Origin: Arthrobacter sp. StoSoilB5
Lineage (GTDB): Bacteria > Actinomycetota > Actinomycetes > Actinomycetales > Micrococcaceae
DNA: 64,000 bases
NCBI RefSeq assembly: GCF_019977235.1
Contig: NZ_AP024646.1
Span: forward strand, 2,418,001 to 2,482,000
Reading direction: 5' to 3'
The notes under the pieces were generated by a model that saw nothing but the letters and a program-made list of their open reading frames with translations, searched no databases and was not told the origin of the DNA. The position numbers were made by a program, and so were the translations under genes. Shown here piece after piece: positions 1-64,000 of this stretch; the first letter of the stretch is position 1, and each line of letters opens with the position of its first letter.

Positions 1-850
1 GGCCGTCCTCGGTCAGCAGAGGGGACTCCGGAGCCGGGGACTTCGGTTTCTTGACGTTGCGGTTGGTCAGCCGGCGCGCCGTCAGAGAAACGAGCACGTT
101 TGTGAGGATGTAGATGAGAGCGACGGCCAAGTAGATCTGCAAGCCATATCTGTTGCCGTAGAACTCGACCAGTGAGCGTCCGCTGCGCAGCAGTTCGGCG
201 TACCCGATGACGTAACCGATGGATGTGTCCTTGAGAAGAATCACCAGCTGGCTTACCAGCAGGGGAGTCATGGCCGGGATCGCCTGAGGCATGAGGATGC
301 GGAAGAGAATCTGCAGGGGGCGCATTCCCATTGCCAGCGCAGCTTCGGTTTGACCTCTTCCGATGGACTCGATTCCAGCCCTGATGATTTCGCAAATCAC
401 GGCTGAGTTGTACACCACCAGTGCCATCACGACCATCGTGAGTACGTTAAGTTCGATACCGATCTGCGGCAATCCGAGCGCAGCGAACAGCATGAGGAGC
501 AAAAGCGGGACGCCCCTGAAGCCTTCCACGAGAATGGAGGCACTGATGCTGAGTGCGCGGCGTGAGGAGAGCCGCATTGCCGCCAGGAGGGCACCAACGA
601 TGAGTGCAAATACCATGCCTAACAGCGCTGCCTGAAGGGTTGCCAGCAGCGCTCTGCCGAGCGTCTGCGGAACCCCGGAAGCCGGGTCCAAAAGGATGGC
701 CCATCGCTGTCCTTCGAGCTGACCCTTGGACTCCAGTCTCATCACGATGATGACGAGCACTAGTGCCAATAGAGTGCCAGCGATCATACTGGCTATGCGC
801 GAGGTTCTACGGCCACGCGGCCCCAGCCGGTCAAACAGTACGGAACTCAT
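1..850 (-). CDS. Polar amino acid ABC transporter permease (second permease, partial at left edge)
   Basis: Inner-membrane permease of a HisM/GluD-type importer for polar amino acids. About 283 codons are visible and no stop is reached before the left edge; the last visible residues form a charged cytoplasmic tail (KKPKSPAPES). Several hydrophobic segments are present and the ATPase-contacting EAA loop is clear (EAALAMGMRPLQIL, then LLKDTSIGYVIG). The ATG at 850 overlaps the TGA of the preceding permease by four bases (ATGA), which suggests translational coupling. It is the last visible gene of the operon ATPase, binding protein, permease, permease, the same order as gluABCD of Corynebacterium. 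The family assignment is strong; the substrate (glutamate, glutamine or another polar amino acid) is inferred. Confidence 0.9.
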   Translation of the reverse strand, partial: MSSVLFDRLGPRGRRTSRIASMIAGTLLALVLVIIVMRLESKGQLEGQRWAILLDPASGVPQTLGRALLATLQAALLGMVFALIVGALLAAMRLSSRRALSISASILVEGFRGVPLLLLMLFAALGLPQIGIELNVLTMVVMALVVYNSAVICEIIRAGIESIGRGQTEAALAMGMRPLQILFRILMPQAIPAMTPLLVSQLVILLKDTSIGYVIGYAELLRSGRSLVEFYGNRYGLQIYLAVALIYILTNVLVSLTARRLTNRNVKKPKSPAPESPLLTEDG

Positions 851-1497
851 CGGGCTACCGCCAGTTTTCTTTCCAGGATCCGGAATATCTGTCCGGAGCT
901 CAATGTGATGATCAGGTATGCTGCGGCGATCCACATCAGGGCCGCCACGACAGCTCCCGGCTCCTGGAAGTTGATGCGCTGGCCGGCTGCTGTCAGCTCG
1001 GTTACACCGAAGGCAGCTGCAATGGAGGAGTTCTTTACCAGAGCTATCCATACGTTCGCCATGGGCGGGACAACCGCCCGGACAGCCTGGGGAAGAATCA
1101 CCAGACCCATGCTGGGTCCGAAGGTGAGCCCCAAGGCTCGCGCCGCTTCGGCCTGCCCGACGCCGATGGTGTTGACCCCGGCCCGGATAGCCTCGGAAAC
1201 GAAGGCGCCCGTGTAGATGCCAAGGGAGGCAACGGCGGTTGCCGTGTAGTTTGGAAGGGCCAGATCAACCTGCGGCAAGACGAAGACGATGATAAAGAAC
1301 ACTACTGTCAACGGCGTGTTCCTGATCGTTTCCACATAGAACGTTCCGGCCCGTTCCAAGGCTGGAACTGGACTCAGCCGTGACAGGCCCACCGCAAGTC
1401 CAAGGATCAGGGCGAGCCCGCCGCCGGCAAAGCTCAGAAGGAGAGTGCTTCCCAGCGCCTCCAGCAACAGGGAAGCATATTTCAGTGGGATGTCCAT
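847..1497 (-). CDS. Polar amino acid ABC transporter permease (first permease)
   Basis: Integral membrane permease of the same importer, 216 residues, the usual size for HisQ/GluC proteins. It has about five hydrophobic segments and an EAA loop (QAEAARALGLTFGPSM, followed by LPQAVRAVVPP and VKNSSIAAAFG). The start at 1497 (MDIPLKYASLLL) follows the binding-protein stop by 18 bases. Its stop overlaps the start of the second permease. Two different permeases in tandem imply a heterodimeric channel. No defect is seen. Confidence 0.93.
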   Translation of the reverse strand: MDIPLKYASLLLEALGSTLLLSFAGGGLALILGLAVGLSRLSPVPALERAGTFYVETIRNTPLTVVFFIIVFVLPQVDLALPNYTATAVASLGIYTGAFVSEAIRAGVNTIGVGQAEAARALGLTFGPSMGLVILPQAVRAVVPPMANVWIALVKNSSIAAAFGVTELTAAGQRINFQEPGAVVAALMWIAAAYLIITLSSGQIFRILERKLAVAR

Positions 1498-1515
1498 GAA
1501 CGGCGTCTCCGGTTC

Positions 1516-2406
1516 TTAGAACTGTCCCAGTACCGGAGGCTGCGGGGCGGGCCCGAGGATCTTTCCGGCTGTGGAGTCCCAGGCCTTGGCCCAGCCACCG
1601 TCCGAGAAGGCCTTCTTCAGCGCCTCGTTGGCGAAATCGGCAAGGTCCTGGCGGTCTTTGGCAATGCCGATGCCGTAGGGCTCCTTGGTGAACGCGACGT
1701 CCACAAGGTCAAAGGAATCCGGGTCAAGGCTCCGCAGGCCGGCGAGGATGGTGTTGTCAGTGGTGACAGCGTCGACTTGACCGTTTTTCAGGGCATCTGC
1801 GCACTTGGAGTAGGAGTCAAATGTTGTGACTTGGACTGTCGGGACAAGCTTGCGGATGTTGGTTGAGGACGCGGATCCTTCAACGGAGCAGGCTTTGTGC
1901 CCAGCAAGGTCATCAGGCCCCTTGATTCCGAGGGGGTTGCCCTTCTGGACCATAAGGCTTTGGCCCGCAATGTAGTACGGTCCGGCGAAGTTGATGACTT
2001 CCGCCCTTTTGGCGTTCATTGTGTAGGTCGCCAGGACAAGGTCCACGCGGCCCTGTTGCAGGAACGGTTCCCGGTTGGCCGACACTGTTTCGACCCACTC
2101 GATCTTGTCTGCGGGAATGCCGAGGTCTGCGGCGACGATCTTGCCGATTTCAGCGTCGAATCCTTGGGGCTGGTTCGTCGTCGGGTTTTTCAGGCCGAAA
2201 AGCGGCTGGTCGAACTTTGTGCCGATGGTGATCTTGCCGGCATCATGGATTTTCTGCATCGTAGAGCCGGCGGCGAACGTCGCAGCGCTGTTGACCTTAG
2301 GCTGGTCACTGGCTGCCGGGCCTGCGACGCCTGAACTGCAAGACGTCAGTGCGGTCACGGCGGCAAGAAATGCGGTGGTGATGATGGTGTTGCGTCTGGC
2401 TTTCAT
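1516..2406 (-). CDS. Amino acid ABC transporter substrate-binding lipoprotein (SBP_bac_3)
   Basis: Extracytoplasmic solute-binding protein, 296 residues. The open frame extends upstream to 2517, but ATG at 2406 is chosen because GGAGGA lies about eight bases before it and because it gives a proper lipoprotein signal: basic MKARR, a hydrophobic stretch, then the lipobox LTSC with Cys23 as the acylated residue. The mature part shows family 3 features (TIGTKFDQPLFGL; GFDAEIGKIVAADLG; VDLVLATYTMN). It lies between the ATPase and permease genes of one minus-strand operon. Likely ligands are glutamate, glutamine or similar polar amino acids; this is inference from family and operon order. Confidence 0.93.
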   Translation of the reverse strand: MKARRNTIITTAFLAAVTALTSCSSGVAGPAASDQPKVNSAATFAAGSTMQKIHDAGKITIGTKFDQPLFGLKNPTTNQPQGFDAEIGKIVAADLGIPADKIEWVETVSANREPFLQQGRVDLVLATYTMNAKRAEVINFAGPYYIAGQSLMVQKGNPLGIKGPDDLAGHKACSVEGSASSTNIRKLVPTVQVTTFDSYSKCADALKNGQVDAVTTDNTILAGLRSLDPDSFDLVDVAFTKEPYGIGIAKDRQDLADFANEALKKAFSDGGWAKAWDSTAGKILGPAPQPPVLGQF

Positions 2407-2449
2407 ACTGATTCCTCCGAAGAGTTGATGGGGATGCGGCAGATGGGGC

Positions 2450-3235
2450 TTAGTGTTCGAGAACGCGTGAGAGAAAGTCCTTGGCTCGGATTGATTTCGG
2501 AGCGGCGAAGAACTCAATGGGCGGTGCGTCCTCGAGGATCTGGCCGCCGTCGAGGAAAATGACCCGGTCAGCCGTGGCCTTGGCGAAGCCCATTTCGTGG
2601 GTCACAACAACCATAGTCATGCCCTCGTCGGCCAGGCTTCTCATCACGTCCAGGACTTCACGGACCATCTCGGGGTCCAAAGCCGAAGTCGGTTCGTCGA
2701 ACAGCATGACTTCCGGGCGCATCGCCAGGCCGCGTGCGATGGCTACTCGTTGCTGTTGCCCGCCCGAGAGCTGCGCAGGGTAAGCGTCAGCCTTCTCTGC
2801 GAGACCGACGCGGTCCAGGAGTGCGCGGGCATGCTGTTCGGCCTGCTGCTTGTTTTCGCGCCGCACCCGAACAGGGCACAGCATGATGTTTTCCAAGACA
2901 GTCATATGGGGAAAAAGGTTGAACGACTGGAAAACCATGCCGATGTTGGAACGCATGGCAGCCAGGGCCTTCCCTTCGACAGGCAGGTCGCGGTCATTGA
3001 AGACGATCTTCCCGCTGTCGATGCTCTCCAGCCTGTTCATGGTCCGGCAAAGTGTGGATTTGCCTGATCCGGACGGGCCGATAACGACAATGACCTCGCC
3101 GCGTTTGATGTCGAGCGAGATGTCGCGGAGGACCTGGGTATTTCCGAAGCTCTTGTTGACGCCTTGGAGGGAAAGGATCGGTGTGGTCACTGCATTCTCC
3201 GGGGATGTTGATACGAGGGAACGTAAGTCGGTCAT
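2450..3235 (-). CDS. Polar amino acid ABC transporter ATP-binding protein
   Basis: Cytoplasmic ATPase that powers the importer, 261 residues. Walker A is GPSGSGKS at residues 53-60, the signature is LSGGQQQR, Walker B is [12 protein letters not shown] and the H-loop is VVVTHEMGF, so all catalytic motifs are intact. It is the first gene of the operon and lies about 44 bases before the binding-protein start. The N-terminus carries about 20 residues more than typical GlnQ/GluA proteins; ATG at 3235 is accepted although an internal start is possible. A candidate operator lies 25 bases upstream. Confidence 0.94.
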
Positions 3236-3259
3236 GACGCCGCCTTTGGGGAAAGTGAA

Positions 3260-3276
3260 TGCAATATGAATTGCGT
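3260..3276. promoter_or_regulatory. Candidate operator, shared with the aminotransferase operon
   Basis: The 17-bp element TGCAATATGAATTGCGT lies immediately upstream of the ABC transporter operon. The same element with a different spacer (TGCAActtttATTGCGT) lies at 7630-7646 upstream of the aminotransferase/CoA-transferase/thiolase operon: 12 of 17 positions are the fixed ends TGCAA and ATTGCGT. It is an imperfect inverted repeat (TGCAA/TTGCG). Further TTGCGT half-sites follow at about 3308-3320 and 3333-3338. The regulator is unknown. Confidence 0.5.
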
Positions 3277-3663
3277 GGAGTTGTCTTAAAGCAAGAAAAG
3301 TTGTGTATCTTGCGTGTAAATTTAGCTCGTGTTGCGTGTGTCGTCAATCACGTGACGTCTGGCCTACACCTTTATTTAGCGTTGTGGTTCAGCACAGAGC
3401 TCGGGATGGGAGCCCTGCCTTGTACAGAGTCCAGCGGGCGGTCCGATTGGATAGCGGGGGCATGATCTCGCCTTCAAAAATGGGTCGTCGGACTCCGGTG
3501 GCCGAGGCCCACACTCCAGTCTGTGGGCAGTGGGATCCTGTTGCCGCTGTATGAGCCGATTGTATGCGCCTTCGCGGCTGCAGGATCGTTCGGCTCTGCA
3601 GAGTCTCCGGAGACGGAGAAATCTGCACGCTGGTGCTGTCACTGTGGTAATTTGAACGCTTTT
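3277..3663. other. Intergenic region without a supported gene
   Basis: About 390 bases between the ABC transporter promoter and the 3' end of the thiolase operon. Short open frames occur on both strands but none has a start with a ribosome binding site or a recognisable product. The part next to the transporter is AT-rich with repeated TTGCGT half-sites and is presumably promoter DNA. I see nothing else. Confidence 0.5.
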
Positions 3664-4887
3664 TCATGGCATTCTTCCCTCCCTGTTGTCGGGGGTCTGG
3701 CTGTAAAGGACGACGGCGTCACCTTGGCCACCGCCCCCCGCAGAGCGCGGCAACTCCCAATCCGCCGCCACGGCGCTGCAGTTCTTTGGCCAGGTGCAGA
3801 ATGACGCGTACGCCCGACATTCCGAGGGGATGGCCGAGCGCTATCGCACCCCCGTTGACGTTGACTTTGTCCTCGTCCAGGTTCAACCCGGCCATGCTGC
3901 TCAAAGCGACAGCGGCAAATGCTTCGTTAATCTCGGCGAGATCAAGATCGCTGATTGAAATGCCCGCGTTCCTGCAGGCGAGTCGGATGGCCGCAGCGGG
4001 CTGTTCCTGCAAGGTCGTGTCCGGACCGGCAACCGTGGCCGCCCCGGCGATCTCGGCGATCCAGGAAAGACCGTGCTCTTCGGCGAACTCTTTGCTGGAA
4101 ATGACCATCGCCGCTGCACCGTCGGAAAGCTGGGTTGATGTCCCCGCCGTGATGGTACCTGTGCTGTTAAACGCTGGCCTGAGCCGTGCAAGGGTCTCTG
4201 CAGTGGTATCGGCTCGGATTCCTTCATCTTCCGCTATGACAGTTGTCCTGCCTCGGTGATCGGTCATGGTGACCGGGACTATTTCCTCGGTGAACAGGTT
4301 GAGTCCCTGTGCGCGGAGTGCAAGCCTGTGGCTGCGGGCGGCAAGCGCGTTTTGTTCCCCACGGGTGAGACCATGGATCCGCGCGTTGGCTTCTTCCGTG
4401 AGAGGGCCCATAGGTTGCTCAGTTTTCTGGTCCCACAGCCCGTCATGCAGAATGTGATCCGTCAACGCGGCGTCACCGTAAGGCATTCCCGTCCGTGTCC
4501 CGCGCAGAAGACGTGGGGCCTGGCTCATGGATTCCATGCCCCCGCCACTATGACGTCGTGGACACCAGTGATGATCAGGGCTTGAGCCAAGAGAACCGCT
4601 GAGCTGCCGGACAGACAGACTTTGTTGACGGTGAGAGCGGGAACATTTAGCGGGATGCCGGCCTCCAAGGCGGCCGTGCGGGCCGGATTCTGGCCCGCAC
4701 CTGCCCCCAGCGCCTGACCCATGATCGTGTATTGAACGTCTTCTGGCCTGACTCGGGCACTCTTCAGCGCTGCCTCGATTGCCTTGGCGGCGAGGCTGCT
4801 GGCGGGGAGGGAGCGCAGCGCGCCGTTGAGCTTTCCGATCGGGGTGCGGGCGCCATCCACGATGACTGCGGCTCTGGGATGCTTCAT
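3664..4887 (-). pseudogene. Thiolase (acetyl-CoA acetyltransferase) interrupted by two one-base frameshifts
   Basis: Thiolase that would cleave a 3-oxoacyl-CoA to acetyl-CoA, the last step after the CoA-transferase encoded upstream. The N-terminal part runs from ATG 4887 (MKHPRAAVIVDGARTPIG) through the nucleophile region NKVCLSG and goes out of frame at a run of five G (complement of 4539-4543) where six are needed to read VAGGMESMS. The frame continues through INEAFAAVAL and GGAIALGHPLG, then is lost again at a run of six G (complement of 3734-3739) where five would give CGGGGQGDAVVLYS and a natural stop at 3664. All catalytic motifs are otherwise preserved. Either the gene is freshly inactivated, or both homopolymer changes are sequencing errors and it is intact. 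The start is set by AGGAAAG and lies just after the upstream stop. Confidence 0.8.
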
Positions 4888-4891
4888 CTGG

Positions 4892-5551
4892 TTACTTTCC
4901 TGTCTTTTGCCGGATGCGGTCATGCACGGGGGCACCCGTGTGCATGCTGACATCTTCGAAGGAAATCCCCGGCGCCAGCTCGATGACGTCGAATGCCCCG
5001 TCTGCAGCGTTGATGTCCAGCACGGCGAGGTCGGTGATGACCCTGGTGACGACAGCCCTGCCGGTCAGGGGCAGAGTGCAGCGGTCAACCGGCTTGGCTG
5101 ACCCGTCCTTGGCGGTGTGGGTCATGACAATGATCAGCCTGGCAGCGCCATGGACAAGATCCATCGCTCCGCCCATGCCTTTGACCATGCTGTCGGGGAC
5201 CATCCAGTTTGCGAGATCGCCCTGGACGCTCACCTGCATGCCACCCAGAACTGCTGCGTCCAGATGCCCCCCGCGGATCATGGCGAAACTTAGTGCGGAG
5301 TCGAAGCAGCTCGCACCGGTGCTCAAGGTGACAGTTTCCTTGCCGGCGTTGATGAGATCCGGATCCACGGACTCTTTCGTTGGGTAAGGCCCGACCCCAA
5401 GGATTCCGTTTTCCGATTGAAGCGCAACGTTCATACCGGGGGGAAGGTAGTTTGCTATCAACGTCGGCAACCCGATGCCGAGGTTGACGTACTCTCCAGG
5501 TCTGAGCTCCTCAGCTGCCCGGGCGGCAATTCCGTTTCTGTCCCACGGCAT
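4892..5551 (-). CDS. 3-oxoacid CoA-transferase subunit B
   Basis: Beta subunit of a succinyl-CoA:3-oxoacid CoA-transferase (ScoB/AtoA/PcaJ family), 219 residues. The family catalytic glutamate lies in [12 protein letters not shown]; the protein opens with the usual [19 protein letters not shown]. It acts with the subunit A encoded upstream, transferring CoA from succinyl-CoA to acetoacetate, 3-oxoadipate or another 3-oxoacid. Its stop lies four bases before the thiolase start, so the genes are one transcription unit. Which 3-oxoacid is used cannot be read from the sequence. Confidence 0.93.
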
Positions 5552-5604
5552 TTCAGGTCTCCTGCCTTGCGTGTTCCATGGCTATAGTTCGTCTTTCGAT
5601 GTGT

Positions 5605-6330
5605 TTATCGCGCGCCTGCTCGGGGGGTGAGTTGCACGATCCGATGAACGAATATCCCGGGGAGATGGATGTTATCGGGTCCAAGCTGACCGGCTTCAAC
5701 CACCTTCTCCGCCTCCAGGATGGTCATCCTGCCGGCCATAGCTGCCAGGGGATTGAAATTGCTTGCCGAAAGGTTGAAACGTGCGTTTCCGGCAGTGTCC
5801 GCTACTGCCGCCCGGACGAGGGCGAAATCAGTGCGGATGCCGGTTTCGAGCACCATCGGAACCCCGTCGAAAGCGCGCACTTCTTTCGGCGAGGATGCCA
5901 CTTCGACTTCCCCGCGGGTGTTGTAGCGCCAGGGCAGGCCGCCGTCCTGGACGGCTGTTCCCGTTCCGGCCGGCACATAGAATCCGCCGATGCCGGCCCC
6001 GCCGCACCGGAGCCGTTCGGCGAGCGTTCCCTGGGGAGTGAGCTCAACTTCAAATTCGCCGGAGAGGTATTGCCTGGCAAATTCCTTGTTTTCCCCCACG
6101 TAGGAAGCCGTTACTCTGGAGATCCTTCCGGCATCCAGCAGCATCCCCAGGCCCTGTCCGTACACGCCGCAGTCATTGCTGACAACTTCAAGGCCTTCAG
6201 TGCCCTGTTCAAGCAGGGCTTTGATCAGAGTGCTTGGGATGCCGCACAGACCGAAGCCTCCGACTGCCACCGTGTTGCCGCTGCCGATGTCGCTGACTGC
6301 GATACGGGCGCTTTCCACTAGTTTTGACAT
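5605..6330 (-). CDS. 3-oxoacid CoA-transferase subunit A
   Basis: Alpha subunit of the same CoA-transferase, 241 residues, family-typical length. The CoA-binding glycine-rich motif VGGFGLCGIPSTLI is near residue 22 and GIGGFYVPAGTGT is in the middle. It sits between the aminotransferase and subunit B in one minus-strand operon with short gaps. Together the operon suggests: transaminate an amino acid, convert the carbon skeleton to a 3-oxoacid, activate it with CoA, then cleave it by thiolysis. Confidence 0.93.
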   Translation of the reverse strand: MSKLVESARIAVSDIGSGNTVAVGGFGLCGIPSTLIKALLEQGTEGLEVVSNDCGVYGQGLGMLLDAGRISRVTASYVGENKEFARQYLSGEFEVELTPQGTLAERLRCGGAGIGGFYVPAGTGTAVQDGGLPWRYNTRGEVEVASSPKEVRAFDGVPMVLETGIRTDFALVRAAVADTAGNARFNLSASNFNPLAAMAGRMTILEAEKVVEAGQLGPDNIHLPGIFVHRIVQLTPRAGAR

Positions 6331-6360
6331 TGCCGCCTCTTTCCAGTCCCGGGCTGGCCC

Positions 6361-7602
6361 TTATTCGGCCGTCAGTTCAGTGAGTGCCCGGCGGAGATGG
6401 TCCAGAGACTTGGCGATCCAGGGAAGCTGCAGCGGGTCGGGGGACTGAAGAGCCTCCCACCGTTCCTCGGCTGTGGTCCCATAGAGCAGGCTGGTTGCCA
6501 CGCGTGCGCGAAGTCCCACCGGATCGTCGCCGAATGCCTCTCCGGCGAGGACCCCGACGCCGTGCCGGTCCAGGAGGGTAGCCGCGAGATCGGCGCTCGT
6601 GTGGACTCCTTTTCGGGCCAATGTGGACCGGACTGGTTCGAAATCCGGGTAGATGTAGAAGCCGGCTTCTGGCTTGCGGCAGGTAGCTCCCGCGGCAATG
6701 AATTCGTTGTAGACGGCATTGGCGACCTTGGAATGCAGAGCGGTGGACGTTGCGATGTGTTCCCGGACTTCGTCCGGCTCGTCCAGGATGTAGGCGGCAG
6801 CCGCCTGCATCGGTGCCGCCAGGCTGGACCACACCTCGCTGGCTACGCCGATGATGTCCTGCAGGACCTGATCTCCCCATTCGTTGTGCGGGACCCGTGC
6901 GAAGCCGATTCGCCATCCACCCAGCGCCAGCGATTTGGACAGACCTGTCGTGATGATGGTGCGTTCTTCGAGGTATCGGGCGGCGCTTGGCGCGGTTCCG
7001 TTGTGGACCACTTCGCCATAGATCTCATCCGAGATGATGGCCAAGCTGTATTTTTCGGCAATGGCGCACAGTTCCTTGACAGCCGCTTCCCCGGCTACGG
7101 TTCCTGTGGGGTTGTCGGGAACCGTCAGAAGCAGGATGCCCGGTTTGCGGCCGGCCTCCAGAGCGCGCTGAATAACGTCCTCAAGGAGCGCCGGGTCAGG
7201 GATGCCGCCGGCCTCGGCCGGGATAGGCACGTCGATGACTGGCTTGTTCAGCAGGGCAGCCTGGGCGGCGTAGCTCACCCAGGAAGGCCTCGCCAAAATA
7301 AGGTCGCCCGGAAGAACGGCAATGGCTGCGAACAGAAGCGCTTTGCTGCCGGGAGCAAAAACTATCTGGTCAGCGGTGGTGGAAATTCCACGCCGGGTGA
7401 ACCAGCCCGCGCCTGCCTCGCGGGCGGCGACGGAACCGACAACGGCGCCGTAACTGTTCTGTATGGCGGCCTCTTGAAGGACCTTTGAGATGAATTCCGG
7501 TACGGGAAGTCCGGCCTCTCCGAAACCGAGGTGGAGGACCTCTTCACCAGAAGCTTTGCGCTTCTGGATGGCTTCGTTGATTGCAAGGGTTGCCGAGTGC
7601 AT
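6361..7602 (-). CDS. Pyridoxal-phosphate aminotransferase, class I/II
   Basis: Fold-type I aminotransferase of 413 residues. The PLP lysine is in TTGLSKSLALGGWR, the pyridine-ring Asp/Tyr region is IISDEIYGEVV, and the N-terminal region HLGFGEAGLPVP resembles the aspartate aminotransferase group. The frame is open up to 7731, but ATG at 7602 has AGGAGA eight to twelve bases upstream and starts at the usual place (MHSATLAINEAIQ). It is the first gene of the CoA-transferase/thiolase operon and has the shared 17-bp element 28 bases upstream. The amino acid substrate is unknown; co-regulation with the ABC importer suggests it is the imported one. Confidence 0.9.
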   Translation of the reverse strand: MHSATLAINEAIQKRKASGEEVLHLGFGEAGLPVPEFISKVLQEAAIQNSYGAVVGSVAAREAGAGWFTRRGISTTADQIVFAPGSKALLFAAIAVLPGDLILARPSWVSYAAQAALLNKPVIDVPIPAEAGGIPDPALLEDVIQRALEAGRKPGILLLTVPDNPTGTVAGEAAVKELCAIAEKYSLAIISDEIYGEVVHNGTAPSAARYLEERTIITTGLSKSLALGGWRIGFARVPHNEWGDQVLQDIIGVASEVWSSLAAPMQAAAAYILDEPDEVREHIATSTALHSKVANAVYNEFIAAGATCRKPEAGFYIYPDFEPVRSTLARKGVHTSADLAATLLDRHGVGVLAGEAFGDDPVGLRARVATSLLYGTTAEERWEALQSPDPLQLPWIAKSLDHLRRALTELTAE

Positions 7603-7629
7603 CGTCAATTGAATCTCCTGAAGGGGGTA

Positions 7630-7646
7630 TGCAACTTTTATTGCGT
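7630..7646. promoter_or_regulatory. Candidate operator, second copy of the TGCAA-N5-ATTGCGT element
   Basis: TGCAACTTTTATTGCGT, upstream of the aminotransferase operon, matches the element at 3260-3276 at both ends with a spacer of identical length. Another ATTGCGTTGC half-site follows at 7670-7679. Position and repetition suggest one regulator for both operons; it is not encoded next to either in this window. Confidence 0.5.
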
Positions 7647-7807
7647 CGAATACAATCGATGGTAGATTAATTGCGTTGCCTCCACAAGGGGTAACTCTGC
7701 CGGGCAGCTTCACCCCTAGGGCGCCCACCACGCGGTTGATCGTCGCTCACGGCCAGGCTTCATCAAGCCCGATAAGGCCAGCCATCCACCTATTCACAGG
7801 GGTTTTT

Positions 7808-8734
7808 GTGTCTGTACCTGATATGAACCGCAACGTCGTCGCTTCGGCGAACAGCGTCACGGGCAGCAGCCGCGTCAAGCGCGGCATGGCGGAGATGCTC
7901 AAGGGCGGCGTCATCATGGACGTCGTCAACGTCGAGCAGGCCCGCATCGCCGAGGATGCCGGGGCCGTGGCCGTCATGGCGCTGGAACGCGTCCCGGCCG
8001 ACATCCGCGCCCAGGGCGGCGTGTCCCGGATGTCGGACCCGGACATGATCGAGGCGATCATCGCGGCCGTGTCCATCCCGGTCATGGCGAAGGTCCGGAT
8101 CGGGCACTTCGTCGAGGCCCAGGTCATCCAGACCCTCGGCGTGGACTACATCGACGAGTCCGAGGTCCTGACCCCGGCCGACTACGCCCACCACATCGAC
8201 AGATGGAACTTCACGATTCCCTTCGTCTGCGGTGCCACGAACCTCGGTGAGGCCCTGCGCCGCATCAACGAGGGTGCGGCCATGATCCGGTCCAAGGGCG
8301 AGGCCGGCACCGGCGATGTCTCCAACGCGACCGGCCACATGCGCCAGATCCGCGCCGAGATCAAGCGGCTGGCCGGCATGGCCGAGGACGAGCTCTACGT
8401 CGCCGCCAAGGAACTGCAGGCCCCGTACGACCTGGTCAAGGAAGTTGCTGCCGCCGGCAAGCTCCCCGTCGTCCTGTTCACCGCCGGCGGCATCGCCACC
8501 CCGGCCGACGCCGCCATGATGATGCAGCTCGGCGCCGACGGCGTCTTCGTCGGCTCCGGCATCTTCAAGTCCGGCAACCCGGCCCAGCGTGCCGCCGCCG
8601 TCGTGAAGGCCACCACGTTCTTCGATGACCCGGACGAAATCGCCAAGGCCTCCCGCGGCCTGGGCGAGGCCATGGTCGGGATCAACGTCGATGAAATCCC
8701 GCAGCCGCACCGCCTCGCCCAGCGCGGCTGGTAA
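7808..8734 (+). CDS. pdxS: Pyridoxal 5'-phosphate synthase subunit PdxS
   Basis: Synthase subunit of the DXP-independent vitamin B6 route; it condenses ribose 5-phosphate, glyceraldehyde 3-phosphate and ammonia to PLP. About 308 residues with the full family signature: [19 protein letters not shown] near the N-terminus, the catalytic-lysine regions [12 protein letters not shown] and [11 protein letters not shown], and [20 protein letters not shown] at 7808 is preferred (AGGGG five bases upstream); ATG 7823 is an alternative. No PdxT glutaminase gene is adjacent, which is unusual, so this may be a second copy serving the many PLP enzymes here or it pairs with a distant pdxT. Codon use is strongly GC-biased, like a highly expressed gene. 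Confidence 0.97.
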
Positions 8735-8767
8735 CCCGAAGCATCAGGCCGAAGAAAGCGACGAAAA

Positions 8768-9196
8768 ATGGTTGATTCAGAATCAGCACAATTAACTCAC
8801 GCGCAGCTCAGGAAGACATCTCCGGGGATGGATCGAGGATTGAGCATCCGGCGGCAAGTAATGGGGCATGCCTTCGTAGACAAGGCACTCACTAGGGCGG
8901 CTGACACGCCGGCCTGGCCACTGCAGGAACACATCACCGAGCACGTATGGGGCGCCGTCTGGTCCAGGGACGGCCTCGATAGGCGGAGCAGAAGCATAGC
9001 CACATTGAGCATCCTTGTGGCGTTGCGGGCCCATGAGGAACTGGTCGGCCACACCAGAGCTGCGCTGACCAACGGACTCACACGAGAAGAAATCGTCGAA
9101 CTCGTCATTCATGCCAGCGCATACTGTGGCGCACCGGCTGCCCTGTCGGCGATGCGCGTCGTCGAGTCTTCATTCAGCAGCCTAACCGAGTCGTAA
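8768..9196 (+). CDS. Carboxymuconolactone decarboxylase family protein
   Basis: Small alpha-helical protein (142 residues) of the PcaC/AhpD-like superfamily. The core motif region SIATLSILVALRAHEEL, TNGLTREEIVELVIHASAYCG and GAPAALSAMRVV matches the 4-carboxymuconolactone decarboxylase subgroup. It follows pdxS by 33 bases on the same strand. No other protocatechuate genes are adjacent, so a role in the beta-ketoadipate pathway is only a guess; the nearby 3-oxoacid CoA-transferase and thiolase would fit such a pathway. Confidence 0.85.
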   Translation: MVDSESAQLTHAQLRKTSPGMDRGLSIRRQVMGHAFVDKALTRAADTPAWPLQEHITEHVWGAVWSRDGLDRRSRSIATLSILVALRAHEELVGHTRAALTNGLTREEIVELVIHASAYCGAPAALSAMRVVESSFSSLTES

Positions 9197-9681
9197 ACCA
9201 CCTCAGACAGCGCCACCGCATCATTCCATCACAAATGCATACGACGACGGCGTAGAGAAATCCCAGCAGTAATGCCGGCCCGACACCGGGGGAGCTGATC
9301 GTCGCCGCTATGGCCCGGAAATGACGATTTTGAACAAAGACTTAACAAGGCTGGACGCTCGGATGGGGGAGAAGCCACGGAGCACCGGCATGATCGGACC
9401 CGCTCAGCATGCCGGGTTTCGGCGTGCATCATAAGTTCATGGGCGCACTCGGAGTCATCGCAGCCCTCAGCAGGCCAGGTCAATCCCGCGCCGAGGAGAT
9501 CAGGGACGTCCTGCTAGCCCGGGCCTCTGCATTATGGGCAACCCTAGGTGGGACCACAAAGAATGCCCAAAATGAAGGGTTGACTGGAGCCTGTCTCGTT
9601 CGAAAAGCAGTCCCATGAGCGGCAGCCCAAGCTGTGCTCGGCGGCAATCAATGAACGCGCGGCAGTAATCAATGAAACAGC
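9197..9681. other. Intergenic strip, partly a decayed regulator gene
   Basis: About 485 bases between convergent genes. Apart from the IclR-like remnant listed separately (9409-9573), I see no supported gene, terminator or repeat here. Confidence 0.5.
9409..9573 (+). pseudogene. C-terminal remnant of an IclR-type regulator
   Basis: A short open stretch encodes KFMGALGVIAALSRPGQ and EEIRDVLLARASALWATLGG, which resembles the end of the IclR effector-binding domain (typically VAALGV.GPSSR ... ARAAELSARLGG). No HTH and no upstream part of the domain are present, so it is a fragment of a lost regulator, perhaps of the neighbouring catabolic genes. The match is by eye only. Confidence 0.4.
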
Positions 9682-11004
9682 TCACACCCGGCCCAAGGCG
9701 ACGATGTCCTCGAGGAATTCTCGATGGACCTGCTCGCTCACGGTGGTGCGTGTATCGGCGATCGCGTCGAGGTAGTCCTGCTTGACCGGGCCCTTGCGTC
9801 CGTTCGACGAGGCGCCTGAGGCGCGGGCCGAACCGCCCGAAGCACCACCGCCGTCGTACACTGCCTTCTCCAAAGCGCGCTGGGACGCGCTTCGCGCGGC
9901 GAACTCGATGTCCGCGGGCGAAAAGCCCTTGGTACGCTCCACCAGCCCGGCTACATCAACCGAGTCCACTATGGTTGCGGGGATGAAACGCTGCCATATG
10001 GCTTCGCGGGCGTGGACGTCCGGTAGTCCGATAGGGATGACATAGTCAAAGCGGCCGTGGCGGAGGAATGCCGTGTCCAAGGCGCGGATGAAGTTTGTTG
10101 CGCAGACCAGGAGGCGGCCGGGTTGTTCGCGGAAGGCCGGGATGATCTTGAGCAGCTCGTTGGTGACGCCCTGCAGCGGAGACGGCGGATCGCCCGCGCG
10201 CTGCGACGCGATCTCCTCCACCTCGTCGATGAACACCACAGCGTGTTCCAGCTCAGCGATTTCCAGGAACGTCTCACGCAGCGCAGCGGCCAGGCCCTTG
10301 GGGTCAGCGGCCAACCGCGAGGGGAAGACCTCCACGAACGGCCACTCCAACCGCGACGCGATGGCCTTGGCGAAGGTCGTCTTGCCGGTACCTGGCGGAC
10401 CGAACAGCACGACGGCCCGCGGCGGCACCACGCCATACTCGTCGGCGAGGTCGGCTTCGGCCAGGGGCAGGACCAACCGGCGCTCCAGGAGTTCCTTTTC
10501 ATGCTTCATCCCGGCCACGTTCTGCCACAGATCACGCGCCAGGATCCTGCCACCGAGCAGGCTCAGCGGCTCCAACTCCTGACGCTGCACGGGAATGGTG
10601 CGCTCGAAATAGCGCGGGTTCTTCTTCACCACGAAACCGCGGCCCAGGAACGCTTCAACGCGCGTCTCCGTTTCGGGCATGAGTGCGGACAACTTGTTGA
10701 GCCCGTGCGGAGCCATCCGGTTCTCGACGGCGGCCAGCAGCGAAGTGCCGATGCCGTGGCCGCGGAACTCTGTCAGTGTGGCCAGAAAAACCACCCAGCC
10801 TTGGTCGTGCGCGGCGCGTCCCACGGCGGCACCCACCACCTGGTCGCCGTGGACCGCAACCACCGCATGGTCTTTTTCACATGACGCCAGTACCTCTGAG
10901 AGTGCATAGACGGGCTCAACACCGTCAGCCTTGAGCGACTCCCAAAGGTGCAGAATGCCGTCCAGATCGGACGAGTGGAAGTCCCTGATGCGCCAATTGA
11001 CCAT
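9682..11004 (-). CDS. GNAT acetyltransferase fused to an AAA+ ATPase
   Basis: Two-domain protein of about 440 residues. Residues 1-150 form a GNAT acetyltransferase domain with the acetyl-CoA pyrophosphate loop EFRGHGIGTSLL (about 79-90). Residues 170-440 form an AAA+ module with Walker A GPPGTGKT (202-209), Walker B VVFIDE (256-261), the sensor region VCATNF and an arginine-finger region FLRHGRFD. The acidic/serine-rich GGGASGGSARASG linker precedes the last helices. ATG at 11004 is chosen for GGGGAG upstream; longer starts (11028, 11103) are possible. It lies 80 bases after an Lrp regulator and near polyamine-type catabolic genes. Acetylation of an amine or protein with ATP-driven remodelling is a guess; the true role is unknown. 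Confidence 0.85.
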   Translation of the reverse strand: MVNWRIRDFHSSDLDGILHLWESLKADGVEPVYALSEVLASCEKDHAVVAVHGDQVVGAAVGRAAHDQGWVVFLATLTEFRGHGIGTSLLAAVENRMAPHGLNKLSALMPETETRVEAFLGRGFVVKKNPRYFERTIPVQRQELEPLSLLGGRILARDLWQNVAGMKHEKELLERRLVLPLAEADLADEYGVVPPRAVVLFGPPGTGKTTFAKAIASRLEWPFVEVFPSRLAADPKGLAAALRETFLEIAELEHAVVFIDEVEEIASQRAGDPPSPLQGVTNELLKIIPAFREQPGRLLVCATNFIRALDTAFLRHGRFDYVIPIGLPDVHAREAIWQRFIPATIVDSVDVAGLVERTKGFSPADIEFAARSASQRALEKAVYDGGGASGGSARASGASSNGRKGPVKQDYLDAIADTRTTVSEQVHREFLEDIVALGRV

Positions 11005-11084
11005 GGCTGTCTCCCCGGTGATTCGCATCGTGACGTGAGGCACCGCTGCGGCATAGAAATTGGGTGTGTTCGAGCGCGGCCGGC

Positions 11085-11558
11085 TCAGTTGCCGACGCCC
11101 CATCCGTAGGCGAGCTTATGGGCTTCAAGAACGAAGAACGTCTCAGTGGACTGAACGCCCGGAACGAGTTGAAGGCGCTCGTAGAGAAACTCGGTGTAGT
11201 GCGGCAGATCCCGGCAGACTACTTCGACCATGACATCAAAAGTCCCTGCGGTGAGGATGACATAGCTGGTCTCCGGAAACTCTGCCAAGCTTTTGCAGAC
11301 ATCCCGGCCAGTGCCTGGCGCGCATTTAAGGCCCACCATGGCCAGCCTGTCGAAGCCGATGGCCAAGGGATTGGCGATTCCGACGATCTGCAGTATCCCC
11401 GATTCTTCGAGTCTCTGGACACGGTAGCGAACTGAAGAGGCGGGGATGCCCGATTCATCGGCTATCTCTTTGAAGGGTTTGCGGCCATTAAGCTGCAAGG
11501 CAGCTATGAGTTGACGATCGACGTCGTCCAAGCGGGATCCGCCGTTGTGCTGTTCCAT
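11085..11558 (-). CDS. Lrp/AsnC family transcriptional regulator
   Basis: DNA-binding regulator with an N-terminal winged HTH (DDVDRQLIAALQLNGR, SGIPASSVRYRVQRLEESG) and a C-terminal RAM ligand domain (AGTFDVMVEVVCRD), 157 residues. ATG at 11558 is chosen because GGAGG lies six bases upstream; the frame is open to 11624. Lrp proteins respond to amino acids or related amines and usually control neighbouring transport and catabolic genes, here the aldehyde dehydrogenase and perhaps the divergent permease operon. Twin palindromes upstream are candidate binding sites. Confidence 0.92.
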   Translation of the reverse strand: MEQHNGGSRLDDVDRQLIAALQLNGRKPFKEIADESGIPASSVRYRVQRLEESGILQIVGIANPLAIGFDRLAMVGLKCAPGTGRDVCKSLAEFPETSYVILTAGTFDVMVEVVCRDLPHYTEFLYERLQLVPGVQSTETFFVLEAHKLAYGWGVGN

Positions 11559-11673
11559 CGTTGCCTCCGTGCTGTCCTTGCTCCGTGGGCGTGAGGACTG
11601 TTGTTCTTTACCGTCGTCGACCATTTGGCCAGTTTTACCTGCAGTGCGGTGTGGGTCAAATGCAGGGGCACGT

Positions 11674-11702
11674 CCCCAGCTGGGGGTTGACCCCAGCTGG
11701 GG
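11674..11702. promoter_or_regulatory. Two identical 12-bp palindromes upstream of the Lrp gene
   Basis: CCCCAGCTGGGG occurs at 11674-11685 and again at 11691-11702, separated by GTTGA, so their centres are 17 bp apart. They lie between the aldehyde dehydrogenase stop and the Lrp gene, about 115 bases before the Lrp start. They could be paired operator sites or a structured mRNA element; there is no T-run to support a simple terminator. Confidence 0.5.
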
Positions 11703-11744
11703 TTACGGAACGCGTGATGCGTCGGCCTGCTGTCGTGTTGCCCC

Positions 11745-13202
11745 TTACGCGCCCAGGTGGATCACGCCGGTCCGGACATTGGTCATGTCGTTCAATGTGT
11801 AGGCGCCTCCAATTCGACCCCAGCCGGTGCCCTTGCCCCCGGCGCCGCCGAAGGGCATGTTCACATCCCACCAGCCGTTGGAATCGTTGACGACCACCTG
11901 CCCAGTCTCAAGTTCTTCTATGAACCGGTATGCCTTGGTCAGATTTTCCGTGAACACGGCTGACTGCAGTCCGAGGGCGTCGGCGTTGGCAATGCGCAGG
12001 ATATCGTCGTCGTCAGCGCCGGTGAGGACGGGCAGGACAGGCCCAAAGGATTCCTCGCGGGAGAGCAGGCTGTCCTCAGTCACGCCGTCCACCACCGTGA
12101 ACGGGTAGTACAGGTCAGTCGGGAACCCCGTCTGCCGGGCACCACCGAGCAGCACATCCAATCCCCGTGCCCGCGCGTCCGCGAGATGGCGGTCCATCTT
12201 GGCTGCGACACCTTCGTTGTTCAACGGCCCCAGGTTGGTCGCGGGATCAAACGGGTTACCGAGGGACACGGTGGTGGAGTACTTCAGCACGGCTTCGATG
12301 AAGTCGTCGTGAACGTTGCGGTGAACGATTACCCGCTCCGTAGCGCAGCAGACCTGTCCCGCGCAGAAAAAGGCGCCGTCTACTGCGGCTTTTGCGGCTC
12401 GGGCTATGTTGGCATCTTCGAGGACGACAACGGGGCCGTTGCCGGAGCATTCCATGATCGATGGTTTCAGGCCAGCCGTAGCTTGAATCTTGGCCCCGGT
12501 AGCTGAGGACCCGATGAATCCGATGGCGTCGATGCCCGGGTGGGCGACAAGTTTCCCGCCGAAATCGCCCTCGCCCGGCAGGATGCTGACCAAACCGTCC
12601 GGGACGCCTGCTTCGAGGAGCGCGTCCATTGCTGCAAGCACGGTAAGGGATGTGTGGCTTGGCGGTTTGACGATGTGTGCGTTCCCCGTTGCCAAGCCGG
12701 GTGCTACGAACTCGGCAAACATGAGCAATGGAAAGTTCCATGGCGTGATGATGGCCCAGACGCCCATTGGCGCATGGAACGTGAACATTCGTTTGGCGGT
12801 GTCGTTCGACGGAAGTGTTTCGCCATGCTGACGGACGGCATCTTCGGCGTGCAGGTGGAACAGTTGAGCGGCTTCCTTGACATCTGCGATGGATTCGGCG
12901 AGGGGTTTGCCCTGCTCCAGCGTTTGTAGACGTGCAAGCTCATCGATCCGGCGTTCCAGCGCGTCACCGATGCGGTGATTGATTTCGGCGCGTTTCCATA
13001 CGCCGAGTTTTCGCCAGGCGGCCTGGGCCTCGTGGGCTTTGCGTACGGCTGTGTCGAGTTCGGTCTGGCCAGGGATGGGGAGGGTGGCGATTGCCTGACC
13101 GGTGACGGGGCTGCGCACTTCGAAGCTCTCGCCGGTGCTCCCGTCGCTGAATTGTCCGGCGATGAAGAGCTGGGTCCGAGGGGGAGTCGGCATTTCTGAC
13201 AT
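11745..13202 (-). CDS. Aldehyde dehydrogenase family protein
   Basis: NAD(P)-dependent aldehyde dehydrogenase, about 485 residues. Conserved pieces: ITPWNFPLLMFAE, the cofactor-loop FIGSSATGAKIQ, the general base in MECSGNGPVVVLEDAN, the catalytic cysteine region FFCAGQVCCATERV (a CC pair), and the C-terminal FGGAGGKGTGWGR. ATG at 13202 gives the usual N-terminus; the frame is open to 13238. It is divergent from the APC permease operon and precedes the Lrp gene. In this context it probably oxidises an amino-aldehyde from amine breakdown; the substrate is not readable from sequence. Confidence 0.9.
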   Translation of the reverse strand: MSEMPTPPRTQLFIAGQFSDGSTGESFEVRSPVTGQAIATLPIPGQTELDTAVRKAHEAQAAWRKLGVWKRAEINHRIGDALERRIDELARLQTLEQGKPLAESIADVKEAAQLFHLHAEDAVRQHGETLPSNDTAKRMFTFHAPMGVWAIITPWNFPLLMFAEFVAPGLATGNAHIVKPPSHTSLTVLAAMDALLEAGVPDGLVSILPGEGDFGGKLVAHPGIDAIGFIGSSATGAKIQATAGLKPSIMECSGNGPVVVLEDANIARAAKAAVDGAFFCAGQVCCATERVIVHRNVHDDFIEAVLKYSTTVSLGNPFDPATNLGPLNNEGVAAKMDRHLADARARGLDVLLGGARQTGFPTDLYYPFTVVDGVTEDSLLSREESFGPVLPVLTGADDDDILRIANADALGLQSAVFTENLTKAYRFIEELETGQVVVNDSNGWWDVNMPFGGAGGKGTGWGRIGGAYTLNDMTNVRTGVIHLGA

Positions 13203-13408
13203 GGTGGTGCATCTCCAAGGGTAGGCACTATGGTGCAAATCACACTAAACCTCCCGCTTTGCGCTGTCAACCAAAATTGCTAAATGTTCTTGTTCTAAAC
13301 ACAAAGTTTTCATGATCTATTGACGCATGCAGCGAATCGGATCAATATGTATTGCGGCCGTCACAGGAAATCTGACCGCGCCCCGCCCCCCAATCCATCG
13401 GAGATATC

Positions 13409-14845
13409 ATGTCAGGACAAATGCAGCCGCCGCCCGAGGTGGAACTGCCCAAGAAAATGCGCTGGTTCGACGGTTTCGCAATGTCGATGACCATGCCAGC
13501 CGCCCTTATCGCAACGCTCGGCGCGTCCGTAGCCGGCCTGGGAGGCTGGGGAGCTGCCGTGCTGTGGGCGGCGTCGATGATCCTGGCCATGGGTGTGAAC
13601 TGGATTTACATGGAACTCTCCACCATGTTTCCCGACTCGTCCGGCGGAATCGCGCACTACGCCGCAGAGGCTTGGAAAAGCCGGGCGCCGTGGGTCGGAC
13701 CGCTCGCCAGCGTCGGGTATTGGCTGCCCTGGGGCACGAACCTGGCCACCTACGGCGCCGTCACCGGCGCGCTCGTTCAGGCGCAGTGGTTCCCCGGTCA
13801 CGACTGGGTGTTGTTTTTCGGGCCGGTCTCCATCACCTTCCCGATCCTGGTCGGCCTGATCGTCATCTTCGTCCTGTATGGCATCAACCTGGCGGGCGTA
13901 CGCATGACCATGGCGTTCGTCTACGTCACTGCCGCCATTCTGATGATCCCGCTGTTCGTTTTCATCGTGCTGCCACCATTCCAGGCCGGGTGGGCACCGA
14001 TGGACCTCTCCTGGAACCTTCACGGTTTCGAAGGGCTGCACACAGCTCTGGTGTGGATGTACATCATGGCGTGGACCACTTTTGGAGTGGAAGTCTGCGC
14101 AACATTTGCGCCCGAGTACCGGGACTCCGTGAAGGACACCACTAAGGCGATCAAGGCCGCCGTTCTATTCTGCTTGGGAGTGTTCTTCCTGATCCCCATC
14201 ACCCTGGGTGGTTACGCGGGTGAAGCGGCCATCGCCGATGACCCCGCGACGTTCTTCATTGCGAGCTTCGCCAAGATGATAGGTGGCGCCTCCGACTTCA
14301 TGGTGCTGTGCCTGATCGCTTCCCTCCTGCTGATCATGTTGACCTCCGTTGCCGATGCTTCGCGCGTGCTCTTCAACATGGGCAAGGAAGGCATGACATT
14401 CCGCAGTGTGGGCAGGCTCAATCGCCGCGGCGTACCGGTACGGGCACTCAACGTCATGCTGGTGATGAACATATTGGTGCTCGTGGTGCTGCAGTCGCCT
14501 CTGGCCATCATCGTCACAGGCAACCTCGGCTACATCCTCACCCACATTCTGGCGGTGTCCGGCTTCCTGCTCCTGCGTAAGGACCGCCCCGATGCCACGA
14601 GGCCCGTCAAGCTGCCTCGGTTCTTCGTTCCGCTGGCCTGGGTCCTGGCTGCGATCATGGCGCTGATTTTGGTTGTCGGCGCGACGGGCTTCGCCGTGAC
14701 TGGATACGGAGGCTACAAGGAGCTGGGAATCGCGGTATCAGTGCTGTCCGCGGGCGTTGTGATCTGGTGGTTTGTCACCGGCCGCCGCTACAGGCGAGAC
14801 CGCCCGTCGGTGGAGTCGGAGTCATCCAACAAGACGAAGGTCTGA
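13409..14845 (+). CDS. APC superfamily amino acid/amine permease
   Basis: Polytopic permease of 478 residues with about twelve hydrophobic segments and the APC-type N-terminus (LIATLGASVAGLGGWGAAV; TMFPDSSGGIAHYAAEA). ATG at 13409 is preceded by GGAGA. It heads a plus-strand operon with an SMR transporter, a FAD oxidase, a cupin and an aldehyde dehydrogenase, so it probably imports the amine or amino acid degraded by these enzymes; a PuuP-like putrescine role is possible but unproven. It is divergent from the other aldehyde dehydrogenase across a 206-bp promoter region. Confidence 0.9.
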   Translation: MSGQMQPPPEVELPKKMRWFDGFAMSMTMPAALIATLGASVAGLGGWGAAVLWAASMILAMGVNWIYMELSTMFPDSSGGIAHYAAEAWKSRAPWVGPLASVGYWLPWGTNLATYGAVTGALVQAQWFPGHDWVLFFGPVSITFPILVGLIVIFVLYGINLAGVRMTMAFVYVTAAILMIPLFVFIVLPPFQAGWAPMDLSWNLHGFEGLHTALVWMYIMAWTTFGVEVCATFAPEYRDSVKDTTKAIKAAVLFCLGVFFLIPITLGGYAGEAAIADDPATFFIASFAKMIGGASDFMVLCLIASLLLIMLTSVADASRVLFNMGKEGMTFRSVGRLNRRGVPVRALNVMLVMNILVLVVLQSPLAIIVTGNLGYILTHILAVSGFLLLRKDRPDATRPVKLPRFFVPLAWVLAAIMALILVVGATGFAVTGYGGYKELGIAVSVLSAGVVIWWFVTGRRYRRDRPSVESESSNKTKV

Positions 14846-14869
14846 CTCCCAAAGGGGAAAGGAACCGCA

Positions 14870-15235
14870 ATGCACTGGCTCTTCTTGACGGCTGCCATTC
14901 TGTGCGAGGTCGCCGCAACCGCTCTTTTGAAGGCCTCCGCCGGCTTCACCAAACCCTGGCCCACAGTCGGCATGATCGCCGGGTATGCCCTCTCGTTCTA
15001 CCTTCTAAGTTTCGCCTTGCGGTCCCTCACCATTGGCACCACCTACGCCATTTGGTCCGCCGCCGGAACCGTCCTCATCGCGGTCATCGGAGTCTTGGCG
15101 TTCAGCGAAAGACTTACCGTCCTCCAACTGATCGGAATTGCTGTGACGATTGCCGGCGTCGTCCTTATCAACTTGGGTGAAGCGCCGATCAGCAGCCCGA
15201 GTCCAACCACACAAGATACGTCGGTCCATCACTAG
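14870..15235 (+). CDS. Small multidrug resistance (SMR) family transporter
   Basis: Four-TM protein of 121 residues in the EmrE/SugE family. The essential membrane glutamate is in ILCEVAATALLKAS (about residue 13), with TYAIWSAAGTVLIAVIG later. It starts 24 bases after the permease stop with GGGGAAAGG upstream. Located inside an amine-catabolic operon, it may export guanidinium-like or amine by-products instead of drugs; that is inference from position. Confidence 0.9.
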   Translation: MHWLFLTAAILCEVAATALLKASAGFTKPWPTVGMIAGYALSFYLLSFALRSLTIGTTYAIWSAAGTVLIAVIGVLAFSERLTVLQLIGIAVTIAGVVLINLGEAPISSPSPTTQDTSVHH

Positions 15236-15272
15236 CCAGGTGCAAGACAGACAACAAGCAAGGAACCGAGAA

Positions 15273-16703
15273 ATGATTAGCTATGACCGTGCCGAGGCAG
15301 CCGCCACGGCGGCCAACATCGACGAAGCATTGGCGACGGCGGCGCCCCTCCCGTACTGGCTTGACCACCCGGATCGGCCGGATGCCCTGCCACATTTGTC
15401 AGCCGATACTTCCGCGGATCTGGCGATTGTGGGCGGCGGCTACACGGGGTTGTGGACTGCCCTTCTGGCCAAAGAACGTGATCCGGGCAGACGCGTGGTG
15501 CTGCTTGAGGGGCAGCGCATTGGCTGGGCTGCCTCTGGACGTAACGGCGGCTTCTGCGAACCGTCGCTGACCCACGGCGCAGCCAATGGCCAGCGGCACC
15601 TGCCCGGAGAAGTCCAACTCCTTGACCGGCTGGGCCGGGAGAACATGCGGGAGATCCAGGAGACGGTGCGGCGTTACGGAATCGACTGTGATCTGGAAGT
15701 TACCGGAGTGCTTAAGGTGGCGACAGAACAGCACCAGGTCCCGTGGCTGCTTGACTCCGCTGACGGGGAGCGCACGGAGTATTTTGACCGTGCGGCCATC
15801 GCCGAGGAGATTGCCTCACCTCTTTACCATGCAGGTTTGTGGAAACGCGACGGTGCCCTGATGGTGCATCCCGCCAAACTGGCGTGGGGTATGCGCCGGG
15901 TCTGCCTCGACCTGGGTGTGGAGATCTATGAGCACACCACTGTCGAACGCCTCGAACCGAAAGACGATACCGTGCTTGTGAATACTCCCTCGGCTACGGT
16001 TCGTGCGTCGAAGGTGGCTCTGGCAACTAATGTGTTCCAGCCGCTGCTCAAACGCGCACGCCCGTTCACAGTCCCGGTTTACGACTACGCCCTGATGACG
16101 GAGCCCCTGACCGAGGAACAAATGGACGCGGTTGGCTGGCGAAACCGGCAGGGGGTGACTGACCTGAACAACCGTTTCCACTACTACCGGATCACCCGGG
16201 ACCTCGAAGGACGAAACAGAATCCTTTTTGGTGGCTATGATGCCATCTACAATTTCGGGGGGCGCATGAAGCCAGAATACGAACAGAACGCCGAAACCTC
16301 CCGTAAGCTCGCCGCTCATTTCTTTGCCACCTTCCCTCAATTGGCGGACGTGAAGTTCTCGCACCAGTGGGGTGGCGCAATCGATACCTGCAGCCGGTTC
16401 TTCTCCTTCTTCACCACCGCATACTCCGGCAGGGTGGTCCACTCTGCCGGATACACGGGGCTCGGCGTGGCGGCCACCCGTTTCGGAGCGAGGGTGATGT
16501 TGGATCTGCTTTCCGGCGAGAAGACCCATCTAACGGAGCTACAGTTGGTGAAGAAGAAGCCGATTCCGTTTCCGCCGGAACCGATAGCCTGGCTGGGCGT
16601 ACGACTGATGACCGCCGCGATGGTGAAGGCCGACAGGAACCGGGGCAAGCGCGGGCCGTTCCTCAGGGTCATGGACGCCATTGGAATGGGGTTTGACTCA
16701 TGA
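15273..16703 (+). CDS. FAD-dependent amine oxidoreductase, PuuB-like (DAO family)
   Basis: Flavoenzyme of 476 residues. The dinucleotide-binding motif is LAIVGGGYTGLW, followed by LLEGQRIGWAASGRNGG, a strong signature of gamma-glutamylputrescine oxidase-like proteins. The C-terminal FAD contact is GYTGLGVAATRFGARVM. ATG at 15273 has AAGGAACCGA upstream; the frame runs further upstream without a good start. It probably oxidises a (gamma-glutamyl-)amine to an aldehyde for the dehydrogenase at 17130-18605. The stop overlaps the cupin start. A second paralogue lies at 25652-27049. Confidence 0.9.
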   Translation: MISYDRAEAAATAANIDEALATAAPLPYWLDHPDRPDALPHLSADTSADLAIVGGGYTGLWTALLAKERDPGRRVVLLEGQRIGWAASGRNGGFCEPSLTHGAANGQRHLPGEVQLLDRLGRENMREIQETVRRYGIDCDLEVTGVLKVATEQHQVPWLLDSADGERTEYFDRAAIAEEIASPLYHAGLWKRDGALMVHPAKLAWGMRRVCLDLGVEIYEHTTVERLEPKDDTVLVNTPSATVRASKVALATNVFQPLLKRARPFTVPVYDYALMTEPLTEEQMDAVGWRNRQGVTDLNNRFHYYRITRDLEGRNRILFGGYDAIYNFGGRMKPEYEQNAETSRKLAAHFFATFPQLADVKFSHQWGGAIDTCSRFFSFFTTAYSGRVVHSAGYTGLGVAATRFGARVMLDLLSGEKTHLTELQLVKKKPIPFPPEPIAWLGVRLMTAAMVKADRNRGKRGPFLRVMDAIGMGFDS

Positions 16704-17059
16704 TGGCCGGCCTCTTGACTCCCGGGCAGGCACTTAACGTCAACGCCGTCGCCTTGCGCCACGAGCAGGTACCGGCAGACCAGGTGGCAAAAGGCGCACC
16801 CAGCACCGGCCTGCATGACCTCGGAACGTTCGGCGGCCTCAAGCTTGGCATCTGGGAAATGTCCGAAGGCGGGATGTATGACGTCGAGATGGACGAGGTC
16901 TTCCTGGTCACTTCCGGACGGGCCACGGTGACCCTGCACGGAGGGACTGCGACTTCATCGCTCGAACTCAGCCCGGGGAGCCTGGTCAGGCTCGCCGCCG
17001 GCATGCGCACAACCTGGATCGTGCAGGAGCCGCTTCGCAAGCTCTATCTGGCACCGTAG
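16700..17059 (+). CDS. Cupin domain protein
   Basis: Single-domain cupin of 119 residues (GIWEMSEGGMYDVEMDEVFLV ... LELSPGSLVRLAAGMRTTW), DUF861/EutQ-like. Its ATG overlaps the FAD oxidase stop by four bases, so it is translationally coupled to it. Such cupins often accompany PuuB-like oxidases; whether this one is an enzyme, a sensor or a scavenger of reactive intermediates is unknown. Confidence 0.85.
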   Translation: MMAGLLTPGQALNVNAVALRHEQVPADQVAKGAPSTGLHDLGTFGGLKLGIWEMSEGGMYDVEMDEVFLVTSGRATVTLHGGTATSSLELSPGSLVRLAAGMRTTWIVQEPLRKLYLAP

Positions 17060-17129
17060 CCCGAACAAACTAACCGCAGCGGTCCCGCTCCGGCCCTAAT
17101 ACCATTCCTTTCATAACAGGAGCTTCCTG

Positions 17130-18605
17130 ATGCATCAGTTCATCGACGGCCACTTCCGCATGGGATCAGGCGACGACGCCAAGAGAGTCACCCCGGTGAC
17201 CGGTGAAATTGCCGAGATCATCCGCTACGCAAACACGGGGGATGTCGATGTTGCTGTTGCCTCGGCGAAGCGCGCCTTTGATGACTGGTCGCGCTGGACA
17301 CCCGGCGAACGCTCGGACGCGATCCAGCGCCTGGCGACCGAACTCAGTTGCCGCAGCGACGAACTCGCCGCCGTTGAAACTGCCCAGACCGGCAAGTCCC
17401 TGAGGTTGTCCGCGGGGTTCGACGTTCCGGGCACCGTTGACAATGCCACATTCTTCGCCGGCGCCGCCCGGCATTTGCAGGGCCTTGCGGCAGGCGAATA
17501 CGGGGCAGGGGGAACATCCATGATCCGGCGTGAAGCCATCGGGGTGGTCGGCTCCATCGCTCCGTGGAACTACCCGCTCCAGATGGCAGGCTGGAAGATC
17601 CTGCCGGCCATCGCGGCCGGCAACACCATCGTCCTGAAACCCTCCGAGCTCACCCCGGGAACAAGCCTCCTGTTCGCCGAAACGGTCAAGGCCGCCGGCA
17701 TCCCCGACGGCGTCGTAAACATCGTTACAGGCACCGGGGCTGTGGTCGGCGAGCATCTCGTCAGGCACCCTGACGTGGCAATGGTGTCCTTCACCGGTTC
17801 CACGAGCGTGGGACGGCACATTATGGGAGTCGCCAGCGCTACGGCCAAACGGGTACATCTGGAACTCGGCGGCAAGGCGCCTTTCCTGGTCTTTGACGAC
17901 GCCGACATTGAAGCAGCAGCCCACGGCGCCGTCGCCGCATCCGTCATCAACGCAGGCCAGGACTGCACTGCCGCCACCCGGGCCTATATTCAGTCGTCAG
18001 TGTTTACGGAATTCACGGCGCGGGTGGCCGAGTTGATGAACCAGGTGGTCCTGGGGGACCCGGCAGACCCTCGCACGGATCTGGGCACGCTGATCACGCA
18101 CGCACATCGGGACAGAGTATCCGGTTTTGTTGAACGGGCCCGGGGCTACGGGGCGCGCATCCTCGCGGGAGGGCATGCGCCGGGAGGGGAGCTGTCGGCG
18201 GGCGCTTTCTACCGGCCCACCCTGGTGGTGGACGTCGCGCAGGACTCGGAAATAGTGCGGGAAGAGATCTTCGGGCCGGTACTGACCGCACTCCCGTTCA
18301 ATTCTGATGACGATGGCATCGTCTTGGCCAATGACACCCCCTACGGGCTCGCCGCATCTGCCTGGACCCATGACCTGGGCAGGTCCCTCCGCGCGGGCAG
18401 GGAGCTTCAGTCAGGCTGCGTCTGGATCAACGAGCACATCCCGATCGTCTCGGAGATGCCCCATGGAGGCTTTAAGGCCTCCGGCTTCGGCAAGGACATG
18501 TCGTCCTACTCGCTGGAGGAATACACGAACGTCAAACACGTCGTTATGAATGGCGAACAAACGGCACACAAGACATGGCACGACATTATTTTCAGCAAGC
18601 AGTAA
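17130..18605 (+). CDS. Aldehyde dehydrogenase, gamma-aminobutyraldehyde/betaine-aldehyde type
   Basis: NAD-dependent dehydrogenase of 491 residues. Conserved parts are SIAPWNYPLQMAGWK, FTGSTSVGRHIM, HLELGGKAPFLVFDDAD (general-base glutamate), INAGQDCTAATRAYI (catalytic cysteine) and EMPHGGFKASGFGKDMS. It best fits the aminobutyraldehyde/betaine aldehyde group. It starts at ATG 17130 with ACAGGAGC upstream and follows the cupin by 70 bases, ending the operon. Expected role: oxidise the aldehyde released by the upstream FAD oxidase. Assignment to GABA formation is inferred. Confidence 0.9.
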   Translation: MHQFIDGHFRMGSGDDAKRVTPVTGEIAEIIRYANTGDVDVAVASAKRAFDDWSRWTPGERSDAIQRLATELSCRSDELAAVETAQTGKSLRLSAGFDVPGTVDNATFFAGAARHLQGLAAGEYGAGGTSMIRREAIGVVGSIAPWNYPLQMAGWKILPAIAAGNTIVLKPSELTPGTSLLFAETVKAAGIPDGVVNIVTGTGAVVGEHLVRHPDVAMVSFTGSTSVGRHIMGVASATAKRVHLELGGKAPFLVFDDADIEAAAHGAVAASVINAGQDCTAATRAYIQSSVFTEFTARVAELMNQVVLGDPADPRTDLGTLITHAHRDRVSGFVERARGYGARILAGGHAPGGELSAGAFYRPTLVVDVAQDSEIVREEIFGPVLTALPFNSDDDGIVLANDTPYGLAASAWTHDLGRSLRAGRELQSGCVWINEHIPIVSEMPHGGFKASGFGKDMSSYSLEEYTNVKHVVMNGEQTAHKTWHDIIFSKQ

Positions 18606-18683
18606 CTAGCCCACCCGGGCCTGCGGCAGCTTCGCCAGGCAAGTCTCAGCAGGCGCCTCGCTAGGATAAACGTAGGGAGCTCA

Positions 18684-18935
18684 ATGACACAACGACCCGA
18701 CCAAACCGTTTTGCACGTGACCAGCGCCGAAGAACTGCACACCGCGATCGACGCCGAAGTTACGAAGTTGATCAGGGAAGCGGTAGCCTCTCCCGGCGGG
18801 GGAATTCTCGTTACCCGGCACAGCCACAACGCCTTCAGCGTTCAGCTCACGCCTGAAGTCCCCTTCGGAAGCAGCGTTGAGCTTGACCTGCGCGTGGCCG
18901 GAAACGAAACGCAAGCCACACACACGTTGCCGTAG
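18684..18935 (+). CDS. Small hypothetical protein, paralogue of 21583-21783
   Basis: 83 residues, no signal or membrane segment. ATG with GGGAG five bases upstream. The second half (GGILVTRHSHNAFSV, LTPEVPFGSSVELDL) clearly resembles the protein at 21583-21783 (GILVTRVDYNTFEI, LSPDVAFGTTRELDL). The first half is a helix-rich, acidic region. No known family is recognised. Two copies 3 kb apart suggest a real, spreading small gene family. Confidence 0.6.
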   Translation: MTQRPDQTVLHVTSAEELHTAIDAEVTKLIREAVASPGGGILVTRHSHNAFSVQLTPEVPFGSSVELDLRVAGNETQATHTLP

Positions 18936-19256
18936 GCCGACGCCGCACCCGAAGCGCTGGGCAGAAAACGCCTCTGGACGGCCATGAGTGAAAGTCCGAC
19001 GCCGGGGGAAGGGCCGGGCGCACCCCCTCCTTTCGGATGGTCTCGTGGCAGCGCCTGAGACGCGCTCGTACCGGGACAGCCCGTCTCCCAGGGGCCAAGC
19101 GGCGTCCGGCATGCATGCCCGGCGCCCCGCCATTCGGAGGGGGTTGGCCTGCGCAGCCATCGGGTTCGTGTTCTCCTTATCTTGACGAAGTGGCATTTCG
19201 CGGCATCGGGCTGCGGATACACGGCGGACCCATGAATGATCAGAGGACGGGGAACG
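18936..19256. other. Intergenic region with no recognised content
   Basis: About 320 GC-rich bases. Short open frames on both strands have no recognisable product or ribosome binding site. Nothing else is seen. Confidence 0.45.
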
Positions 19257-19763
19257 ATGGGTTGGCATCCGGACGAGGATGAGCCGACTGCGGGCGATGG
19301 CGCGTTCCGGGGCGCACGGTTGGTCTTATTCGGCACCAACGGCAATCAGTACGCGGGGCGCACAGTACGGCGGGAGAGGATGCTGGAGTTAGCACCCGTG
19401 GACCCGACGGAGGCCATGATCGCGGTGCGGGCGGCGCGGGCGGCCCGGGTACGGGGCGTGTACTGGGAGTACCTTCAGGCTGACGACAGACCGCTGGCGT
19501 TGCGTGCACGCGATCTGGTGGACGAGGACGAGGCACGGTGGGATGCGAACCGTGTCCTGGGTGCGGTTCCGGAGCTACGGGTGCTGTATGTGCGGGACCA
19601 CTTCTCGGGCCAGCTTGCTTGGTGGCTGGCTCGCGAACGCGAGGTGGTACTGCTAGCGCCGCGGGTGTGGGGGGCCACCGAGCGCGGTGCGGTGGTGCGT
19701 CACGCGAAGGGTACCCTTCGTGCCCTGCGCCGGCGGCCGCCTTGGGGCGAGTACCGCCCCTGA
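19257..19763 (+). CDS. Hypothetical protein
   Basis: 168 residues, arginine- and tryptophan-rich, soluble. ATG at 19257 has GGGGAA upstream; ATG 19236 is an alternative. Visible pieces: VLFGTNGNQYAGRTV, VDPTEAMIAVRAARAARVRGVYWEYLQ, LLAPRVWGATERGAVVRHAKGT. The codon pattern is consistent with a real gene, but I do not recognise the family. It is next to a deletion scar, so its original neighbours are unknown. Confidence 0.5.
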   Translation: MGWHPDEDEPTAGDGAFRGARLVLFGTNGNQYAGRTVRRERMLELAPVDPTEAMIAVRAARAARVRGVYWEYLQADDRPLALRARDLVDEDEARWDANRVLGAVPELRVLYVRDHFSGQLAWWLAREREVVLLAPRVWGATERGAVVRHAKGTLRALRRRPPWGEYRP

Positions 19764-19835
19764 AGGCCAGCGCCCCCGGAGGTCACGCCCTGAAGGTCGC
19801 CGCCCGGGAATCCGGCGCGGAGGTCCGGCGCCGGC

Positions 19836-19919
19836 TCAGGGGTTGAGACCCCGCTGGAACGCCCAGAGGGCGAGTTGTGTGCGGTCCGCGGCGCCGGTCT
19901 TGTCGAGCATGTTGGCGAG
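19836..19919 (-). pseudogene. 3' remnant of a LuxR-type regulator
   Basis: The minus strand reads LANMLDKTGAADRTQLALW then AFQRGLNP and a stop at 19836. This is the recognition helix and tail of a LuxR/NarL HTH (typically VANILRKTGAANRTQLALWA). Everything upstream is missing because the sequence changes at 19920 to another gene's tail. Confidence 0.7.
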
Positions 19920-19921
19920 GT

Positions 19922-20158
19922 CAGTTCATCCCGGACACCTGGTCGCGCTGGGGGGCCGACGGCAACGGAGACGGTTACGCTGACCCCAACCAAATCGATG
20001 ACGCGGCGTTGGCCACTGCTCGCTACCTGTGCGCTTCCGGAAACGTCTCCACTGCCGACGACTGGCGGGCGGCAGTGCACTCCTACAACCACAGCGACCA
20101 GTACGTGGCTGATGTCGCCGCGACGGCAAACCCCTATGCCGGGCGAGTGAACCGGTGA
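19922..20158 (+). pseudogene. 3' remnant of a lytic transglycosylase (MltB/Slt35-like)
   Basis: The plus strand reads QFIPDTWSRWGADGNGDG, PNQIDDAALATARYLCASG and HSYNHSDQYVADVAATANPYA, the C-terminal part of actinobacterial lytic murein transglycosylases, ending at TGA 20158. The 5' part with the catalytic Glu is absent: the similarity starts abruptly at 19922, next to the LuxR remnant. The two remnants point away from each other, as if a deletion removed the 5' halves of two divergent genes. Confidence 0.75.
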
Positions 20159-20367
20159 CATGACCTGGCGGTGCGTTCAGGTGGCGGTCTCCGGCCTGCG
20201 TTCTTCGTTCGGACGCCAAGCCTGGCGGGAGGCAACTGTGTTCGGGTTGTTTATCTTGGGTTCCTTTTCCCGTGGTGCACTTGATCTCGACGGGGTTTCA
20301 GATCTGCTGTGAGGGAGTCGCTCGTGTTCACCCCGATGTACGGATCCGGGTGGGAGAAGGACCGGCA

Positions 20368-21384
20368 GTGAATGCTTCCCCGACGGATGAACCGGGCAAA
20401 TCAGCCACCGGACCGGATCCCAGCACCACGACGGCGTCCACTGGGCGGACCATCCCGCGCCGCCGCCGGGTAAGACTGATCACGGGCTGGCTGGCCCTGC
20501 TCGCCGGGGTGCTGGCTGCCGGGCTCCTGTTGGAAGCGGCGCTTATCCGGCATGACCAGGAGGTTTTGCCGGTTCCCGGCCGGCTTGTCCATACCAGTGA
20601 ACGGACTTGGCGGCTGGACTGCACCGGGGAGGGTGAGCTGACGGTCATTCTCGAAGCCGGTCTGGGCGAATCCGGGCTGACGTGGTCCGGCATCCAGCCG
20701 GCACTGAGTCGAACCACGCGCGTCTGTTCTTACGACCGGGCAGGATACGGCTGGAGCGATCCCGGGGTGGGCAGCCGTGACGCCGTCACAGAGGCTGCGG
20801 ACCTCAATGGCCTGCTCCAGACGGCGGGCGTCCGCGGACCGTACATCATGGTGGGCCACTCGCTGGGCAGCTTCATCGCCCGGCTGTACGCGGCACGGTA
20901 CCCGGATGAGGTGGCAGGGCTGGTACTGGTGGACCCTACGAATGAGAACTCGGCCCTGCAAGCCGGGGAGCCGAGGATCCCGGCCCTGCTGACCCGCGGC
21001 CGGGCACTCATATCGCGGTTCGGTCTGTTGCGCCCGTTCATCTCCGGATTGGTCGCTGACCAGGTGGGCGAAAATCCTCCTGAGGCCGTCACCCGGGACG
21101 CGCCCTTCCTCTACCGTGCCAGCGCGCTCGATACCAACAACTCGGAGCTCTCCGCGTCGCTGGACGGTGCGAATCAAGTCACCGGGCAACCGCTCACGGA
21201 CCGGAGTCTTCCGGCGGTGGTTCTATTGACCACGGACAGTGTGGGCGACACGGGTCACTTCCAAACGCTCACCAAAGATACCCGGGTCATAGACGCCGGC
21301 CAGAGCAGCCACTATGTCCACTACAGCCACCCGGACCTCGTCCTTACTATAATCAGCGAGGTCCTCACAGGCGTGAGGAATTGA
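20368..21384 (+). CDS. Membrane-anchored alpha/beta hydrolase
   Basis: About 338 residues. An N-terminal proline/threonine-rich segment and RRRRVR precede one membrane helix (WLALLAGVLAAGLLLEAALI), so the hydrolase domain is probably outside the membrane. The domain has the oxyanion region EAGLGESGLTW, SYDRAGYGWSD, the nucleophile elbow GHSLGS, LVDPTNEN and a C-terminal histidine in SSHYVHYSHPD. GTG at 20368 is chosen for the purine-rich GGGAGAAGG upstream; the frame is open to 20272. Substrate unknown; the family includes haloperoxidase-like and esterase-like enzymes. Confidence 0.82.
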   Translation: MNASPTDEPGKSATGPDPSTTTASTGRTIPRRRRVRLITGWLALLAGVLAAGLLLEAALIRHDQEVLPVPGRLVHTSERTWRLDCTGEGELTVILEAGLGESGLTWSGIQPALSRTTRVCSYDRAGYGWSDPGVGSRDAVTEAADLNGLLQTAGVRGPYIMVGHSLGSFIARLYAARYPDEVAGLVLVDPTNENSALQAGEPRIPALLTRGRALISRFGLLRPFISGLVADQVGENPPEAVTRDAPFLYRASALDTNNSELSASLDGANQVTGQPLTDRSLPAVVLLTTDSVGDTGHFQTLTKDTRVIDAGQSSHYVHYSHPDLVLTIISEVLTGVRN

Positions 21385-21582
21385 CGACGAGCCCAAGCCC
21401 CCGGCAACGTCAGGGACATCGCCGAGGCTGCAACGCCGTCGTGATCCTCGCTGTTCCGGGCAGCGAAGTCACCGTGGACATTGATAACGCCGGTGTGGGC
21501 TTGGACCCCGCCGGGTTGGCCGCGCAGATGGCCGGCGACGGATCATCCGGGCATCTGGGCCAGTGGCCGCAGGGCTGCTGGG

Positions 21583-21783
21583 TCAGAGCAGGTCTAACTC
21601 ACGGGTGGTTCCGAAGGCGACATCGGGGCTGAGGGTGATTTCGAAGGTGTTGTAATCGACCCTGGTGACGAGAATGCCGCAGTTGGTAGCTTTCCCGCGG
21701 AGCAGGGCACAGGTGTGCTCAATTTCCCTGTCTCTTGAGGCGGGGTCCTCAACTTTGATTGTGATGCTTAGTTGTGTGGGCAT
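21583..21783 (-). CDS. Small hypothetical protein, paralogue of 18684-18935
   Basis: 66 residues from ATG 21783 (AAGGAC upstream). The N-terminal part is MPTQLSITIKVEDPASRD; the C-terminal part GILVTRVDYNTFEI and LSPDVAFGTTRELDL aligns with the protein at 18684-18935. It is followed on the minus strand by nothing recognisable and is preceded by two other small genes (22196, 22383), possibly a small operon. Function unknown. Confidence 0.6.
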   Translation of the reverse strand: MPTQLSITIKVEDPASRDREIEHTCALLRGKATNCGILVTRVDYNTFEITLSPDVAFGTTRELDLL

Positions 21784-21833
21784 TGTGGCAGTCCTTTTCT
21801 GGAAATTTCGGGCTGTCAAGTGGCGTGGACTGG

Positions 21834-22196
21834 TTAGGCCTGTTCTGCTTCAAGCCAGACGCCCACGTCGTCGTCCATATGCAGGGCCACTCGTCCCCGT
21901 CCTTCGTCGAGCCAGATCCAGAAGATGGATGCATCCGGGGCAACGATGTCTATGAACCCGGCCAGGGCCGCCTCATTTTCGCGCTGGATTCTTACCCTGT
22001 CGTTTGGGCTAAGCCAAACCCAGTCGTCAGGCGTGAGCGCGCTGCCACTGCTGGGTCGGGCGGCCGTGTCGATGGTGGTCACCGCGGGCCAGGCCGCATC
22101 CTGCTCGGCGGGTGCTGCCTCTTTGTTGGGTCTTTCGGTTTCCATTGCCGGCGCTACCACAGCAGTGAATCGTTCATGGGTTGTCTTTCTGATCAT
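21834..22196 (-). CDS. Hypothetical protein
   Basis: 120 residues, acidic and tryptophan-rich in the second half (DDWVWLSPNDRVRIQ, FIDIVAPDASIFWIWLDEGRGR, ALHMDDDVGVWLE); the N-terminal 50 residues are low-complexity. No known family recognised. It starts within the last codons of the upstream 22174-22383 gene, suggesting coupling, and is followed by the 66-residue paralogue gene. The ribosome binding site is weak. Confidence 0.5.
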   Translation of the reverse strand: MIRKTTHERFTAVVAPAMETERPNKEAAPAEQDAAWPAVTTIDTAARPSSGSALTPDDWVWLSPNDRVRIQRENEAALAGFIDIVAPDASIFWIWLDEGRGRVALHMDDDVGVWLEAEQA

Positions 22197-22383
22197 TTGG
22201 TTCTTGGCGGTTCGGCGTGACGGGTCTCCGGGCGGCCCTCGGACGGCACATGAATCCTGCGGAGAGCCCTGCGGCGCCGATACTCAGCAGGAAAAGTCCT
22301 GCGAGAGTTCCGTTGGCAAGGGAAATGCAGCTGATTCCCACGACTGTCAGCACAAGCATCAACCTGACGTAGATTCTGACCAT
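22174..22383 (-). CDS. Small membrane protein, hypothetical
   Basis: 69 residues from ATG 22383. Two hydrophobic stretches (LMLVLTVVGISCISLA and LAGLFLLSIGAAGLSAG) followed by a basic tail. No family recognised. It overlaps the start of the next gene by 23 bases. Moderate support only: no strong ribosome binding site. Confidence 0.4.
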   Translation of the reverse strand: MVRIYVRLMLVLTVVGISCISLANGTLAGLFLLSIGAAGLSAGFMCRPRAARRPVTPNRQEPNDQKDNP

Positions 22384-22531
22384 TACCGTGCCTTGGCCCA
22401 AGCGCCGTTGCGCGAGTTGGACCGCGGAAACGAGGTGCTTTCATGATTCGTCCATGGAAGGCGGGATCCGTGCCGGACTGCCCCTCTTTGATTCCGGCCA
22501 GCTGTTCGGTCGGTCGGGGGCCAGAGCCGGC

Positions 22532-24001
22532 TCACCTGGTCCAGGTGCCAAGCAGATGGTTGATTTTGCTTCTAGCAAGAAACAGGGTGGCGCCAAGTAC
22601 TATTGCGCCGGCAGCAACCAACGTGAAGTAGGTTGCATTGTCCACCTTTGTGAATACTTGGCCAAGGAGGCCAGACAGGGATGACCCAAGTGCGAGGGTT
22701 AGGAAGTTGAGCCCGACCATCTGTGTTTTGAACTTTTCGGGGCCAATCTTCGTGGCCAGCGATAGGCCGATGGGACCTATGAAAACTTCGGACGATCCCG
22801 CCATCATCATGAAAAGCAGGATCAGAGCAAGTGGAATGTAGGCATCGCCGGTGGCTTCAGAGATGAGGAGCAGGAACAGGTAGGCGCAGCCAATCTGAGT
22901 CAGTCCAAGTGCGAACTTGGTTGCTGGCCCTGGCTGACGGCTTCCGAGGCGGTTCCAAAGGCGGGCGATCAGTGGTGTGACAAGCACCGCAGCCAACGGA
23001 CTCATGGTGGTGATCCATGCGACGGGGAAGCTCCACGAGCCCATCGAAAGGTCGATTCTTTGTGTGATCAGGATTGAGATGGCGGTGAATTTTTGGAACA
23101 GGAAGCCAAAGTAGATGCCGCCGGCGATGAACATTGGAATAAAGCCAGCAACCCTGCGTTTCTCGTCTCCCGTGACGATCTTTGAGCGGAGCATGGTGAC
23201 GAAGTAGGCGACGGCAGCGACCAGTGAAGCCGTGGTGACTGTGGCTACGAGGTTGTTTTCATTAAGGAACCTGGACTGGATGGCCAGGACGAGAAGCACG
23301 ACGGCCGTGGCCGCAAGGAGGAGGTGCCGGATCCGGTGTTCTTTCGGCAGGGGATTGCCGAGGGTCCGGGCGCGGTCGGGGAGGTTCTTTTTGGAAACGT
23401 TGTACTGGAGAAGGGCTGCGAACATGCCTATAGCGGCGAGACCGAATCCGTAGTGGAAGCCGAACTGATTCTGGGCAAATCCGGTGCTGAGCGGGCCCAA
23501 GACGGCACCGGCATTAATCGCCATGTAGAAGTAGGAGAATCCGGCGTCTCGCTTGGTTCCTTCGTTTTCGAGCACGAACCCGACAATTGAAGTGATGTTC
23601 GTCTTCAAGGCTCCTGTTCCCAGGACAATCAGAATAAGGCCGATCGCCAGCCCGGTGATACCTGGGGCGAAGGCCAGTACAAGGTGGCCGATCGTGATTA
23701 CCACTGCACCGCTGGAAACCATGCTCTGCGGGGTAATCAGGCGGTCGCCCAGCCAGGCTCCAAGGATCTGCGCCAGATAGACGCATCCGCCATGCGCTCC
23801 GACTATTCCAGCTGCAATGGCTGGATCCAGCGCCAGACCGCCTCTGTCCAGGGAATATAGAAGGTAAAAGGAGAGGATGCCTTGGAGCCCGTAGAACGAG
23901 AAGCGTTCCCACAACTCGGTGAAAGCCATGCTGGAAACGCCCCTGGTCAGGCTGTGCGTAAGCCTCGACTTCGTGGTCGTTGAATTCATCGTTGTACTCA
24001 T
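22532..24001 (-). CDS. Proton-dependent oligopeptide transporter (POT/PTR2 family)
   Basis: MFS-type di/tripeptide importer, 489 residues and about 14 hydrophobic segments. The POT signature is ELWERFSFYGLQGILSFYL near residue 30, and the second motif region FSYFYMAINAGAVLGPL is present. ATG at 24001 is used; the longer frame would need TTG. It closes a minus-strand operon after gabD and a PuuB-like oxidase, so the transported solute may be a peptide-like amine such as a gamma-glutamyl compound. That link is inference. Confidence 0.92.
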   Translation of the reverse strand: MSTTMNSTTTKSRLTHSLTRGVSSMAFTELWERFSFYGLQGILSFYLLYSLDRGGLALDPAIAAGIVGAHGGCVYLAQILGAWLGDRLITPQSMVSSGAVVITIGHLVLAFAPGITGLAIGLILIVLGTGALKTNITSIVGFVLENEGTKRDAGFSYFYMAINAGAVLGPLSTGFAQNQFGFHYGFGLAAIGMFAALLQYNVSKKNLPDRARTLGNPLPKEHRIRHLLLAATAVVLLVLAIQSRFLNENNLVATVTTASLVAAVAYFVTMLRSKIVTGDEKRRVAGFIPMFIAGGIYFGFLFQKFTAISILITQRIDLSMGSWSFPVAWITTMSPLAAVLVTPLIARLWNRLGSRQPGPATKFALGLTQIGCAYLFLLLISEATGDAYIPLALILLFMMMAGSSEVFIGPIGLSLATKIGPEKFKTQMVGLNFLTLALGSSLSGLLGQVFTKVDNATYFTLVAAGAIVLGATLFLARSKINHLLGTWTR

Positions 24002-24055
24002 TTGACTACCCGCCAATCTTATAAATGGTGCTTCAGGAGGATGCTGCCGCCGCGT

Positions 24056-25543
24056 TTAGCCGGCGTTGGGGTCGGCGATGCCGATGTATTGGGTGTCGAG
24101 GTATTCCTCGATGCCTTCGTGGCCGCCTTCGCGGCCGAGTCCGGATTGTTTGATGCCGCCGAAGGGTGCGGCGGCGTTGGAGATGACGCCGGTGTTGAGG
24201 CCGAGCATGCCGGTTTCGAGGCGTTCGCCCATCCGGATGCCGCGGTTCAGGTCGCGGGTGAAGACGTACGCCACCAGCCCGTATTCGGTGTTGTTGGCCA
24301 GGCGAACGGCTTCGTCTTCGGTGGTGAAGGTGATGATCGGTGCGACGGGGCCGAAGATTTCCTCGGAGAGGATCCGGGTGCCTTCGGTGACGCCGGTGAG
24401 GATGGTGGGCGGGTAGAAGTAGCCCGGGCCTTCGGCCGGGGCGCCGCCCAGGACAGCTTTGGCGCCGGAGGCGACGGCGTCGGTGACGAGTTCGTGGACC
24501 TTGTCCCGGCTCTTGGCATCGATCAGGGGACCGACCGTGGATTCCGGTTCGGTGCCGCGGGCGGTGGTCATGTCCGCCATTTTCGCGGCGAACTTTTGGG
24601 CGAATTCGTCGGCGACGGATTCGTGGACGATGAACCGGTTCGCGGCTGTGCAGGCCTCGCCCATGTTCCGCAGCTTCGCCAGCATGGCACCGGCAACCGC
24701 AGCATCAACGTCGGCGTCCTCGAAGACCACGAACGGGGCGTTGCCGCCGAGTTCCATGGAGGTCCGCAGCACCGTCTCGGAGGCATCGGCGAGCAGCCGG
24801 CGGCCGACCTCGGTGGAGCCGGTGAAGGAGAGCTTCCGCAGGCGCTGGTCCTTGATCAGCGGACCGGTGGTGGCGCCTGCAGTGGACGTGGGAATGACGT
24901 TCAGGACTCCGGCGGGCAGGCCGGCCTCCTGCATCACGGCGGCGAACAGCTGCGAGGTCAGCGGCGTGAGGTTGGCGGACTTGAGCACCATGGTGCAGCC
25001 GGCTGCGACGGCCGGGGCGATCTTGCGGGTGGCCATGGCCAGCGGGAAGTTCCACGGCGTGATCAGCAGGCACGGGCCCACGGGCTTCTTGGTGACCAGG
25101 AGACGGTTCTTGCCGTCCGGTGCCGTGGAGTAGCGGCCGGAGATGCGGACGGCTTCCTCGGAGAACCAGCGCAGGAATTCGGCGCCGTAGGTGACTTCGA
25201 CGCGGGCTTCGGCCAGCGGCTTGCCCATTTCCATGGTCATGAGCAGCGCGAAGTCCTCGGCCCGTTCGGTGACGAGCTCGAAGGCACGGCGGAGGATCTC
25301 ACCGCGTTCACGGGCCGGGACCTTCGCCCAGGATTCCTGTGCCGCGGCCGCGGCGTCCAGCGCCGCCTTGCCGTCCTCGGCGCCCGCGTCGGCAATGCTC
25401 AGCAGCACCTTGCCCGTGGCCGGATCCTCGACGTCGAACGTCTTCCCGGAAGCGGCCGGACGCCACTCGCCGTCGATCAGCAGCCCAGTGGGAACAGAGG
25501 CCAGCAGTTCCTCTTCATTTCTTGCTGTATTAGTCACGTACAT
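24056..25543 (-). CDS. gabD: Succinate-semialdehyde dehydrogenase (NAD(P)+)
   Basis: Aldehyde dehydrogenase of 495 residues closely matching GabD: LLIDGEWRPAASGKTFDVEDP at the N-terminus, LITPWNFPLAMATRKIAPA, FTGSTEVGRRLL, MELGGNAPFVVFEDADVD with the general base, NMGEACTAANRFIV with the catalytic cysteine, and FGGIKQSGLGREGGHEG. ATG at 25543 with AAGGAGC upstream. It converts succinate semialdehyde to succinate, the exit of GABA/polyamine degradation. It lies between a PuuB-like oxidase and the POT transporter. A decayed fragment of a close relative is at about 31671-32000. Confidence 0.93.
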   Translation of the reverse strand: MYVTNTARNEEELLASVPTGLLIDGEWRPAASGKTFDVEDPATGKVLLSIADAGAEDGKAALDAAAAAQESWAKVPARERGEILRRAFELVTERAEDFALLMTMEMGKPLAEARVEVTYGAEFLRWFSEEAVRISGRYSTAPDGKNRLLVTKKPVGPCLLITPWNFPLAMATRKIAPAVAAGCTMVLKSANLTPLTSQLFAAVMQEAGLPAGVLNVIPTSTAGATTGPLIKDQRLRKLSFTGSTEVGRRLLADASETVLRTSMELGGNAPFVVFEDADVDAAVAGAMLAKLRNMGEACTAANRFIVHESVADEFAQKFAAKMADMTTARGTEPESTVGPLIDAKSRDKVHELVTDAVASGAKAVLGGAPAEGPGYFYPPTILTGVTEGTRILSEEIFGPVAPIITFTTEDEAVRLANNTEYGLVAYVFTRDLNRGIRMGERLETGMLGLNTGVISNAAAPFGGIKQSGLGREGGHEGIEEYLDTQYIGIADPNAG

Positions 25544-25651
25544 GCTCCTTGAGCATTTAGGAACGAGTTGGAATAGTCACTACCCGCGTTCGTTCAGCTT
25601 CAGCGTTCGGAAAAGTGTTCAGATAGGAGGCGGCTGTGAGACCCGGGAAGG

Positions 25652-27049
25652 CTATTCGTGAAGCCCGGCCAGGCGGCTCCCGACTCTGGCGAGCAGGGAG
25701 GTCTTGTGCGAACCCAGGCTTTCCTCCCACCGGTCGGCTACGCCGAAAAGCCGGTACATGGCATGGACCCCCAACCAACGGATGGGTTCGGGTTCCCATT
25801 TACCGGAGTCGTACCCTACCCATGGGAGTGTGGTGAGCTCTGACTTTGTCTCAGACATGAGATCAACCAGTGTCCTTGCGGCAAGATTTGTGGCCGTTAC
25901 GCCGTGGCCTGCATAGCCCATGGCGGAGCTGATTCCGCTCCAGGGGTCGTAGTGAATCGAGGCGCACCAGTCGCGGGTTACACCCAAGACGCCGGACCAG
26001 GCATGGTCAGCCTCGAACGTTATCCCGGGGAAAAAGGTGCGTAGCCGGCCGAGCAGAAGTCCGACGGTTTGCGGCGGTGTTTCCCCTGCCCCGCCTACGT
26101 CCGATGCATACCGATAGGGTGCCCCCCGTCCGCCGATGGCGATCCGGCCATCGTCCGTGCGCTGAGCGTAGATGAACGTATGTGCCGCGTCGTTGAGGCA
26201 TTCCAGGCCGTTCCAACCGATCTGCTGCCAGTCCGTATCGGAGAGGGGTTTGGTGACGATCATGGATGAGTTGATGGGGATAATCTTCCGTGATCCTACG
26301 ATCGGTCCGGAGTATCCTTCAGTGCAAATGGCGACACGGTCCGCACTGAGTTGCCCAAGCTTGGTCTTGACCCTGCCTGGTTCCACCGTTTCCACTTTCG
26401 AATGCTCATAGACGGTTACTCCCATTTTGGCTACGACGGCTGCCAGCTCGTGGACGAGTTTGGCAGGGTCTATGCGGGCTACCTGGGGATAAAAGAGAGC
26501 CCCGCAGGTTCCATCAATGTTGATACGCGCACGTGCCAGGTCGCGGCTCAGCAACTGAACCTCACCCTCATCGAGGCCGTACTGCAAGTCCGTATGTCGT
26601 CGTGATTGAAGACGGGCCCACCCGGCCATTGTGGTCGCGACCGTCAGGTTGCCGCCCTTGTGCTGGTCAGCGTCGATCTTCTCCAGTCGGCAAATGTCCA
26701 GGACCTCGTCCACTGTCTCTTGCATCGCCCGCTGAAATCGAACCGCGGACTCACGGCTGGAACCCGGGGCTGAGGCAAACTTTTTCCGGTTTCCCGGTGT
26801 CAGGGCGGAGAGCCAGCCACCGTTTCTGCCGGAGGCGCCATAACCTACGTTTTCGGCCTCCAGCACGACCACGTTAAGGCTGGAGTCGGATTTCTTTGCG
26901 TAATAGGCTGTCCAAAGGCCCGTGAGGCCGCCGCCAACGACGACCAGGTCTGCAGTCGCTAGCCCGCCACGGAATTGGGGAAATATGGGGAGGGAGTCGC
27001 CGGCCTGCGTCATCCAATGGGAAATCTGGCCATTGCGATACTGGTTCAT
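25652..27049 (-). CDS. FAD-dependent amine oxidoreductase, PuuB-like (second copy)
   Basis: 465-residue flavoenzyme. The nucleotide-binding motif is LVVVGGGLTGLWTAYYA, then VLEAENVGYGASGRNGGW, as in gamma-glutamylputrescine oxidase-like enzymes; the C-terminal FAD contact is GYAGHGVTATNLAARTLV. ATG at 27049 gives the usual N-terminus (MNQYRNGQISHWMTQ); the ribosome binding site is weak. It is distinct in sequence from the paralogue at 15273-16703. With gabD downstream and an XRE-cupin regulator upstream it forms a compact amine oxidation module. Confidence 0.88.
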   Translation of the reverse strand: MNQYRNGQISHWMTQAGDSLPIFPQFRGGLATADLVVVGGGLTGLWTAYYAKKSDSSLNVVVLEAENVGYGASGRNGGWLSALTPGNRKKFASAPGSSRESAVRFQRAMQETVDEVLDICRLEKIDADQHKGGNLTVATTMAGWARLQSRRHTDLQYGLDEGEVQLLSRDLARARINIDGTCGALFYPQVARIDPAKLVHELAAVVAKMGVTVYEHSKVETVEPGRVKTKLGQLSADRVAICTEGYSGPIVGSRKIIPINSSMIVTKPLSDTDWQQIGWNGLECLNDAAHTFIYAQRTDDGRIAIGGRGAPYRYASDVGGAGETPPQTVGLLLGRLRTFFPGITFEADHAWSGVLGVTRDWCASIHYDPWSGISSAMGYAGHGVTATNLAARTLVDLMSETKSELTTLPWVGYDSGKWEPEPIRWLGVHAMYRLFGVADRWEESLGSHKTSLLARVGSRLAGLHE

Positions 27050-27153
27050 TGCTGGTCCATTCGAAAAAATTGATTCTTGATTTTGGGTATGACTGTGTAG
27101 GCTCGTCACCCTTGCTGTGATGGGGTGGAGCCAGGGCAAGCCTGTTTACTTGT

Positions 27154-27783
27154 TCAGTAGCTGGGCGGGGCTATCGCCCAAAGGACCGTCGCTTGTTCTC
27201 CGGCCGACTCGGCGACTCGATGAGCTTTGCTGCTGGAGTAGGGCAGGGAATCGAGGGCGCTCAGGTGAAACGTCTGGTCGCCGACTGTCGCTTCTACCTC
27301 GCCGTCTATGACTAGGAGAAGCTCTTCCGAGTCACCGTGTGAGTAGGGCTCGACTCCGGTCGATCCGTATGGTTCGAGGACGCCGAGAAAGACTTCGAGA
27401 TGGTCGAAGGACTTTGGCGTGAGCCTGCTCTTGCGGGCGTCGACTCCGAACGAAAACCCGATCGTGTCCACGAAGCGGTTAACGGCCGGGCTGCCGTTGA
27501 CGCTTTCTTCGAAAAGGTCACCCACATCCAAACCTAAGGCCGCTGAGAGTTTCTGAAGCGTACGCACGCTGCCAGAGTGCACGCCCCGCTCAAGTTGAGA
27601 AATAAACCCCTCCGCAAGCCCTGTTTGCGCTGCTACTTCCCGAAGCGTCATGCGCTTGGCTTTTCGCCGCCGCCGCAACCGTTGGCCCACTGACTCGTGA
27701 TCGTTGTGTGGCCCGCCGTGCATGGATCCACTCAGTGGTCCGGCACCTGGTACAGCCGACTCTTGTGGTTGAGCCTCTGGCAT
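27154..27783 (-). CDS. XRE-family regulator with C-terminal cupin (PuuR-like)
   Basis: 209 residues: an N-terminal XRE HTH (GQRLRRRRKAKRMTLREVA, TGLAEGFISQLERG) and a C-terminal cupin sensor (YSHGDSEELLLVIDGEVEATVG). ATG at 27783 has a strong GGAGGACAG upstream. This architecture is typical of PuuR-type repressors of polyamine and amino acid catabolism. It is the first gene of the operon with the PuuB-like oxidase, gabD and POT transporter and probably senses an amine or its derivative. Confidence 0.92.
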   Translation of the reverse strand: MPEAQPQESAVPGAGPLSGSMHGGPHNDHESVGQRLRRRRKAKRMTLREVAAQTGLAEGFISQLERGVHSGSVRTLQKLSAALGLDVGDLFEESVNGSPAVNRFVDTIGFSFGVDARKSRLTPKSFDHLEVFLGVLEPYGSTGVEPYSHGDSEELLLVIDGEVEATVGDQTFHLSALDSLPYSSSKAHRVAESAGEQATVLWAIAPPSY

Positions 27784-28104
27784 CTGTCCTCCTGTTTCCA
27801 ACCAATTTACCCGTGACTAGTGTCACGCACAATAGATTTTAGAATATACCTCAGTTTTCTGAGGTCAGTTGAACCCCTCAGTATTCATCGATGTTGATGG
27901 CGTTGATGTCAAAGCAGTGGCCTTGCATCCATGGCACCCCGGCCTCGGCCCGTTCCGTGACGGGATCGGCGGCCCCGCTCCAGTATCTCGCCGGGCTCAC
28001 GCGCGGGCACCTTCACGCAGGGCCCCTGCGCAGCAACAGCGGCGGCGCCGTCCCTCGGTCCTCCCCATGGTGCACAGCGATTCCGTTAGGCCTTAGAGCG
28101 GGCA
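27784..28104. other. Regulator promoter region and unidentified gene tail
   Basis: The first part is the XRE regulator promoter (AT-rich around 27830-27860). On the minus strand an open stretch of about 45 codons ending in ...WMQGHCFDINAINIDEY at about 27881 looks like the end of a protein but I cannot identify it; it has no start of its own and may be a remnant. Confidence 0.35.
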
Positions 28105-28233
28105 CTACGTGCCTGTGACGCCTTGAAGTGACTCAGCGAACGCTGATAATAATTCCTCGGCATCAGTGGTCTGGAAAACCAGGGGTGGGCGGACTTTGAG
28201 GACGTTGCCTGATGACCTGCCGCGGATGTGCTC
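28105..28233 (-). pseudogene. C-terminal remnant of a class III aminotransferase
   Basis: The minus strand reads EHIRGRSSGNVLKVRPPLVF then QTTDAEELLSAFAESLQG and a stop at 28105. GNVLKVRPPLVF is the conserved end of class III (omega) aminotransferases, where the Arg contacts the substrate carboxylate. It directly follows, in the same frame, the stop codon of the SRPBCC gene, so the bulk of the aminotransferase was deleted. It is not the tail of the aminotransferase at 53219-54565, whose end differs. Confidence 0.65.
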
Positions 28234-28662
28234 CTATGCGTTCCGGTCCAGTAGTTCGGCGCGTCTTCTGACCGCGGCGGTGTGGGAGTGCAGGTCCTGC
28301 GGGGAGAACGGAATGGTGTCGCCGGCGAACCTGCGCAGCGGGCCACGGATGTCATCCTTGACCCGGAGGTATGTCAGTCCGTTGTGTGGCGAGAGGCTGT
28401 ACGTGCGGGTCGCGCTCAGCAGGCCGGGCAGCAAGCCTGTTTTCCAGATCATGACCTGGCCCGGCATTTGCTCCACGTGCGTCCGGAAGGTCCGGCGGCC
28501 TCCGGCGGCGGTCCTGATTCGGATCAGGGCGCCGCTGCTGACCTCGCCGTCCACCCACGTGATTCCGGATTCCCAGACCGTGAAATTCCCGGCGTCCGTG
28601 ATGATGCCCCAGACCGTTGACGAGCGGGCATTGATGGGTTCCTCGGACTCAAACGACTGCAT
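28234..28662 (-). CDS. SRPBCC family protein (polyketide cyclase/ligand-binding fold)
   Basis: 142 residues from ATG 28662 (GTG 28707 is an alternative). START-like fold: INARSSTVWGIITDAGNFTVWESGI, GALIRIRTAAGGRR, KTGLLPGLLSATRTYSL and the terminal helix ending AAVRRRAELLDRNA. Proteins of this group bind hydrophobic ligands or modulate stress responses; no specific role can be given. The last residues may be altered by the deletion that fused it to the aminotransferase remnant. Confidence 0.65.
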   Translation of the reverse strand: MQSFESEEPINARSSTVWGIITDAGNFTVWESGITWVDGEVSSGALIRIRTAAGGRRTFRTHVEQMPGQVMIWKTGLLPGLLSATRTYSLSPHNGLTYLRVKDDIRGPLRRFAGDTIPFSPQDLHSHTAAVRRRAELLDRNA

Positions 28663-28707
28663 CAGCCAAGGGTAGCCAGCCGCGATCCTGTACGGGCAGG
28701 CGCTCAC

Positions 28708-29842
28708 CCAGAATTCACCTGGAGTTCGTTCTGGGACGGTCGGGCCGAAACGGTGGCAAGGTCCTGAAGATGCCCCGCCAACTCTTGGTGGGTGCCAGCG
28801 ATGGCGACGGCAACAATGTCAGCCGATCTAGCCCCGCGTTTCAGTGGCTGCCGCTGGCGGGCGGCACCCGTGCCCCGACCGGAAATCCCTGTCAGTGACG
28901 CTGCAATAAAGCCGGTGTCCCCGGCGTTGTCCAAGGCGTCCCGGACATGGCGCGGGAACGCTGCGACGACAGTTCCTGCGGTGGCTGGCCGGTGTGTCAG
29001 CGGGTGGAGCAACTCCGCGGGCACTCCGAACCGACCTGCCCGCCAAACGGCGGCTACCCGGACCTCTGCTGGGTGTGGTTGGCGGAGAGGCGCGCGTCGA
29101 AATCCGGGCTGTCGATGTCGCCGGTGCCAGCAAGGTCCGTCACCAGCGCTTAGTAGGCGGGCCGGATTTTATCCGCGAAACCGGATCCGGGCCGCAGCCC
29201 GAACACGGGGAAGATGGCTATCCTGACGGACATGGACATGATGGGATTCAACGCCGGCCAGGGATGTCCGGCGGGTCCGCTGGTGATGGGAGTCCCCTGG
29301 CAGCCGGCGGGGCGTCTGATCCACGCGCCCCCAAACATGGCAGTGAGTCTGGACCGGCACCTGATCTGTGCGTTCGTCGGTCCGGCTGGCTAACTGACCG
29401 AGTGGGGCCCGTAGGGCTCCCGGACGGCAGACTCCCTGGATCCCGTAGCCACAATGGGCGGACCCAGAACCGGTGACCTGGGCCGGATCGATAGGTTGCT
29501 CGAAGGGCCCGGTTCCGTCCTCCCTCGCACGGATCCAGCGCCGGGCAGTTCTGGTGGTGCCGCAGCAGCCGATGTGGAGGCGCTGCGGATTCAGTGGGCC
29601 CGCTGGAACCGCTGCCAGCCGGTGGTCGTGGGCACGGGTCTCTTCATGAAAACTCCTTTGGCGTGCGCGTGATGCTGTAACGCTTGGCGCCAATCTCTTA
29701 GACCCCGTTATGTACACATGTCGATTCACCGGCAGGATTCTTGCCAAATGTCGCGGGTCATTGGTGGCTGTCTTCCGGGTACCGTGGCTACAGGCCGCTC
29801 CGGCATTGCTGGATCAACACCCCCGAAAGCGAGAGAAGAAAC
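28708..29842. other. 1.1-kb strip without a supported gene
   Basis: Open frames on both strands are GC-driven and mostly shadow each other. A minus-strand stretch at 28704-29024 and a plus-strand stretch at about 29219-29392 (with MDMMGFNAGQGCPAG) are the most protein-like, but neither has a convincing start or a known family. The strip lies between two gene remnants and probably is decayed coding DNA. The last 60 bases are the mmsA leader. Confidence 0.4.
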
Positions 29843-31348
29843 GTGTCAGTCAACCAAGAACTTCCCGTGCTGTCCCACTGGATTGGTGGGGAAGAAGCAC
29901 CGTCCTCCGGAGACCGCACTGCTCCCGTCTTTGACCCGGCCCGCGGGATCGAGACCAAGCGGGTGGCACTCGGTAACGCCGCGGACATTGAGGCAGCCAT
30001 CTCCTCTGCGCAGAAGGCGTACCCGGCCTGGCGTGATCTGTCGATCACGAAGCGCCAGCAGATCGTCTTCCGCTTCCGCGAGCTGCTGAACGAGCGCAAG
30101 GGCGAACTCGCCAACATCATCACCGCTGAGCACGGCAAAGTAGTCTCCGACGCGCTCGGTGAAATCACCCGCGGCCAGGAAGTCGTGGAACTCGCCACGG
30201 GCTTCCCGCACCTGATCAAAGGCGAGCACTCGGAGAACGTCTCCAGCGGTGTGGATGTCTACTCCACCAAGTCCCCGCTCGGCGTGGTGGGCATCATCAG
30301 CCCGTTCAACTTCCCTGCCATGGTGCCGCTGTGGTTCCTCCCGATCGCCATTGCCGCCGGCAACACGGTGGTCCTGAAGCCGAGCGAGAAGGACCCGACG
30401 GCGGCGAACTGGCTCGCTGAGCTGTTCACCGAAGCCGGCCTGCCGGACGGCGTTTTCAACGTTCTCCACGGCGACAAGGAAGCGGTGGACGGTCTCCTGG
30501 AACACCCGGACGTCAAAGCCATCTCCTTCGTTGGTTCCACCCCGATCGCGCAGTACATCTACGAGACCGCGGCGCGGAATGGCAAGCGCGTCCAGGCACT
30601 TGGCGGGGCGAAGAACCACATGCTGGTCCTGCCCGACGCCGACCTTGAGCTGACTGCCGACGCTGCCATCAACGCCGGCTTCGGTTCGGCCGGCGAACGC
30701 TGTATGGCCATCAGCGTGGTGGTCGCCGTGGAGCCGGTGGCCGACGAACTGCTCGAAAAGATTACCTCGCGGATGGCAACGCTGCGGATCGGCGACGGTC
30801 GCCGGAACTGCGACATGGGCCCGCTGGTCACCCGCGAGCACCGTGACAAGGTGGCGGCCTACATCGATGTGGCCTTGGAAGATGGCGCCAAGGTGGTCGT
30901 GGATGGCCGCGGCGTAACCGTGGACGGCGACGAGAACGGCTTCTGGCTGGGCCCGACGCTGATCGACGACGTCCCCGTCACCTCACGCGTCTACAAGGAG
31001 GAAATCTTCGGACCGGTACTTTCCGTGGTCCGTGTCCGCAGCTACGAGGAGGGCCTGAACGTGATCAATTCCGGCGCCTATGGCAACGGTACTGCGATCT
31101 TCACCAACGACGGCGGAGCTGCCCGCCGTTTCCAGAACGAGGTGGAGGTGGGCATGGTAGGCATCAACGTGCCGATTCCCGTTCCCGTGGCCTACTACTC
31201 CTTCGGCGGGTTCAAGGACTCGATCTTCGGCAGCTCCAAGGCGTATGGCCTGCAGGGCTTCCAGTTCTTCACCCGTGAGAAGGCCATCACGTCCCGCTGG
31301 TTGGACCCCAGCCATGGCGGCATCAACCTCGGCTTCCCCCAGAACTAA
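29843..31348 (+). CDS. mmsA: Methylmalonate-semialdehyde dehydrogenase (CoA-acylating)
   Basis: 501-residue CoA-dependent aldehyde dehydrogenase that converts (methyl)malonate semialdehyde to propionyl- or acetyl-CoA in valine, beta-alanine or inositol breakdown. Diagnostic features: SPFNFPAMVPLWFLPIA, VGSTPIAQYIYETAA, LGGAKNHMLVLPDAD and the catalytic FGSAGERCMAISV, all typical of MmsA/IolA. GTG at 29843 is the start (AGAGAAG upstream). A strong terminator follows. Its original partners may have been the PucR regulator and class III aminotransferase, because a PucR fragment lies just downstream and an intact copy of that pair lies at 51.5-54.6 kb. Confidence 0.95.
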   Translation: MSVNQELPVLSHWIGGEEAPSSGDRTAPVFDPARGIETKRVALGNAADIEAAISSAQKAYPAWRDLSITKRQQIVFRFRELLNERKGELANIITAEHGKVVSDALGEITRGQEVVELATGFPHLIKGEHSENVSSGVDVYSTKSPLGVVGIISPFNFPAMVPLWFLPIAIAAGNTVVLKPSEKDPTAANWLAELFTEAGLPDGVFNVLHGDKEAVDGLLEHPDVKAISFVGSTPIAQYIYETAARNGKRVQALGGAKNHMLVLPDADLELTADAAINAGFGSAGERCMAISVVVAVEPVADELLEKITSRMATLRIGDGRRNCDMGPLVTREHRDKVAAYIDVALEDGAKVVVDGRGVTVDGDENGFWLGPTLIDDVPVTSRVYKEEIFGPVLSVVRVRSYEEGLNVINSGAYGNGTAIFTNDGGAARRFQNEVEVGMVGINVPIPVPVAYYSFGGFKDSIFGSSKAYGLQGFQFFTREKAITSRWLDPSHGGINLGFPQN

Positions 31349-31359
31349 GAGTTGCACCA

Positions 31360-31391
31360 GAGGGCTCCCGGCAGACCTGGCGGGAGCCCTC
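31360..31391 (+). terminator. Terminator after mmsA
   Basis: An 11-bp perfect stem (GAGGGCTCCCG at 31360-31370 and its complement at 31381-31391) with a 10-base loop, 12 bases after the mmsA stop. Followed by GGGTGTTCT, with only a weak T-run. Confidence 0.7.
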
Positions 31392-31403
31392 GGGTGTTCT
31401 CCC

Positions 31404-31670
31404 TTAGCGTTCCTCCAGGAACTGCACCGCGGCGAAGTTGTTGGCAAACCATTCGCGCACGGTCTCCAGCAGTTCAGTCTGTTCGGCGGCATCGTGCGCT
31501 ATCAGCCGCTGCAGCAGCCCGCGGGCCACCGGCACTGCCTTCTCTTCGCGCAGCAACCCCAGCATCCCGCCGTCGGACAGTTCAGGGAATGCGACGACGG
31601 CGCGACCCAGCCCCGCGGCACGGCACAGCGCCCGCGTGGCTTCCTCGAGGGCATCCGCCAGGCCACTCAT
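31404..31670 (-). pseudogene. PucR-type regulator fragment lacking its HTH
   Basis: The minus strand matches the last part of the intact PucR gene at 51488-53092 (MSGLADALEEATRA, PELSDGGMLGLLREEKA, HDAAEQTELLETVREWFANN, then FAAVQFLEER). Compared with that copy it lacks 123 bases (51530-51652), exactly 41 codons in frame, which encode the whole C-terminal HTH (VWDKTARLLGVHRHTLRNRI and following). The N-terminal ligand domains are also missing; upstream it joins a gabD fragment. By eye about nine of ten bases match the intact copy. It cannot be a functional regulator. Confidence 0.85.
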
Positions 31671-32000
31671 GCGAGCGCGACTTCCCATCCGGGGACACCG
31701 AAAGGGCCAAAAGCACGCACCGCGTCCTCGGAGAACCAGCGCGGGAACTCCGCTCCATACGTGACTTCACCGCGGGCCTCGGCTAGCCGGTTTGCCCATT
31801 CCAGGGTCATCAGCAGCGCGAAGTCCTCCGCACGCTCCGTCACCGGCTCAAAAGCGCGCCGCAGGATCTCACCGCGTTGGCGCGGCGGCACGTTCGCCAA
31901 GATTCCTGAGCCGCCACCGCAGCATCCCAGGCCGCAGCACCATCTTCAGCACCGGCGTCGGCGACGCTGGCCAGCACCTCCCCGCAAAGCGGCCAGTAGT
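31671..32000 (-). pseudogene. Succinate-semialdehyde dehydrogenase fragment (gabD-like)
   Basis: Minus-strand stretches GEVLASVADAGAEDGAAAWD and, in another frame, RGEILRRAFEPVTERAEDFA and EVTYGAEFPRWFSEDAVR match residues of about 55-135 of the intact GabD (24056-25543). One base is missing at about 31900 between QESW and ANVPP, and both ends of the gene are gone. The 3' end is joined to the PucR fragment. It is a relic of a second gabD that probably belonged to the mmsA/PucR neighbourhood. Confidence 0.8.
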
Positions 32001-32045
32001 GCTGGTGTGGACATTCGGGTCTTCGGATTCATGTGGGACTGGGCT

Positions 32046-33308
32046 TCAGACGAGGATGGTCAAGGGATTTTCGATGCGGGCCTTGAAGGCCTGCATCCAC
32101 TGGGCAGCGACGGCCCCATCGATGACCCTGTGGTCTGCCGAAAGAGTGCAGGTCATCACGGTGGCCACCGCCAGGGAACCATCGACGACGACGGCGCGTG
32201 GTTCAGCTGCCCCCACCGCGAGGATGGCTGACTGCGGCGGGTTGAGGATGGCGGAAAATTGCCGGGTGCCAAACATGCCCAAGTTGGTGACGGAGAAACT
32301 TCCACCGGTGAGTTCCTCTTGGCGGATCTTCCCGGCCTTTGCACGTTCCACGAAATCCCCGATCGCTGCGCTGACTGCGCTGAGCGACTGGCTGTCAACG
32401 GACCGGACTACCGGCGTCAGCAGCCCGCCGTCAACGGCAATTGCCACGGAAATATCGGCAGCGGTGTGCTGGAGCTGGGCTTCGTCGCTCCACGTGCAGT
32501 TGGCTGCCGGGGTGTCCAGCAGCGCGAGCCCAACGGCTTTGACGATGAGGTCGTTGACCGTAATCCGCCGGGTTGCGGATTCGTTGACCTGCTTACGGAG
32601 GGTAAGGAGTGCGTCCACCCGGACATCTGCTGTGAGGTAAAAGTGCGGAACGGTAGTTTTGGACTCAGTGAGGCGGCGGGAGATGGCCCTTCGCATCTTG
32701 GTGTGGGGAACGGCAATGACTCTGGTCGGGACATCCTGGGCCTTGGCCTGAACAGGGCCGGCTGCCGTAGGCTGGACCGGGACCATTTGTGCCGTCCAAT
32801 CCCGGGAGCTGTCCGCGCGGCCCGCGATGACTTGCTCAACATCGCGCCGAACGATTCTTCCCCCGGGGCCCGATCCGGGTATAACTGCAACGTCCACGTG
32901 GTTCTCCCTCGCCAGCCGGCGGGCGAGGGGGGAACTGAACCGGCGTTCGGCCTGTCGAGGTACCTCCGCCACCAGCACGGGGTTAGCACCATCGCTGTCC
33001 TCGGGAGCGGCGGCCGGTGTCTGCGTTCCAGCGTCCCGAAGGAATGTGACTACTTCCTCGTCCGTTTCACCAGAGGTCCTGATGACTAGAATCGGTGCGC
33101 CGACTTCGACGCTTGCTCCTTCCTCAACCAGCAGCCGGGCAACGACGCCGTGATGTTCGGCCGGTATTTCGACAGTCGCTTTCTCGGTTTCCACTTCGGC
33201 GATGGCATCTCCAACTTCAACGGTTTCACCTTCCTTCTTCAGCCAGCTGGACAACGTGGCCTCAAGGGCGTTGGCCATGACTTCAGGCATGTTCATTAGT
33301 GCGGGCAT
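32046..33308 (-). CDS. 2-oxoacid dehydrogenase E2, dihydrolipoamide acyltransferase
   Basis: 420-residue E2. N-terminal lipoyl domain with the lipoylated lysine in VETEKATVEIPAEH, a linker, an E3-binding domain (SSPLARRLARENHVDVAVIPG; GRIVRRDVEQ) and the C-terminal acyltransferase domain with FSVTNLGMFGTRQF and the active-site histidine in SADHRVIDG. It follows the fused E1 gene by 32 bases. It transfers an acyl group from E1 to CoA; substrate could be branched-chain 2-oxoacids, acetoin or pyruvate. No E3 gene is near, so E3 must come from elsewhere. Confidence 0.93.
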   Translation of the reverse strand: MPALMNMPEVMANALEATLSSWLKKEGETVEVGDAIAEVETEKATVEIPAEHHGVVARLLVEEGASVEVGAPILVIRTSGETDEEVVTFLRDAGTQTPAAAPEDSDGANPVLVAEVPRQAERRFSSPLARRLARENHVDVAVIPGSGPGGRIVRRDVEQVIAGRADSSRDWTAQMVPVQPTAAGPVQAKAQDVPTRVIAVPHTKMRRAISRRLTESKTTVPHFYLTADVRVDALLTLRKQVNESATRRITVNDLIVKAVGLALLDTPAANCTWSDEAQLQHTAADISVAIAVDGGLLTPVVRSVDSQSLSAVSAAIGDFVERAKAGKIRQEELTGGSFSVTNLGMFGTRQFSAILNPPQSAILAVGAAEPRAVVVDGSLAVATVMTCTLSADHRVIDGAVAAQWMQAFKARIENPLTILV

Positions 33309-33340
33309 TTCATGTCTCCCAAAAGTCTGTGGACGCTGAC

Positions 33341-35548
33341 CTAGAGGCCTTGGTCATTTTTGATGGTCAGCAGCTTTGCGGCCACTTCAGAAACACCGGC
33401 ATAGGATGCGCGCTCCAGGACCTTGGAGATGCTGGGCGAAGCTTCACCGCCGGTAACGCGTTGAATGGGGTAGTCCAAGTGGTCAAAGTATCGGCGCTGG
33501 ATCTCGTCGCTGAGCCATCCGCCGTAGGAAGTGCCCTGGGCACCCTGTTCGACAATGAGGACATTGTTCGTCTTCATGATGCTTGCTCCAATGGCCTCCC
33601 AATCAATGCTGGCGCGGTCCAGCCAGCGCAGATCCACCACCTCGGCGTCGATTTCCGTCTCCGTCACCGCCACCAGCGTGGGGTGGACCATCGCGCCGTA
33701 GGTCAAGACGGTCAGTGAGTCTCCGCGGCGGCGGATGGCTGCCTTTCCGAACGCGATCTGGTAATCGAAGTCGTCCACTGGCAGTTGGCCGGTGGTGGTG
33801 TAGAGGTCAACGTGCTCCAGCACCACCACGGGATCCTTGAGCGCCAGGGCAGCGTTCATCAGGCCCACGTAATCGAACGGAGTGGATGGGGCTACGATCC
33901 GCCAGCCCGCCGAGGTGGCAAAGACGCCCGCAGGATCCATGGAGTGCTGCGATCCATACCCTGTACCCATGGCGATCTTGGACCGCAGGACCAGCGGCAC
34001 CTCGCCGGTTCCACCGAACATGTGCCGCGCCCTGGCAATCTGGTTGAAGATCTGGTCGCCGGCCACCCACATGAAGTCGGCATACATGAACTCGACCACC
34101 GGCTTGAATCTGCCATCCATGGCCATTCCGCCCGCAAGCCCTGCGAACGCGTTTTCGCTGATGGGTGTTCCAAGGACGCGGTCCGGATGGGCGTCTACGA
34201 GGCCTCGCGTGGCACCGTTTGTTCCACCCTTGAGCCGATGGACGTCCTCACCCATGACCACGATGGATGGATCGGCGGCCATGCGTGCCTGCACCACTTC
34301 AGCGACAGCGTCGACGAATTTCCCTTCCCGAAGGCCTCCCTTAAAAGTTAATTCTTCCTCGGTCCTGGCCCCTTCCAGCTCAGACAGGTCCCCCCGGATA
34401 CCGACATCGACGAATGACGGGTCCGGCCACAGTTCGGGGCGGATGCGCCGTTTGCCGGCCTTGCTCTGAGGATCGGTTTCAGTCAGTTCGGACACGGCGA
34501 GGTTGCAGGCCGCGCTGACCTGCTCCTGCATCTGCAGGAATGCCACGTCATCGAGGTGTCCCAGCTTCTTCAGCTCGGTTGCCATACGCTGGATTGGGTC
34601 CCGGTCCCGCCAAGATTTTTCCTCCTCCTTGCTGCGGTAGCCGAAAGCACTGCCCGGGAAGGGACCGTTCTGATGGAAGTACCGGTACACCTCAGCTTCG
34701 ATTACTGCGGGTCCCCCGCCTGAACGCATATGTTCGGTAGCTTGCTCCATGGCAAGGTGAACGGCCAGGGGGTCCATTCCGTCGACGCGCCAGGACCGGA
34801 TACCGAAACCGGGGCCGCGTCCGGAGAGCCGCCCCTCACCGGTCACCTCCGAGACATGCGTTGAAACGGCATAAAGATTGTTCTCCACGAAGAAGCACAA
34901 GGGCAATTTCCACGCAGCAGCCAGGTTCATCGTTTCCAGCACTGAGCCAATGTTGATGGCCCCATCGCCGAAGTAGGAGACAGTGAGATCCATGCCGGAG
35001 GCCGACGCCGTGGAGTGCTTCTGGGCCCAGGCATTGCCGGCTGCCAGCGGTACCCCGCCGCCCACAATGGCGTTGGTTCCCAGGGCGCCTGCGTCCAGCC
35101 ACTGCAGGTGCATGGATCCGCCCCTGCCATGACTGAAGCCTTGGTCGAGCCCAAGAATTTCCGCAAGAGTACGCTGCAGGAATGCCTGGACCTCGGCCCC
35201 GACGGCGGCTTCCGGTTCCATCCGGCCGTTCATAGCTGCCGAGAGATGCGCCAAGCCCTTTGCCAAGAACTGGTGGTGGCCCCGGTGGGAACCGTTGACG
35301 CCGTCTCCCGACCTGAGGTTCACGATGGAACCCACAGCTCCGCCTTCCTGCCCGATGCTCGAATGCGCCGGCCCATGGACCAAGCCCTCAGAAGCGAGTT
35401 CCAGGACGGCCTCTTCGAAGGAACGAATGATCTGCATTTGGACGAGCATGGTCTTGAGCAGCGCCGGATCGGCTTCCTGCCAGTCTTGCTCGGTTGTCGT
35501 GAGTTGGATCCATTCGACATCTGGGGCCAGTTGGATGTGGCGGGTCAT
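33341..35548 (-). CDS. 2-oxoacid dehydrogenase E1, fused alpha and beta subunits
   Basis: 735-residue thiamine-diphosphate enzyme in which E1 alpha (about 1-360) and E1 beta (about 400-735) are one chain. Alpha has the ThDP motif YFGDGAINIGSVLETMN ... FFVENNLYAVSTH and HSSIGQEGGAVG; beta has VVMGEDVHRLKGGTNGATRG, GTPISENAFAGLAGGMAMDG and the GMGTGYGSQHS-like loop (AMGTGYGSQHSMDP). Fused E1 proteins of this kind are common in actinobacteria. It forms an operon with E2 downstream. A second, decayed unfused E1/E2 set lies at 55.6-58.9 kb. Substrate uncertain. Confidence 0.92.
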   Translation of the reverse strand: MTRHIQLAPDVEWIQLTTTEQDWQEADPALLKTMLVQMQIIRSFEEAVLELASEGLVHGPAHSSIGQEGGAVGSIVNLRSGDGVNGSHRGHHQFLAKGLAHLSAAMNGRMEPEAAVGAEVQAFLQRTLAEILGLDQGFSHGRGGSMHLQWLDAGALGTNAIVGGGVPLAAGNAWAQKHSTASASGMDLTVSYFGDGAINIGSVLETMNLAAAWKLPLCFFVENNLYAVSTHVSEVTGEGRLSGRGPGFGIRSWRVDGMDPLAVHLAMEQATEHMRSGGGPAVIEAEVYRYFHQNGPFPGSAFGYRSKEEEKSWRDRDPIQRMATELKKLGHLDDVAFLQMQEQVSAACNLAVSELTETDPQSKAGKRRIRPELWPDPSFVDVGIRGDLSELEGARTEEELTFKGGLREGKFVDAVAEVVQARMAADPSIVVMGEDVHRLKGGTNGATRGLVDAHPDRVLGTPISENAFAGLAGGMAMDGRFKPVVEFMYADFMWVAGDQIFNQIARARHMFGGTGEVPLVLRSKIAMGTGYGSQHSMDPAGVFATSAGWRIVAPSTPFDYVGLMNAALALKDPVVVLEHVDLYTTTGQLPVDDFDYQIAFGKAAIRRRGDSLTVLTYGAMVHPTLVAVTETEIDAEVVDLRWLDRASIDWEAIGASIMKTNNVLIVEQGAQGTSYGGWLSDEIQRRYFDHLDYPIQRVTGGEASPSISKVLERASYAGVSEVAAKLLTIKNDQGL

Positions 35549-35621
35549 GGCTGCTCCGGAGGGGTTGGCCGCTGAGATTGCGGCAATTTATGGGCTTAAG
35601 AGCCAACAATACAAGCCATAA

Positions 35622-35634
35622 TGTATCCAATACA
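35622..35634. promoter_or_regulatory. Candidate GntR operator upstream of the E1/E2 operon
   Basis: TGTATCCAATACA is a perfect inverted repeat (TGTAT-CCA-ATACA) about 74 bases before the E1 start. Its ATCCAATA core recurs at 36145-36165 and, inverted and imperfect, at 36211-36221, near the GntR gene and VOC gene. FCD-type GntR regulators bind such short palindromes. Confidence 0.5.
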
Positions 35635-35678
35635 AGACATCAAGGGCCTCTTTCTGTGGAATTTGCGACCTCCGGACC

Positions 35679-36110
35679 CTACTTTGGATCCATTGGCTGA
35701 CAAATACTGTTACCGAGGTGCGCCACTGCCAATCGGGCCTCCAGTACCGCACGGACACCGAGCGTGGCGAGCACGCCCGCGCAGCCTGCGACGAAAAGCC
35801 ACGTCATAACCCACGATCCCGACCACCCCGTAGCACTGGCTTCGCCGAGCACAAGGCATTCAGCACCCAGTGGAGCCAGCCGAAAGGCCTGTACGGCTCC
35901 ATCTTCTGCACCTTGGGCTGGACAGCCCGGAATTGCCGCCACGTACGCAAATGCGGTACTAAGGCAGGCCAGTGAACTGAGGCCCAGTCCCCAGCAGCAG
36001 ACGGCTAGGCGCTGGACACTGGCGTCTTTTGCGAGGGCTCGGAAAGGCGGCCCGCCATGGCCCCTGCCAGGCATGTGACTCTCTTCGTGGCGCCAATGTG
36101 GCTTCTGCAT
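35679..36110 (-). CDS. Hypothetical two-TM membrane protein
   Basis: 143 residues from ATG 36110, chosen for AAGGAG five bases upstream. A His/Gly/Pro-rich cytoplasmic start (MQKPHWRHEESHMPGRGHGG), one hydrophobic stretch around RLAVCCWGLGLSSLACLSTA and a second around WVMTWLFVAGCAGVLATLG. No family recognised. It is on the same strand as the E1/E2 operon and 130 bases upstream of E1, divergent from the VOC/GntR genes; a functional link is only positional. Confidence 0.55.
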   Translation of the reverse strand: MQKPHWRHEESHMPGRGHGGPPFRALAKDASVQRLAVCCWGLGLSSLACLSTAFAYVAAIPGCPAQGAEDGAVQAFRLAPLGAECLVLGEASATGWSGSWVMTWLFVAGCAGVLATLGVRAVLEARLAVAHLGNSICQPMDPK

Positions 36111-36144
36111 GACGGCTCCTTGTGGCCGGGCGGGCCGCCCGCAG

Positions 36145-36221
36145 CCAATATTGAATCCAATATTGCAGATTATTGGCAAATGTAGAAGGAAAATGTACTC
36201 ATTGCATGCATAATGGATTCA
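36145..36221. promoter_or_regulatory. Candidate GntR operator region in the divergent promoter
   Basis: CCAATATTG at 36145-36153 is repeated at 36157-36165 (the 4-base spacer between the CAATATTG units gives TTGAATCCAATA). An inverted near-copy, TAATGGATTCA, is at 36211-36221. The shared core with the 35622-35634 palindrome is (A/T)ATCCAATA. The region lies between the hypothetical membrane protein gene and the VOC/GntR genes, so it fits an autoregulated FCD-type GntR protein. Confidence 0.45.
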
Positions 36222-36242
36222 TTCGAGCACTAGGAGGCAGTT

Positions 36243-36773
36243 TTGCAGCGTGGAATACCCGGAGCGCAGGGTCTCGATCACGTCGGCTTCACGGTGCCGG
36301 ACCTGGACGAAGCGGAGAAGTTCCTGACCGAGGTCCTGGGCGCAACACTCATCTATACCTTGGGCGCCAAGCGTTCAGAGGATGATTGGATGAACGTCCA
36401 CATCGGCGTGCATCCGCGCACCGCGATCCGCGAAATTCGCTTCTATAGGCTTGGCAACGGTTCCAATTTGGAAGTCTTCCAGTACGACGCCGCCGAACCG
36501 CAGGCACGCCAACCCCGTAACAGCGACATTGGGGGCCACCACCTGGCCATCTACGTTGACGACATGGATGAGGCAGTGGCCTACCTTCACTCCTATGGGC
36601 TTGAAGTGATGGGTGAACCCACAGCAAGCGGGCAATCCGCCGAAGGCCAACGGTGGGTATATTTCCGGAGCCCATGGGGAATGCAGTTCGAACTAGTGAG
36701 CTTCCCAGGCGGCAAGGCCTACGAACGGGAGGCCCGCCTGCACCTGTGGCACCCCGGCCGCCCGGCAGAATAG
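36243..36773 (+). CDS. VOC (glyoxalase/bleomycin resistance) family protein
   Basis: 176-residue VOC protein with two beta-alpha-beta-beta-beta modules: LDHVGFTVPDLDEAEKFLTE and GHHLAIYVDDMDEAVAYL, ending GMQFELVSFPGG. Candidate metal ligands are the His of LDHV, the His of GHHLA and the Glu of FELVSF. The start is TTG 36243, supported by GGAGG at about 36232-36237. The gene precedes the GntR gene by six bases. The substrate is unknown; the 2-oxoacid dehydrogenase operon is divergent and shares candidate operators. Confidence 0.85.
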   Translation: MQRGIPGAQGLDHVGFTVPDLDEAEKFLTEVLGATLIYTLGAKRSEDDWMNVHIGVHPRTAIREIRFYRLGNGSNLEVFQYDAAEPQARQPRNSDIGGHHLAIYVDDMDEAVAYLHSYGLEVMGEPTASGQSAEGQRWVYFRSPWGMQFELVSFPGGKAYEREARLHLWHPGRPAE

Positions 36774-36778
36774 CAGGT

Positions 36779-37477
36779 ATGACTATCGAATCCACCACCC
36801 ATGGCAAAGCAGGCGCACGTGTGGCCGCAGCCATGCGCGAGGCAATCCTGGCCGGTACCTACAAGCCCGGCAGCCGGATCCGGCAGGAAGACGTGGCTGA
36901 ACGGTACGGTGCCAGCCGCGTGCCTGCCAGGGAAGCACTCCGGATGCTTGAGGCAGAAGGCCTGGTGAAGGTGGTCGCCAATACTGGCGCCTGGGTCACC
37001 AGTCTCAACCTCGTGGAGTGCGAGGAGATCTACCAGGTGCGTGAGCGGCTTGAACCGCTCCTGCTCCGCTACAACGTCCCGCTCCTTACTGCGCTCCAGA
37101 TCGAGGCATTGGACGGCCTGGCGCATGAGATGGAAACTGCTGGTGACGTGGAGACGTTCCTCCGCCTTGACCGGGACTTCCACCTTTCCTGTTACACCGC
37201 CGCCCAGACGATCATGCTGACGGACACGGTACTGCGGTTGTGGAACCGGACGCAGCCTTACAGGTGGGCCTACACCTCTGTTTTCCGTTCCGAGGGTGAT
37301 CGGAGCGCTCACCACGAGCACCATTTGCTCGTAGCCGCACTGCGTCGCCGCGATGCCGATGAGGCGGAACGCGTACTCACCTCGCACATCCGTCGCACCC
37401 GCCTTGAGCTGGCCCGGCATCCGGAAATCTTCGAAAACCCAGCTACTGCGCCGCCAGGCCTGGGGGACAACGACTGA
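36779..37477 (+). CDS. GntR family regulator, FCD type
   Basis: 232-residue regulator: winged HTH (AAAMREAILAGTYKPGSRIR, DVAERYGASRVPAREALRML) and an all-helical FCD ligand domain (EEIYQVRERLEPLLLRYN, DRDFHLSCYTAA, EHHLLVAALRRRDADEAERVL) with the usual His residues for metal/ligand binding. ATG 36779 is chosen because it begins the HTH domain properly. It is convergent with the PucR gene (gap of one base). It probably controls the VOC gene, itself and the E1/E2 operon. Confidence 0.92.
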   Translation: MTIESTTHGKAGARVAAAMREAILAGTYKPGSRIRQEDVAERYGASRVPAREALRMLEAEGLVKVVANTGAWVTSLNLVECEEIYQVRERLEPLLLRYNVPLLTALQIEALDGLAHEMETAGDVETFLRLDRDFHLSCYTAAQTIMLTDTVLRLWNRTQPYRWAYTSVFRSEGDRSAHHEHHLLVAALRRRDADEAERVLTSHIRRTRLELARHPEIFENPATAPPGLGDND

Positions 37478-37478
37478 C

Positions 37479-38777
37479 TCAGCCGTGTTCCTTCCCTGAT
37501 GCCGGGGAAAGATCGATCGTTTCTGCGAGGTAAAGTGCAGCCCAAAGAATCCCTTGCCGCTCCTTGACTCTGTGCCCCAACAACTCCTCTGCACGCCCAA
37601 TGCGGTATTTGATGGTGTTGTTCGCGACGCTCAGCTCTGCTGCGGCACCCGCGGGACTGCAGTTGTGTTCAAGGTAGACGCGAACTGTCTCACGCAGGGC
37701 CGCCTCCTTGGAGCCGGCGAGGGCACCCAACTCGTCTCGGGCAAAGCTGGCCGCCTTTGCGGGATCTGCGGTCAGCAGCACCGCAAACCGGACATCCTTG
37801 AAAAACACGGGTTCACTCCATGGCTTGCCGGCTGGCGCAAGCAGGGATACGTTGGCCGCGCTGACCGCTTCTTCATGGCTGCCGCGGAACCCCTCCAAAC
37901 CGGTTGCTGGACGCCCCACGGCAACGAGGGTGTGCGGGACGCCCTTGATAGCGGCCATGTTGACTGCTTTAGGCTCTAGAAAGGCACCCCAGGCCCACAC
38001 CTCGTGGTTGCCGGCCGGGAGCACAAGCTGCGCCGTGGCGCCCATGCGCGCCAACAACATCGCTGCTGCCCGATCAAGCCCTTCAACGGTTGCGTCGTCA
38101 CGGCCTTCGCGACGCAGGACCAGACCTACGTGGGTGCGGTTGGCGAGCTCGTACCGAAGTTTTGCACGGTCCGGACCCAGCGCCTCGCCCCGCAGCAGTG
38201 CGCGGACCAGTTCGGCACGCGAACCATCCACGCTTGCCAGCCACGCCTGCTCCTCAGCTGCATAGGCAGCACTGCTCGCCAGAGCAAACGTGCTGACGTG
38301 GTCAACAAGGAAGTGGGAGAGCTCAGCAAGTTCCTTTGACTGCATCTCGGCCGGGACAAGGCGCCGGAACTCTTCCACCAGCACGTCACTGAAACGCGCG
38401 TGGGAGACCCGCTGCACTTCGAGGATCTTGGCCAGCGACACCCGCTGCCTGACGGCACGGGCCGTCTGCAAAACCATTTCCAACGGAACAGTGGTGGGAA
38501 CGGGAACGCCCTGATCAAGGGCCAGCAGGGCCTCCATGACCACCGCTTCAGCAGGGGGACGCAACTCCTGTGTAGCTTCCTCCCGCCTGGTTGCGGGCGT
38601 CGCCGGGTCGACACCCAACTGCGCCAGTTCCAGCGATATTTCTACGGCCCACAAGGCCGCGTCCAGGCCGATACAGCCCACGGTCCTGTTCCAGGTGGCC
38701 GGCAGGCAGGCAGGCTTCAGGCGATCTGCAGACCCCGCAGGATGGAGATCCCGCACCCAGGATCTAGCTCTTGACAT
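37479..38777 (-). CDS. PucR/CdaR-type transcriptional regulator
   Basis: 432 residues from ATG 38777, chosen for GGGGGAAGGACAA upstream; the frame is open to 39008. It has an N-terminal helical sensory region, a GGDEF-like CdaR region, and a C-terminal PucR HTH (LRETVRVYLEHNCSPAGAAAELSV then NTIKYRIGRAEELLG). Such proteins activate catabolic operons for purines, amino acids or aromatics. It lies at the edge of the hydroxyquinol cluster, and a copy of the cluster's promoter box (38940-38965) sits upstream, so it is the best candidate activator. Confidence 0.88.
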   Translation of the reverse strand: MSRARSWVRDLHPAGSADRLKPACLPATWNRTVGCIGLDAALWAVEISLELAQLGVDPATPATRREEATQELRPPAEAVVMEALLALDQGVPVPTTVPLEMVLQTARAVRQRVSLAKILEVQRVSHARFSDVLVEEFRRLVPAEMQSKELAELSHFLVDHVSTFALASSAAYAAEEQAWLASVDGSRAELVRALLRGEALGPDRAKLRYELANRTHVGLVLRREGRDDATVEGLDRAAAMLLARMGATAQLVLPAGNHEVWAWGAFLEPKAVNMAAIKGVPHTLVAVGRPATGLEGFRGSHEEAVSAANVSLLAPAGKPWSEPVFFKDVRFAVLLTADPAKAASFARDELGALAGSKEAALRETVRVYLEHNCSPAGAAAELSVANNTIKYRIGRAEELLGHRVKERQGILWAALYLAETIDLSPASGKEHG

Positions 38778-38939
38778 TTGTCCTTCCCCCGCATCCTTGC
38801 GGGTTCCCGAACCATTCGGGACTAATGCGAGCACTATACGCGCCCGCTGGGCAAAGCTCATAGCACGCCTGGCGCGGGATTTGCCAGGCCTGAGTGAGCC
38901 TACTTCGCTTCTTTTTTTGGAGCGCCAACAGGTGTTGGT

Positions 38940-38965
38940 GGTTTTGGCGGGTAGGGGGCAAGCGG
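38940..38965. promoter_or_regulatory. Box A copy upstream of the PucR gene
   Basis: GGTTTTGGCGGGTA followed by GGGGGCAAGCGG. It matches box A found at 39891-39915 and 49035-49059 (one base longer in the middle). The companion box B is absent here. The rest of 38778-39180 shows no gene. Confidence 0.55.
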
Positions 38966-39180
38966 TGAAGCCGGGGGAGGGGGTAGCGTCAGTGCGCCCA
39001 AGGACCACGGCCCCACTATCACCGGACCAGGCCGGTTCGTTCCCTGGTCTTCGCCCCGCCCATCAATGCCCAGCAACAGCAACTCCGAGCCATAAGCCAG
39101 CGCATCATGAGGTGGTTGATCCTGAGGAACGCTGCCTCCGCTTACCCTGACCTCCCCTGGTCTGTTGCAGGTTGCACAGG

Positions 39181-39214
39181 AAAGTGGGCCGCAGGCATGC
39201 CCACGGCCCACTTT
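39181..39214 (-). terminator. Terminator of the VOC gene
   Basis: AAAGTGGGCCG at 39181-39191 pairs perfectly with CGGCCCACTTT at 39204-39214, 12-base loop. It lies just after the stop (39230) of the minus-strand VOC gene. Confidence 0.7.
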
Positions 39215-39229
39215 GTTGACGCCTTGGGA

Positions 39230-39709
39230 TCAGGGCGCCGCTTCCGGGTGCAGCTCAACTGCTGCCGTGAGGATGCCCTCCCAGGTGGTTTCGTTGAACT
39301 CAATGATGTTCCCGTCTGGGTCCTTGAGATAAACGAATCTTGCAGGGTCGCTGCTCCATGTGCCGGGATCGTGGACGCGCTGCCCACCAGCGGCCTCAGC
39401 GCGAACCAGAGCATCGTCCATGTTGTCTACGTGCAGGGCAAAATGCATGAACGAGGCTTGGGTCTGCGGGACACCGATTGTTGTGTTGGGTTCTGGAATG
39501 AACTGGAATAGTTCGATCCCGAACCCGTCAGGCAGTTCGATGTAGGCGATGACGTATTCGGTGTCCTTGACGCCGAAGAAGATCTCGGTCAGCTGAGGGT
39601 TGTTCGAGTAAGGGCGCAGGACCTCCTTCCCTCCAAGGGCCTCGACATAGAACTTCGTGGAGCGTGCGATGTCTGAGACCCGCACGGCCAAATGCTGGAC
39701 AGTCGCCAT
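39230..39709 (-). CDS. VOC family protein (glyoxalase-like)
   Basis: 159 residues: VQHLAVRVSDIARSTKFYVEALGG, FMHFALHVDNMDDALVRAEAAGG and DPDGNIIEFNETTWE. The His of QHLAV, the His of MHFAL and the Glu of IEFNE form a complete metal site. ATG 39709 overlaps by one base (TGATG) the stop of a 26-codon reading frame, indicating coupling. It is divergent from the flavin reductase operon of the hydroxyquinol cluster. VOC proteins include isomerases, dioxygenases and lyases; the role here is unknown. Confidence 0.9.
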   Translation of the reverse strand: MATVQHLAVRVSDIARSTKFYVEALGGKEVLRPYSNNPQLTEIFFGVKDTEYVIAYIELPDGFGIELFQFIPEPNTTIGVPQTQASFMHFALHVDNMDDALVRAEAAGGQRVHDPGTWSSDPARFVYLKDPDGNIIEFNETTWEGILTAAVELHPEAAP

Positions 39710-39789
39710 CAGAGCGCTCCTCTGGCGCCGTGTTCGTGCAGGCCAGAGGCTTGCACGGGTGCTTGGTTCGGAAGATCTCCATTGACCAT
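39709..39789 (-). CDS. 26-residue leader ORF coupled to the VOC gene
   Basis: ATG at 39789 with GGAGAAAGG upstream, 26 codons (MVNGDLPNQAPVQASG ...), stop overlapping the VOC start as TGATG. Too short for family recognition. The good ribosome binding site and the overlap suggest it is translated, as a coupling leader or a small protein. Confidence 0.4.
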   Translation of the reverse strand: MVNGDLPNQAPVQASGLHEHGARGAL

Positions 39790-39890
39790 CGTGTTGGTAC
39801 CTTTCTCCATGTTCGCCAAGATCGGCTTCGTTTCATGATGGGGCCCCCGTCCGGGGCCCCGCTTGCCTTCCCGGGCCAAAGGGCCGTCTC

Positions 39891-39952
39891 GGTTTTGGCT
39901 GGTAAGGGCAAGCGGCATGGGCGCCGACAGAGTTGACTGGGTCACACTTTCC
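39891..39952 (+). promoter_or_regulatory. Bipartite promoter element (boxes A and B) of the flavin reductase operon
   Basis: Box A is 39891-39915 (GGTTTTGGCTG ... GGGCAAGCGG) and box B is 39932-39952 (GTTGACTGGGTCACAC and five more bases). Both recur, in the same order and orientation relative to the gene, upstream of the monooxygenase gene at 48997-49059. The downstream leader is also conserved (GGACGAGATGGAGCC against GGACGAGGTGGAACC). The distance from box B to the start codon is 51 bases in both. TTGACT in box B may serve as a -35 hexamer. Confidence 0.75.
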
Positions 39953-40003
39953 GATGCTCGGCACAAGGCCGGACGAGATGGAGCCCAGAGAAGGGAACCG
40001 ACG

Positions 40004-40594
40004 ATGACGTCGAACCAGGCAATCAACAACGAAGTGGACCAGAGCCCTGCCGCCACCGCGCTCGTCCCGGACGGTCAGCTGCTGGAAGGCATCTCGCCCG
40101 ACGAATTTCGGCTGGCTTTCCGCAACCATGCGGCCGGCGTGGCTATTATCACGGCCGACGCCGGGGACGGTCCAGTCGCCATGACGGCGACGTCCGTGTT
40201 CTCTGTCAGTGCGACGCCGCCGTTGCTGGTGTTCTCGGTGTCGTCGCTGTCTTCCGCGACGCCGACCATCCTGCGGTCCTCATCGCTGGTGGTCCACCTG
40301 CTTGACACGACGAATATTGCCTTGGCACGCCTCTGCTCCACGAGTGGGGTGGACCGGTTCGCCGATCAGGATACCTGGGACGTCCTGCCGACGGGGGAGC
40401 CATACTTCGTGGAGCCGCCTGTGCGTATCCGGGGCGAGGTGGTGAATACCTATGAGGCCGGCATGTCACGCCTGGTGGTGGTCAACGTTACACACGCCAC
40501 ATCGCCCGGGGCCGACGTCGAAACCCTCAACGCACCTCTGGTCTACCACAGCCGTAAGTGGCTGGCCCTGGACCGGACGGCCGCCCTCGCCTGA
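40004..40594 (+). CDS. Flavin reductase of a two-component monooxygenase (HpaC-like)
   Basis: 196-residue FMN/FAD reductase of the flavin_reduct family: FRNHAAGVAIITADAGDGP, AMTATSVFSVSATPPLLVFS, VHLLDTTNIALARLCSTSG and a terminal YHSRKWLAL. ATG 40004 with AAGGGAACCG upstream; the conserved 51-base spacing to box B supports it. It would supply reduced flavin to the acyl-CoA-dehydrogenase-fold monooxygenase at 47704-48945, which has the same promoter elements although 7 kb away. Confidence 0.9.
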   Translation: MTSNQAINNEVDQSPAATALVPDGQLLEGISPDEFRLAFRNHAAGVAIITADAGDGPVAMTATSVFSVSATPPLLVFSVSSLSSATPTILRSSSLVVHLLDTTNIALARLCSTSGVDRFADQDTWDVLPTGEPYFVEPPVRIRGEVVNTYEAGMSRLVVVNVTHATSPGADVETLNAPLVYHSRKWLALDRTAALA

Positions 40595-40719
40595 CCACTA
40601 CGTGGGTCTTCCAGGTGTCATGACTCAAAAGCTCGCTAGTTTCCATCCCGAGGGTCCCGTCGGGGCGCCTCAATACCAGATACAACGTGCACTGACATGA
40701 CAAAGGAGTCGTGAAGATT

Positions 40720-42048
40720 ATGCAGGACAAAGAAATTGTTGTGCTGGACGAATCCAGGTCGGCGGCGAGTGGGCTCACAGAAGCCGCGCCGCCCGCACTC
40801 AGCGTCCGCGACGGAGCGGCTGTGCCGCAGGAACCGGTCTCGGGCCTGTGGATGGCCCTGTACACCTTGGCGAACATTGGTTACTGGCTTGCCGTTATCA
40901 CTCCTGGAGTGATAGCGCTTCCGCTCAAGGTGACCAGCCTGGTGGGTTCGGAACAGGCTCCTGCTGCATTGGGGATCGTTGCAGCTGCGGGACCGGCCAT
41001 TGCGCTGATCGCCACCCCGGTTTTCGGCAGGCTCAGTGACCGCACCACCTCACGGCTCGGGCGTCGTCGGCCCTACCTGCTCCTCAATCCGCTCATTGGC
41101 GTGGTGGGGGCTGTGATGGGTGGCCTGGCACCGAACATCGCAGTTCTGGCCGTCGGGTACGGGCTGTTGGCGATCGGTTTCACCGGTTCGTTCGGCGCGC
41201 TGGCGCCTGTGGTGGCAGACCGTGTCCCTGTCAATCAGCGTGGCCTCGTCTCCGGCCTGATCGGCATCAGCGTTCCCGTGGGGCTCGTCGGCGGAACCTT
41301 TGTGGTGCAGTACATCGCCACGGACCCGCTGTTGCCGCTGGCCGTTCCGGCAGCTATGGGCGCCATCCTGATAATCATGTTCGGCGTCCATATGAAGGAT
41401 GCACGGCTGGCACCGGAGTCCCGGCCGGCGGCGTCATGGCGGAGCCTGCCGGCAACCTTCTGGGTCAATCCGCGCCGCTATCCTGATTTCGCCTGGGCAT
41501 GGTGGGGAAGGGCGCTGCTCCTCCTTGCTTATGCCCTCCTGACTCTGTACCAGACCTTCTTCCTCATTGACCGGCTGGGCATCCCGGCCTCTGAAGTGGC
41601 CAACTATGTGTTCCTGTCCATGCTCGTCCTGTCTGTGACCATGGTGGCCTCTAGCATCATCGGCGGACGCCTCAGCGATGTGATGGAACGCCGCAAGCCA
41701 TTCATCATCGGCTCTGCCGTGATCTACGGCGCCGCCCTCCTGGTGATCGCGACATCCACCACCTTCACCCAGTTCCTGATTGGAATAGCCATTACCGGGT
41801 TGGGCAACGGCGCCTACACCGCGGTGGATGCTGCCCTGGCCACCCAGGTACTCCCCAATCCGGACGACACGGCAAAGGACCTGGGCGTATTCAACATCGC
41901 CGCCACGTTTCCAAACGCAGCAGCGCCCGCCATCGCTCCGCTGATCCTTGCCATCGGCGGCGGAAACTACACCGTGCTCTTCGCCGTGGCCGGTGGCATT
42001 GCCATCATCAGCGCCCTGGCGATCGTCCCTATCAAGGGCGTCCGCTAG
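40720..42048 (+). CDS. MFS transporter
   Basis: 442-residue, 12-TM major facilitator. The cytoplasmic motif A between TM2 and TM3 is GRLSDRTTSRLGRRRPY, repeated in the second half as GGRLSDVMERRKPF. ATG 40720 is chosen over GTG 40711 because of the spacing to AAAGGAG. It lies in the hydroxyquinol operon and probably imports the aromatic substrate; it resembles the GPH/sugar-like or aromatic acid porters, and no substrate can be assigned. Confidence 0.88.
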   Translation: MQDKEIVVLDESRSAASGLTEAAPPALSVRDGAAVPQEPVSGLWMALYTLANIGYWLAVITPGVIALPLKVTSLVGSEQAPAALGIVAAAGPAIALIATPVFGRLSDRTTSRLGRRRPYLLLNPLIGVVGAVMGGLAPNIAVLAVGYGLLAIGFTGSFGALAPVVADRVPVNQRGLVSGLIGISVPVGLVGGTFVVQYIATDPLLPLAVPAAMGAILIIMFGVHMKDARLAPESRPAASWRSLPATFWVNPRRYPDFAWAWWGRALLLLAYALLTLYQTFFLIDRLGIPASEVANYVFLSMLVLSVTMVASSIIGGRLSDVMERRKPFIIGSAVIYGAALLVIATSTTFTQFLIGIAITGLGNGAYTAVDAALATQVLPNPDDTAKDLGVFNIAATFPNAAAPAIAPLILAIGGGNYTVLFAVAGGIAIISALAIVPIKGVR

Positions 42049-42155
42049 GCTCCTGCGCAGATCAGCCACGGGCTGAGCCGCACTCCTGGATATCGATACG
42101 CCTGTACCACCAGAAAATCACCCGAGTGACGGGTTGATTGTTGAAAGGAAAAATT

Positions 42156-42860
42156 GTGACTGATCGAAACATTGTTGTTGTTGGAGGCACCAGCGGCATC
42201 GGTCTTGAACTGAGCCGCAGGATTGTGGCACGGGGAGACAAAGTGATCCTGACCGGCCGCGACGCTACGCGGGCAGAAGATGTTGCAGCGTCCCTGGGGC
42301 CAAACGCCACCGGCATCAGTGTTGACCTGGCGTCGCCGCATACCATTGCCGAAAGTGTGGCCTCCGTAGGGGAAGTCCACGGATTAGTGCTCTCCGCCGT
42401 GGAACGCGACTCAAACACGGTCCGCGACTTCAGCATTGACAAGGCCGGCCGCCTCGCAACCCTGAAACTTGTGGGGTACCTGGAGACCATCCATGCCCTG
42501 ATCGGACGGATCGAAGAAACGGTGGATACGGGGATCGTGCTCATGGGCGGAATCGCCAGGTACCGCCCCTACCCCGGTTCGTTGACGGTATCCACGGTCA
42601 ACGGTGGCGTTGAAGGGATGGCCACCGCCCTTGCCGCAGAGCTTGCTCCAGTCCGCGTGAACGTCCTCCACCCGGGCATCATCGGCGACAGCCCATTCTG
42701 GGAAGACAAGACCGGCGCACTCGACGCATACCGCTCGCGGACCCCCGGCGGTGAGCTCCCAACGGTAGAGGACGTGGTGGAATCAACCCTGTTTCTCCTC
42801 GACAACAAGGGCGTCTCGGGAACCACCCTCCACGTCAACCGCGCCACCCTGACCACGTGA
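42156..42860 (+). CDS. SDR-fold protein lacking the usual catalytic residues
   Basis: 234-residue Rossmann protein. The nucleotide-binding TGxxxGxG-type motif is present (VVGGTSGIGLELSRR) and the C-terminal region VRVNVLHPGIIGDSPF fits SDR proteins. The catalytic YxxxK motif, expected just before VEGMATALAAELAP, is replaced by a stretch reading GSLTVSTVNGG, and the usual Ser strand reads IVLMGGIARY. So the Ser/Tyr/Lys triad is missing. GTG 42156 is the start (AAAGGA upstream). It may be a binding or isomerase-like protein rather than a reductase. Confidence 0.85.
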   Translation: MTDRNIVVVGGTSGIGLELSRRIVARGDKVILTGRDATRAEDVAASLGPNATGISVDLASPHTIAESVASVGEVHGLVLSAVERDSNTVRDFSIDKAGRLATLKLVGYLETIHALIGRIEETVDTGIVLMGGIARYRPYPGSLTVSTVNGGVEGMATALAAELAPVRVNVLHPGIIGDSPFWEDKTGALDAYRSRTPGGELPTVEDVVESTLFLLDNKGVSGTTLHVNRATLTT

Positions 42861-42881
42861 GCCCCATTGCGGACAGTCACC

Positions 42882-42908
42882 TGCTGCGGCCGTCCGATGG
42901 CCGCAGCA
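42882..42908 (+). other. Intercistronic hairpin
   Basis: TGCTGCGGCC (42882-42891) and its complement GGCCGCAGCA (42899-42908) with a 7-base loop, between the SDR-fold and M24-fold genes. No T-run follows, so it is more likely an mRNA stability or processing element than a terminator. Confidence 0.5.
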
Positions 42909-42933
42909 CCCAACGATCTTTCAGGAGAACTCA

Positions 42934-44316
42934 ATGAAGAGTACCGGCACCACCGGAACCAACGCCGTTGACTGGGAAGCCAGGGTGGACTTCGACCGGC
43001 TGCGCGATGAACGCCTGGGACGCCTCAAAGCAGAACTGGCCGCGTCCGAGCTCGGTGCGGTCCTCGCCTTTGACTTCTCCAACATCCGGTATATGAGCTC
43101 CACCCACATCGGGACGTGGGCGGTCGACAAGCTCATCCGCTTCTCCCTGCTCACCCGCAACACCGACCCCATTGTGTGGGACTTCGGTTCGGCAGCCAAA
43201 CACCACAGGATCTACAACCCCTGGCTGGACACCACTACCGCCGAGATGGACGCAAACCCCGATGCCCCGCACGAAGGCGCCAAACGGCCCCGCCTGGAAA
43301 GTGGTGCCCGGGCCGGAATCTCGACCCTCCGCGGCGCCTTTCCGCCGGATGCGCAGATGGCCGAAAAAGTAGCCAGGAAGATCAAGCGCGAGTTGGAGAA
43401 GTTCGGCCTGGCCAACGAACCGCTTGGTGTTGACGTGATCGAGTTGCCCATCCTGTTTGCCCTGCAGCACGAGGGCATACGCGTGGTGGACGGCCAACAG
43501 GTGTTTATGGAGGCGCGGCGGGTCAAGACCCACGACGAGATCCGCCTACTCACTCAGGCCGCCTCCATGGTGGACGCCGCCTATGAGGAGCTCTACCGGT
43601 TCCTCCGACCAGGGGTTCGCGAAAACGAGGCCGTGGGACTGGTGGCAAAGACCCTCTATGACCTGGGCTCCGAGTACGTCGAAGGGGTGAACGCGATCTC
43701 AGGTGAGCGTTGCTCGCCGCACCCCCACGTGTTCTCCGACCGCCTGATCCGGCCGGGCGACCCGGCATTTTTTGACATCCTTCACAGCTACAACGGCTAC
43801 CGCACCTGCTACTACCGCACATTCGCGGTGGGCTCGGCCAGTTCGGCGCAACGAGATGCCTACACCAGGGCACGTGAGTACATGGACAAGGCCATCGCCC
43901 TCGTGAAGCCAGGCGCCACCACTGCGGACGTCGTGGCCGTGTGGCCCACCGCGCAGGAGTTCGGTTTCGAGAATGAGGAGGCCGCCTTCGCGCTGCAGTA
44001 CGGACATGGTGTGGGGCTCTCGATTTGGGAGAAGCCAATTTTCTCGAGGCTGACCTCCCTGGACCACCCCGAGGTGCTGCAGGAAGGCAACGTCTTCGCC
44101 CTCGAAACCTACTGGCCTTCCGCAGACGGGTGGGGCGCTGCCCGCATCGAGGAGGAAGTGGTGGTCACGGCCACGGGCTGCGAAGTCATCACAAAGTTCC
44201 CGGCGGAGGAACTGCTGGTGGCCGGAAAGCGGTACTACACCATTGGTGGCCCGCTCAACCTGGAGCGCGACTCGCAGTCGCACCTCAACACCACCTGGGG
44301 CCGGGGCGAGGCGTGA
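42934..44316 (+). CDS. M24-fold (creatinase/Xaa-Pro peptidase family) protein with a changed metal site
   Basis: 460 residues: N-terminal creatinase_N-like domain (about 1-230, FDFSNIRYMSSTHIG) and C-terminal pita-bread M24 domain. In M24 metallopeptidases the ligands are Asp, Asp, His, Glu, Glu. Here the first Asp (FFDILHSYNGYR) is present, the second (normally in CSD.TRTF) is replaced, reading TCYYRTF, while His (YGHGVGLSIWE) and the two Glu (VFALETYWP, RIEEEVVV) remain. M24-fold enzymes include the metal-free creatinase and the DMSP lyase DddP, so a non-peptidase reaction on a small molecule is plausible. Its stop overlaps the next start (GTGA). Confidence 0.88.
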   Translation: MKSTGTTGTNAVDWEARVDFDRLRDERLGRLKAELAASELGAVLAFDFSNIRYMSSTHIGTWAVDKLIRFSLLTRNTDPIVWDFGSAAKHHRIYNPWLDTTTAEMDANPDAPHEGAKRPRLESGARAGISTLRGAFPPDAQMAEKVARKIKRELEKFGLANEPLGVDVIELPILFALQHEGIRVVDGQQVFMEARRVKTHDEIRLLTQAASMVDAAYEELYRFLRPGVRENEAVGLVAKTLYDLGSEYVEGVNAISGERCSPHPHVFSDRLIRPGDPAFFDILHSYNGYRTCYYRTFAVGSASSAQRDAYTRAREYMDKAIALVKPGATTADVVAVWPTAQEFGFENEEAAFALQYGHGVGLSIWEKPIFSRLTSLDHPEVLQEGNVFALETYWPSADGWGAARIEEEVVVTATGCEVITKFPAEELLVAGKRYYTIGGPLNLERDSQSHLNTTWGRGEA

Positions 44317-45182
44317 CCACTCTGGGTTTCCTTGGCCTGGGGTCCATGGGATCCGGCATTGCCCGACGCCTTCTCGACGCCGGGCACGACGTGATCGTAT
44401 GGAATCGCTCTCCCGGTGCGGCTGACCAATTGGTGGCCGCGGGCGCCCGACGGGCTCAACAGCCCGCCGGGGCCCTCGCGGCCGGGGTGTCATTCTCTAT
44501 GCTCGCCAATGACAAGGCTGTACTGTCCATCCTTGATGAGTCAGCCATCCGCTCACTGGCAGGCCGCACGCACGTGGTCATGGCCTCGATCAGTCCTTCG
44601 TTGGCAGACCGACTCGCCGCTGCCTTCGACTCGGCGGGGGCTACCTACGTGGCCGCACCGGTCCTCGGCCGTCCCGATGTGGCAGCGGCCGGCCAGCTGA
44701 ACATCCTGGCGGCCGGGCGGCCCACTGCGTTGGACCAGGTGCGGCCCTATTTTGACGTCATGGGTAAGCGGACATGGCAGATCAGCGACAGGCCTTCGGT
44801 GGCAAATGCCGTCAAAGCTTCGGTAAATTACAACATCATCCATGCCCTGCAGGCCATGGGCGAGACGGTGGCCATGGTTGAGCGCCAAGGCGTGGATCCG
44901 GGGCTCTTCACTGAGTTGCTGTCCAGCACACTATTTGGCGGTGTCGTCTATACCGGCTATGGGGACCTAATCGCCCGGGGCGACTACACACCACCGGGGT
45001 TTCAGATGGCCCTGGGGCGGAAGGACCTGGGGCTTGCCGAGGAAGTGGCTGCTGCCAGTGGTGTGGCGCCCGCGACACTGCCAGCGCTCAAAGCCGTCTT
45101 CGACCGCGCCCTCGCGGACCCTATTCTGAAGGAATCCGACTGGAGTGCCATAGCCGAAGTTTCGCGCCAAAACCTGCTGTAA
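44313..45182 (+). CDS. NAD(P)-dependent beta-hydroxyacid dehydrogenase-like protein
   Basis: 289-residue member of the 3-hydroxyisobutyrate dehydrogenase/6PGDH family. N-terminal LGFLGLGSMGSGIARRLLDAG binds NAD(P); the substrate loop region reads VAAPVLGRPDVAAAG, and the catalytic lysine is in VANAVKASVNYN. GTG 44313 overlaps the stop of the M24-fold gene. It is close to the GLYR/SSA-reductase and imine-reductase-like part of the family, so substrate prediction is not possible. It is translationally coupled with the M24-fold gene, suggesting consecutive steps. Confidence 0.88.
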   Translation: MTTLGFLGLGSMGSGIARRLLDAGHDVIVWNRSPGAADQLVAAGARRAQQPAGALAAGVSFSMLANDKAVLSILDESAIRSLAGRTHVVMASISPSLADRLAAAFDSAGATYVAAPVLGRPDVAAAGQLNILAAGRPTALDQVRPYFDVMGKRTWQISDRPSVANAVKASVNYNIIHALQAMGETVAMVERQGVDPGLFTELLSSTLFGGVVYTGYGDLIARGDYTPPGFQMALGRKDLGLAEEVAAASGVAPATLPALKAVFDRALADPILKESDWSAIAEVSRQNLL

Positions 45183-45222
45183 CACCGGAATCATCGATAT
45201 CCTTACTGAAGGAACCGCCGTA

Positions 45223-46314
45223 ATGAGCCTCGCTTTTGACCATGAAATCCTCGCCCAACGGGTACTTTTCGGAACAGGCACTGCCGCCGCCCGGCTTACC
45301 AGCGAGGTTGCCCGGCTGGGCGCGTCCCGGGTCATGGTGATCGCTTCGAAAGCCGAATCCGAACTGGCCACATCCACCGCCGCTGGAATCGACGTCGTTC
45401 TTTGGCACCACGATGTGGTGATGCACGTTCCGGCCGCGACGGCGGAGAAGGCTCGGGCCGCGGCCCTTGAGTACGCGATCGACCTGGTTGTCTGCATCGG
45501 CGGCGGCTCGACGACTGGACTCGCCAAGGCGGTGGCCCTCACCACGGGATTGCCCATCATCGCTGTGCCCACCACCTACGCCGGGTCAGAGGCGACCAAT
45601 GTATGGGGACTGACGGAGGAGTCCAGGAAAACAACGGGGGTAGACCCGAAAGTCCTGCCCGTTGCCGTGATCTACGATGCAGCCCTGACCCTGTCCCTGC
45701 CGGGGGCAATGTCCATAGCCTCCGGACTCAACGGCTTGGCGCACTGCATCGACTCCTTATGGGCTCCGCGGGCCGACCCCATCAACGCTGCCCTGGCAGC
45801 TGAAGGCATCCGCGCCCTCGGGCGGGGGCTGCCGCGCATTGCCCAGGATTCCCATGACCTGGAAGGACGCGAGCAGGCACTGTACGGGGCGTACCTCTCC
45901 GCCGCCGCGTTCGCCTCCGCAGGATCCGGATTGCACCACAAGATCTGCCACGTCCTGGGCGGGACCTTCGACCTCCCGCACGCCCAGACGCATGCAACGG
46001 TCCTGCCCTACGTGCTGGCCTTCAACGCCCCGCAGGCACCCGGCGCAGCAGCAAGAATCGCTGCTGCGTTTGGCGTGTCCGGGACCGGCGCGGAGGATGC
46101 CTTGGCCGGGCTGCAGCACCTCCGCTCCCGCCTGGACGCCCCCAACTCCCTTGCTGAGTATGGCTTCAGGGCTGACGGGATCGCAGACGCAGTGCAGATC
46201 ATCCTTCCGACTGTCCCGGCGTCCAATCCCCGTCCCGTCACGGCGGAAAACCTTAGCGCCCTCCTTGAAGCTGCGCTGACCGGAGAACGCCCCGAAGCAC
46301 TCCTCACGGCGTGA
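45223..46314 (+). CDS. Maleylacetate reductase
   Basis: 363-residue iron-alcohol-dehydrogenase-family enzyme. [17 protein letters not shown] and [14 protein letters not shown] are typical of maleylacetate reductases; the metal-region histidines are in [22 protein letters not shown] and [12 protein letters not shown]. It reduces maleylacetate, produced by hydroxyquinol ring cleavage, to 3-oxoadipate. It lies directly before the ring-cleavage dioxygenase gene, a standard pairing. ATG 45223 with a purine-rich GAAGGAACC upstream. Confidence 0.93.
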
Positions 46315-46352
46315 CGGACCAGCACCCCACTTTCCAAACTTCAGGAGGAACA

Positions 46353-47267
46353 ATGTCTGAACCCACCGTCCAGCACCACAGCATCAGCCCCGAGCAGGAG
46401 GCGGTGGAACAGGAACTTGTGGATACGGTCGTCGCGTCCTTTGAGAACACCGAGGATTCCCGGCTGCGGATGCTCATGCAGTCCCTGACCAGGCACCTTC
46501 ATGACTTTGTCCGTGAGGTTAGGCTGACCGAGGACGAGTGGACCGCTGCGATCGGCTTCCTTACGGCCGCCGGCCATATCACCGATGACCGACGACAGGA
46601 ATTCATCCTGCTCTCCGACGTCATGGGCCTGTCCATGCAGACGATTGCCATCAACAACCAGACCTACAGGAACGCCACCGAGGCCACGGTGTTCGGACCG
46701 TTCTTCACGCAGGATTCTCCGGAAATTCCGTGGGGAGGGGACATTGCCTGCGGCGCCCATGGCCAACCGTGCTGGGTTGAGGGCACGGTCAGGGATGTTT
46801 ACGGCAGTCCCGTCCCGCGGGCACGGGTGGAGGTATGGGAGGCAGATGAAGACGGCCTCTATGACGTCCAGTACGCCGACGGACGCACTGCGGGCCGGGC
46901 TCATCTCCATACCGATGCCCAAGGAGTGTACGGTTTTTGGGGTCTGACGCCCACACCGTATCCGATCCCTCACGATGGACCGGTGGGTGGATTGCTGGCG
47001 GCCACCAACCGCTCGCCCTTCCGTGCTTCGCACCTGCACTTCATGGTCACCGCACCGAACCTGCGCACGCTTGTTACCCATATATTCGTCCGGGGGGACC
47101 CGCAGATTGAAACCGGCGACTCCGTCTTTGGCGTCAAGGAATCCCTGATCATGGAATTTGTTGAACAACCTGCCGACGCACCCACACCTGACGGGCGCCA
47201 TCTCCAAGGCCAGACCTGGAGCAGGACGCGATTCGACATCACACTCGCGCCGGCGGCTGTCGGATGA
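46353..47267 (+). CDS. Hydroxyquinol 1,2-dioxygenase (intradiol)
   Basis: 304-residue intradiol ring-cleavage enzyme. N-terminal helical dimerisation domain (residues 1-110), then the beta-sandwich with the Fe(III) ligands: a Tyr in [16 protein letters not shown], the second Tyr in [10 protein letters not shown] or nearby, and two His in [25 protein letters not shown] and the subsequent signature fit the hydroxyquinol rather than catechol subgroup. ATG 46353 has AGGAGG upstream; an upstream in-frame start at 46311 is less likely. It converts hydroxyquinol to maleylacetate. A strong terminator follows. Confidence 0.93.
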
Positions 47268-47302
47268 CGTACGTGGGCGGTGGATGAGGGTCACAGATAA
47301 CG

Positions 47303-47341
47303 CCGAGCGGCCGCCTTCATCGAAGGAAGGCGGCCGCTCGG
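47303..47341 (+). terminator. Rho-independent terminator of the hydroxyquinol operon
   Basis: 15-bp perfect stem (CCGAGCGGCCGCCTT at 47303-47317 and its complement at 47327-47341), 9-base loop, then TCTTAT. 36 bases after the dioxygenase stop. Confidence 0.85.
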
Positions 47342-47392
47342 TCTTATCAAGCTGAGGCTCCGTGCTTTTTTTGGGTACTGCAGCACCCGGAA

Positions 47393-47608
47393 TCAGGCCC
47401 GCTGGCAGGGATCCAACGGCTCGTGCCGGTGGTGGGGCCCGAACTCGTGCCGGTAGTGCAGCCCAATCCAGGGCGAGGCAATGAGCTCGTCGATGTCTGC
47501 TCCCTGCAAGGGCGGCGCCGGCGTTTCGAGTGCGTGGTGCGCCTCCGCCACGCTGGATCGGATTGCTGTGGGAAGGGTGTTGCCTGGCTGTATGCGGTGC
47601 TTGAGCAT
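47393..47608 (-). CDS. Small hypothetical protein
   Basis: 71 residues, His- and Pro-rich C-terminus (GLHYRHEFGPHHRHEPLDP). ATG 47608 has AGAAAGAGAAGGAC upstream. It lies 95 bases after the monooxygenase gene on the same strand, so it could be co-transcribed. No family recognised. The His cluster might bind metal; this is a guess. Confidence 0.45.
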   Translation of the reverse strand: MLKHRIQPGNTLPTAIRSSVAEAHHALETPAPPLQGADIDELIASPWIGLHYRHEFGPHHRHEPLDPCQRA

Positions 47609-47703
47609 GTCCTTCTCTTTCTTCTAGGTAGCGGAGGCAGCTGCCCGCCGCCAGCGCGTGCCAGGCATAGCGGCGGGAGGCACCTGGTACGGCATGGGGT
47701 TCT

Positions 47704-48945
47704 TTACTGCGGTGGGAGGTTGAAGTGGGCCTGGGCGAGCATCTGGCCGATGTGGGGGCGGTGTTCGGCTGTCTGGGCGCGGGACATCTGGGTGGCCAGG
47801 AAGTAGTCCTGCAGGGGAACTCCCTTCTGGGAAACGGAGGATCCTACGGAGCGGAAGAGGAGTTCCGTAGCTTCGTGAGCCAGCCGTGAGGCGGCGTACA
47901 GCATGTTGCCCAGGGCCAACCAGTCTTCAGTGGCGGCGGGTTTGCCATTCGCACCTTGTTCTCCGAGGTGGGCGTAGTCGCGTGCCGCGGTGAGGACCAC
48001 TGCCTGTGCGGCGTCGATGATGCCGCGGGCTTCACCGTAGATGACCTGGGTTTCGGGGTGCTTATAGCGTTCGATCTGCGGGGGGTAAAGCCGCTTTTTG
48101 GTAAGGATGGTTTCCTCGAACGCGTCCAGCGCGGCACGGGCCGCGCCCACCTGCACGCAGGCCAGGGAGGCGGCATACAGGGGCTGGATGTTGCCCACGT
48201 AGAGGGGGTTCTCGGTGGAAGCGGTTCCGTGGGTTCCCTGGGGGTAGTTGGCTGTGCTCCAGTCGAACGGGGAAGTTCTGGCAGCGGGGACGAATACCTC
48301 GGTCAATTCAACAGTGTTGGATCCGCTGGCGCCCAGGGCCATCGTCATGTGGGCCCCCCAGTCGTCGCGGACAATGTAGTCCTCCCGGGGCAGCAGGGCC
48401 ACGATCATGGCCATTTCACCGCTCTCAGTGGTGGTCACTGCGGTGACCATGGCGTGCGTCGAATGGGCCACTCCCGAGGAGTACGGCCATACGCCTGTCA
48501 GCAGGTAGCCGCCTTCCACGGGGGTGGCCATGCCGCGGGGGCTGGCCGAGTGGGGGGCGATGAAAAGTCCATCCGAACCAAAGGCCTCCCGGACCACCTC
48601 TTCAGGGTAGTGGGCGACCAATGGAATAGTGTGTCCCGTACCCAGGGTCAGGCACCAACCAATGCCGGGGTCTCCGCGGGAGATCTCCATCATCACCCGG
48701 TAGTAAGTTTCCAGGCTGAATTCGTAGCCCCCGTACTGGCGGGGCTGAACCAGACGGTAAAAGCCGGCCCGGTCAAACGCCTCGTGGAGCTCGACGGAAT
48801 ACGCCCCCTCCTCGGCGGCTTTCAGCCGGTTTTCCCGCAGGACCGGTCGCATGGCCGCGGCACGGGCAATAACCTGGTCCGCTGTCAGATCCGGCTCCGG
48901 CACACGTAAACCGGCGAAGACAGCGGCTCCTTGATTCGACGTCAT
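47704..48945 (-). CDS. Flavin-dependent monooxygenase, acyl-CoA dehydrogenase fold (oxygenase component)
   Basis: 413-residue group D flavoprotein monooxygenase. FDRAGFYRLVQPRQYGGYEF, ISRGDPGIGWCLTLGTGH, GGYLLTGVWPYSSGV and DDWGAHMTMALGASGSNTVEL follow the HsaA/HpaB-C2/resorcinol hydroxylase pattern; the CoA-binding features of true dehydrogenases are missing. ATG 48945 is chosen over 48951 because of spacing to GGAAGGG and because it gives the same 51-base box B distance as the reductase gene. With the reductase at 40004 it probably hydroxylates a phenol to hydroxyquinol (as GraA/GraD do with resorcinol in Rhizobium), an inference. Confidence 0.85.
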   Translation of the reverse strand: MTSNQGAAVFAGLRVPEPDLTADQVIARAAAMRPVLRENRLKAAEEGAYSVELHEAFDRAGFYRLVQPRQYGGYEFSLETYYRVMMEISRGDPGIGWCLTLGTGHTIPLVAHYPEEVVREAFGSDGLFIAPHSASPRGMATPVEGGYLLTGVWPYSSGVAHSTHAMVTAVTTTESGEMAMIVALLPREDYIVRDDWGAHMTMALGASGSNTVELTEVFVPAARTSPFDWSTANYPQGTHGTASTENPLYVGNIQPLYAASLACVQVGAARAALDAFEETILTKKRLYPPQIERYKHPETQVIYGEARGIIDAAQAVVLTAARDYAHLGEQGANGKPAATEDWLALGNMLYAASRLAHEATELLFRSVGSSVSQKGVPLQDYFLATQMSRAQTAEHRPHIGQMLAQAHFNLPPQ

Positions 48946-48996
48946 CGTCATTCCCTTCCATTCGGTTCCACCTCGTCCAGCCTCATGCCAGGCGAA

Positions 48997-49059
48997 GGAA
49001 AGTGTGACCCAGTCAACACCGCTCCAGCACCTCGCCGCTTGCCCCCATCAGCCAAAACC
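48997..49059 (-). promoter_or_regulatory. Bipartite promoter element (boxes A and B) of the monooxygenase gene
   Basis: On the minus strand box A is at 49059-49035 (22 of 25 bases equal to 39891-39915) and box B is at 49017-48997, identical over 21 bases to 39932-39952. Spacing between boxes is 17 bases (16 in the other copy). The boxes read toward the monooxygenase gene. Confidence 0.75.
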
Positions 49060-49167
49060 AGCGCCAACCTTTGTCCTCCACAGGCAAGCGGCGGCGCTGC
49101 CCAACACGGCATCCTTAATAAGGCAGCTGCGGCGAATCCAGGCTCAACCAAACCAAAGGAAAAAGGC

Positions 49168-49470
49168 ATGTCCACGATCGTCCATTTTGAGATTCACATC
49201 GATCCCGCCAAACTCGGCGAAGCCCCACGAGTGCTGCGTGAAACCTTGGCGGCAACCCGCGCCTGGCCAGGCAATGAGGGACTGGAAGTTTTGACGGACA
49301 ACGCCGATCCCTGCCACATCGTGGTGGTCGAGAAATGGTCCAGCACGCAGGCGCATGACAGCTACTCCGAATGGCGCACTACACCGGCTGGCAAAAATGA
49401 CCTGGGTACCATCCTGGCCGCCCCGCCAGCCTTGCAGCGCTACTCCAACGCCACTCCCCTGGGCATCTAG
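49168..49470 (+). CDS. Antibiotic biosynthesis monooxygenase (ABM)/YgiN-like protein
   Basis: 100-residue dimeric ferredoxin-like fold protein: IVHFEIHIDPAKLGEAPRVLR, RAWPGNEGLEVLTDNADP, HIVVVEKWSSTQAHDSYSEW. ATG 49168 with AAAGGAAAAAGG upstream. ABM-domain proteins include cofactor-less quinol monooxygenases and are common in aromatic clusters; here it is divergent from the flavin monooxygenase and may handle quinol/quinone forms of hydroxyquinol (inference). Confidence 0.85.
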   Translation: MSTIVHFEIHIDPAKLGEAPRVLRETLAATRAWPGNEGLEVLTDNADPCHIVVVEKWSSTQAHDSYSEWRTTPAGKNDLGTILAAPPALQRYSNATPLGI

Positions 49471-50591
49471 GAGCCAACGATGAAAAGCGAAACCGCGCGG
49501 TGGCCCGGTGACAACCGGTCCAATGTGGCACCCTCCCATAAATTCGCTCGGTGCTGTCATGAGAAAAATTGAGAAGCAAAAGCTTCGAAACTGCGACTAC
49601 TACAGTTTCATGTCGCTGGCGGACTTCATGGCATGGGTAGATGCGGACGAATTCGGCGAACCACGAGTGACCCACGTGTGAACGATGCTGATTCGCTCAA
49701 GAATCCTCTGCCGAATGCCAGTTCGCCCCGACCGGGGTTATGTCGCCTCCTTGATGAGACAGCTCCGACGACTTCGTAGCCAAAGAAACGATGACAAGTT
49801 CTGCCGGTACAGCCGTCAGGTGGTGTAGGCGCTACTGCGATGGAGCCGGGGCGATATGCGCGAACCACTTCGATTCACATGCGGATATCCAGCAGCCGAT
49901 CATTCCGGGCGAAGACTCCCCTTAATCTGCCGGCAGGCCCAGCCGCCGGCAGTGCCACTCTCTAACACGCAGTATTCCTTCGGTTGGGTGGAGGTGAATT
50001 CAGGTGAAGAACATCAAACTCGTTCACGAGCGGCGCAGAAAGTGGGAACAGACCCACCCTAAGCCGGAACCCAAGAAGGCCTGATGTCCAAAGTGCATTA
50101 AGCGCGGGGTTTCCGACCGTGATCCCTACGGCAGGACCCACTGCCCGCTCAGTCCCCATGTCGAGGGTCGAAAACCTGTGCCATTTCTCGATGGCGAACC
50201 CTCGCCGGTCCTAGGCAGGTCCTCGATGCGGCTCTTCAGCCAAGAATCTCGTGTGGTGTTCGGCGAAGTTCTACCGCCAGCGGACGCACGGTCATATACG
50301 GCCGCTACTTCCGCGAAGGGATCATCCGTGCTGGAAAGGAAGGGGAACGACGTCGACACCGACCTCCCCGCGTCGGCGTATGCCCCATTTCGGGCATGGT
50401 CGGGCCTTGATGCCAGAGACGCATCAGGCCGGCGCGGATGCCACCGAACTCTCGATCAGTGGATTTTTCGCGAGACCACCCTGGCCGTGGCCTGCACCGA
50501 GGGCGCAAGTACGTTCGGCGGTGTCGCGTACGGATACTGTCCGTCGATAGGCGAAGTCCGTTGCCTCCTTGGACGACAACCGCTCGATCAG
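49471..50591. other. Decayed region between the aromatic cluster and IS relics
   Basis: No supported full gene in 1.1 kb. A 40-codon open frame at 49559-49681 (MRKIEKQKLRNCDYYSF ...) and a 26-codon frame at about 50004-50084 (GTG start after GGAGG, VKNIKLVHERRRKWEQ) are the only short frames that look translated; neither can be identified. Open frames over 50126-50774 on both strands are compositional shadows. Confidence 0.4.
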
Positions 50592-50842
50592 GACGGCCTC
50601 GGGCAGGTCCTGGGCCCGCCACAGACTACGATCAGGCAGTCCTGGATGCCGCGGTTCTGGATCTCGGACAGGACCCGCAGTCAGTACTTTGCCCCTTCCC
50701 CGTCGCTGTGCTCGCCTGCCCACAGCCCGAGGATGTCGCTGGTGCCCTCGGAGGTTACCGCCAGCGCGAGGTAGATCGGCCGTTCCGAAACCTGCCCCCC
50801 GCGGATCTTCACGTTCACCGCGTCGATGAGGACCACAGGGTA
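50592..50842 (-). pseudogene. IS256 (Mutator) family transposase fragment
   Basis: The minus strand reads YPVVLIDAVNVKIRGGQ, SERPIYLALAVTSEGTSDI, LGLWAGEHSDGEGAKY, then a stop where IS256 transposases have Trp (KYW), then LRVLSEIQNRGIQDCLIVVC and a frame change. This is the DDE catalytic core (D in VLIDAV, D in the later VVCDGLKG is altered). Both ends are missing and no terminal repeats are seen. Confidence 0.8.
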
Positions 50843-50866
50843 TAGCTGATTATCGATGCTGGCAGA

Positions 50867-51330
50867 GTGGACTTAGTAGACAAGCCGATCAGCCGCCGAT
50901 ACCTGACTCAGGATGACCGGATCGAAATCGCAGACCGCCTCGCCGCCGGTGAGCCAGTAAAAGCGATCGTCTCTCGGATCGGGAAAGCTATCAGAGCGTC
51001 TACCGGGAGATCTCGCAACCGCTTGGCCAAGTGGCCGCTACTAACCCCGGTACGCCCACGGCCAAGCCCATCAACGTTGGCTCAGGGCCAGAGAACGCCG
51101 CCCCGCTCTGGATCAGCTGCTCCGGGAGGTTGTAGCCGGAAAGCTTGATAAACATTGGTCACCCGCCCAAATCAGCCGCTGGCTCAAACGCAGCTCCTGG
51201 CATGTCTGGACCAGACCATCTACGAAGCCGTCAACCGTGGTCTTATCACCGCGCAGGACAGCTTCACACTTCGCACGGGCGGAACGTGCCGCCATAAACG
51301 TGTTCGCGGCAGGACCCGGGAGGGGGCGTT
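50867..51330 (+). pseudogene. IS30-type transposase fragment, multiply frameshifted
   Basis: The N-terminal HTH region RYLTQDDRIEIADRLAAGEP, then out of frame AYQSVYREI, WSPAQISRWLKRSSW and LDQTIYEAVNRGLI / SFTLRTGGTCRHKRVRGR match IS30-type transposases (SHETIYQALY, LRTGR). At least two frame changes occur and the DDE catalytic half is missing. A relic, not related closely to the intact IS30-type element at 58972-60168. Confidence 0.7.
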
Positions 51331-51457
51331 GAAGCAGCCCACCAACCTGAAGCCGATTAGCCCACGCCCCGCAGTCGTCGAGACTCTCAACCGCTTAGGG
51401 CCGTATTTCAACAAACCAGCGAGCCGCCGTATGCGAGGCCCGCACGTACGGGGGGTG

Positions 51458-51494
51458 TGAGTAGGAGGGCCGGGAAACCCGGCCCTCCTACTCA
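51458..51494 (-). terminator. Strong hairpin terminator containing the PucR stop codon
   Basis: A perfect 17-bp stem, 51458-51474 with 51478-51494, and a three-base AAA/TTT loop. The PucR stop codon (51488-51490, minus strand) lies inside the stem. Confidence 0.8.
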
Positions 51495-53092
51495 GTTTTA
51501 CGCCTTTCCAGGAACTGCACTGCGGCGAACACTTCGAGGCGGTCGCGCATGCCGTCCAGGTTCAGGCCAAGGATCCCGCCGGCGGCGTCTATCCTGTTGC
51601 GCAGGGTATGCCGGTGGACGCCCAGCAGTCTGGCTGTCTTGTCCCAGACGCAGTTGTTGGCAAACCATTCGCGGACGGTCTCCAGCAGTTCAGTCTGCTC
51701 GGCGGCGTCGTGGGCAATCAATGGCTGGAGCAGCCCGCGGGCCACCGGCCCTGCCTTCTCTTCGCGCAGCAATCCCAGCATCCCGCCGTCGGACAGTTCT
51801 GGAAATGTGACGACGGTGCGGCCCAACTCCGCGGCACGGAACACCGCCCGCGTGGCTTCCTCGAGGGCATCCGCCAGGCCACTCATGGCGGTTTCGGCTG
51901 AGACACCGCACACTGCACTGTGGCGTTCAAGCAGTGCCAGGACCTTGTCGTGGTGGGCCCGTGCCGCGAGGACTATCAGCAGGTCACCGCGCACAGCGTA
52001 GAACACCGCGCCGCGGTAATCGTCGGACAGGAGTTCCAGGGCCTCGAGCAGGTTCGGCGCAGGACTCTCCTGGCGTGAGGCCGTAACCAGCAGCGGCTCC
52101 CGCGGCAGCTGGCCCCACACTTGCCGCGCGGTCCGGAGCGCCAGGTCGGTGCTGCCCGCCAGCAGCTGTTCAAAGACGCCGGCGCGGAGGTGCCTGCGGG
52201 CAGTATCCAGGGTGCGAGCCTGTTCCAGGGCCAGACTGGCCAGGCCGATGACGCTGTTGACGATGTCCGCCCTCGCGGGATCCAGGGGTTCGATGGCGCC
52301 CAAAACCAGTGCTCCCCGAAGACTGCCCTTACGGCCGAGTGTCTGCAATGTCACTGACTGGCCCTCGATGTCCAGGTGCGAGGCCGAACGCGTGCCAAGG
52401 TCCAGTGCGTCCCGTACACGCTGGCTCACGCGGGCAGCGATGTTTGCGGGAACGGGACGGTTCCGCGGCATCCGGACATAGTTTCCTGCCGCGTCGTACA
52501 GGGCCACCCAACTGTGAAGTTGCCGTTCGAGTTCCCCCAGGATGGAAGTCAGGCCGTCCGGCCGGAGGGCTGCGCGGGAAATGGCACGTTGCGCCTGCAG
52601 CGACCACTCCGCCCGGGCGTGCTCCTCCCTTGCGAGGTAGTCCGCCACCATGCGGATAATTGCGATGAACGGTGTCCGGTCCGGTACCTCCACCAGGGGC
52701 AGGCCCTGATTCCGGCACGCCTCCTCAAGTCCCGGCGGCAACGTCCCGTGGATGACCTGAGTCGCGAAGCCGAGGCCCACGATTCCATGGTCCACCAGCC
52801 GTCGCACATACTCTTCATACCCTTGGCCGTTCGGCACTTTCCACGGCGGGCGCCCGGATGCCTGTTCCGCCGTCGTCGTTCCTGCCCCATCACCACCCAC
52901 GCCGGCAACGGGGAACTGCGTGCCATCGGTGAGCAGCAGCTGGCCCGGGTCCAGAAACGGGGTGGGGTCCTCAAGGTCAGAGCTGTGCACCCAATTGATC
53001 GGTTCTTCGAGCTGGGAGGCGCCAAGGTCGGGCACAACGAGTCGAAGCTTCAGCGACCGGCTGCGGAGGAGGATGTTCAGGCTGGGTGGCAT
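51488..53092 (-). CDS. PucR family transcriptional regulator
   Basis: 534 residues from ATG 53092 (MPPSLNILLRSRSLKLRLV); the frame is open far upstream but this is the standard PucR start. Domains: N-terminal PucR sensor (about 1-150, INWVHSSDLEDPTPFL, LLLTDGTQF, LGFATQVIHGTLPPGLEEACR), a central GGDEF-like CdaR domain, and a C-terminal HTH (CVWDKTARLLGVHRHTLRNR). It is divergent from the class III aminotransferase and likely controls it and mmsA-type genes for beta-alanine, GABA or similar omega-amino acids. A fragment of a near-identical gene, lacking the HTH, lies after mmsA. Confidence 0.92.
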   Translation of the reverse strand: MPPSLNILLRSRSLKLRLVVPDLGASQLEEPINWVHSSDLEDPTPFLDPGQLLLTDGTQFPVAGVGGDGAGTTTAEQASGRPPWKVPNGQGYEEYVRRLVDHGIVGLGFATQVIHGTLPPGLEEACRNQGLPLVEVPDRTPFIAIIRMVADYLAREEHARAEWSLQAQRAISRAALRPDGLTSILGELERQLHSWVALYDAAGNYVRMPRNRPVPANIAARVSQRVRDALDLGTRSASHLDIEGQSVTLQTLGRKGSLRGALVLGAIEPLDPARADIVNSVIGLASLALEQARTLDTARRHLRAGVFEQLLAGSTDLALRTARQVWGQLPREPLLVTASRQESPAPNLLEALELLSDDYRGAVFYAVRGDLLIVLAARAHHDKVLALLERHSAVCGVSAETAMSGLADALEEATRAVFRAAELGRTVVTFPELSDGGMLGLLREEKAGPVARGLLQPLIAHDAAEQTELLETVREWFANNCVWDKTARLLGVHRHTLRNRIDAAGGILGLNLDGMRDRLEVFAAVQFLERRKTE

Positions 53093-53218
53093 CGGGGACC
53101 CCAAGATGTGAAAACGTCGAACAGGACTGAATTGATTGTACAAACGTCTACGGTGCTTCGACCCCTTTAGGTCGGATGATGAAGGAACTTCCCCATCCAT
53201 CCACCGAGAGGAACCGTC

Positions 53219-54565
53219 ATGGCCGCCGGCCCGGCAACCCTGGACACAGCAATCGATAACGCAGGCCCCAGCAACGCCGACGTCGTTGCCCTCGACCGGG
53301 CGAACGTCTTCCATTCCTGGTCTGCGCAAAAGTCCCTCAACCCCCTGGCGATCGCCGGCGGCTCCGGAAGCACCGTGTGGGACCACGACGGCAACACCTT
53401 CCTGGACTTCTCCAGCCAGTTGGTCAACACCAACATCGGCCACCAGCACCCCAAAGTGATCGCCGCCATCGCCCAGCAGGCAACAAGCCTGGCAACCGTG
53501 GCCCCGGCACACGCCAACCACGTCCGGGCGACGGCAGCGACCAAGATCCTTTCCCACGCCCCCGCCACCATGGACAAGGTGTTCTTCACCAACGGCGGCG
53601 CAGACGCGAACGAGAACGCCATTCGCATGGCCCGCCTGCACACCGGCCGCGACAAAGTCATCTCCCGCTACCGCTCCTACCACGGCAATACCGGCGCCGC
53701 GATTGCGGCAACGGGGGACTGGCGCCGCATCCCCAACGAATACTCCCGCGGCCACATCCACGTCTTCGGCCCCTACCTCTACCGCTCGGAATTCTGGGCA
53801 GAAGCCCCAGAGCAGGAAACCGAACGGGCACTGCACCACCTGCGCCGGGTGATCCAGGCCGAAGGACCCCAGTCGGTCGCAGCTGTCCTCCTCGAAACCG
53901 TCCCCGGTACCGCCGGCATCCTTGTCCCCACGCCCGGGTACCTCCAAGGGGTGCGGACCCTGTGCGACGAATACGGCATCATGATGATCCTCGACGAGGT
54001 CATGGCCGGCTTCGGCCGCACCGGCGACTGGTTCGCCTTTGACGCCTTTGACGTGACACCGGACCTGATCACCTTCGCCAAAGGCGTCAACTCCGGCTAC
54101 ATCCCGGTGGGCGGCGTCATCATCTCCGGCGATATTGCAGCCACTTTCGACGAATGCGTCTTCCCGGGCGGCTTGACCTATTCAGGCCACCCGATCGCCG
54201 CGGCGTCCATCGTCGCCTCCATCGAAGCCTTCGAAGAAGAAGACATTGTTGGCAACGCCGCACGCATTGGCCGCGACCACCTGGAGCCGGGCCTCCAGAC
54301 ACTTGCTGAAAAGCACGATGTCATTGGCGACGTCCGCGGCCGCGGGGTTTTCTGGGCACTCGAACTCGTGCAGGACCGCAGCACCCGCACGCCGGTCACC
54401 GCCGATTACATGGGCCGCCTTAAGGCCGAACTGTTTGGCCGCGGACTGCTGCCATTCATCGCTGAAAACCGCATCCACGTGGTCCCGCCCGCCGTCGTCA
54501 CGGCCGAAGAAGTGGCCCAGGCACTTGCCATCTACGACCAAGCCCTTTCCGCCGTCAGCATCTAG
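53219..54565 (+). CDS. Class III aminotransferase (omega-amino acid:pyruvate type)
   Basis: 448-residue PLP enzyme. HIGHQHPKVIAAIAQQ-like region (NIGHQHPKVIAAI), FFTNGGADANENAIRMAR, SRYRSYHGNT, the ring-contact DEVMAGFGRTG, and the PLP lysine in FAKGVNSGYIPVGGV, all intact. ATG 53219 with GAGAGGAACC upstream. Similar to taurine/beta-alanine:pyruvate aminotransferases. Products such as malonate semialdehyde would feed MmsA (29843-31348). It is divergent from the PucR gene. Confidence 0.92.
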   Translation: MAAGPATLDTAIDNAGPSNADVVALDRANVFHSWSAQKSLNPLAIAGGSGSTVWDHDGNTFLDFSSQLVNTNIGHQHPKVIAAIAQQATSLATVAPAHANHVRATAATKILSHAPATMDKVFFTNGGADANENAIRMARLHTGRDKVISRYRSYHGNTGAAIAATGDWRRIPNEYSRGHIHVFGPYLYRSEFWAEAPEQETERALHHLRRVIQAEGPQSVAAVLLETVPGTAGILVPTPGYLQGVRTLCDEYGIMMILDEVMAGFGRTGDWFAFDAFDVTPDLITFAKGVNSGYIPVGGVIISGDIAATFDECVFPGGLTYSGHPIAAASIVASIEAFEEEDIVGNAARIGRDHLEPGLQTLAEKHDVIGDVRGRGVFWALELVQDRSTRTPVTADYMGRLKAELFGRGLLPFIAENRIHVVPPAVVTAEEVAQALAIYDQALSAVSI

Positions 54566-54694
54566 GCTGGCCTGCTTCCAGTTGACGTTGAATCGCCGCT
54601 CGGCTGAGGCCCGGCGGCGATTTACTGGTCAGTGGCACAGTCGCTTTTCGGGCCTTAGCTGTACAGAGTCAGGAGATTGGTTACGTCGTAAATA

Positions 54695-54751
54695 TGTGAA
54701 GACCTCTTAGGTTGGCGGTTACCACACACAGCCAACGACTACGGGGTCTTC
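54695..54751. repeat. Nested inverted repeat at an IS481-type 5' end
   Basis: GAAGACC (54695-54701) pairs with GGTCTTC at the other end, and inside it GTTGGC pairs with GCCAAC. Immediately after, ATG begins MYHRNARLE, like the start of IS481 transposases (MSHRNARL), but the frame then turns into unrelated sequence. It looks like the 5' end of a destroyed IS481-type element. Confidence 0.5.
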
Positions 54752-54824
54752 ATGTACCACCGTAATGCCCGACTGGAGGGGTTCTGCTGGCCGTCGCCTG
54801 CCCGGTGCTTCGCAGGATGCGTGA

Positions 54825-54990
54825 ACCGTGCTAGGTGTACTGCGCCACTAGGTTGGTGGCATCCGGGTGATGGGTGTGGTTCCGATGCCGGTGTGAACTC
54901 GTTCAGTGTTGTAGTGCTGGATCGTTACCCTGCAACGCGGTGGAGTAATCGCGGAATTTCGGGGGCGTTGTTGCAGATCTCGATGCCTCT
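54825..54990 (-). pseudogene. IS481/IS3-type transposase C-terminal fragment
   Basis: The minus strand reads IQHYNTERVHTGIGTTPITR, typical of the end of DDE integrase-core transposases (YN..R.H..LG..TP). A one-base shift separates it from a terminal ATNLVAQYT. The catalytic core is absent. Confidence 0.6.
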
Positions 54991-55583
54991 TGACGTCGCG
55001 GCCTTCAGTCATTGGGCGTCGGCATATGGAGAAGCGCCGGGTACAAGCGTGCGAGGCGGGCCCTGATACCGGACACAAACAGGCAGGCAGCGAGAGCGCT
55101 TCTTACGGGCTCCGGCCGCTGGATCAGATTCTTCCTGCGCTCGTATGAGTTCTGGCGGTCGTGCTCTGTAGGTAGGTCCTGTAGACCAGGAATGACCTCC
55201 CCTCAATTGAGCCGGGCCCGTTGTCGGAGGAAGACTCAAGCGTGGAAGTCGGCCTGTTGACAATGTCAACACTCTAGGCCTCTGACTGGGTCGAGTGACA
55301 TAGCTCGAGGCGTCCTCTTCAAGTCATTTCCGCTCTCCGGCACCCTCACTCCCCGCCGAGAGTGGCGCAAGGGCTGATCATCGGAACCGGGTAACACGTA
55401 CATGGTGCTTAGCGGCGCCCGACCCAGGATGTCGTTTTTGGGCACAGTGTCCACCTCGGCGTCGGGGTGTTGTAGGCGTTCAATTGCGTGAGTACGGTCA
55501 CAGTTGCCGGGTCAACAGCCCGTGCAGCAGGACCATCGAAGATTCGGGTCCTCATAGTTCGAGGAAAAATGGGTGCGTGAACT
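54991..55583. other. Region upstream of the decayed dehydrogenase operon
   Basis: About 590 bases without a supported gene; it contains IS debris at its left end and the palindrome at 55256-55270. Open frames are short and overlapping on both strands. Confidence 0.4.
55256..55270. promoter_or_regulatory. Perfect 15-bp palindrome, possible operator
   Basis: GTTGACA-A-TGTCAAC, a 7-1-7 inverted repeat about 310 bases before the E1 alpha gene. Also contains TTGACA, a possible -35. GntR- and TetR-type regulators bind such sites; a TetR gene lies at 60552-61094 beyond the operon. Confidence 0.4.
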
Positions 55584-56731
55584 TTGCGTTTAGATGAGTT
55601 GAACCTTTCCGCAAGTCGACAGGATTCGGAGTTGAGAGGAGACGGCCAACTCATTCAGCTGCTTAGCCCTGCAGGCGACCGGGTGGGACACCCGGACTTC
55701 GACTTGTGGGTTCAGGACGTCTCTGACGTGCAGCTTGCTTCGCTGTACGAAGACATGAGTGTCATTCGCCGGATCGATACCGAAGCCACCTATCTCCAGC
55801 GCCAAGGGGAACTTGCTCTCTGGCCGCCGCTTCTTGGCCAAGAGGCCGCCCAGATTGGATCGGCTCGGGCCCTACGAAGGGACGATTTCGTCTTTTCCAG
55901 CTACCGGGAGAGTGGCGTCGCCTATTGCAGAGGAGTGGATTACGGAGACATCCTCCAAGTGTGGCGTGGCAACTCCCACTCGGGGTGGGATCCCTTTGAG
56001 TTGAGTATGGCTACACCCCAGGTCATTATCGGCGCACAAACACTCCACGCAACCGGCTACGCCATGGGCATCAAGAACGACGGCGCGGATTCTGTCGCCA
56101 TCGCATATTTCGGCGATGGCGCGACAAGCCAAGGTGATGTGAACGAGGCAATGGTGTTCGCTGCTAGTTTCAGGTCCCCATTATCTTCTTCTGCCAGAAC
56201 AACCAATGGGCGATCTCAGAACCTGTAGGGCTTCAGTCGCAAATTCCAATCGCATCCCGGGCGACGGGCTTCGGCATCCCATCTCTACAGGTGGACGGAA
56301 ACGACGTCCTGGCGGTCAGGGCAGCTACTCGGTTTGCCTTGCACAGGGCCCGGACCGGCGGAGGGCCGACATTTATCGAGGCTGTCACGTATCGAATGGG
56401 CCCGCACACCACGGCCGATGATCCCACCCGGTACCGTGACGCCAATGAGCTGGAGATTTGGGCGGCCAAGGACCCAATTTTCCGGCTGGCAGCTCTTTTG
56501 GAAAGTGCGGGAGTGCTCACTCCGGAACTTGAGGCTTCCGTCGCGGCTAAGGCAGACGCTGTTGCCGAGGAGATGCGTGAGGCCTGTATCAACATGCCAC
56601 CCCCATCACCGATGGACAGGTTCGCCCACGTATACAGCGCACCAAACTCTTCATTGGAAACGCAGAAGGAACACTACGCCCGTTACCTCGAGACCTTCGA
56701 GGCTGACCGCGGTAAAGGGACGAACACATGA
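55584..56731 (+). pseudogene. 2-oxoacid dehydrogenase E1 alpha subunit with a frameshift
   Basis: The first frame (from about TTG 55584; the true start is unclear) contains YEDMSVIRRIDTEATYLQRQ, GQEAAQIGSARALRRDD and the ThDP motif YFGDGATSQGDVNEAM, then goes out of frame at about 56170 where TTTCAGG should be TTTCCAGG. The correct frame continues as VPIIFFCQNNQWAISEPVG and ends EADRGKGTNT at 56731. One missing C removes the second half of the ThDP site (NNxW) and everything after it. The rest is well preserved, so the break is recent or a sequence error. The stop overlaps the E1 beta start. Confidence 0.8.
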
Positions 56732-57738
56732 GCACCATGACCTTCAGCAGAGCCATCAACGCCGGCTTGCGCAAATCCCTCGAGAACGACCCCAAGGTCA
56801 TCCTGATGGGGGAGGACATCGGCGCCCTCGGCGGCGTCTTCCGGGTCACGGACGGCCTGCAGAAGGACTTCGGCAATCACCGCGTCGTGGACACGCCACT
56901 GGCCGAATCCGCCATCATGGGCACCGCAGTCGGACTGGCGTACCGCGGCTACCGCCCGGTGGTGGAGATCCAGTTCGACGGCTTTATCTACCCGGCCTTC
57001 GACCAGATCGTGAGCCAGGTGGCCAAGCTGCATTACCGGACCCAGGGCGCCGTGAAGATGCCCATCACCGTCCGGGTACCCTTCGGCGGCGGCAGCGGCT
57101 CACCGGAACACCACTCGAAATCACCCGAGGCCTACTTCACCCACACCTCCGGGCTACGCGTGGTGACCGTGTCCAACCCGCAGGACGCCCACACCGTCAT
57201 CCAGCAGGCCATCGCCAGCGACGATCCCGTCCTGTACTTAGAACCCAAACGCCGCTACCACGACAAAGGCGAAGTGGACGAGGCTGTTGACCTGTCCACC
57301 GCCCTGCCCATGGACCAGGCACGCGTCGTCACTGAGGGGACCGACGTGACACTCGTGGCCTACGGCCCCCTGGTCAAGACAGCCCGCGACGCCGCCACCG
57401 CCGCGTCGGACGAGGGAGTGTCCATCGAGGTCGTCGACCTGCGCTCGCTGGCGCCCGCTGACTACGCCACCGTGAAAGCCTCCGTGCGGAAAACCGGCCG
57501 GCTGGTCATCACCCACGAGGCCGGGCAGTCCGGCGGGCTCGGCGCAGAAGTGGCCGCCAGCATCACCGAGCGGTGCTTCTACCACCTTGAAGCCGCTCCC
57601 GTCAGGATCACCGGGTTCGATATTCCGTACCCGTACTCCAAACTCGAAATGCACCATCTGCCCGGCCTGGACAGAATCCTCGACGGCGTCGACCGTGCCC
57701 TGGGTCGGCCGAACTCCCTGAGTGGGCTGGAAGGATGA
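56728..57738 (+). CDS. 2-oxoacid dehydrogenase E1 beta subunit
   Basis: 336-residue intact E1 beta: VILMGEDIGALGGVFRVTDG with the ThDP-contacting Glu, VDTPLAESAIMGTAVGLAYRG, FGGGSGSPEHHSKSPEAYF, and the C-terminal domain GVSIEVVDLRSLAPADYATV. ATG 56728 overlaps the E1 alpha stop (ATGA) and its stop overlaps the E2 start, so the three genes were a tightly coupled operon. Likely branched-chain 2-oxoacid or pyruvate dehydrogenase. It cannot act if the E1 alpha and E2 breaks are real. Confidence 0.92.
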   Translation: MSTMTFSRAINAGLRKSLENDPKVILMGEDIGALGGVFRVTDGLQKDFGNHRVVDTPLAESAIMGTAVGLAYRGYRPVVEIQFDGFIYPAFDQIVSQVAKLHYRTQGAVKMPITVRVPFGGGSGSPEHHSKSPEAYFTHTSGLRVVTVSNPQDAHTVIQQAIASDDPVLYLEPKRRYHDKGEVDEAVDLSTALPMDQARVVTEGTDVTLVAYGPLVKTARDAATAASDEGVSIEVVDLRSLAPADYATVKASVRKTGRLVITHEAGQSGGLGAEVAASITERCFYHLEAAPVRITGFDIPYPYSKLEMHHLPGLDRILDGVDRALGRPNSLSGLEG

Positions 57739-58889
57739 GCGCAACCATGATCAAGGAATTCAGGCTCCCGGACCTCGGCGAAGGACTGACCGAGTCCGAA
57801 ATCCTCAGCTGGAAAGTCGGGGTGGGGGACACCGTCAGCCTCAACCAGGTCATTGCCGAGGTGGAAACGGCCAAAGCCGTGGTGGAACTGCCGTCACCGT
57901 TCGCCGGCGTCATCAGGGAGCTCCACGAGCAGCCCGGCACGGTTGTGGAGGTCGGCAAGCCGATCGTCTCCTTCGAAGTATCGGACGACGACGGCCCCGG
58001 CTCCAACGGCGCCGGCGAGGCAACGGCCAAGCGCGAGCCGAACCTCGTCGGGTACGGCGCCGTCCTGGAAGGCTCTGGCCGGCCCGCCCGCCGCGCCCGC
58101 AGTTTCGCCGACCCGCGTCCCGGACCGGTTCGCCCAGTGATGGTCGTAGCAACTCCCGTCGATCGTCCGCGGTCCACGCCGCCGGTTCGCAAACTGGCCA
58201 AGGATCTCGGTGTCAGCCTCAAAGCAGTCACCGGCACGGGAGAGCACGGGCTCATCACCCGTGACGATGTCCGGAACTTCGTCGGTGGCGGGGACCTGCC
58301 CGCAGCTGTACAGGAACTGGCCGGCGCGCCAGCGCAGGCCAGCGTGCGGGAGCAAGGCGAGCGGGAGACCCGCACGCCCATAAAGGGCGTGCGGAGGTTC
58401 ACGGCCGCCGCCATGGTGGCCAGCGCCTTCACCGCACCCCACGTCACGGAGTTCCTGACCGTCGACGTCATGCCCACGACGGAGCTGCTGGCTCGGCTCA
58501 AGGCCAGCCGCGCGTTGGCCGGCTACAAGCTCACGCCGCTTACTATGGTGTCCAAGGCCGTGCTGATCACGCTGGGAAGCACCCGACGCTCAACGCCAGC
58601 TGGGACGAGGCCAACAAGGAGATCGTCCAGTTCAACTACGTGAACCTGGGCATCGCGGCCGCGACCCCGCGGGGACTGACGGTTCCGAACATCAAGGACG
58701 CGGACCGGATGTCCCTCATGGAAATCTCCTCCGCCCTGACGGAACTGACGGACACGGCGCGGGCCGGGAAGACAAGCCCGGAGTCCCTCTCCAGCGGCAC
58801 GATTTCCATCACGAACATCGGCGTCTTCGGCATCGACGCAGGCACGCCTATCCTGAACCCGGGCGAGGCCGCCATCCTGGCCCTCGGCT
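57735..58889 (+). pseudogene. 2-oxoacid dehydrogenase E2, frameshifted and truncated
   Basis: ATG 57735 (or 57747, MIKEFRLPDLGEGLTE). Lipoyl domain with the lysine in VETAKAVVELPSP, E3-binding domain VRKLAKDLGVSLKAVTGTGEHG, then the acyltransferase domain. At about 58574-58576 GGG should be GGGG; the frame continues on the other side as [40 protein letters not shown] and ILALG, then stops matching at 58889. The last about 60 residues, with the active-site HRxxDG, are missing. The sequence after 58889 looks like an insertion-sequence end and the IS30-type element starts 83 bases later. Confidence 0.85.
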
Positions 58890-58971
58890 GTGACTTTTGC
58901 CGGTAAATGGCGGCATTCTTACAGCGCTATTTGGCGCATGGTGCAGCCCGGAAGAGGATCGGCGGATTCTG

Positions 58972-60168
58972 GCGGTCATTGCAACAGGAGTCCTTCGATC
59001 AATTCGATCGGTTTTCTGAACTCTAGTCTTTTGCGCGGCCGGTCGTTGAGTTCCTGCGCGACCCAGTCGAGGTCTTCGGCGCTGTGGATGCTCAGGTCGG
59101 TGCCTTTCGGGAAGTACTGGCGCAGCAGGCCATTCGTGTTTTCGTTGATGCCGCGCTGCCAGGGTGAGTGCGGGTCGCAGAAGTAGATGTCGATGCCGGC
59201 ATTGATTTTCACGCTCTTCCAGTCCTGCATTTCGATGCCCTGGTCCCAGGTGAGGGAATGCCGTAGCGCCTCGGGGAGTGTCTTGATCTTGGCTGCCAGG
59301 GCGTCACGCATTTGTTCTGCTTTGTATCCATCGGGAAGATGAACGAGCATCGTGTAGTTGGTGGTTCGCTCAACGAGGGTCCCGATCGCGGACTGGTTGC
59401 CCTTGCCGATGATAAGGTCGCCGTCCCAGTGCCCCGGCACCGCACGGTCCTGAACCTCGGGTGGACGCTCGGAGATATTGATCATCCCCGGGATCCGGTT
59501 CTTCCGCTGGCCGGCCTTCCTGCACGGCTGCCTGAGCGCACGCCCGGTGCGCAAACACGCGGCCAGATCCCGGTTGAGTGCCCCGCGGGACTGAACGTAG
59601 AGGGACTGGTAAATGGTCTCAGGTGACACCCGCATCTCCGGCTCATCGGGAAACTCAACCCGCAGGCGTCCTGCGATCTGCTCCGGCGAGTACTTCATTT
59701 TCAGATCCTCTTCCACCTTCGCACGCAACACCGTGTTCGTGTGCAGTTTCGCCGGTTTCGGCCGCGAAGCGCGCTCGTACGCCAGCACGTGAGCGGACGT
59801 CGCCCGGTAGGGCAACCCGGCCACCGAATTGCGTCGAAGCTCCCTGGACACCGTCGAGGCCGATCTGCCGATCACGGCCCCGATCTGGCGCAGCGAGTGT
59901 CCCTGGGCGCGCATCACAGCGATCTCTTCACGCTGGGCGAAGGTCAGGCATCTGCCCTTCAGATCACGGCCGCGGCGCGGCCTGACACCCCCGGCGTCGA
60001 CCAGGACCCGGCGCCCAGCCCGCCTGCTCGTATTGATCGGCGCAACGGCGTCAGTAATGAAATCACCGGCCTGCATCCCAGCCCAAAACACCTGCAGAAG
60101 ATCCGGTCTTACATAAATTGAATACCTCGCCACGACAACACCCATCCGCTAAGTGTTGCAATCACCGC
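58972..60168 (-). mobile_element. IS30-type insertion sequence, complete
   Basis: About 1197 bp with 15-bp terminal inverted repeats: GCGGTCATTGCAACA at 58972-58986 and TGTTGCAATCACCGC at 60154-60168 (14 of 15 match). One transposase gene fills it. No obvious target duplication: flanks are TCTG and AAGA. It lies just beyond the truncated E2 gene, so it or a neighbouring element may have caused the deletion. Confidence 0.8.
58976..60145 (-). CDS. IS30 family transposase
   Basis: 389 residues, full length. N-terminal extension, HTH region CLTFAQREEIAVMRAQGHSLRQIGAVIGRS with STVSRELRRN, then the linker ETIYQSLYVQSRGALNRDL, and the DDE core: GHWDGDLIIGKGN (first D), TWDQGIEMQDWKSV (second D) and PWQRGINENTNGLLRQYFPKG (E). 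All catalytic residues are present, so it may be active. The stop lies inside the left terminal repeat, the start just inside the right one. Confidence 0.93.
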   Translation of the reverse strand: MGVVVARYSIYVRPDLLQVFWAGMQAGDFITDAVAPINTSRRAGRRVLVDAGGVRPRRGRDLKGRCLTFAQREEIAVMRAQGHSLRQIGAVIGRSASTVSRELRRNSVAGLPYRATSAHVLAYERASRPKPAKLHTNTVLRAKVEEDLKMKYSPEQIAGRLRVEFPDEPEMRVSPETIYQSLYVQSRGALNRDLAACLRTGRALRQPCRKAGQRKNRIPGMINISERPPEVQDRAVPGHWDGDLIIGKGNQSAIGTLVERTTNYTMLVHLPDGYKAEQMRDALAAKIKTLPEALRHSLTWDQGIEMQDWKSVKINAGIDIYFCDPHSPWQRGINENTNGLLRQYFPKGTDLSIHSAEDLDWVAQELNDRPRKRLEFRKPIELIEGLLLQ

Positions 60169-60551
60169 AAGAACCCAAGGATCGGTCAACGGGCGCGACG
60201 ACTCGAACTCTTGCCGGCGCCAGGGCTCGGGGGTCGAAATGTCCGTATACGTCGCGAGACCCTGTGGCCGATGAAGGTCCCCAACTGCAGCCAGGCCAAG
60301 CGAATGGCAGTGTCCCACTGCTAGACCTAGCCCTGACGTACTTGGGAGTGCCAACCACTGGCGTACCCTCCGCTCACGTCGCCGGGGACTCGTCGACCTA
60401 AGGACTACCCGCCGCGGCCGCGGTGGTAAGCCCATGGCGCTTGCGTGGCTAGCAGCAATAGCAGCACGATCAGGCCATGAGGATGAGATGCTCTGCGCCG
60501 TCCGCCTGAAAAGCGCCGTCCGTCTCGTTCTTTCGTGGCGACAGTACGCAG
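60169..60551. other. Intergenic region after the IS30-type element
   Basis: About 380 bases. The missing end of the E2 gene is not found here. Overlapping open frames on both strands have no recognisable product. Confidence 0.45.
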
Positions 60552-61094
60552 CTAAAAGATTCCAGCCAAAAACGCGTCGAGTCCGATCTCAAATTGAATT
60601 CTGGCTTGCTCGGACGTCTGATGATCGGCGAACATGCCCATTCGCGCTTGGGAGCGGGAGTCGGCCAAGAGAACGTTACCGAAAATAAGTGCCTCGAGGG
60701 CCATTATGCCTGGGATTATTTTGTTCTCCAGCCAGCCATTTTTCCGAAGATAGATGGTAAGCGCCTCGTACATCCGCTTAGCCGGAGCGCCTTCAAGCGG
60801 ATGCGCGACGAGAAAAGGTATCAGTCCTGGATGCTGGCAGAACACTTCGTAATAGGACAGAGCCCAATGTCTGATTCCCGTGGGCCACGGCAATAGTTCT
60901 AGGCCCTCGATGTCGATTCGGGACATAAGGTTCCCGGCGATCATGGATAGTAGTTGGTCCTTTGAGCGCAGGTGATTGTAGATAGCGTAGTGCCTGACGT
61001 GCATGTGGGCGGCAAGCGTCCTCATAGTAAGCGATCCGTATCCGGAGTTCATTACGAGGTCAATCGCCGCGGCGATGATTTCATTCTTTGACAC
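60552..61094 (-). CDS. TetR family transcriptional regulator
   Basis: 180 residues from GTG 61094 (GGAGAG eight bases upstream). N-terminal TetR HTH: KNEIIAAAIDLVMNSGYGSL, TMRTLAAHMHVRHYAIYNHL, followed by an all-helical ligand domain (LSYYEVFCQHPGLIPFLVAHP). The frame is open much further upstream but without homology. It lacks close partners: the decayed E1/E2 operon and IS element lie on one side and an amidohydrolase on the other. The ligand is unknown. Confidence 0.85.
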   Translation of the reverse strand: MSKNEIIAAAIDLVMNSGYGSLTMRTLAAHMHVRHYAIYNHLRSKDQLLSMIAGNLMSRIDIEGLELLPWPTGIRHWALSYYEVFCQHPGLIPFLVAHPLEGAPAKRMYEALTIYLRKNGWLENKIIPGIMALEALIFGNVLLADSRSQARMGMFADHQTSEQARIQFEIGLDAFLAGIF

Positions 61095-61328
61095 CGCTAC
61101 CGCTCTCCGACGTACCCCCGGACGTTGAATTCCTTGTGGGTGGCGTGGATTGTGGGTAGTGGGTTCACCGCCTGGAGAGTCGGGAGACAAGGGTATCCTC
61201 CAGATCTGGCTGAAGGTGCGACTTTGCGTCCTTCCCTTTCGTGACGATTCCGTCCTCGTATCGAGTCCTTGCTCATCGCGGCAGGGTGGTCCGCTCGGGA
61301 CGGATAGGGGTCTGACAGGCCTAAGCAC

Positions 61329-61358
61329 GCTGAGCTGTTTGTCAATCAACAGCTCAGC
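61329..61358. other. Hairpin in the TetR upstream region
   Basis: GCTGAGCTGTT (61329-61339) and its complement AACAGCTCAGC (61348-61358), 8-base loop. Between the amidohydrolase stop and the TetR gene; could be a second terminator or an operator. Confidence 0.45.
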
Positions 61359-61371
61359 AGGCTTCGACCAA

Positions 61372-61406
61372 ACGAAGCGGCCCCCGGAGGAGGGCCTACT
61401 TCGTCG
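61372..61406 (-). terminator. Terminator of the amidohydrolase operon
   Basis: On the minus strand ACGAAG ... GGCCC pairs with GGGCC ... CTTCGT, followed by TTGG. About 100 bases after the amidohydrolase stop. The rest of 61095-61508 shows no gene. Confidence 0.55.
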
Positions 61407-61508
61407 GGTCGCAGCGCGTGGAAGTCCGTGGGGAACATCCAGGTCAGCAGTCAGGGATGCGGCTGCCCGGAAATTGCTTAGCGGCAGGTTTTGGGGCTTC
61501 GGTAACGC

Positions 61509-63182
61509 TTAGCGGTGCTCCTGATTGATGAACTGCGGACGTCCGGCTATGACGGTGGCTATGACAGGGTTGGAAGCCTGTTGTTCGGGTGTCAGCTGCA
61601 GGGGCTCGGCGCCGAGGATGGTGAAATCGGCGCGATAGCCGACCTTGATCTTGCCCGCCGAATCCTGATGTCCCGCCGCTCTGGCGGCGTGGGTCGTATA
61701 ACCCTCGTAAGCCATCAAGGCTGTGAGAGCCTGTTCGGGCTGGACTGGCTGGATATCCGGTTTTTCGACCGGACGGCGCAGCTGGGAGTCAGCCATCATG
61801 GCTCGGGGATCAACGGGAGTGACGGGCCAGTCCGAGCCCAGCGCCAATGTGACTCCTATGTCGCGGAGGTCTCTGCATCGCCATCCGTGTGAGGCCCTTT
61901 CCTCGCCGAGGCGTGCGGACCATGTGTCCGTTCGATCGGCCCGGGTGTGGTGGGTCGCGTGTACTGGCTGCATGCTTGCGATGACGCCGAGCCTGGCGAA
62001 CTCTTGGACGAGGTCATCCGGTATGGTCTCGATGTGCTCGATCCTGTGGGGGACCTGTGATTCGCTTTGCTCGGCTGCACCTATGGCATCTAGTACGTAA
62101 CGCACGGCAGCGTCGCCGATGGCATGCGTTGCCGTTGGGATCCCCGCGGCGATGAAGTATTGTACCGCACGTCTGTATGCGCTTGGATCCTTCCAGATTG
62201 CTTCTGTGTTTTCCCCATGGATGTCTGGGTCCTCGAGCCATGCTGTGCCGTTGTCAATGGTTCCATCAATCATGAACTTAATGCCCTCTACCTGCCAACG
62301 CCTTCCGCCAAGGCCCTGGAGATTCAGGAGGTTCTTCCATTGGCCTTCGTCCATATCCGGCGTGCACATCGGGGACAACCTGAGCCGCACCGGGAGATCG
62401 GTCGCTCTCTCGATGGCCTCGAGAATTTCCTGGCTGCCCTCCGTAAAGTCCATGACATGGCCACCGGTGAGTCCGAGTGATGCCATTGTCTTAAGTTGTG
62501 TAAGAACAGCTGCCGTTGTTTCTTCGAAGGTGAAGCTGGGAAGGTATGGTTCGATCAGGGCCATGGCGCTGAGTTCGAGCAGTAGTCCACTGGGCCGGCC
62601 GTCGTCGGCAAGCTCCACCAATGACTTGTCGGCAAACGTTTCCTCTCCTGTTATTCCGGCGAGCTCGAGTGCGCGGGGACTGACAATTGCGGAATGTACA
62701 TCCCTGAGTCGCAGGTAGACCGGCCGGTTTTGCAGTGATTCCTTGAATGAGCGGCCACTCATCGGCCCGTTGAAGATGTTCGGATCCAGTCCCCATCCAA
62801 GTATCCATTCCTCAGGGCCAATGGGGTCGCTTTCTTGCAGGCGTGCGGTGACGTCGTGCAGTGTGTCAAGACCGGTCAGGTCTATCCCTTTTGCTATACC
62901 CGTGATCCCCCAGATCGGATGTACGTGGGCGTCTGTCAAGCCAGGAAGCATAGCGACATCGCCGAAATCCAACACCTCGGTGTCCGGGCCGATCCACGGC
63001 CGCACACCTGCGAAGGAACCTACAGCGACGATAGTGCCGTTTTTGACGGCAACGGCCTCAGCCTGTGCTCTGTCGGGATCGAAAGTAACCACGTGGGCCG
63101 CCCGATAGACAGTGTCAGCGCTCATTATTCCAAAGCCACGCGCTTCCGGTAGCGCGGGAGCAGAAAGCGTCGAATGGTTCAT
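61509..63182 (-). CDS. Amidohydrolase family protein (YtcJ/AepA-like)
   Basis: 557-residue metal-dependent hydrolase. It opens with a beta-rich DTVYRAAHVVTFDPDRAQAEA, then the metal motif LTDAHVHPIWG, later HRIEHIETIPDD and the Asp region ALGSDWPVTPVDPR, as in the YtcJ group of the amidohydrolase superfamily. ATG 63182 is preferred for AAGGAACGCACG upstream; ATG 63125 is possible. It overlaps the upstream symporter stop by four bases (ATGA). The symporter probably imports an amide or N-substituted compound that this enzyme hydrolyses; identity unknown. Confidence 0.9.
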   Translation of the reverse strand: MNHSTLSAPALPEARGFGIMSADTVYRAAHVVTFDPDRAQAEAVAVKNGTIVAVGSFAGVRPWIGPDTEVLDFGDVAMLPGLTDAHVHPIWGITGIAKGIDLTGLDTLHDVTARLQESDPIGPEEWILGWGLDPNIFNGPMSGRSFKESLQNRPVYLRLRDVHSAIVSPRALELAGITGEETFADKSLVELADDGRPSGLLLELSAMALIEPYLPSFTFEETTAAVLTQLKTMASLGLTGGHVMDFTEGSQEILEAIERATDLPVRLRLSPMCTPDMDEGQWKNLLNLQGLGGRRWQVEGIKFMIDGTIDNGTAWLEDPDIHGENTEAIWKDPSAYRRAVQYFIAAGIPTATHAIGDAAVRYVLDAIGAAEQSESQVPHRIEHIETIPDDLVQEFARLGVIASMQPVHATHHTRADRTDTWSARLGEERASHGWRCRDLRDIGVTLALGSDWPVTPVDPRAMMADSQLRRPVEKPDIQPVQPEQALTALMAYEGYTTHAARAAGHQDSAGKIKVGYRADFTILGAEPLQLTPEQQASNPVIATVIAGRPQFINQEHR

Positions 63183-64000
63183 CGTGCGTTCCTTGCTTTG
63201 CTCGGTTCTTTTTCATCAATTGGAGTTGTCGTGGTGGTGTCGGTTGCGGTCTCAGTTTCGTTCAAGTGCGCGAAGAGCTCTTCGACTCGCGCCCGTTCTT
63301 GAGGTGCCGACGGGAGCGCAAGTGCGCAGCCCACGTAGAGCAACACGTTGACGATGAGGGCCGCGACACCGGAAGTGAGTCCCCCGAGCCACGGAATTGA
63401 AGTCGGATATAGGATTTCTAAAATTGCCGCGGTGATAAAGCCGCCGATCATTCCGGCAGTGGCACCTGCGGCGTTACCGCGCTTCCAAAAAATCCCGAAG
63501 AAGAGTGTGGGTGCCAGCTGGCAAATGCCTTGATAGGAAACGAGCGCGAGGACTATCAGGCCCGTAGAAATGTTCAACGTTGCGAAGGCTCCGGCCGCCG
63601 CGAGTATGGTGAGCACAATGACAGCGATTTTCCCTGTTTTGGGGTCTGTGACGCGATGATGGCGCGCAACGCCGATGATGTCATTCGCCGTCATGGTGCC
63701 CAGTGCCTGCAAGTTGGCTCCAACGTTACCCATGGTGGCGGCAACGACACAGATTCCGGCAACGGTCACCAGGCCGACGCCCCCGATTCCAGCGGTGATG
63801 AACCAGACATTATCCGGGGCCTCGGCCACCTCTGGAACTGAGGATGCCAAGATGGAAAGGAGGGTAAGGGCCGTTCCGAAGATGAACAGGATGGGGGCTG
63901 CCTGAGCAGCCGAACGCTTGATGGTGGACGTGCTGCGTGCGGTGAAAAGGCGGACGAAGATGTCGGGCCAGCACCAGCCACCAACCGCGCCGGTCAGAAC
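63179..64000 (-). CDS. Sodium:solute symporter (SSS family), partial at right edge
   Basis: The C-terminal 273 residues are visible; the 5' end lies beyond 64000. Hydrophobic segments: GGWCWPDIFVRLFTARS (SSS motif near TM6-7), FITAGIGGVGLVTVAGICVVAA, IAVIVLTILAAAGAFATL, LIVLALVSYQGICQLAPTLFF (SSS signature region GICQLAP), and a charged C-terminus. Proteins of this type import pantothenate, urea, proline or other organic solutes with Na+. It is coupled to the amidohydrolase gene by overlap. Confidence 0.9.
   Translation of the reverse strand, partial: VLTGAVGGWCWPDIFVRLFTARSTSTIKRSAAQAAPILFIFGTALTLLSILASSVPEVAEAPDNVWFITAGIGGVGLVTVAGICVVAATMGNVGANLQALGTMTANDIIGVARHHRVTDPKTGKIAVIVLTILAAAGAFATLNISTGLIVLALVSYQGICQLAPTLFFGIFWKRGNAAGATAGMIGGFITAAILEILYPTSIPWLGGLTSGVAALIVNVLLYVGCALALPSAPQERARVEELFAHLNETETATDTTTTTPIDEKEPSKARNAR

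Follow-up and report, generated by a model that had tools for sequence, protein, structure and literature searches.

A possible composite catabolic island joining an M24-centred gene module to a hydroxyquinol cleavage pair in Arthrobacter sp. StoSoilB5

We have analysed here a window of 64,000 nucleotides from the genome of Arthrobacter sp. StoSoilB5 (contig NZ_AP024646.1, positions 2,418,001 to 2,482,000), in which genes for hydroxyquinol cleavage lie directly behind a gene set centred on an M24-fold enzyme (Table 1). All the genes named in the initial annotation are present, each with family-level domain support. The SDR, M24, bHAD, MAR and HQD genes form one tight run with gaps of 73, -4, 40 and 38 bp, the last of these separating the end of MAR from HQD. 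The M24 gene and its dehydrogenase-like neighbour had been described as a coupled pair, and they do overlap by 4 bases. ACAD, on the minus strand, is convergent with HQD, and the 16-pair hairpin separates the two. For the PucR gene a start at 39008 is favoured by the alignment with L008 (the M. psychrotolerans locus), which runs from residue 3. The left boundary of the cluster had been placed at 37479, a position that divides the set, with the frequent M24 neighbours E2, E1, VOCa and GntR located at 32046-37477. Likewise, the two VOC genes attributed to the cluster both exist, but VOCa falls outside the span 37479-49470 first assigned to it. An IS30-like transposase is found at 58976-60145.

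Table 1. Features of the StoSoilB5 island (positions within the window)
Feature	Position	Strand	Domains and closest matches
E2, 2-oxo acid dehydrogenase acyltransferase	32046..33308	-	2-oxoacid_dh, Biotin_lipoyl, E3_binding
E1 alpha-beta fusion, 2-oxo acid dehydrogenase	33341..35548	-	E1_dh, Transket_pyr, Transketolase_C
VOCa, VOC-superfamily protein	36243..36773	+	Glyoxalase_4
GntR/FCD regulator	36773..37477	+	GntR and FCD domains
PucR-type regulator	37479..39008	-	HTH_30; 55.5% to L008 (M. psychrotolerans), residues 3-504
VOCb, VOC-superfamily protein	39230..39709	-	Glyoxalase 3.1e-16; 66% in L008 (M. psychrotolerans)
FR, flavin reductase	40004..40594	+	Flavin_Reduct 1.3e-27; 84% in L165 adjoining L008
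MFS transporter	40711..42048	+	MFS_1 9.3e-29
SDR-fold protein without YxxxK	42156..42860	+	adh_short
M24-fold enzyme, Cys292 at metal-ligand Asp position	42934..44316	+	Peptidase_M24 1.4e-39
bHAD, beta-hydroxyacid-dehydrogenase-like	44313..45182	+	NAD_binding_2 1.1e-30, NAD_binding_11
MAR, maleylacetate reductase	45223..46314	+	Fe-ADH, ADH_Fe_C
HQD, hydroxyquinol 1,2-dioxygenase	46353..47267	+	Dioxygenase_N 1.1e-28, Dioxygenase_C 2.3e-29
16-pair hairpin between HQD and ACAD	47303..47341	.	Likely transcription end
ACAD-fold flavin-dependent monooxygenase (HsaA/C2-HPAH class)	47704..48951	-	Acyl-CoA_dh_N, Acyl-CoA_dh_2; 67% in L008 (M. psychrotolerans)
ABM-domain protein	49168..49470	+	ABM 6.4e-09; 42% in L008 (M. 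psychrotolerans)

Relatives of the M24 enzyme are numerous, with 445 encoding stretches confirmed in one scan. Neighbourhoods were compared in 86 other M24 loci, comprising 80 from genome contigs (the best 80 of the 445 relatives) and 6 plasmid regions, and in 22 other HQD loci, comprising 14 loci from the 17 class matches of at least 61% (all but G199, G216 and G222), 4 of the 11 matches from M24-carrying genomes and 4 plasmid regions. Neighbour matches spanning less than 40% of the query were discarded before counting. The M24 loci have bHAD (65), VOCa (48), E1 (47), GntR (44), E2 (36) and SDR (29) as neighbours. Many of these loci have short flanks; in the 56 whose flanks both exceed 9 kb, the numbers in the same order are 47, 40, 39, 36, 32 and 24. 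When at least 50% identity is demanded, bHAD is found in 45 of the 86 loci, VOCa in 46, E1 in 45, GntR in 43, SDR in 29 and E2 in 16. M24 and bHAD, in some of the loci together with SDR, belong to a widespread, uncharacterised actinobacterial module, the other half of which is encoded in the window at 32046-37477.

This module and the hydroxyquinol genes keep apart elsewhere. Neither HQD nor MAR is present in any of the 86 M24 loci, and none of the 22 HQD loci carries M24, SDR, GntR or VOCa, which supports the earlier view of M24 and SDR as foreign, here to the other HQD clusters examined. E1 occurs in 47/86 M24 loci as against 1/22 HQD loci (p = 9e-6), and at 55% identity or above in 45/86 as against 0/22. 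At the level of whole genomes, a search starting from 50 of the 80 contig M24 loci and covering 49 genomes (L027 left out) recovered HQD in 8 of the 49, compared with 39 of 394 class genomes (p = 0.21). We conclude that the M24 set does not intrinsically serve as an upper route to hydroxyquinol, and a conserved hydroxyquinol pathway including M24 was rejected on the same grounds. The initial annotation had made co-occurrence of the M24, SDR and dehydrogenase genes with the hydroxyquinol genes the test of its proposal of one hydroxyquinol pathway with odd partners; the gene list of that proposal stands and its reading is partly right, whereas the outcome of the test speaks against a single dedicated pathway.

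Elsewhere the M24 module is often beside sugar-type ABC transporters, Zn-dependent alcohol dehydrogenases and an amidohydrolase, and in roseobacters it is accompanied by E1/E2, SSADH and polyol-type SDRs, neighbours that point to a small non-aromatic substrate. The contexts of SDR and bHAD in five plasmid regions indicate no clear substrate. The suggestion that the gene set is undescribed agrees with the papers searched, which yielded no description of it, nor did searches for a published M24 catabolic cluster lead to one.

MAR and HQD (45223-47267) are by homology the standard lower pair, and the proposed route from hydroxyquinol through maleylacetate to 3-oxoadipate is supported on this basis. 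A 70% relative of HQD in R. opacus PD630 is annotated as hydroxyquinol 1,2-dioxygenase, and MAR is present in 19/22 other HQD loci as against 0/86 M24 loci (p = 2e-18). The pcaF model found no thiolase above its cut-off in the StoSoilB5 genome, with 15 matches under it. A plasmid megablast of 32000-50000 gave MAR matches in 2 records and matched no other part of the query, and in another Arthrobacter a 50% bHAD homologue is encoded close to MAR-HQD. The MAR-HQD pair might be a mere passenger in the island. The corresponding region of plasmid pACHL02 of Pseudarthrobacter chlorophenolicus A6 resembles the window in having MAR and HQD genes, 65-78% identical (HQD 78%), with a flavin reductase close by, but differs in carrying HpaB-type and FAD-dependent monooxygenases and in the absence of an M24, SDR or bHAD homologue. 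The GraABCD system for resorcinol and gamma-resorcylate combines HQD, MAR and a two-component hydroxylase with an amidohydrolase-family decarboxylase and an HpaB-type oxygenase. The window shares HQD, MAR and the two-component hydroxylase, but the genes tested between 32 and 50 kb gave no Pfam match to the decarboxylase family, and the oxygenase is of the ACAD fold (Acyl-CoA_dh_N, Acyl-CoA_dh_2) rather than HpaB-type. Membership of GraABCD was rejected for these two reasons.

Twelve genes of the island were seen together in one other genome only, that of Microbacterium psychrotolerans, where ABM, GntR, VOCa, E1, E2, M24, bHAD, SDR, PucR, ACAD, VOCb and FR lie within ~19 kb. That genome has no HQD match at E<=1e-40, and PF00775 is matched there by a single pair of neighbours, which we read as protocatechuate 3,4-dioxygenase. 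The comparison shows that the M24 module and ACAD/FR, with PucR, VOCb and ABM, are one set common to the window and M. psychrotolerans, to which MAR-HQD is an extra, directly behind bHAD, in the StoSoilB5 genome.

The M24 enzyme keeps Asp281, His358, Glu391 and Glu406 of the prolidase-type Asp-Asp-His-Glu-Glu site, while alignment to prolidases places Cys292 at the canonical second metal-ligand Asp. This residue is invariant in all 31 aligned sequences (alignment A1, the window M24 plus 30 of the 80 contig relatives), and the changed site is kept from Microbacteriaceae to roseobacters. It is possible that Cys292 serves as a metal ligand, and hence that the enzyme binds metal. In a structural model of moderate quality (mean pLDDT 65.6, with residues 354-368 around His358 below 50), the best fold match is the DMSP lyase DddP, followed by prolidases, creatinase and ectoine hydrolase. 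DddP is also the best NCBIfam model, although the score of 106.4 bits lies far below its cut-off of 600. The available text of PMC4108388 gives the invariant metal ligands of DddP as Asp295, Asp297, Asp307, His371, Glu406 and Glu421, from which the window enzyme departs by Cys292 at the second Asp, as judged through the prolidase alignment and not against DddP itself. An ordinary peptidase was rejected in view of the altered ligand and of DddP heading the fold list, though prolidases come next, and we infer a small-molecule hydrolase or lyase of DddP/creatinase-like type. The SDR had been called catalytically atypical, and rightly so: the window protein, like 27/27 homologues, has Val and Asn where the YxxxK motif has Tyr and Lys, positions that were verified by comparison with classical SDRs encoded in these loci. 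Such a protein is probably not a classical dehydrogenase.

ACAD and FR have the make-up of a two-component phenol monooxygenase, an ACAD-fold oxygenase with a separate flavin reductase gene. The best NCBIfam model for ACAD is HsaA, at 150 bits against a cut-off of 450, and ACAD is therefore assigned to the class and not as an HsaA equivalog. Across 150 genus, 394 class and 396 order genomes (E<=1e-60, 1e-80, 1e-90) ACAD was found in its own genome only, and no match of 60% or more was present in 341 plasmid records. ACAD-like neighbours (7/86) and FR-like neighbours (6/86) occur in a minority of M24 loci. FR-like genes reach 51-52% in 2 of the 22 HQD loci, one of them with a 28% ACAD-like gene, as against only 40-46% within the M24 loci, so that FR could be an old partner of HQD. 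The MFS gene has no homologue in the 86 other M24 or 22 other HQD loci.

The sad clusters of Microbacterium sp. BR1 and Paenarthrobacter sp. R1 resemble the window in that ACAD-fold monooxygenases and a flavin reductase adjoin an M24-bHAD-SDR core; in the available text of PMC5693940 their monooxygenases are reported to release 4-aminophenol from sulfonamides. The sad oxygenases are only 26-31% and the reductase 44% identical to those of the window, too distant for orthologues, and the sad loci differ further in that RidA and lpdA accompany M24 and that the flank contains neither MAR nor HQD. The main text of the sad and related papers searched makes no mention of an M24 gene next to sad. Together with the M. 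psychrotolerans set, these clusters lend some weight to the suggestion that a substituent may be split off a larger phenolic. The anaerobic phloroglucinol pathway, as set out in the text available for PMC10470551, likewise employs an SDR, then a C-C hydrolase and then a hydroxyacid dehydrogenase, but with a 'cyclase'-family hydrolase and a dehydrogenase of 3-hydroxyacyl-CoA type. The likeness is one of analogy only, and a phloroglucinol-type route by homology was rejected on account of these differing families (PMC10470551).

We tentatively favour, at a little short of even confidence, a composite island in which the HsaA-like monooxygenase directs a phenolic ring towards hydroxyquinol and another fragment falls to the M24 module; the M24-centred set and the ring-opening pair probably act on different parts of the growth substrate. 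The MFS protein would import a substituted phenolic, which ACAD and FR would hydroxylate on the ring, helping to free the substituent and yielding hydroxyquinol. HQD would open this to maleylacetate, to be reduced by MAR to 3-oxoadipate. The M24 enzyme would split the freed non-aromatic fragment, bHAD would oxidise the product to a 2-oxo acid, and E1/E2, with an E3 encoded elsewhere, would convert that acid to an acyl-CoA. It is less likely that the neighbours are accidental, MAR-HQD having inserted behind bHAD for an unrelated phenol, with the M24 and monooxygenase sets serving a substrate of their own and the shared run being metabolically meaningless. The independence of MAR-HQD and M24 in the genomes examined (0/86, 0/22), the 12-gene set of M. 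psychrotolerans without HQD and the IS30-like transposase would all fit such an origin, but MAR-HQD lies on the same strand, after bHAD and before the hairpin, and is spaced by 40 and 38 bp, as joint expression needs, and the ACAD/FR class hydroxylates phenols. An improbable reading is that M24, SDR and bHAD are devoted to an upper route in which a larger phenolic loses a side chain or ring substituent and is then hydroxylated to hydroxyquinol: the operon-like layout in the StoSoilB5 genome, the M24-bHAD-SDR genes beside the sad monooxygenases and the phloroglucinol enzyme order (PMC10470551, available text) speak for it, yet the M24 core lacks HQD elsewhere, most M24 loci have no ACAD- or FR-like gene nearby, and the SDR has no YxxxK.

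More broadly, and with rather less confidence than the composite island itself, we propose a widespread, undescribed module of Actinobacteria and roseobacters that would pair a Cys-site M24 hydrolase or lyase with a 2-oxo acid dehydrogenase complex, joined in some of the actinobacteria by the YxxxK-less SDR, and act on a small compound of polyol or oxo type. Two-component flavin monooxygenases would have recruited it at least twice for the mineralisation of substituted phenols or anilines, in the window island, which gained hydroxyquinol cleavage as well, and in the lineage from which the sad clusters arose. The M24 module is common, yet we found no substrate assigned to it. Because the metal site of its M24 enzyme is both changed and conserved, a single protein is enough to test for new chemistry in a well-studied fold. 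The recurrent link to flavin monooxygenases offers a way to find the substrate of the module, and might account for the genes that accompanied the sulfonamide-degrading cluster.

All of the genes assigned by the initial annotation to one hydroxyquinol cluster are present in the window, and the host genome is a single 5.3-Mb contig. With gene starts picked by upstream context, the plus strand carries in order SDR, M24, bHAD, MAR and HQD (see table for gene names), with gaps of 73, -4, 40 and 38 bp, and FR and MFS are located upstream of SDR, spaced by 116 and 107 bp. ACAD is convergent with HQD, and a 16-pair hairpin lies in between. The region contains 14 terminator-like sites against 13.7 by chance and 3 promoter-like sites against 3.3, so the hairpin argument depends on the length of this one 16-pair stem. 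Immediately left of position 37479, where the cluster had been taken to begin, are GntR, VOCa and two components of a 2-oxo acid dehydrogenase complex, a fused E1 and an E2. These genes often accompany M24 elsewhere, and the earlier boundary therefore cuts the set, giving a unit of about 32046-49470.

Coordinates of features in the window and in two comparison loci
Feature	Description	Position	Strand
E2	2-oxo acid dehydrogenase complex component	32046-33308	-
E1	fused E1 of the same complex	33341-35548	-
VOCa	VOC protein	36243-36773	+
GntR	GntR	36773-37477	+
PucR	PucR	37479-39008	-
VOCb	VOC protein	39230-39709	-
FR	flavin reductase	40004-40594	+
MFS	MFS	40711-42048	+
SDR	SDR-fold protein	42156-42860	+
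M24	peptidase_M24-fold enzyme	42934-44316	+
bHAD	beta-hydroxyacid-dehydrogenase-like protein	44313-45182	+
MAR	maleylacetate reductase	45223-46314	+
HQD	hydroxyquinol 1,2-dioxygenase	46353-47267	+
ACAD	ACAD-fold flavin monooxygenase	47704-48951	-
ABM	ABM protein	49168-49470	+
CoA-transferase pair and thiolase		3719-6330	
Aldehyde dehydrogenase and DAO-family oxidoreductase		24056-27139	
Second E1 alpha/E1 beta/E2 operon		55584-58906	
Transposase	IS30-like	58976-60145	
L160	MAR-HQD locus, Arthrobacter sp. MI7-26	9208-14336	
L035	M24 locus, uncultured Propionibacterium MAG	6333-13038	

The partner genes form a separate module, the other half of which lies beyond the range first annotated, and the doubt expressed there that they fit known hydroxyquinol pathways was well placed. 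A single scan of GTDB species genomes for M24 relatives yielded 445 coding stretches; the best 80 loci among them, together with 6 plasmid regions, make up a set of 86. bHAD is present in 65 of these, on the same strand and at most 150 bp from M24 in 34, and the other partners are VOCa (48), E1 (47), GntR (44), E2 (36) and SDR (29); bHAD, E1, GntR and VOCa occur jointly in 39. Neither HQD nor MAR is found in any of the 86 (the best 80 of 445 relatives plus the plasmid regions). Frame clustering of these loci with a piece of the window, in which neighbour families were partly named by eye, recovered XRE-cupin regulators (56/87), sugar-type ABC ATPases (46/87), Zn-dependent alcohol dehydrogenases (44/87), an amidohydrolase (32/87) and a ketopantoate-reductase-like protein (26/87). 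In the four roseobacter regions opened, M24 homologues with 52-56% identity adjoin E1 and E2 components, SSADH and polyol-type SDRs.

MAR is present in 19 of 22 other HQD loci, and M24, SDR, GntR and VOCa are each absent from all 22. The MFS has no homologue in either set of loci. Weak E1-like similarity (35-39%) occurs in one HQD locus and FR-like genes (51-52%) in two, one of which also has a 28% ACAD-like gene. The only bHAD homologue (50%) among the 22 is in L160, where this paralogue accompanies MAR-HQD, with ABC transporter genes nearby and no M24; judging by this locus, the bHAD family may be linked to hydroxyquinol clusters in its own right. Co-occurrence of M24, SDR and bHAD with hydroxyquinol genes elsewhere, the check proposed in the initial annotation, is thus not borne out from either side. 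At the genome level, HQD is found in 8 of 49 M24-carrying genomes versus 39 of 394 class genomes (own genome counted), a difference that is not significant. MAR-HQD and the M24 module are therefore independent in the genomes examined. The main rival explanation for MAR-HQD standing behind bHAD is an accidental neighbourhood of the two units, which we consider rather unlikely; the explanation we tentatively prefer is a conjugated substrate shared between them.

A second E1 alpha/E1 beta/E2 operon in the window has both E1 alpha and E2 split over two frames, and the IS30-like transposase gene lies beside it. Elsewhere in the window, a 3-oxoacid CoA-transferase pair (identified by eye) and a thiolase (identified by the pcaF model, with a score below the cut-off) could carry 3-oxoadipate onward; the thiolase is split over two frames and looks broken.

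Beyond its own genome, ACAD was found in none of 150 genus (E<=1e-60), 394 class (E<=1e-80) or 396 order genomes (E<=1e-90). In the set of M24 loci, a single close ACAD homologue (67%) occurs, in Microbacterium psychrotolerans QXD-8, where it shares about 19 kb with homologues of M24 (91%), FR (84%), SDR (73%), VOCa (72%), bHAD (70%), GntR (67%), E1 (66%), VOCb (66%), PucR (55-61%), E2 (49%) and ABM (42%). A loop variant is common to the SDR proteins of this strain and the window, and is lacking from the other 26 homologues. The QXD-8 genome has no HQD match, and PF00775 hits there are limited to one adjacent pair, which we read as protocatechuate type. The 12 genes thus stand together in a genome that lacks an HQD match. 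In QXD-8 the M24 module is accompanied by ACAD, FR, PucR, VOCb and ABM, and in the window MAR-HQD has been added to these. Within the 86 M24 loci, however, the identity of FR-like genes is no higher than 40-46%, since the 84% FR of M. psychrotolerans lies just beyond the 10-kb flank. This is below the 51-52% of the two HQD loci, so FR and HQD may be partners of long standing, which would count against FR belonging with the M24 module. To the left in the window, an aldehyde dehydrogenase gene adjacent to that of a DAO-family oxidoreductase encodes a protein 65% identical to one in M. psychrotolerans region L164, whose gene neighbours one that by eye resembles an amine oxidase, and the common set may extend this far.

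Both the M24 and SDR proteins are atypical. Val and Asn replace the YxxxK positions in the window SDR and in 27/27 homologues. The window M24 keeps Asp281, His358, Glu391 and Glu406, and its Cys292 aligns with the second metal-ligand Asp of prolidases, the aligned positions being those that we take to be the prolidase metal ligands. Cys292 is invariant in 31 aligned M24 sequences and also occurs in another six homologues, the most distant at 54% identity. An AlphaFold model from a shallow alignment (mean pLDDT 65.6, pTM 0.69) has as its best structural match the DMSP lyase DddP (E 2.3e-20, TM 0.66, rmsd 7.6), followed by prolidases; the first 25 matches also include creatinase and ectoine hydrolase. 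M24 nevertheless does not qualify as a DddP: it scores 106 bits against a cut-off of 600, and the DddP metal ligands are reported as invariant (PMC4108388).

A core of the module also recurs beside sulfonamide sad genes. Microbacterium sp. BR1, M. lacus SDZm4 and Paenarthrobacter sp. R1 have nearly identical genes and were counted as one event; in all three, an M24-bHAD-SDR core comes after RidA and the genes of the sad-type monooxygenase and reductase. The BR1 region is described, in the accessible text of PMC5693940, with genes named up to a yjgF-family regulator, and we found no mention of an M24 gene beside sad in the main texts of the sad literature searched. L035 encodes in a row two ACAD-fold oxygenases, a flavin reductase, RidA, M24, bHAD and SDR, with one oxygenase 82%, RidA 79% and the reductase 52-53% identical to the BR1/SDZm4/R1 proteins, and is probably a naturally occurring relative of the sulfonamide sad cluster. 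This gene row suggests that sad relatives belong by nature in a cluster containing M24. The sad-type and L035 oxygenases are only 26-31% identical to the window's ACAD, so the resemblance to the window is one of architecture.

Within the window's genus, the M24 of L167 and L168 is more distant (53%) and stands with homologues of GntR, VOCa and E1; in the whole-genome search each match contained one in-frame stop. At E<=1e-60, 5 of the 150 genus-sample genomes carry M24, with more than 80% identity only in its own genome and one other, G148. Herbiconiux homologues reach 93% for M24, 77-79% for bHAD and 80-83% for GntR. Judged from these sequence relationships, the M24 module was likely acquired horizontally from a Microbacteriaceae-like source.
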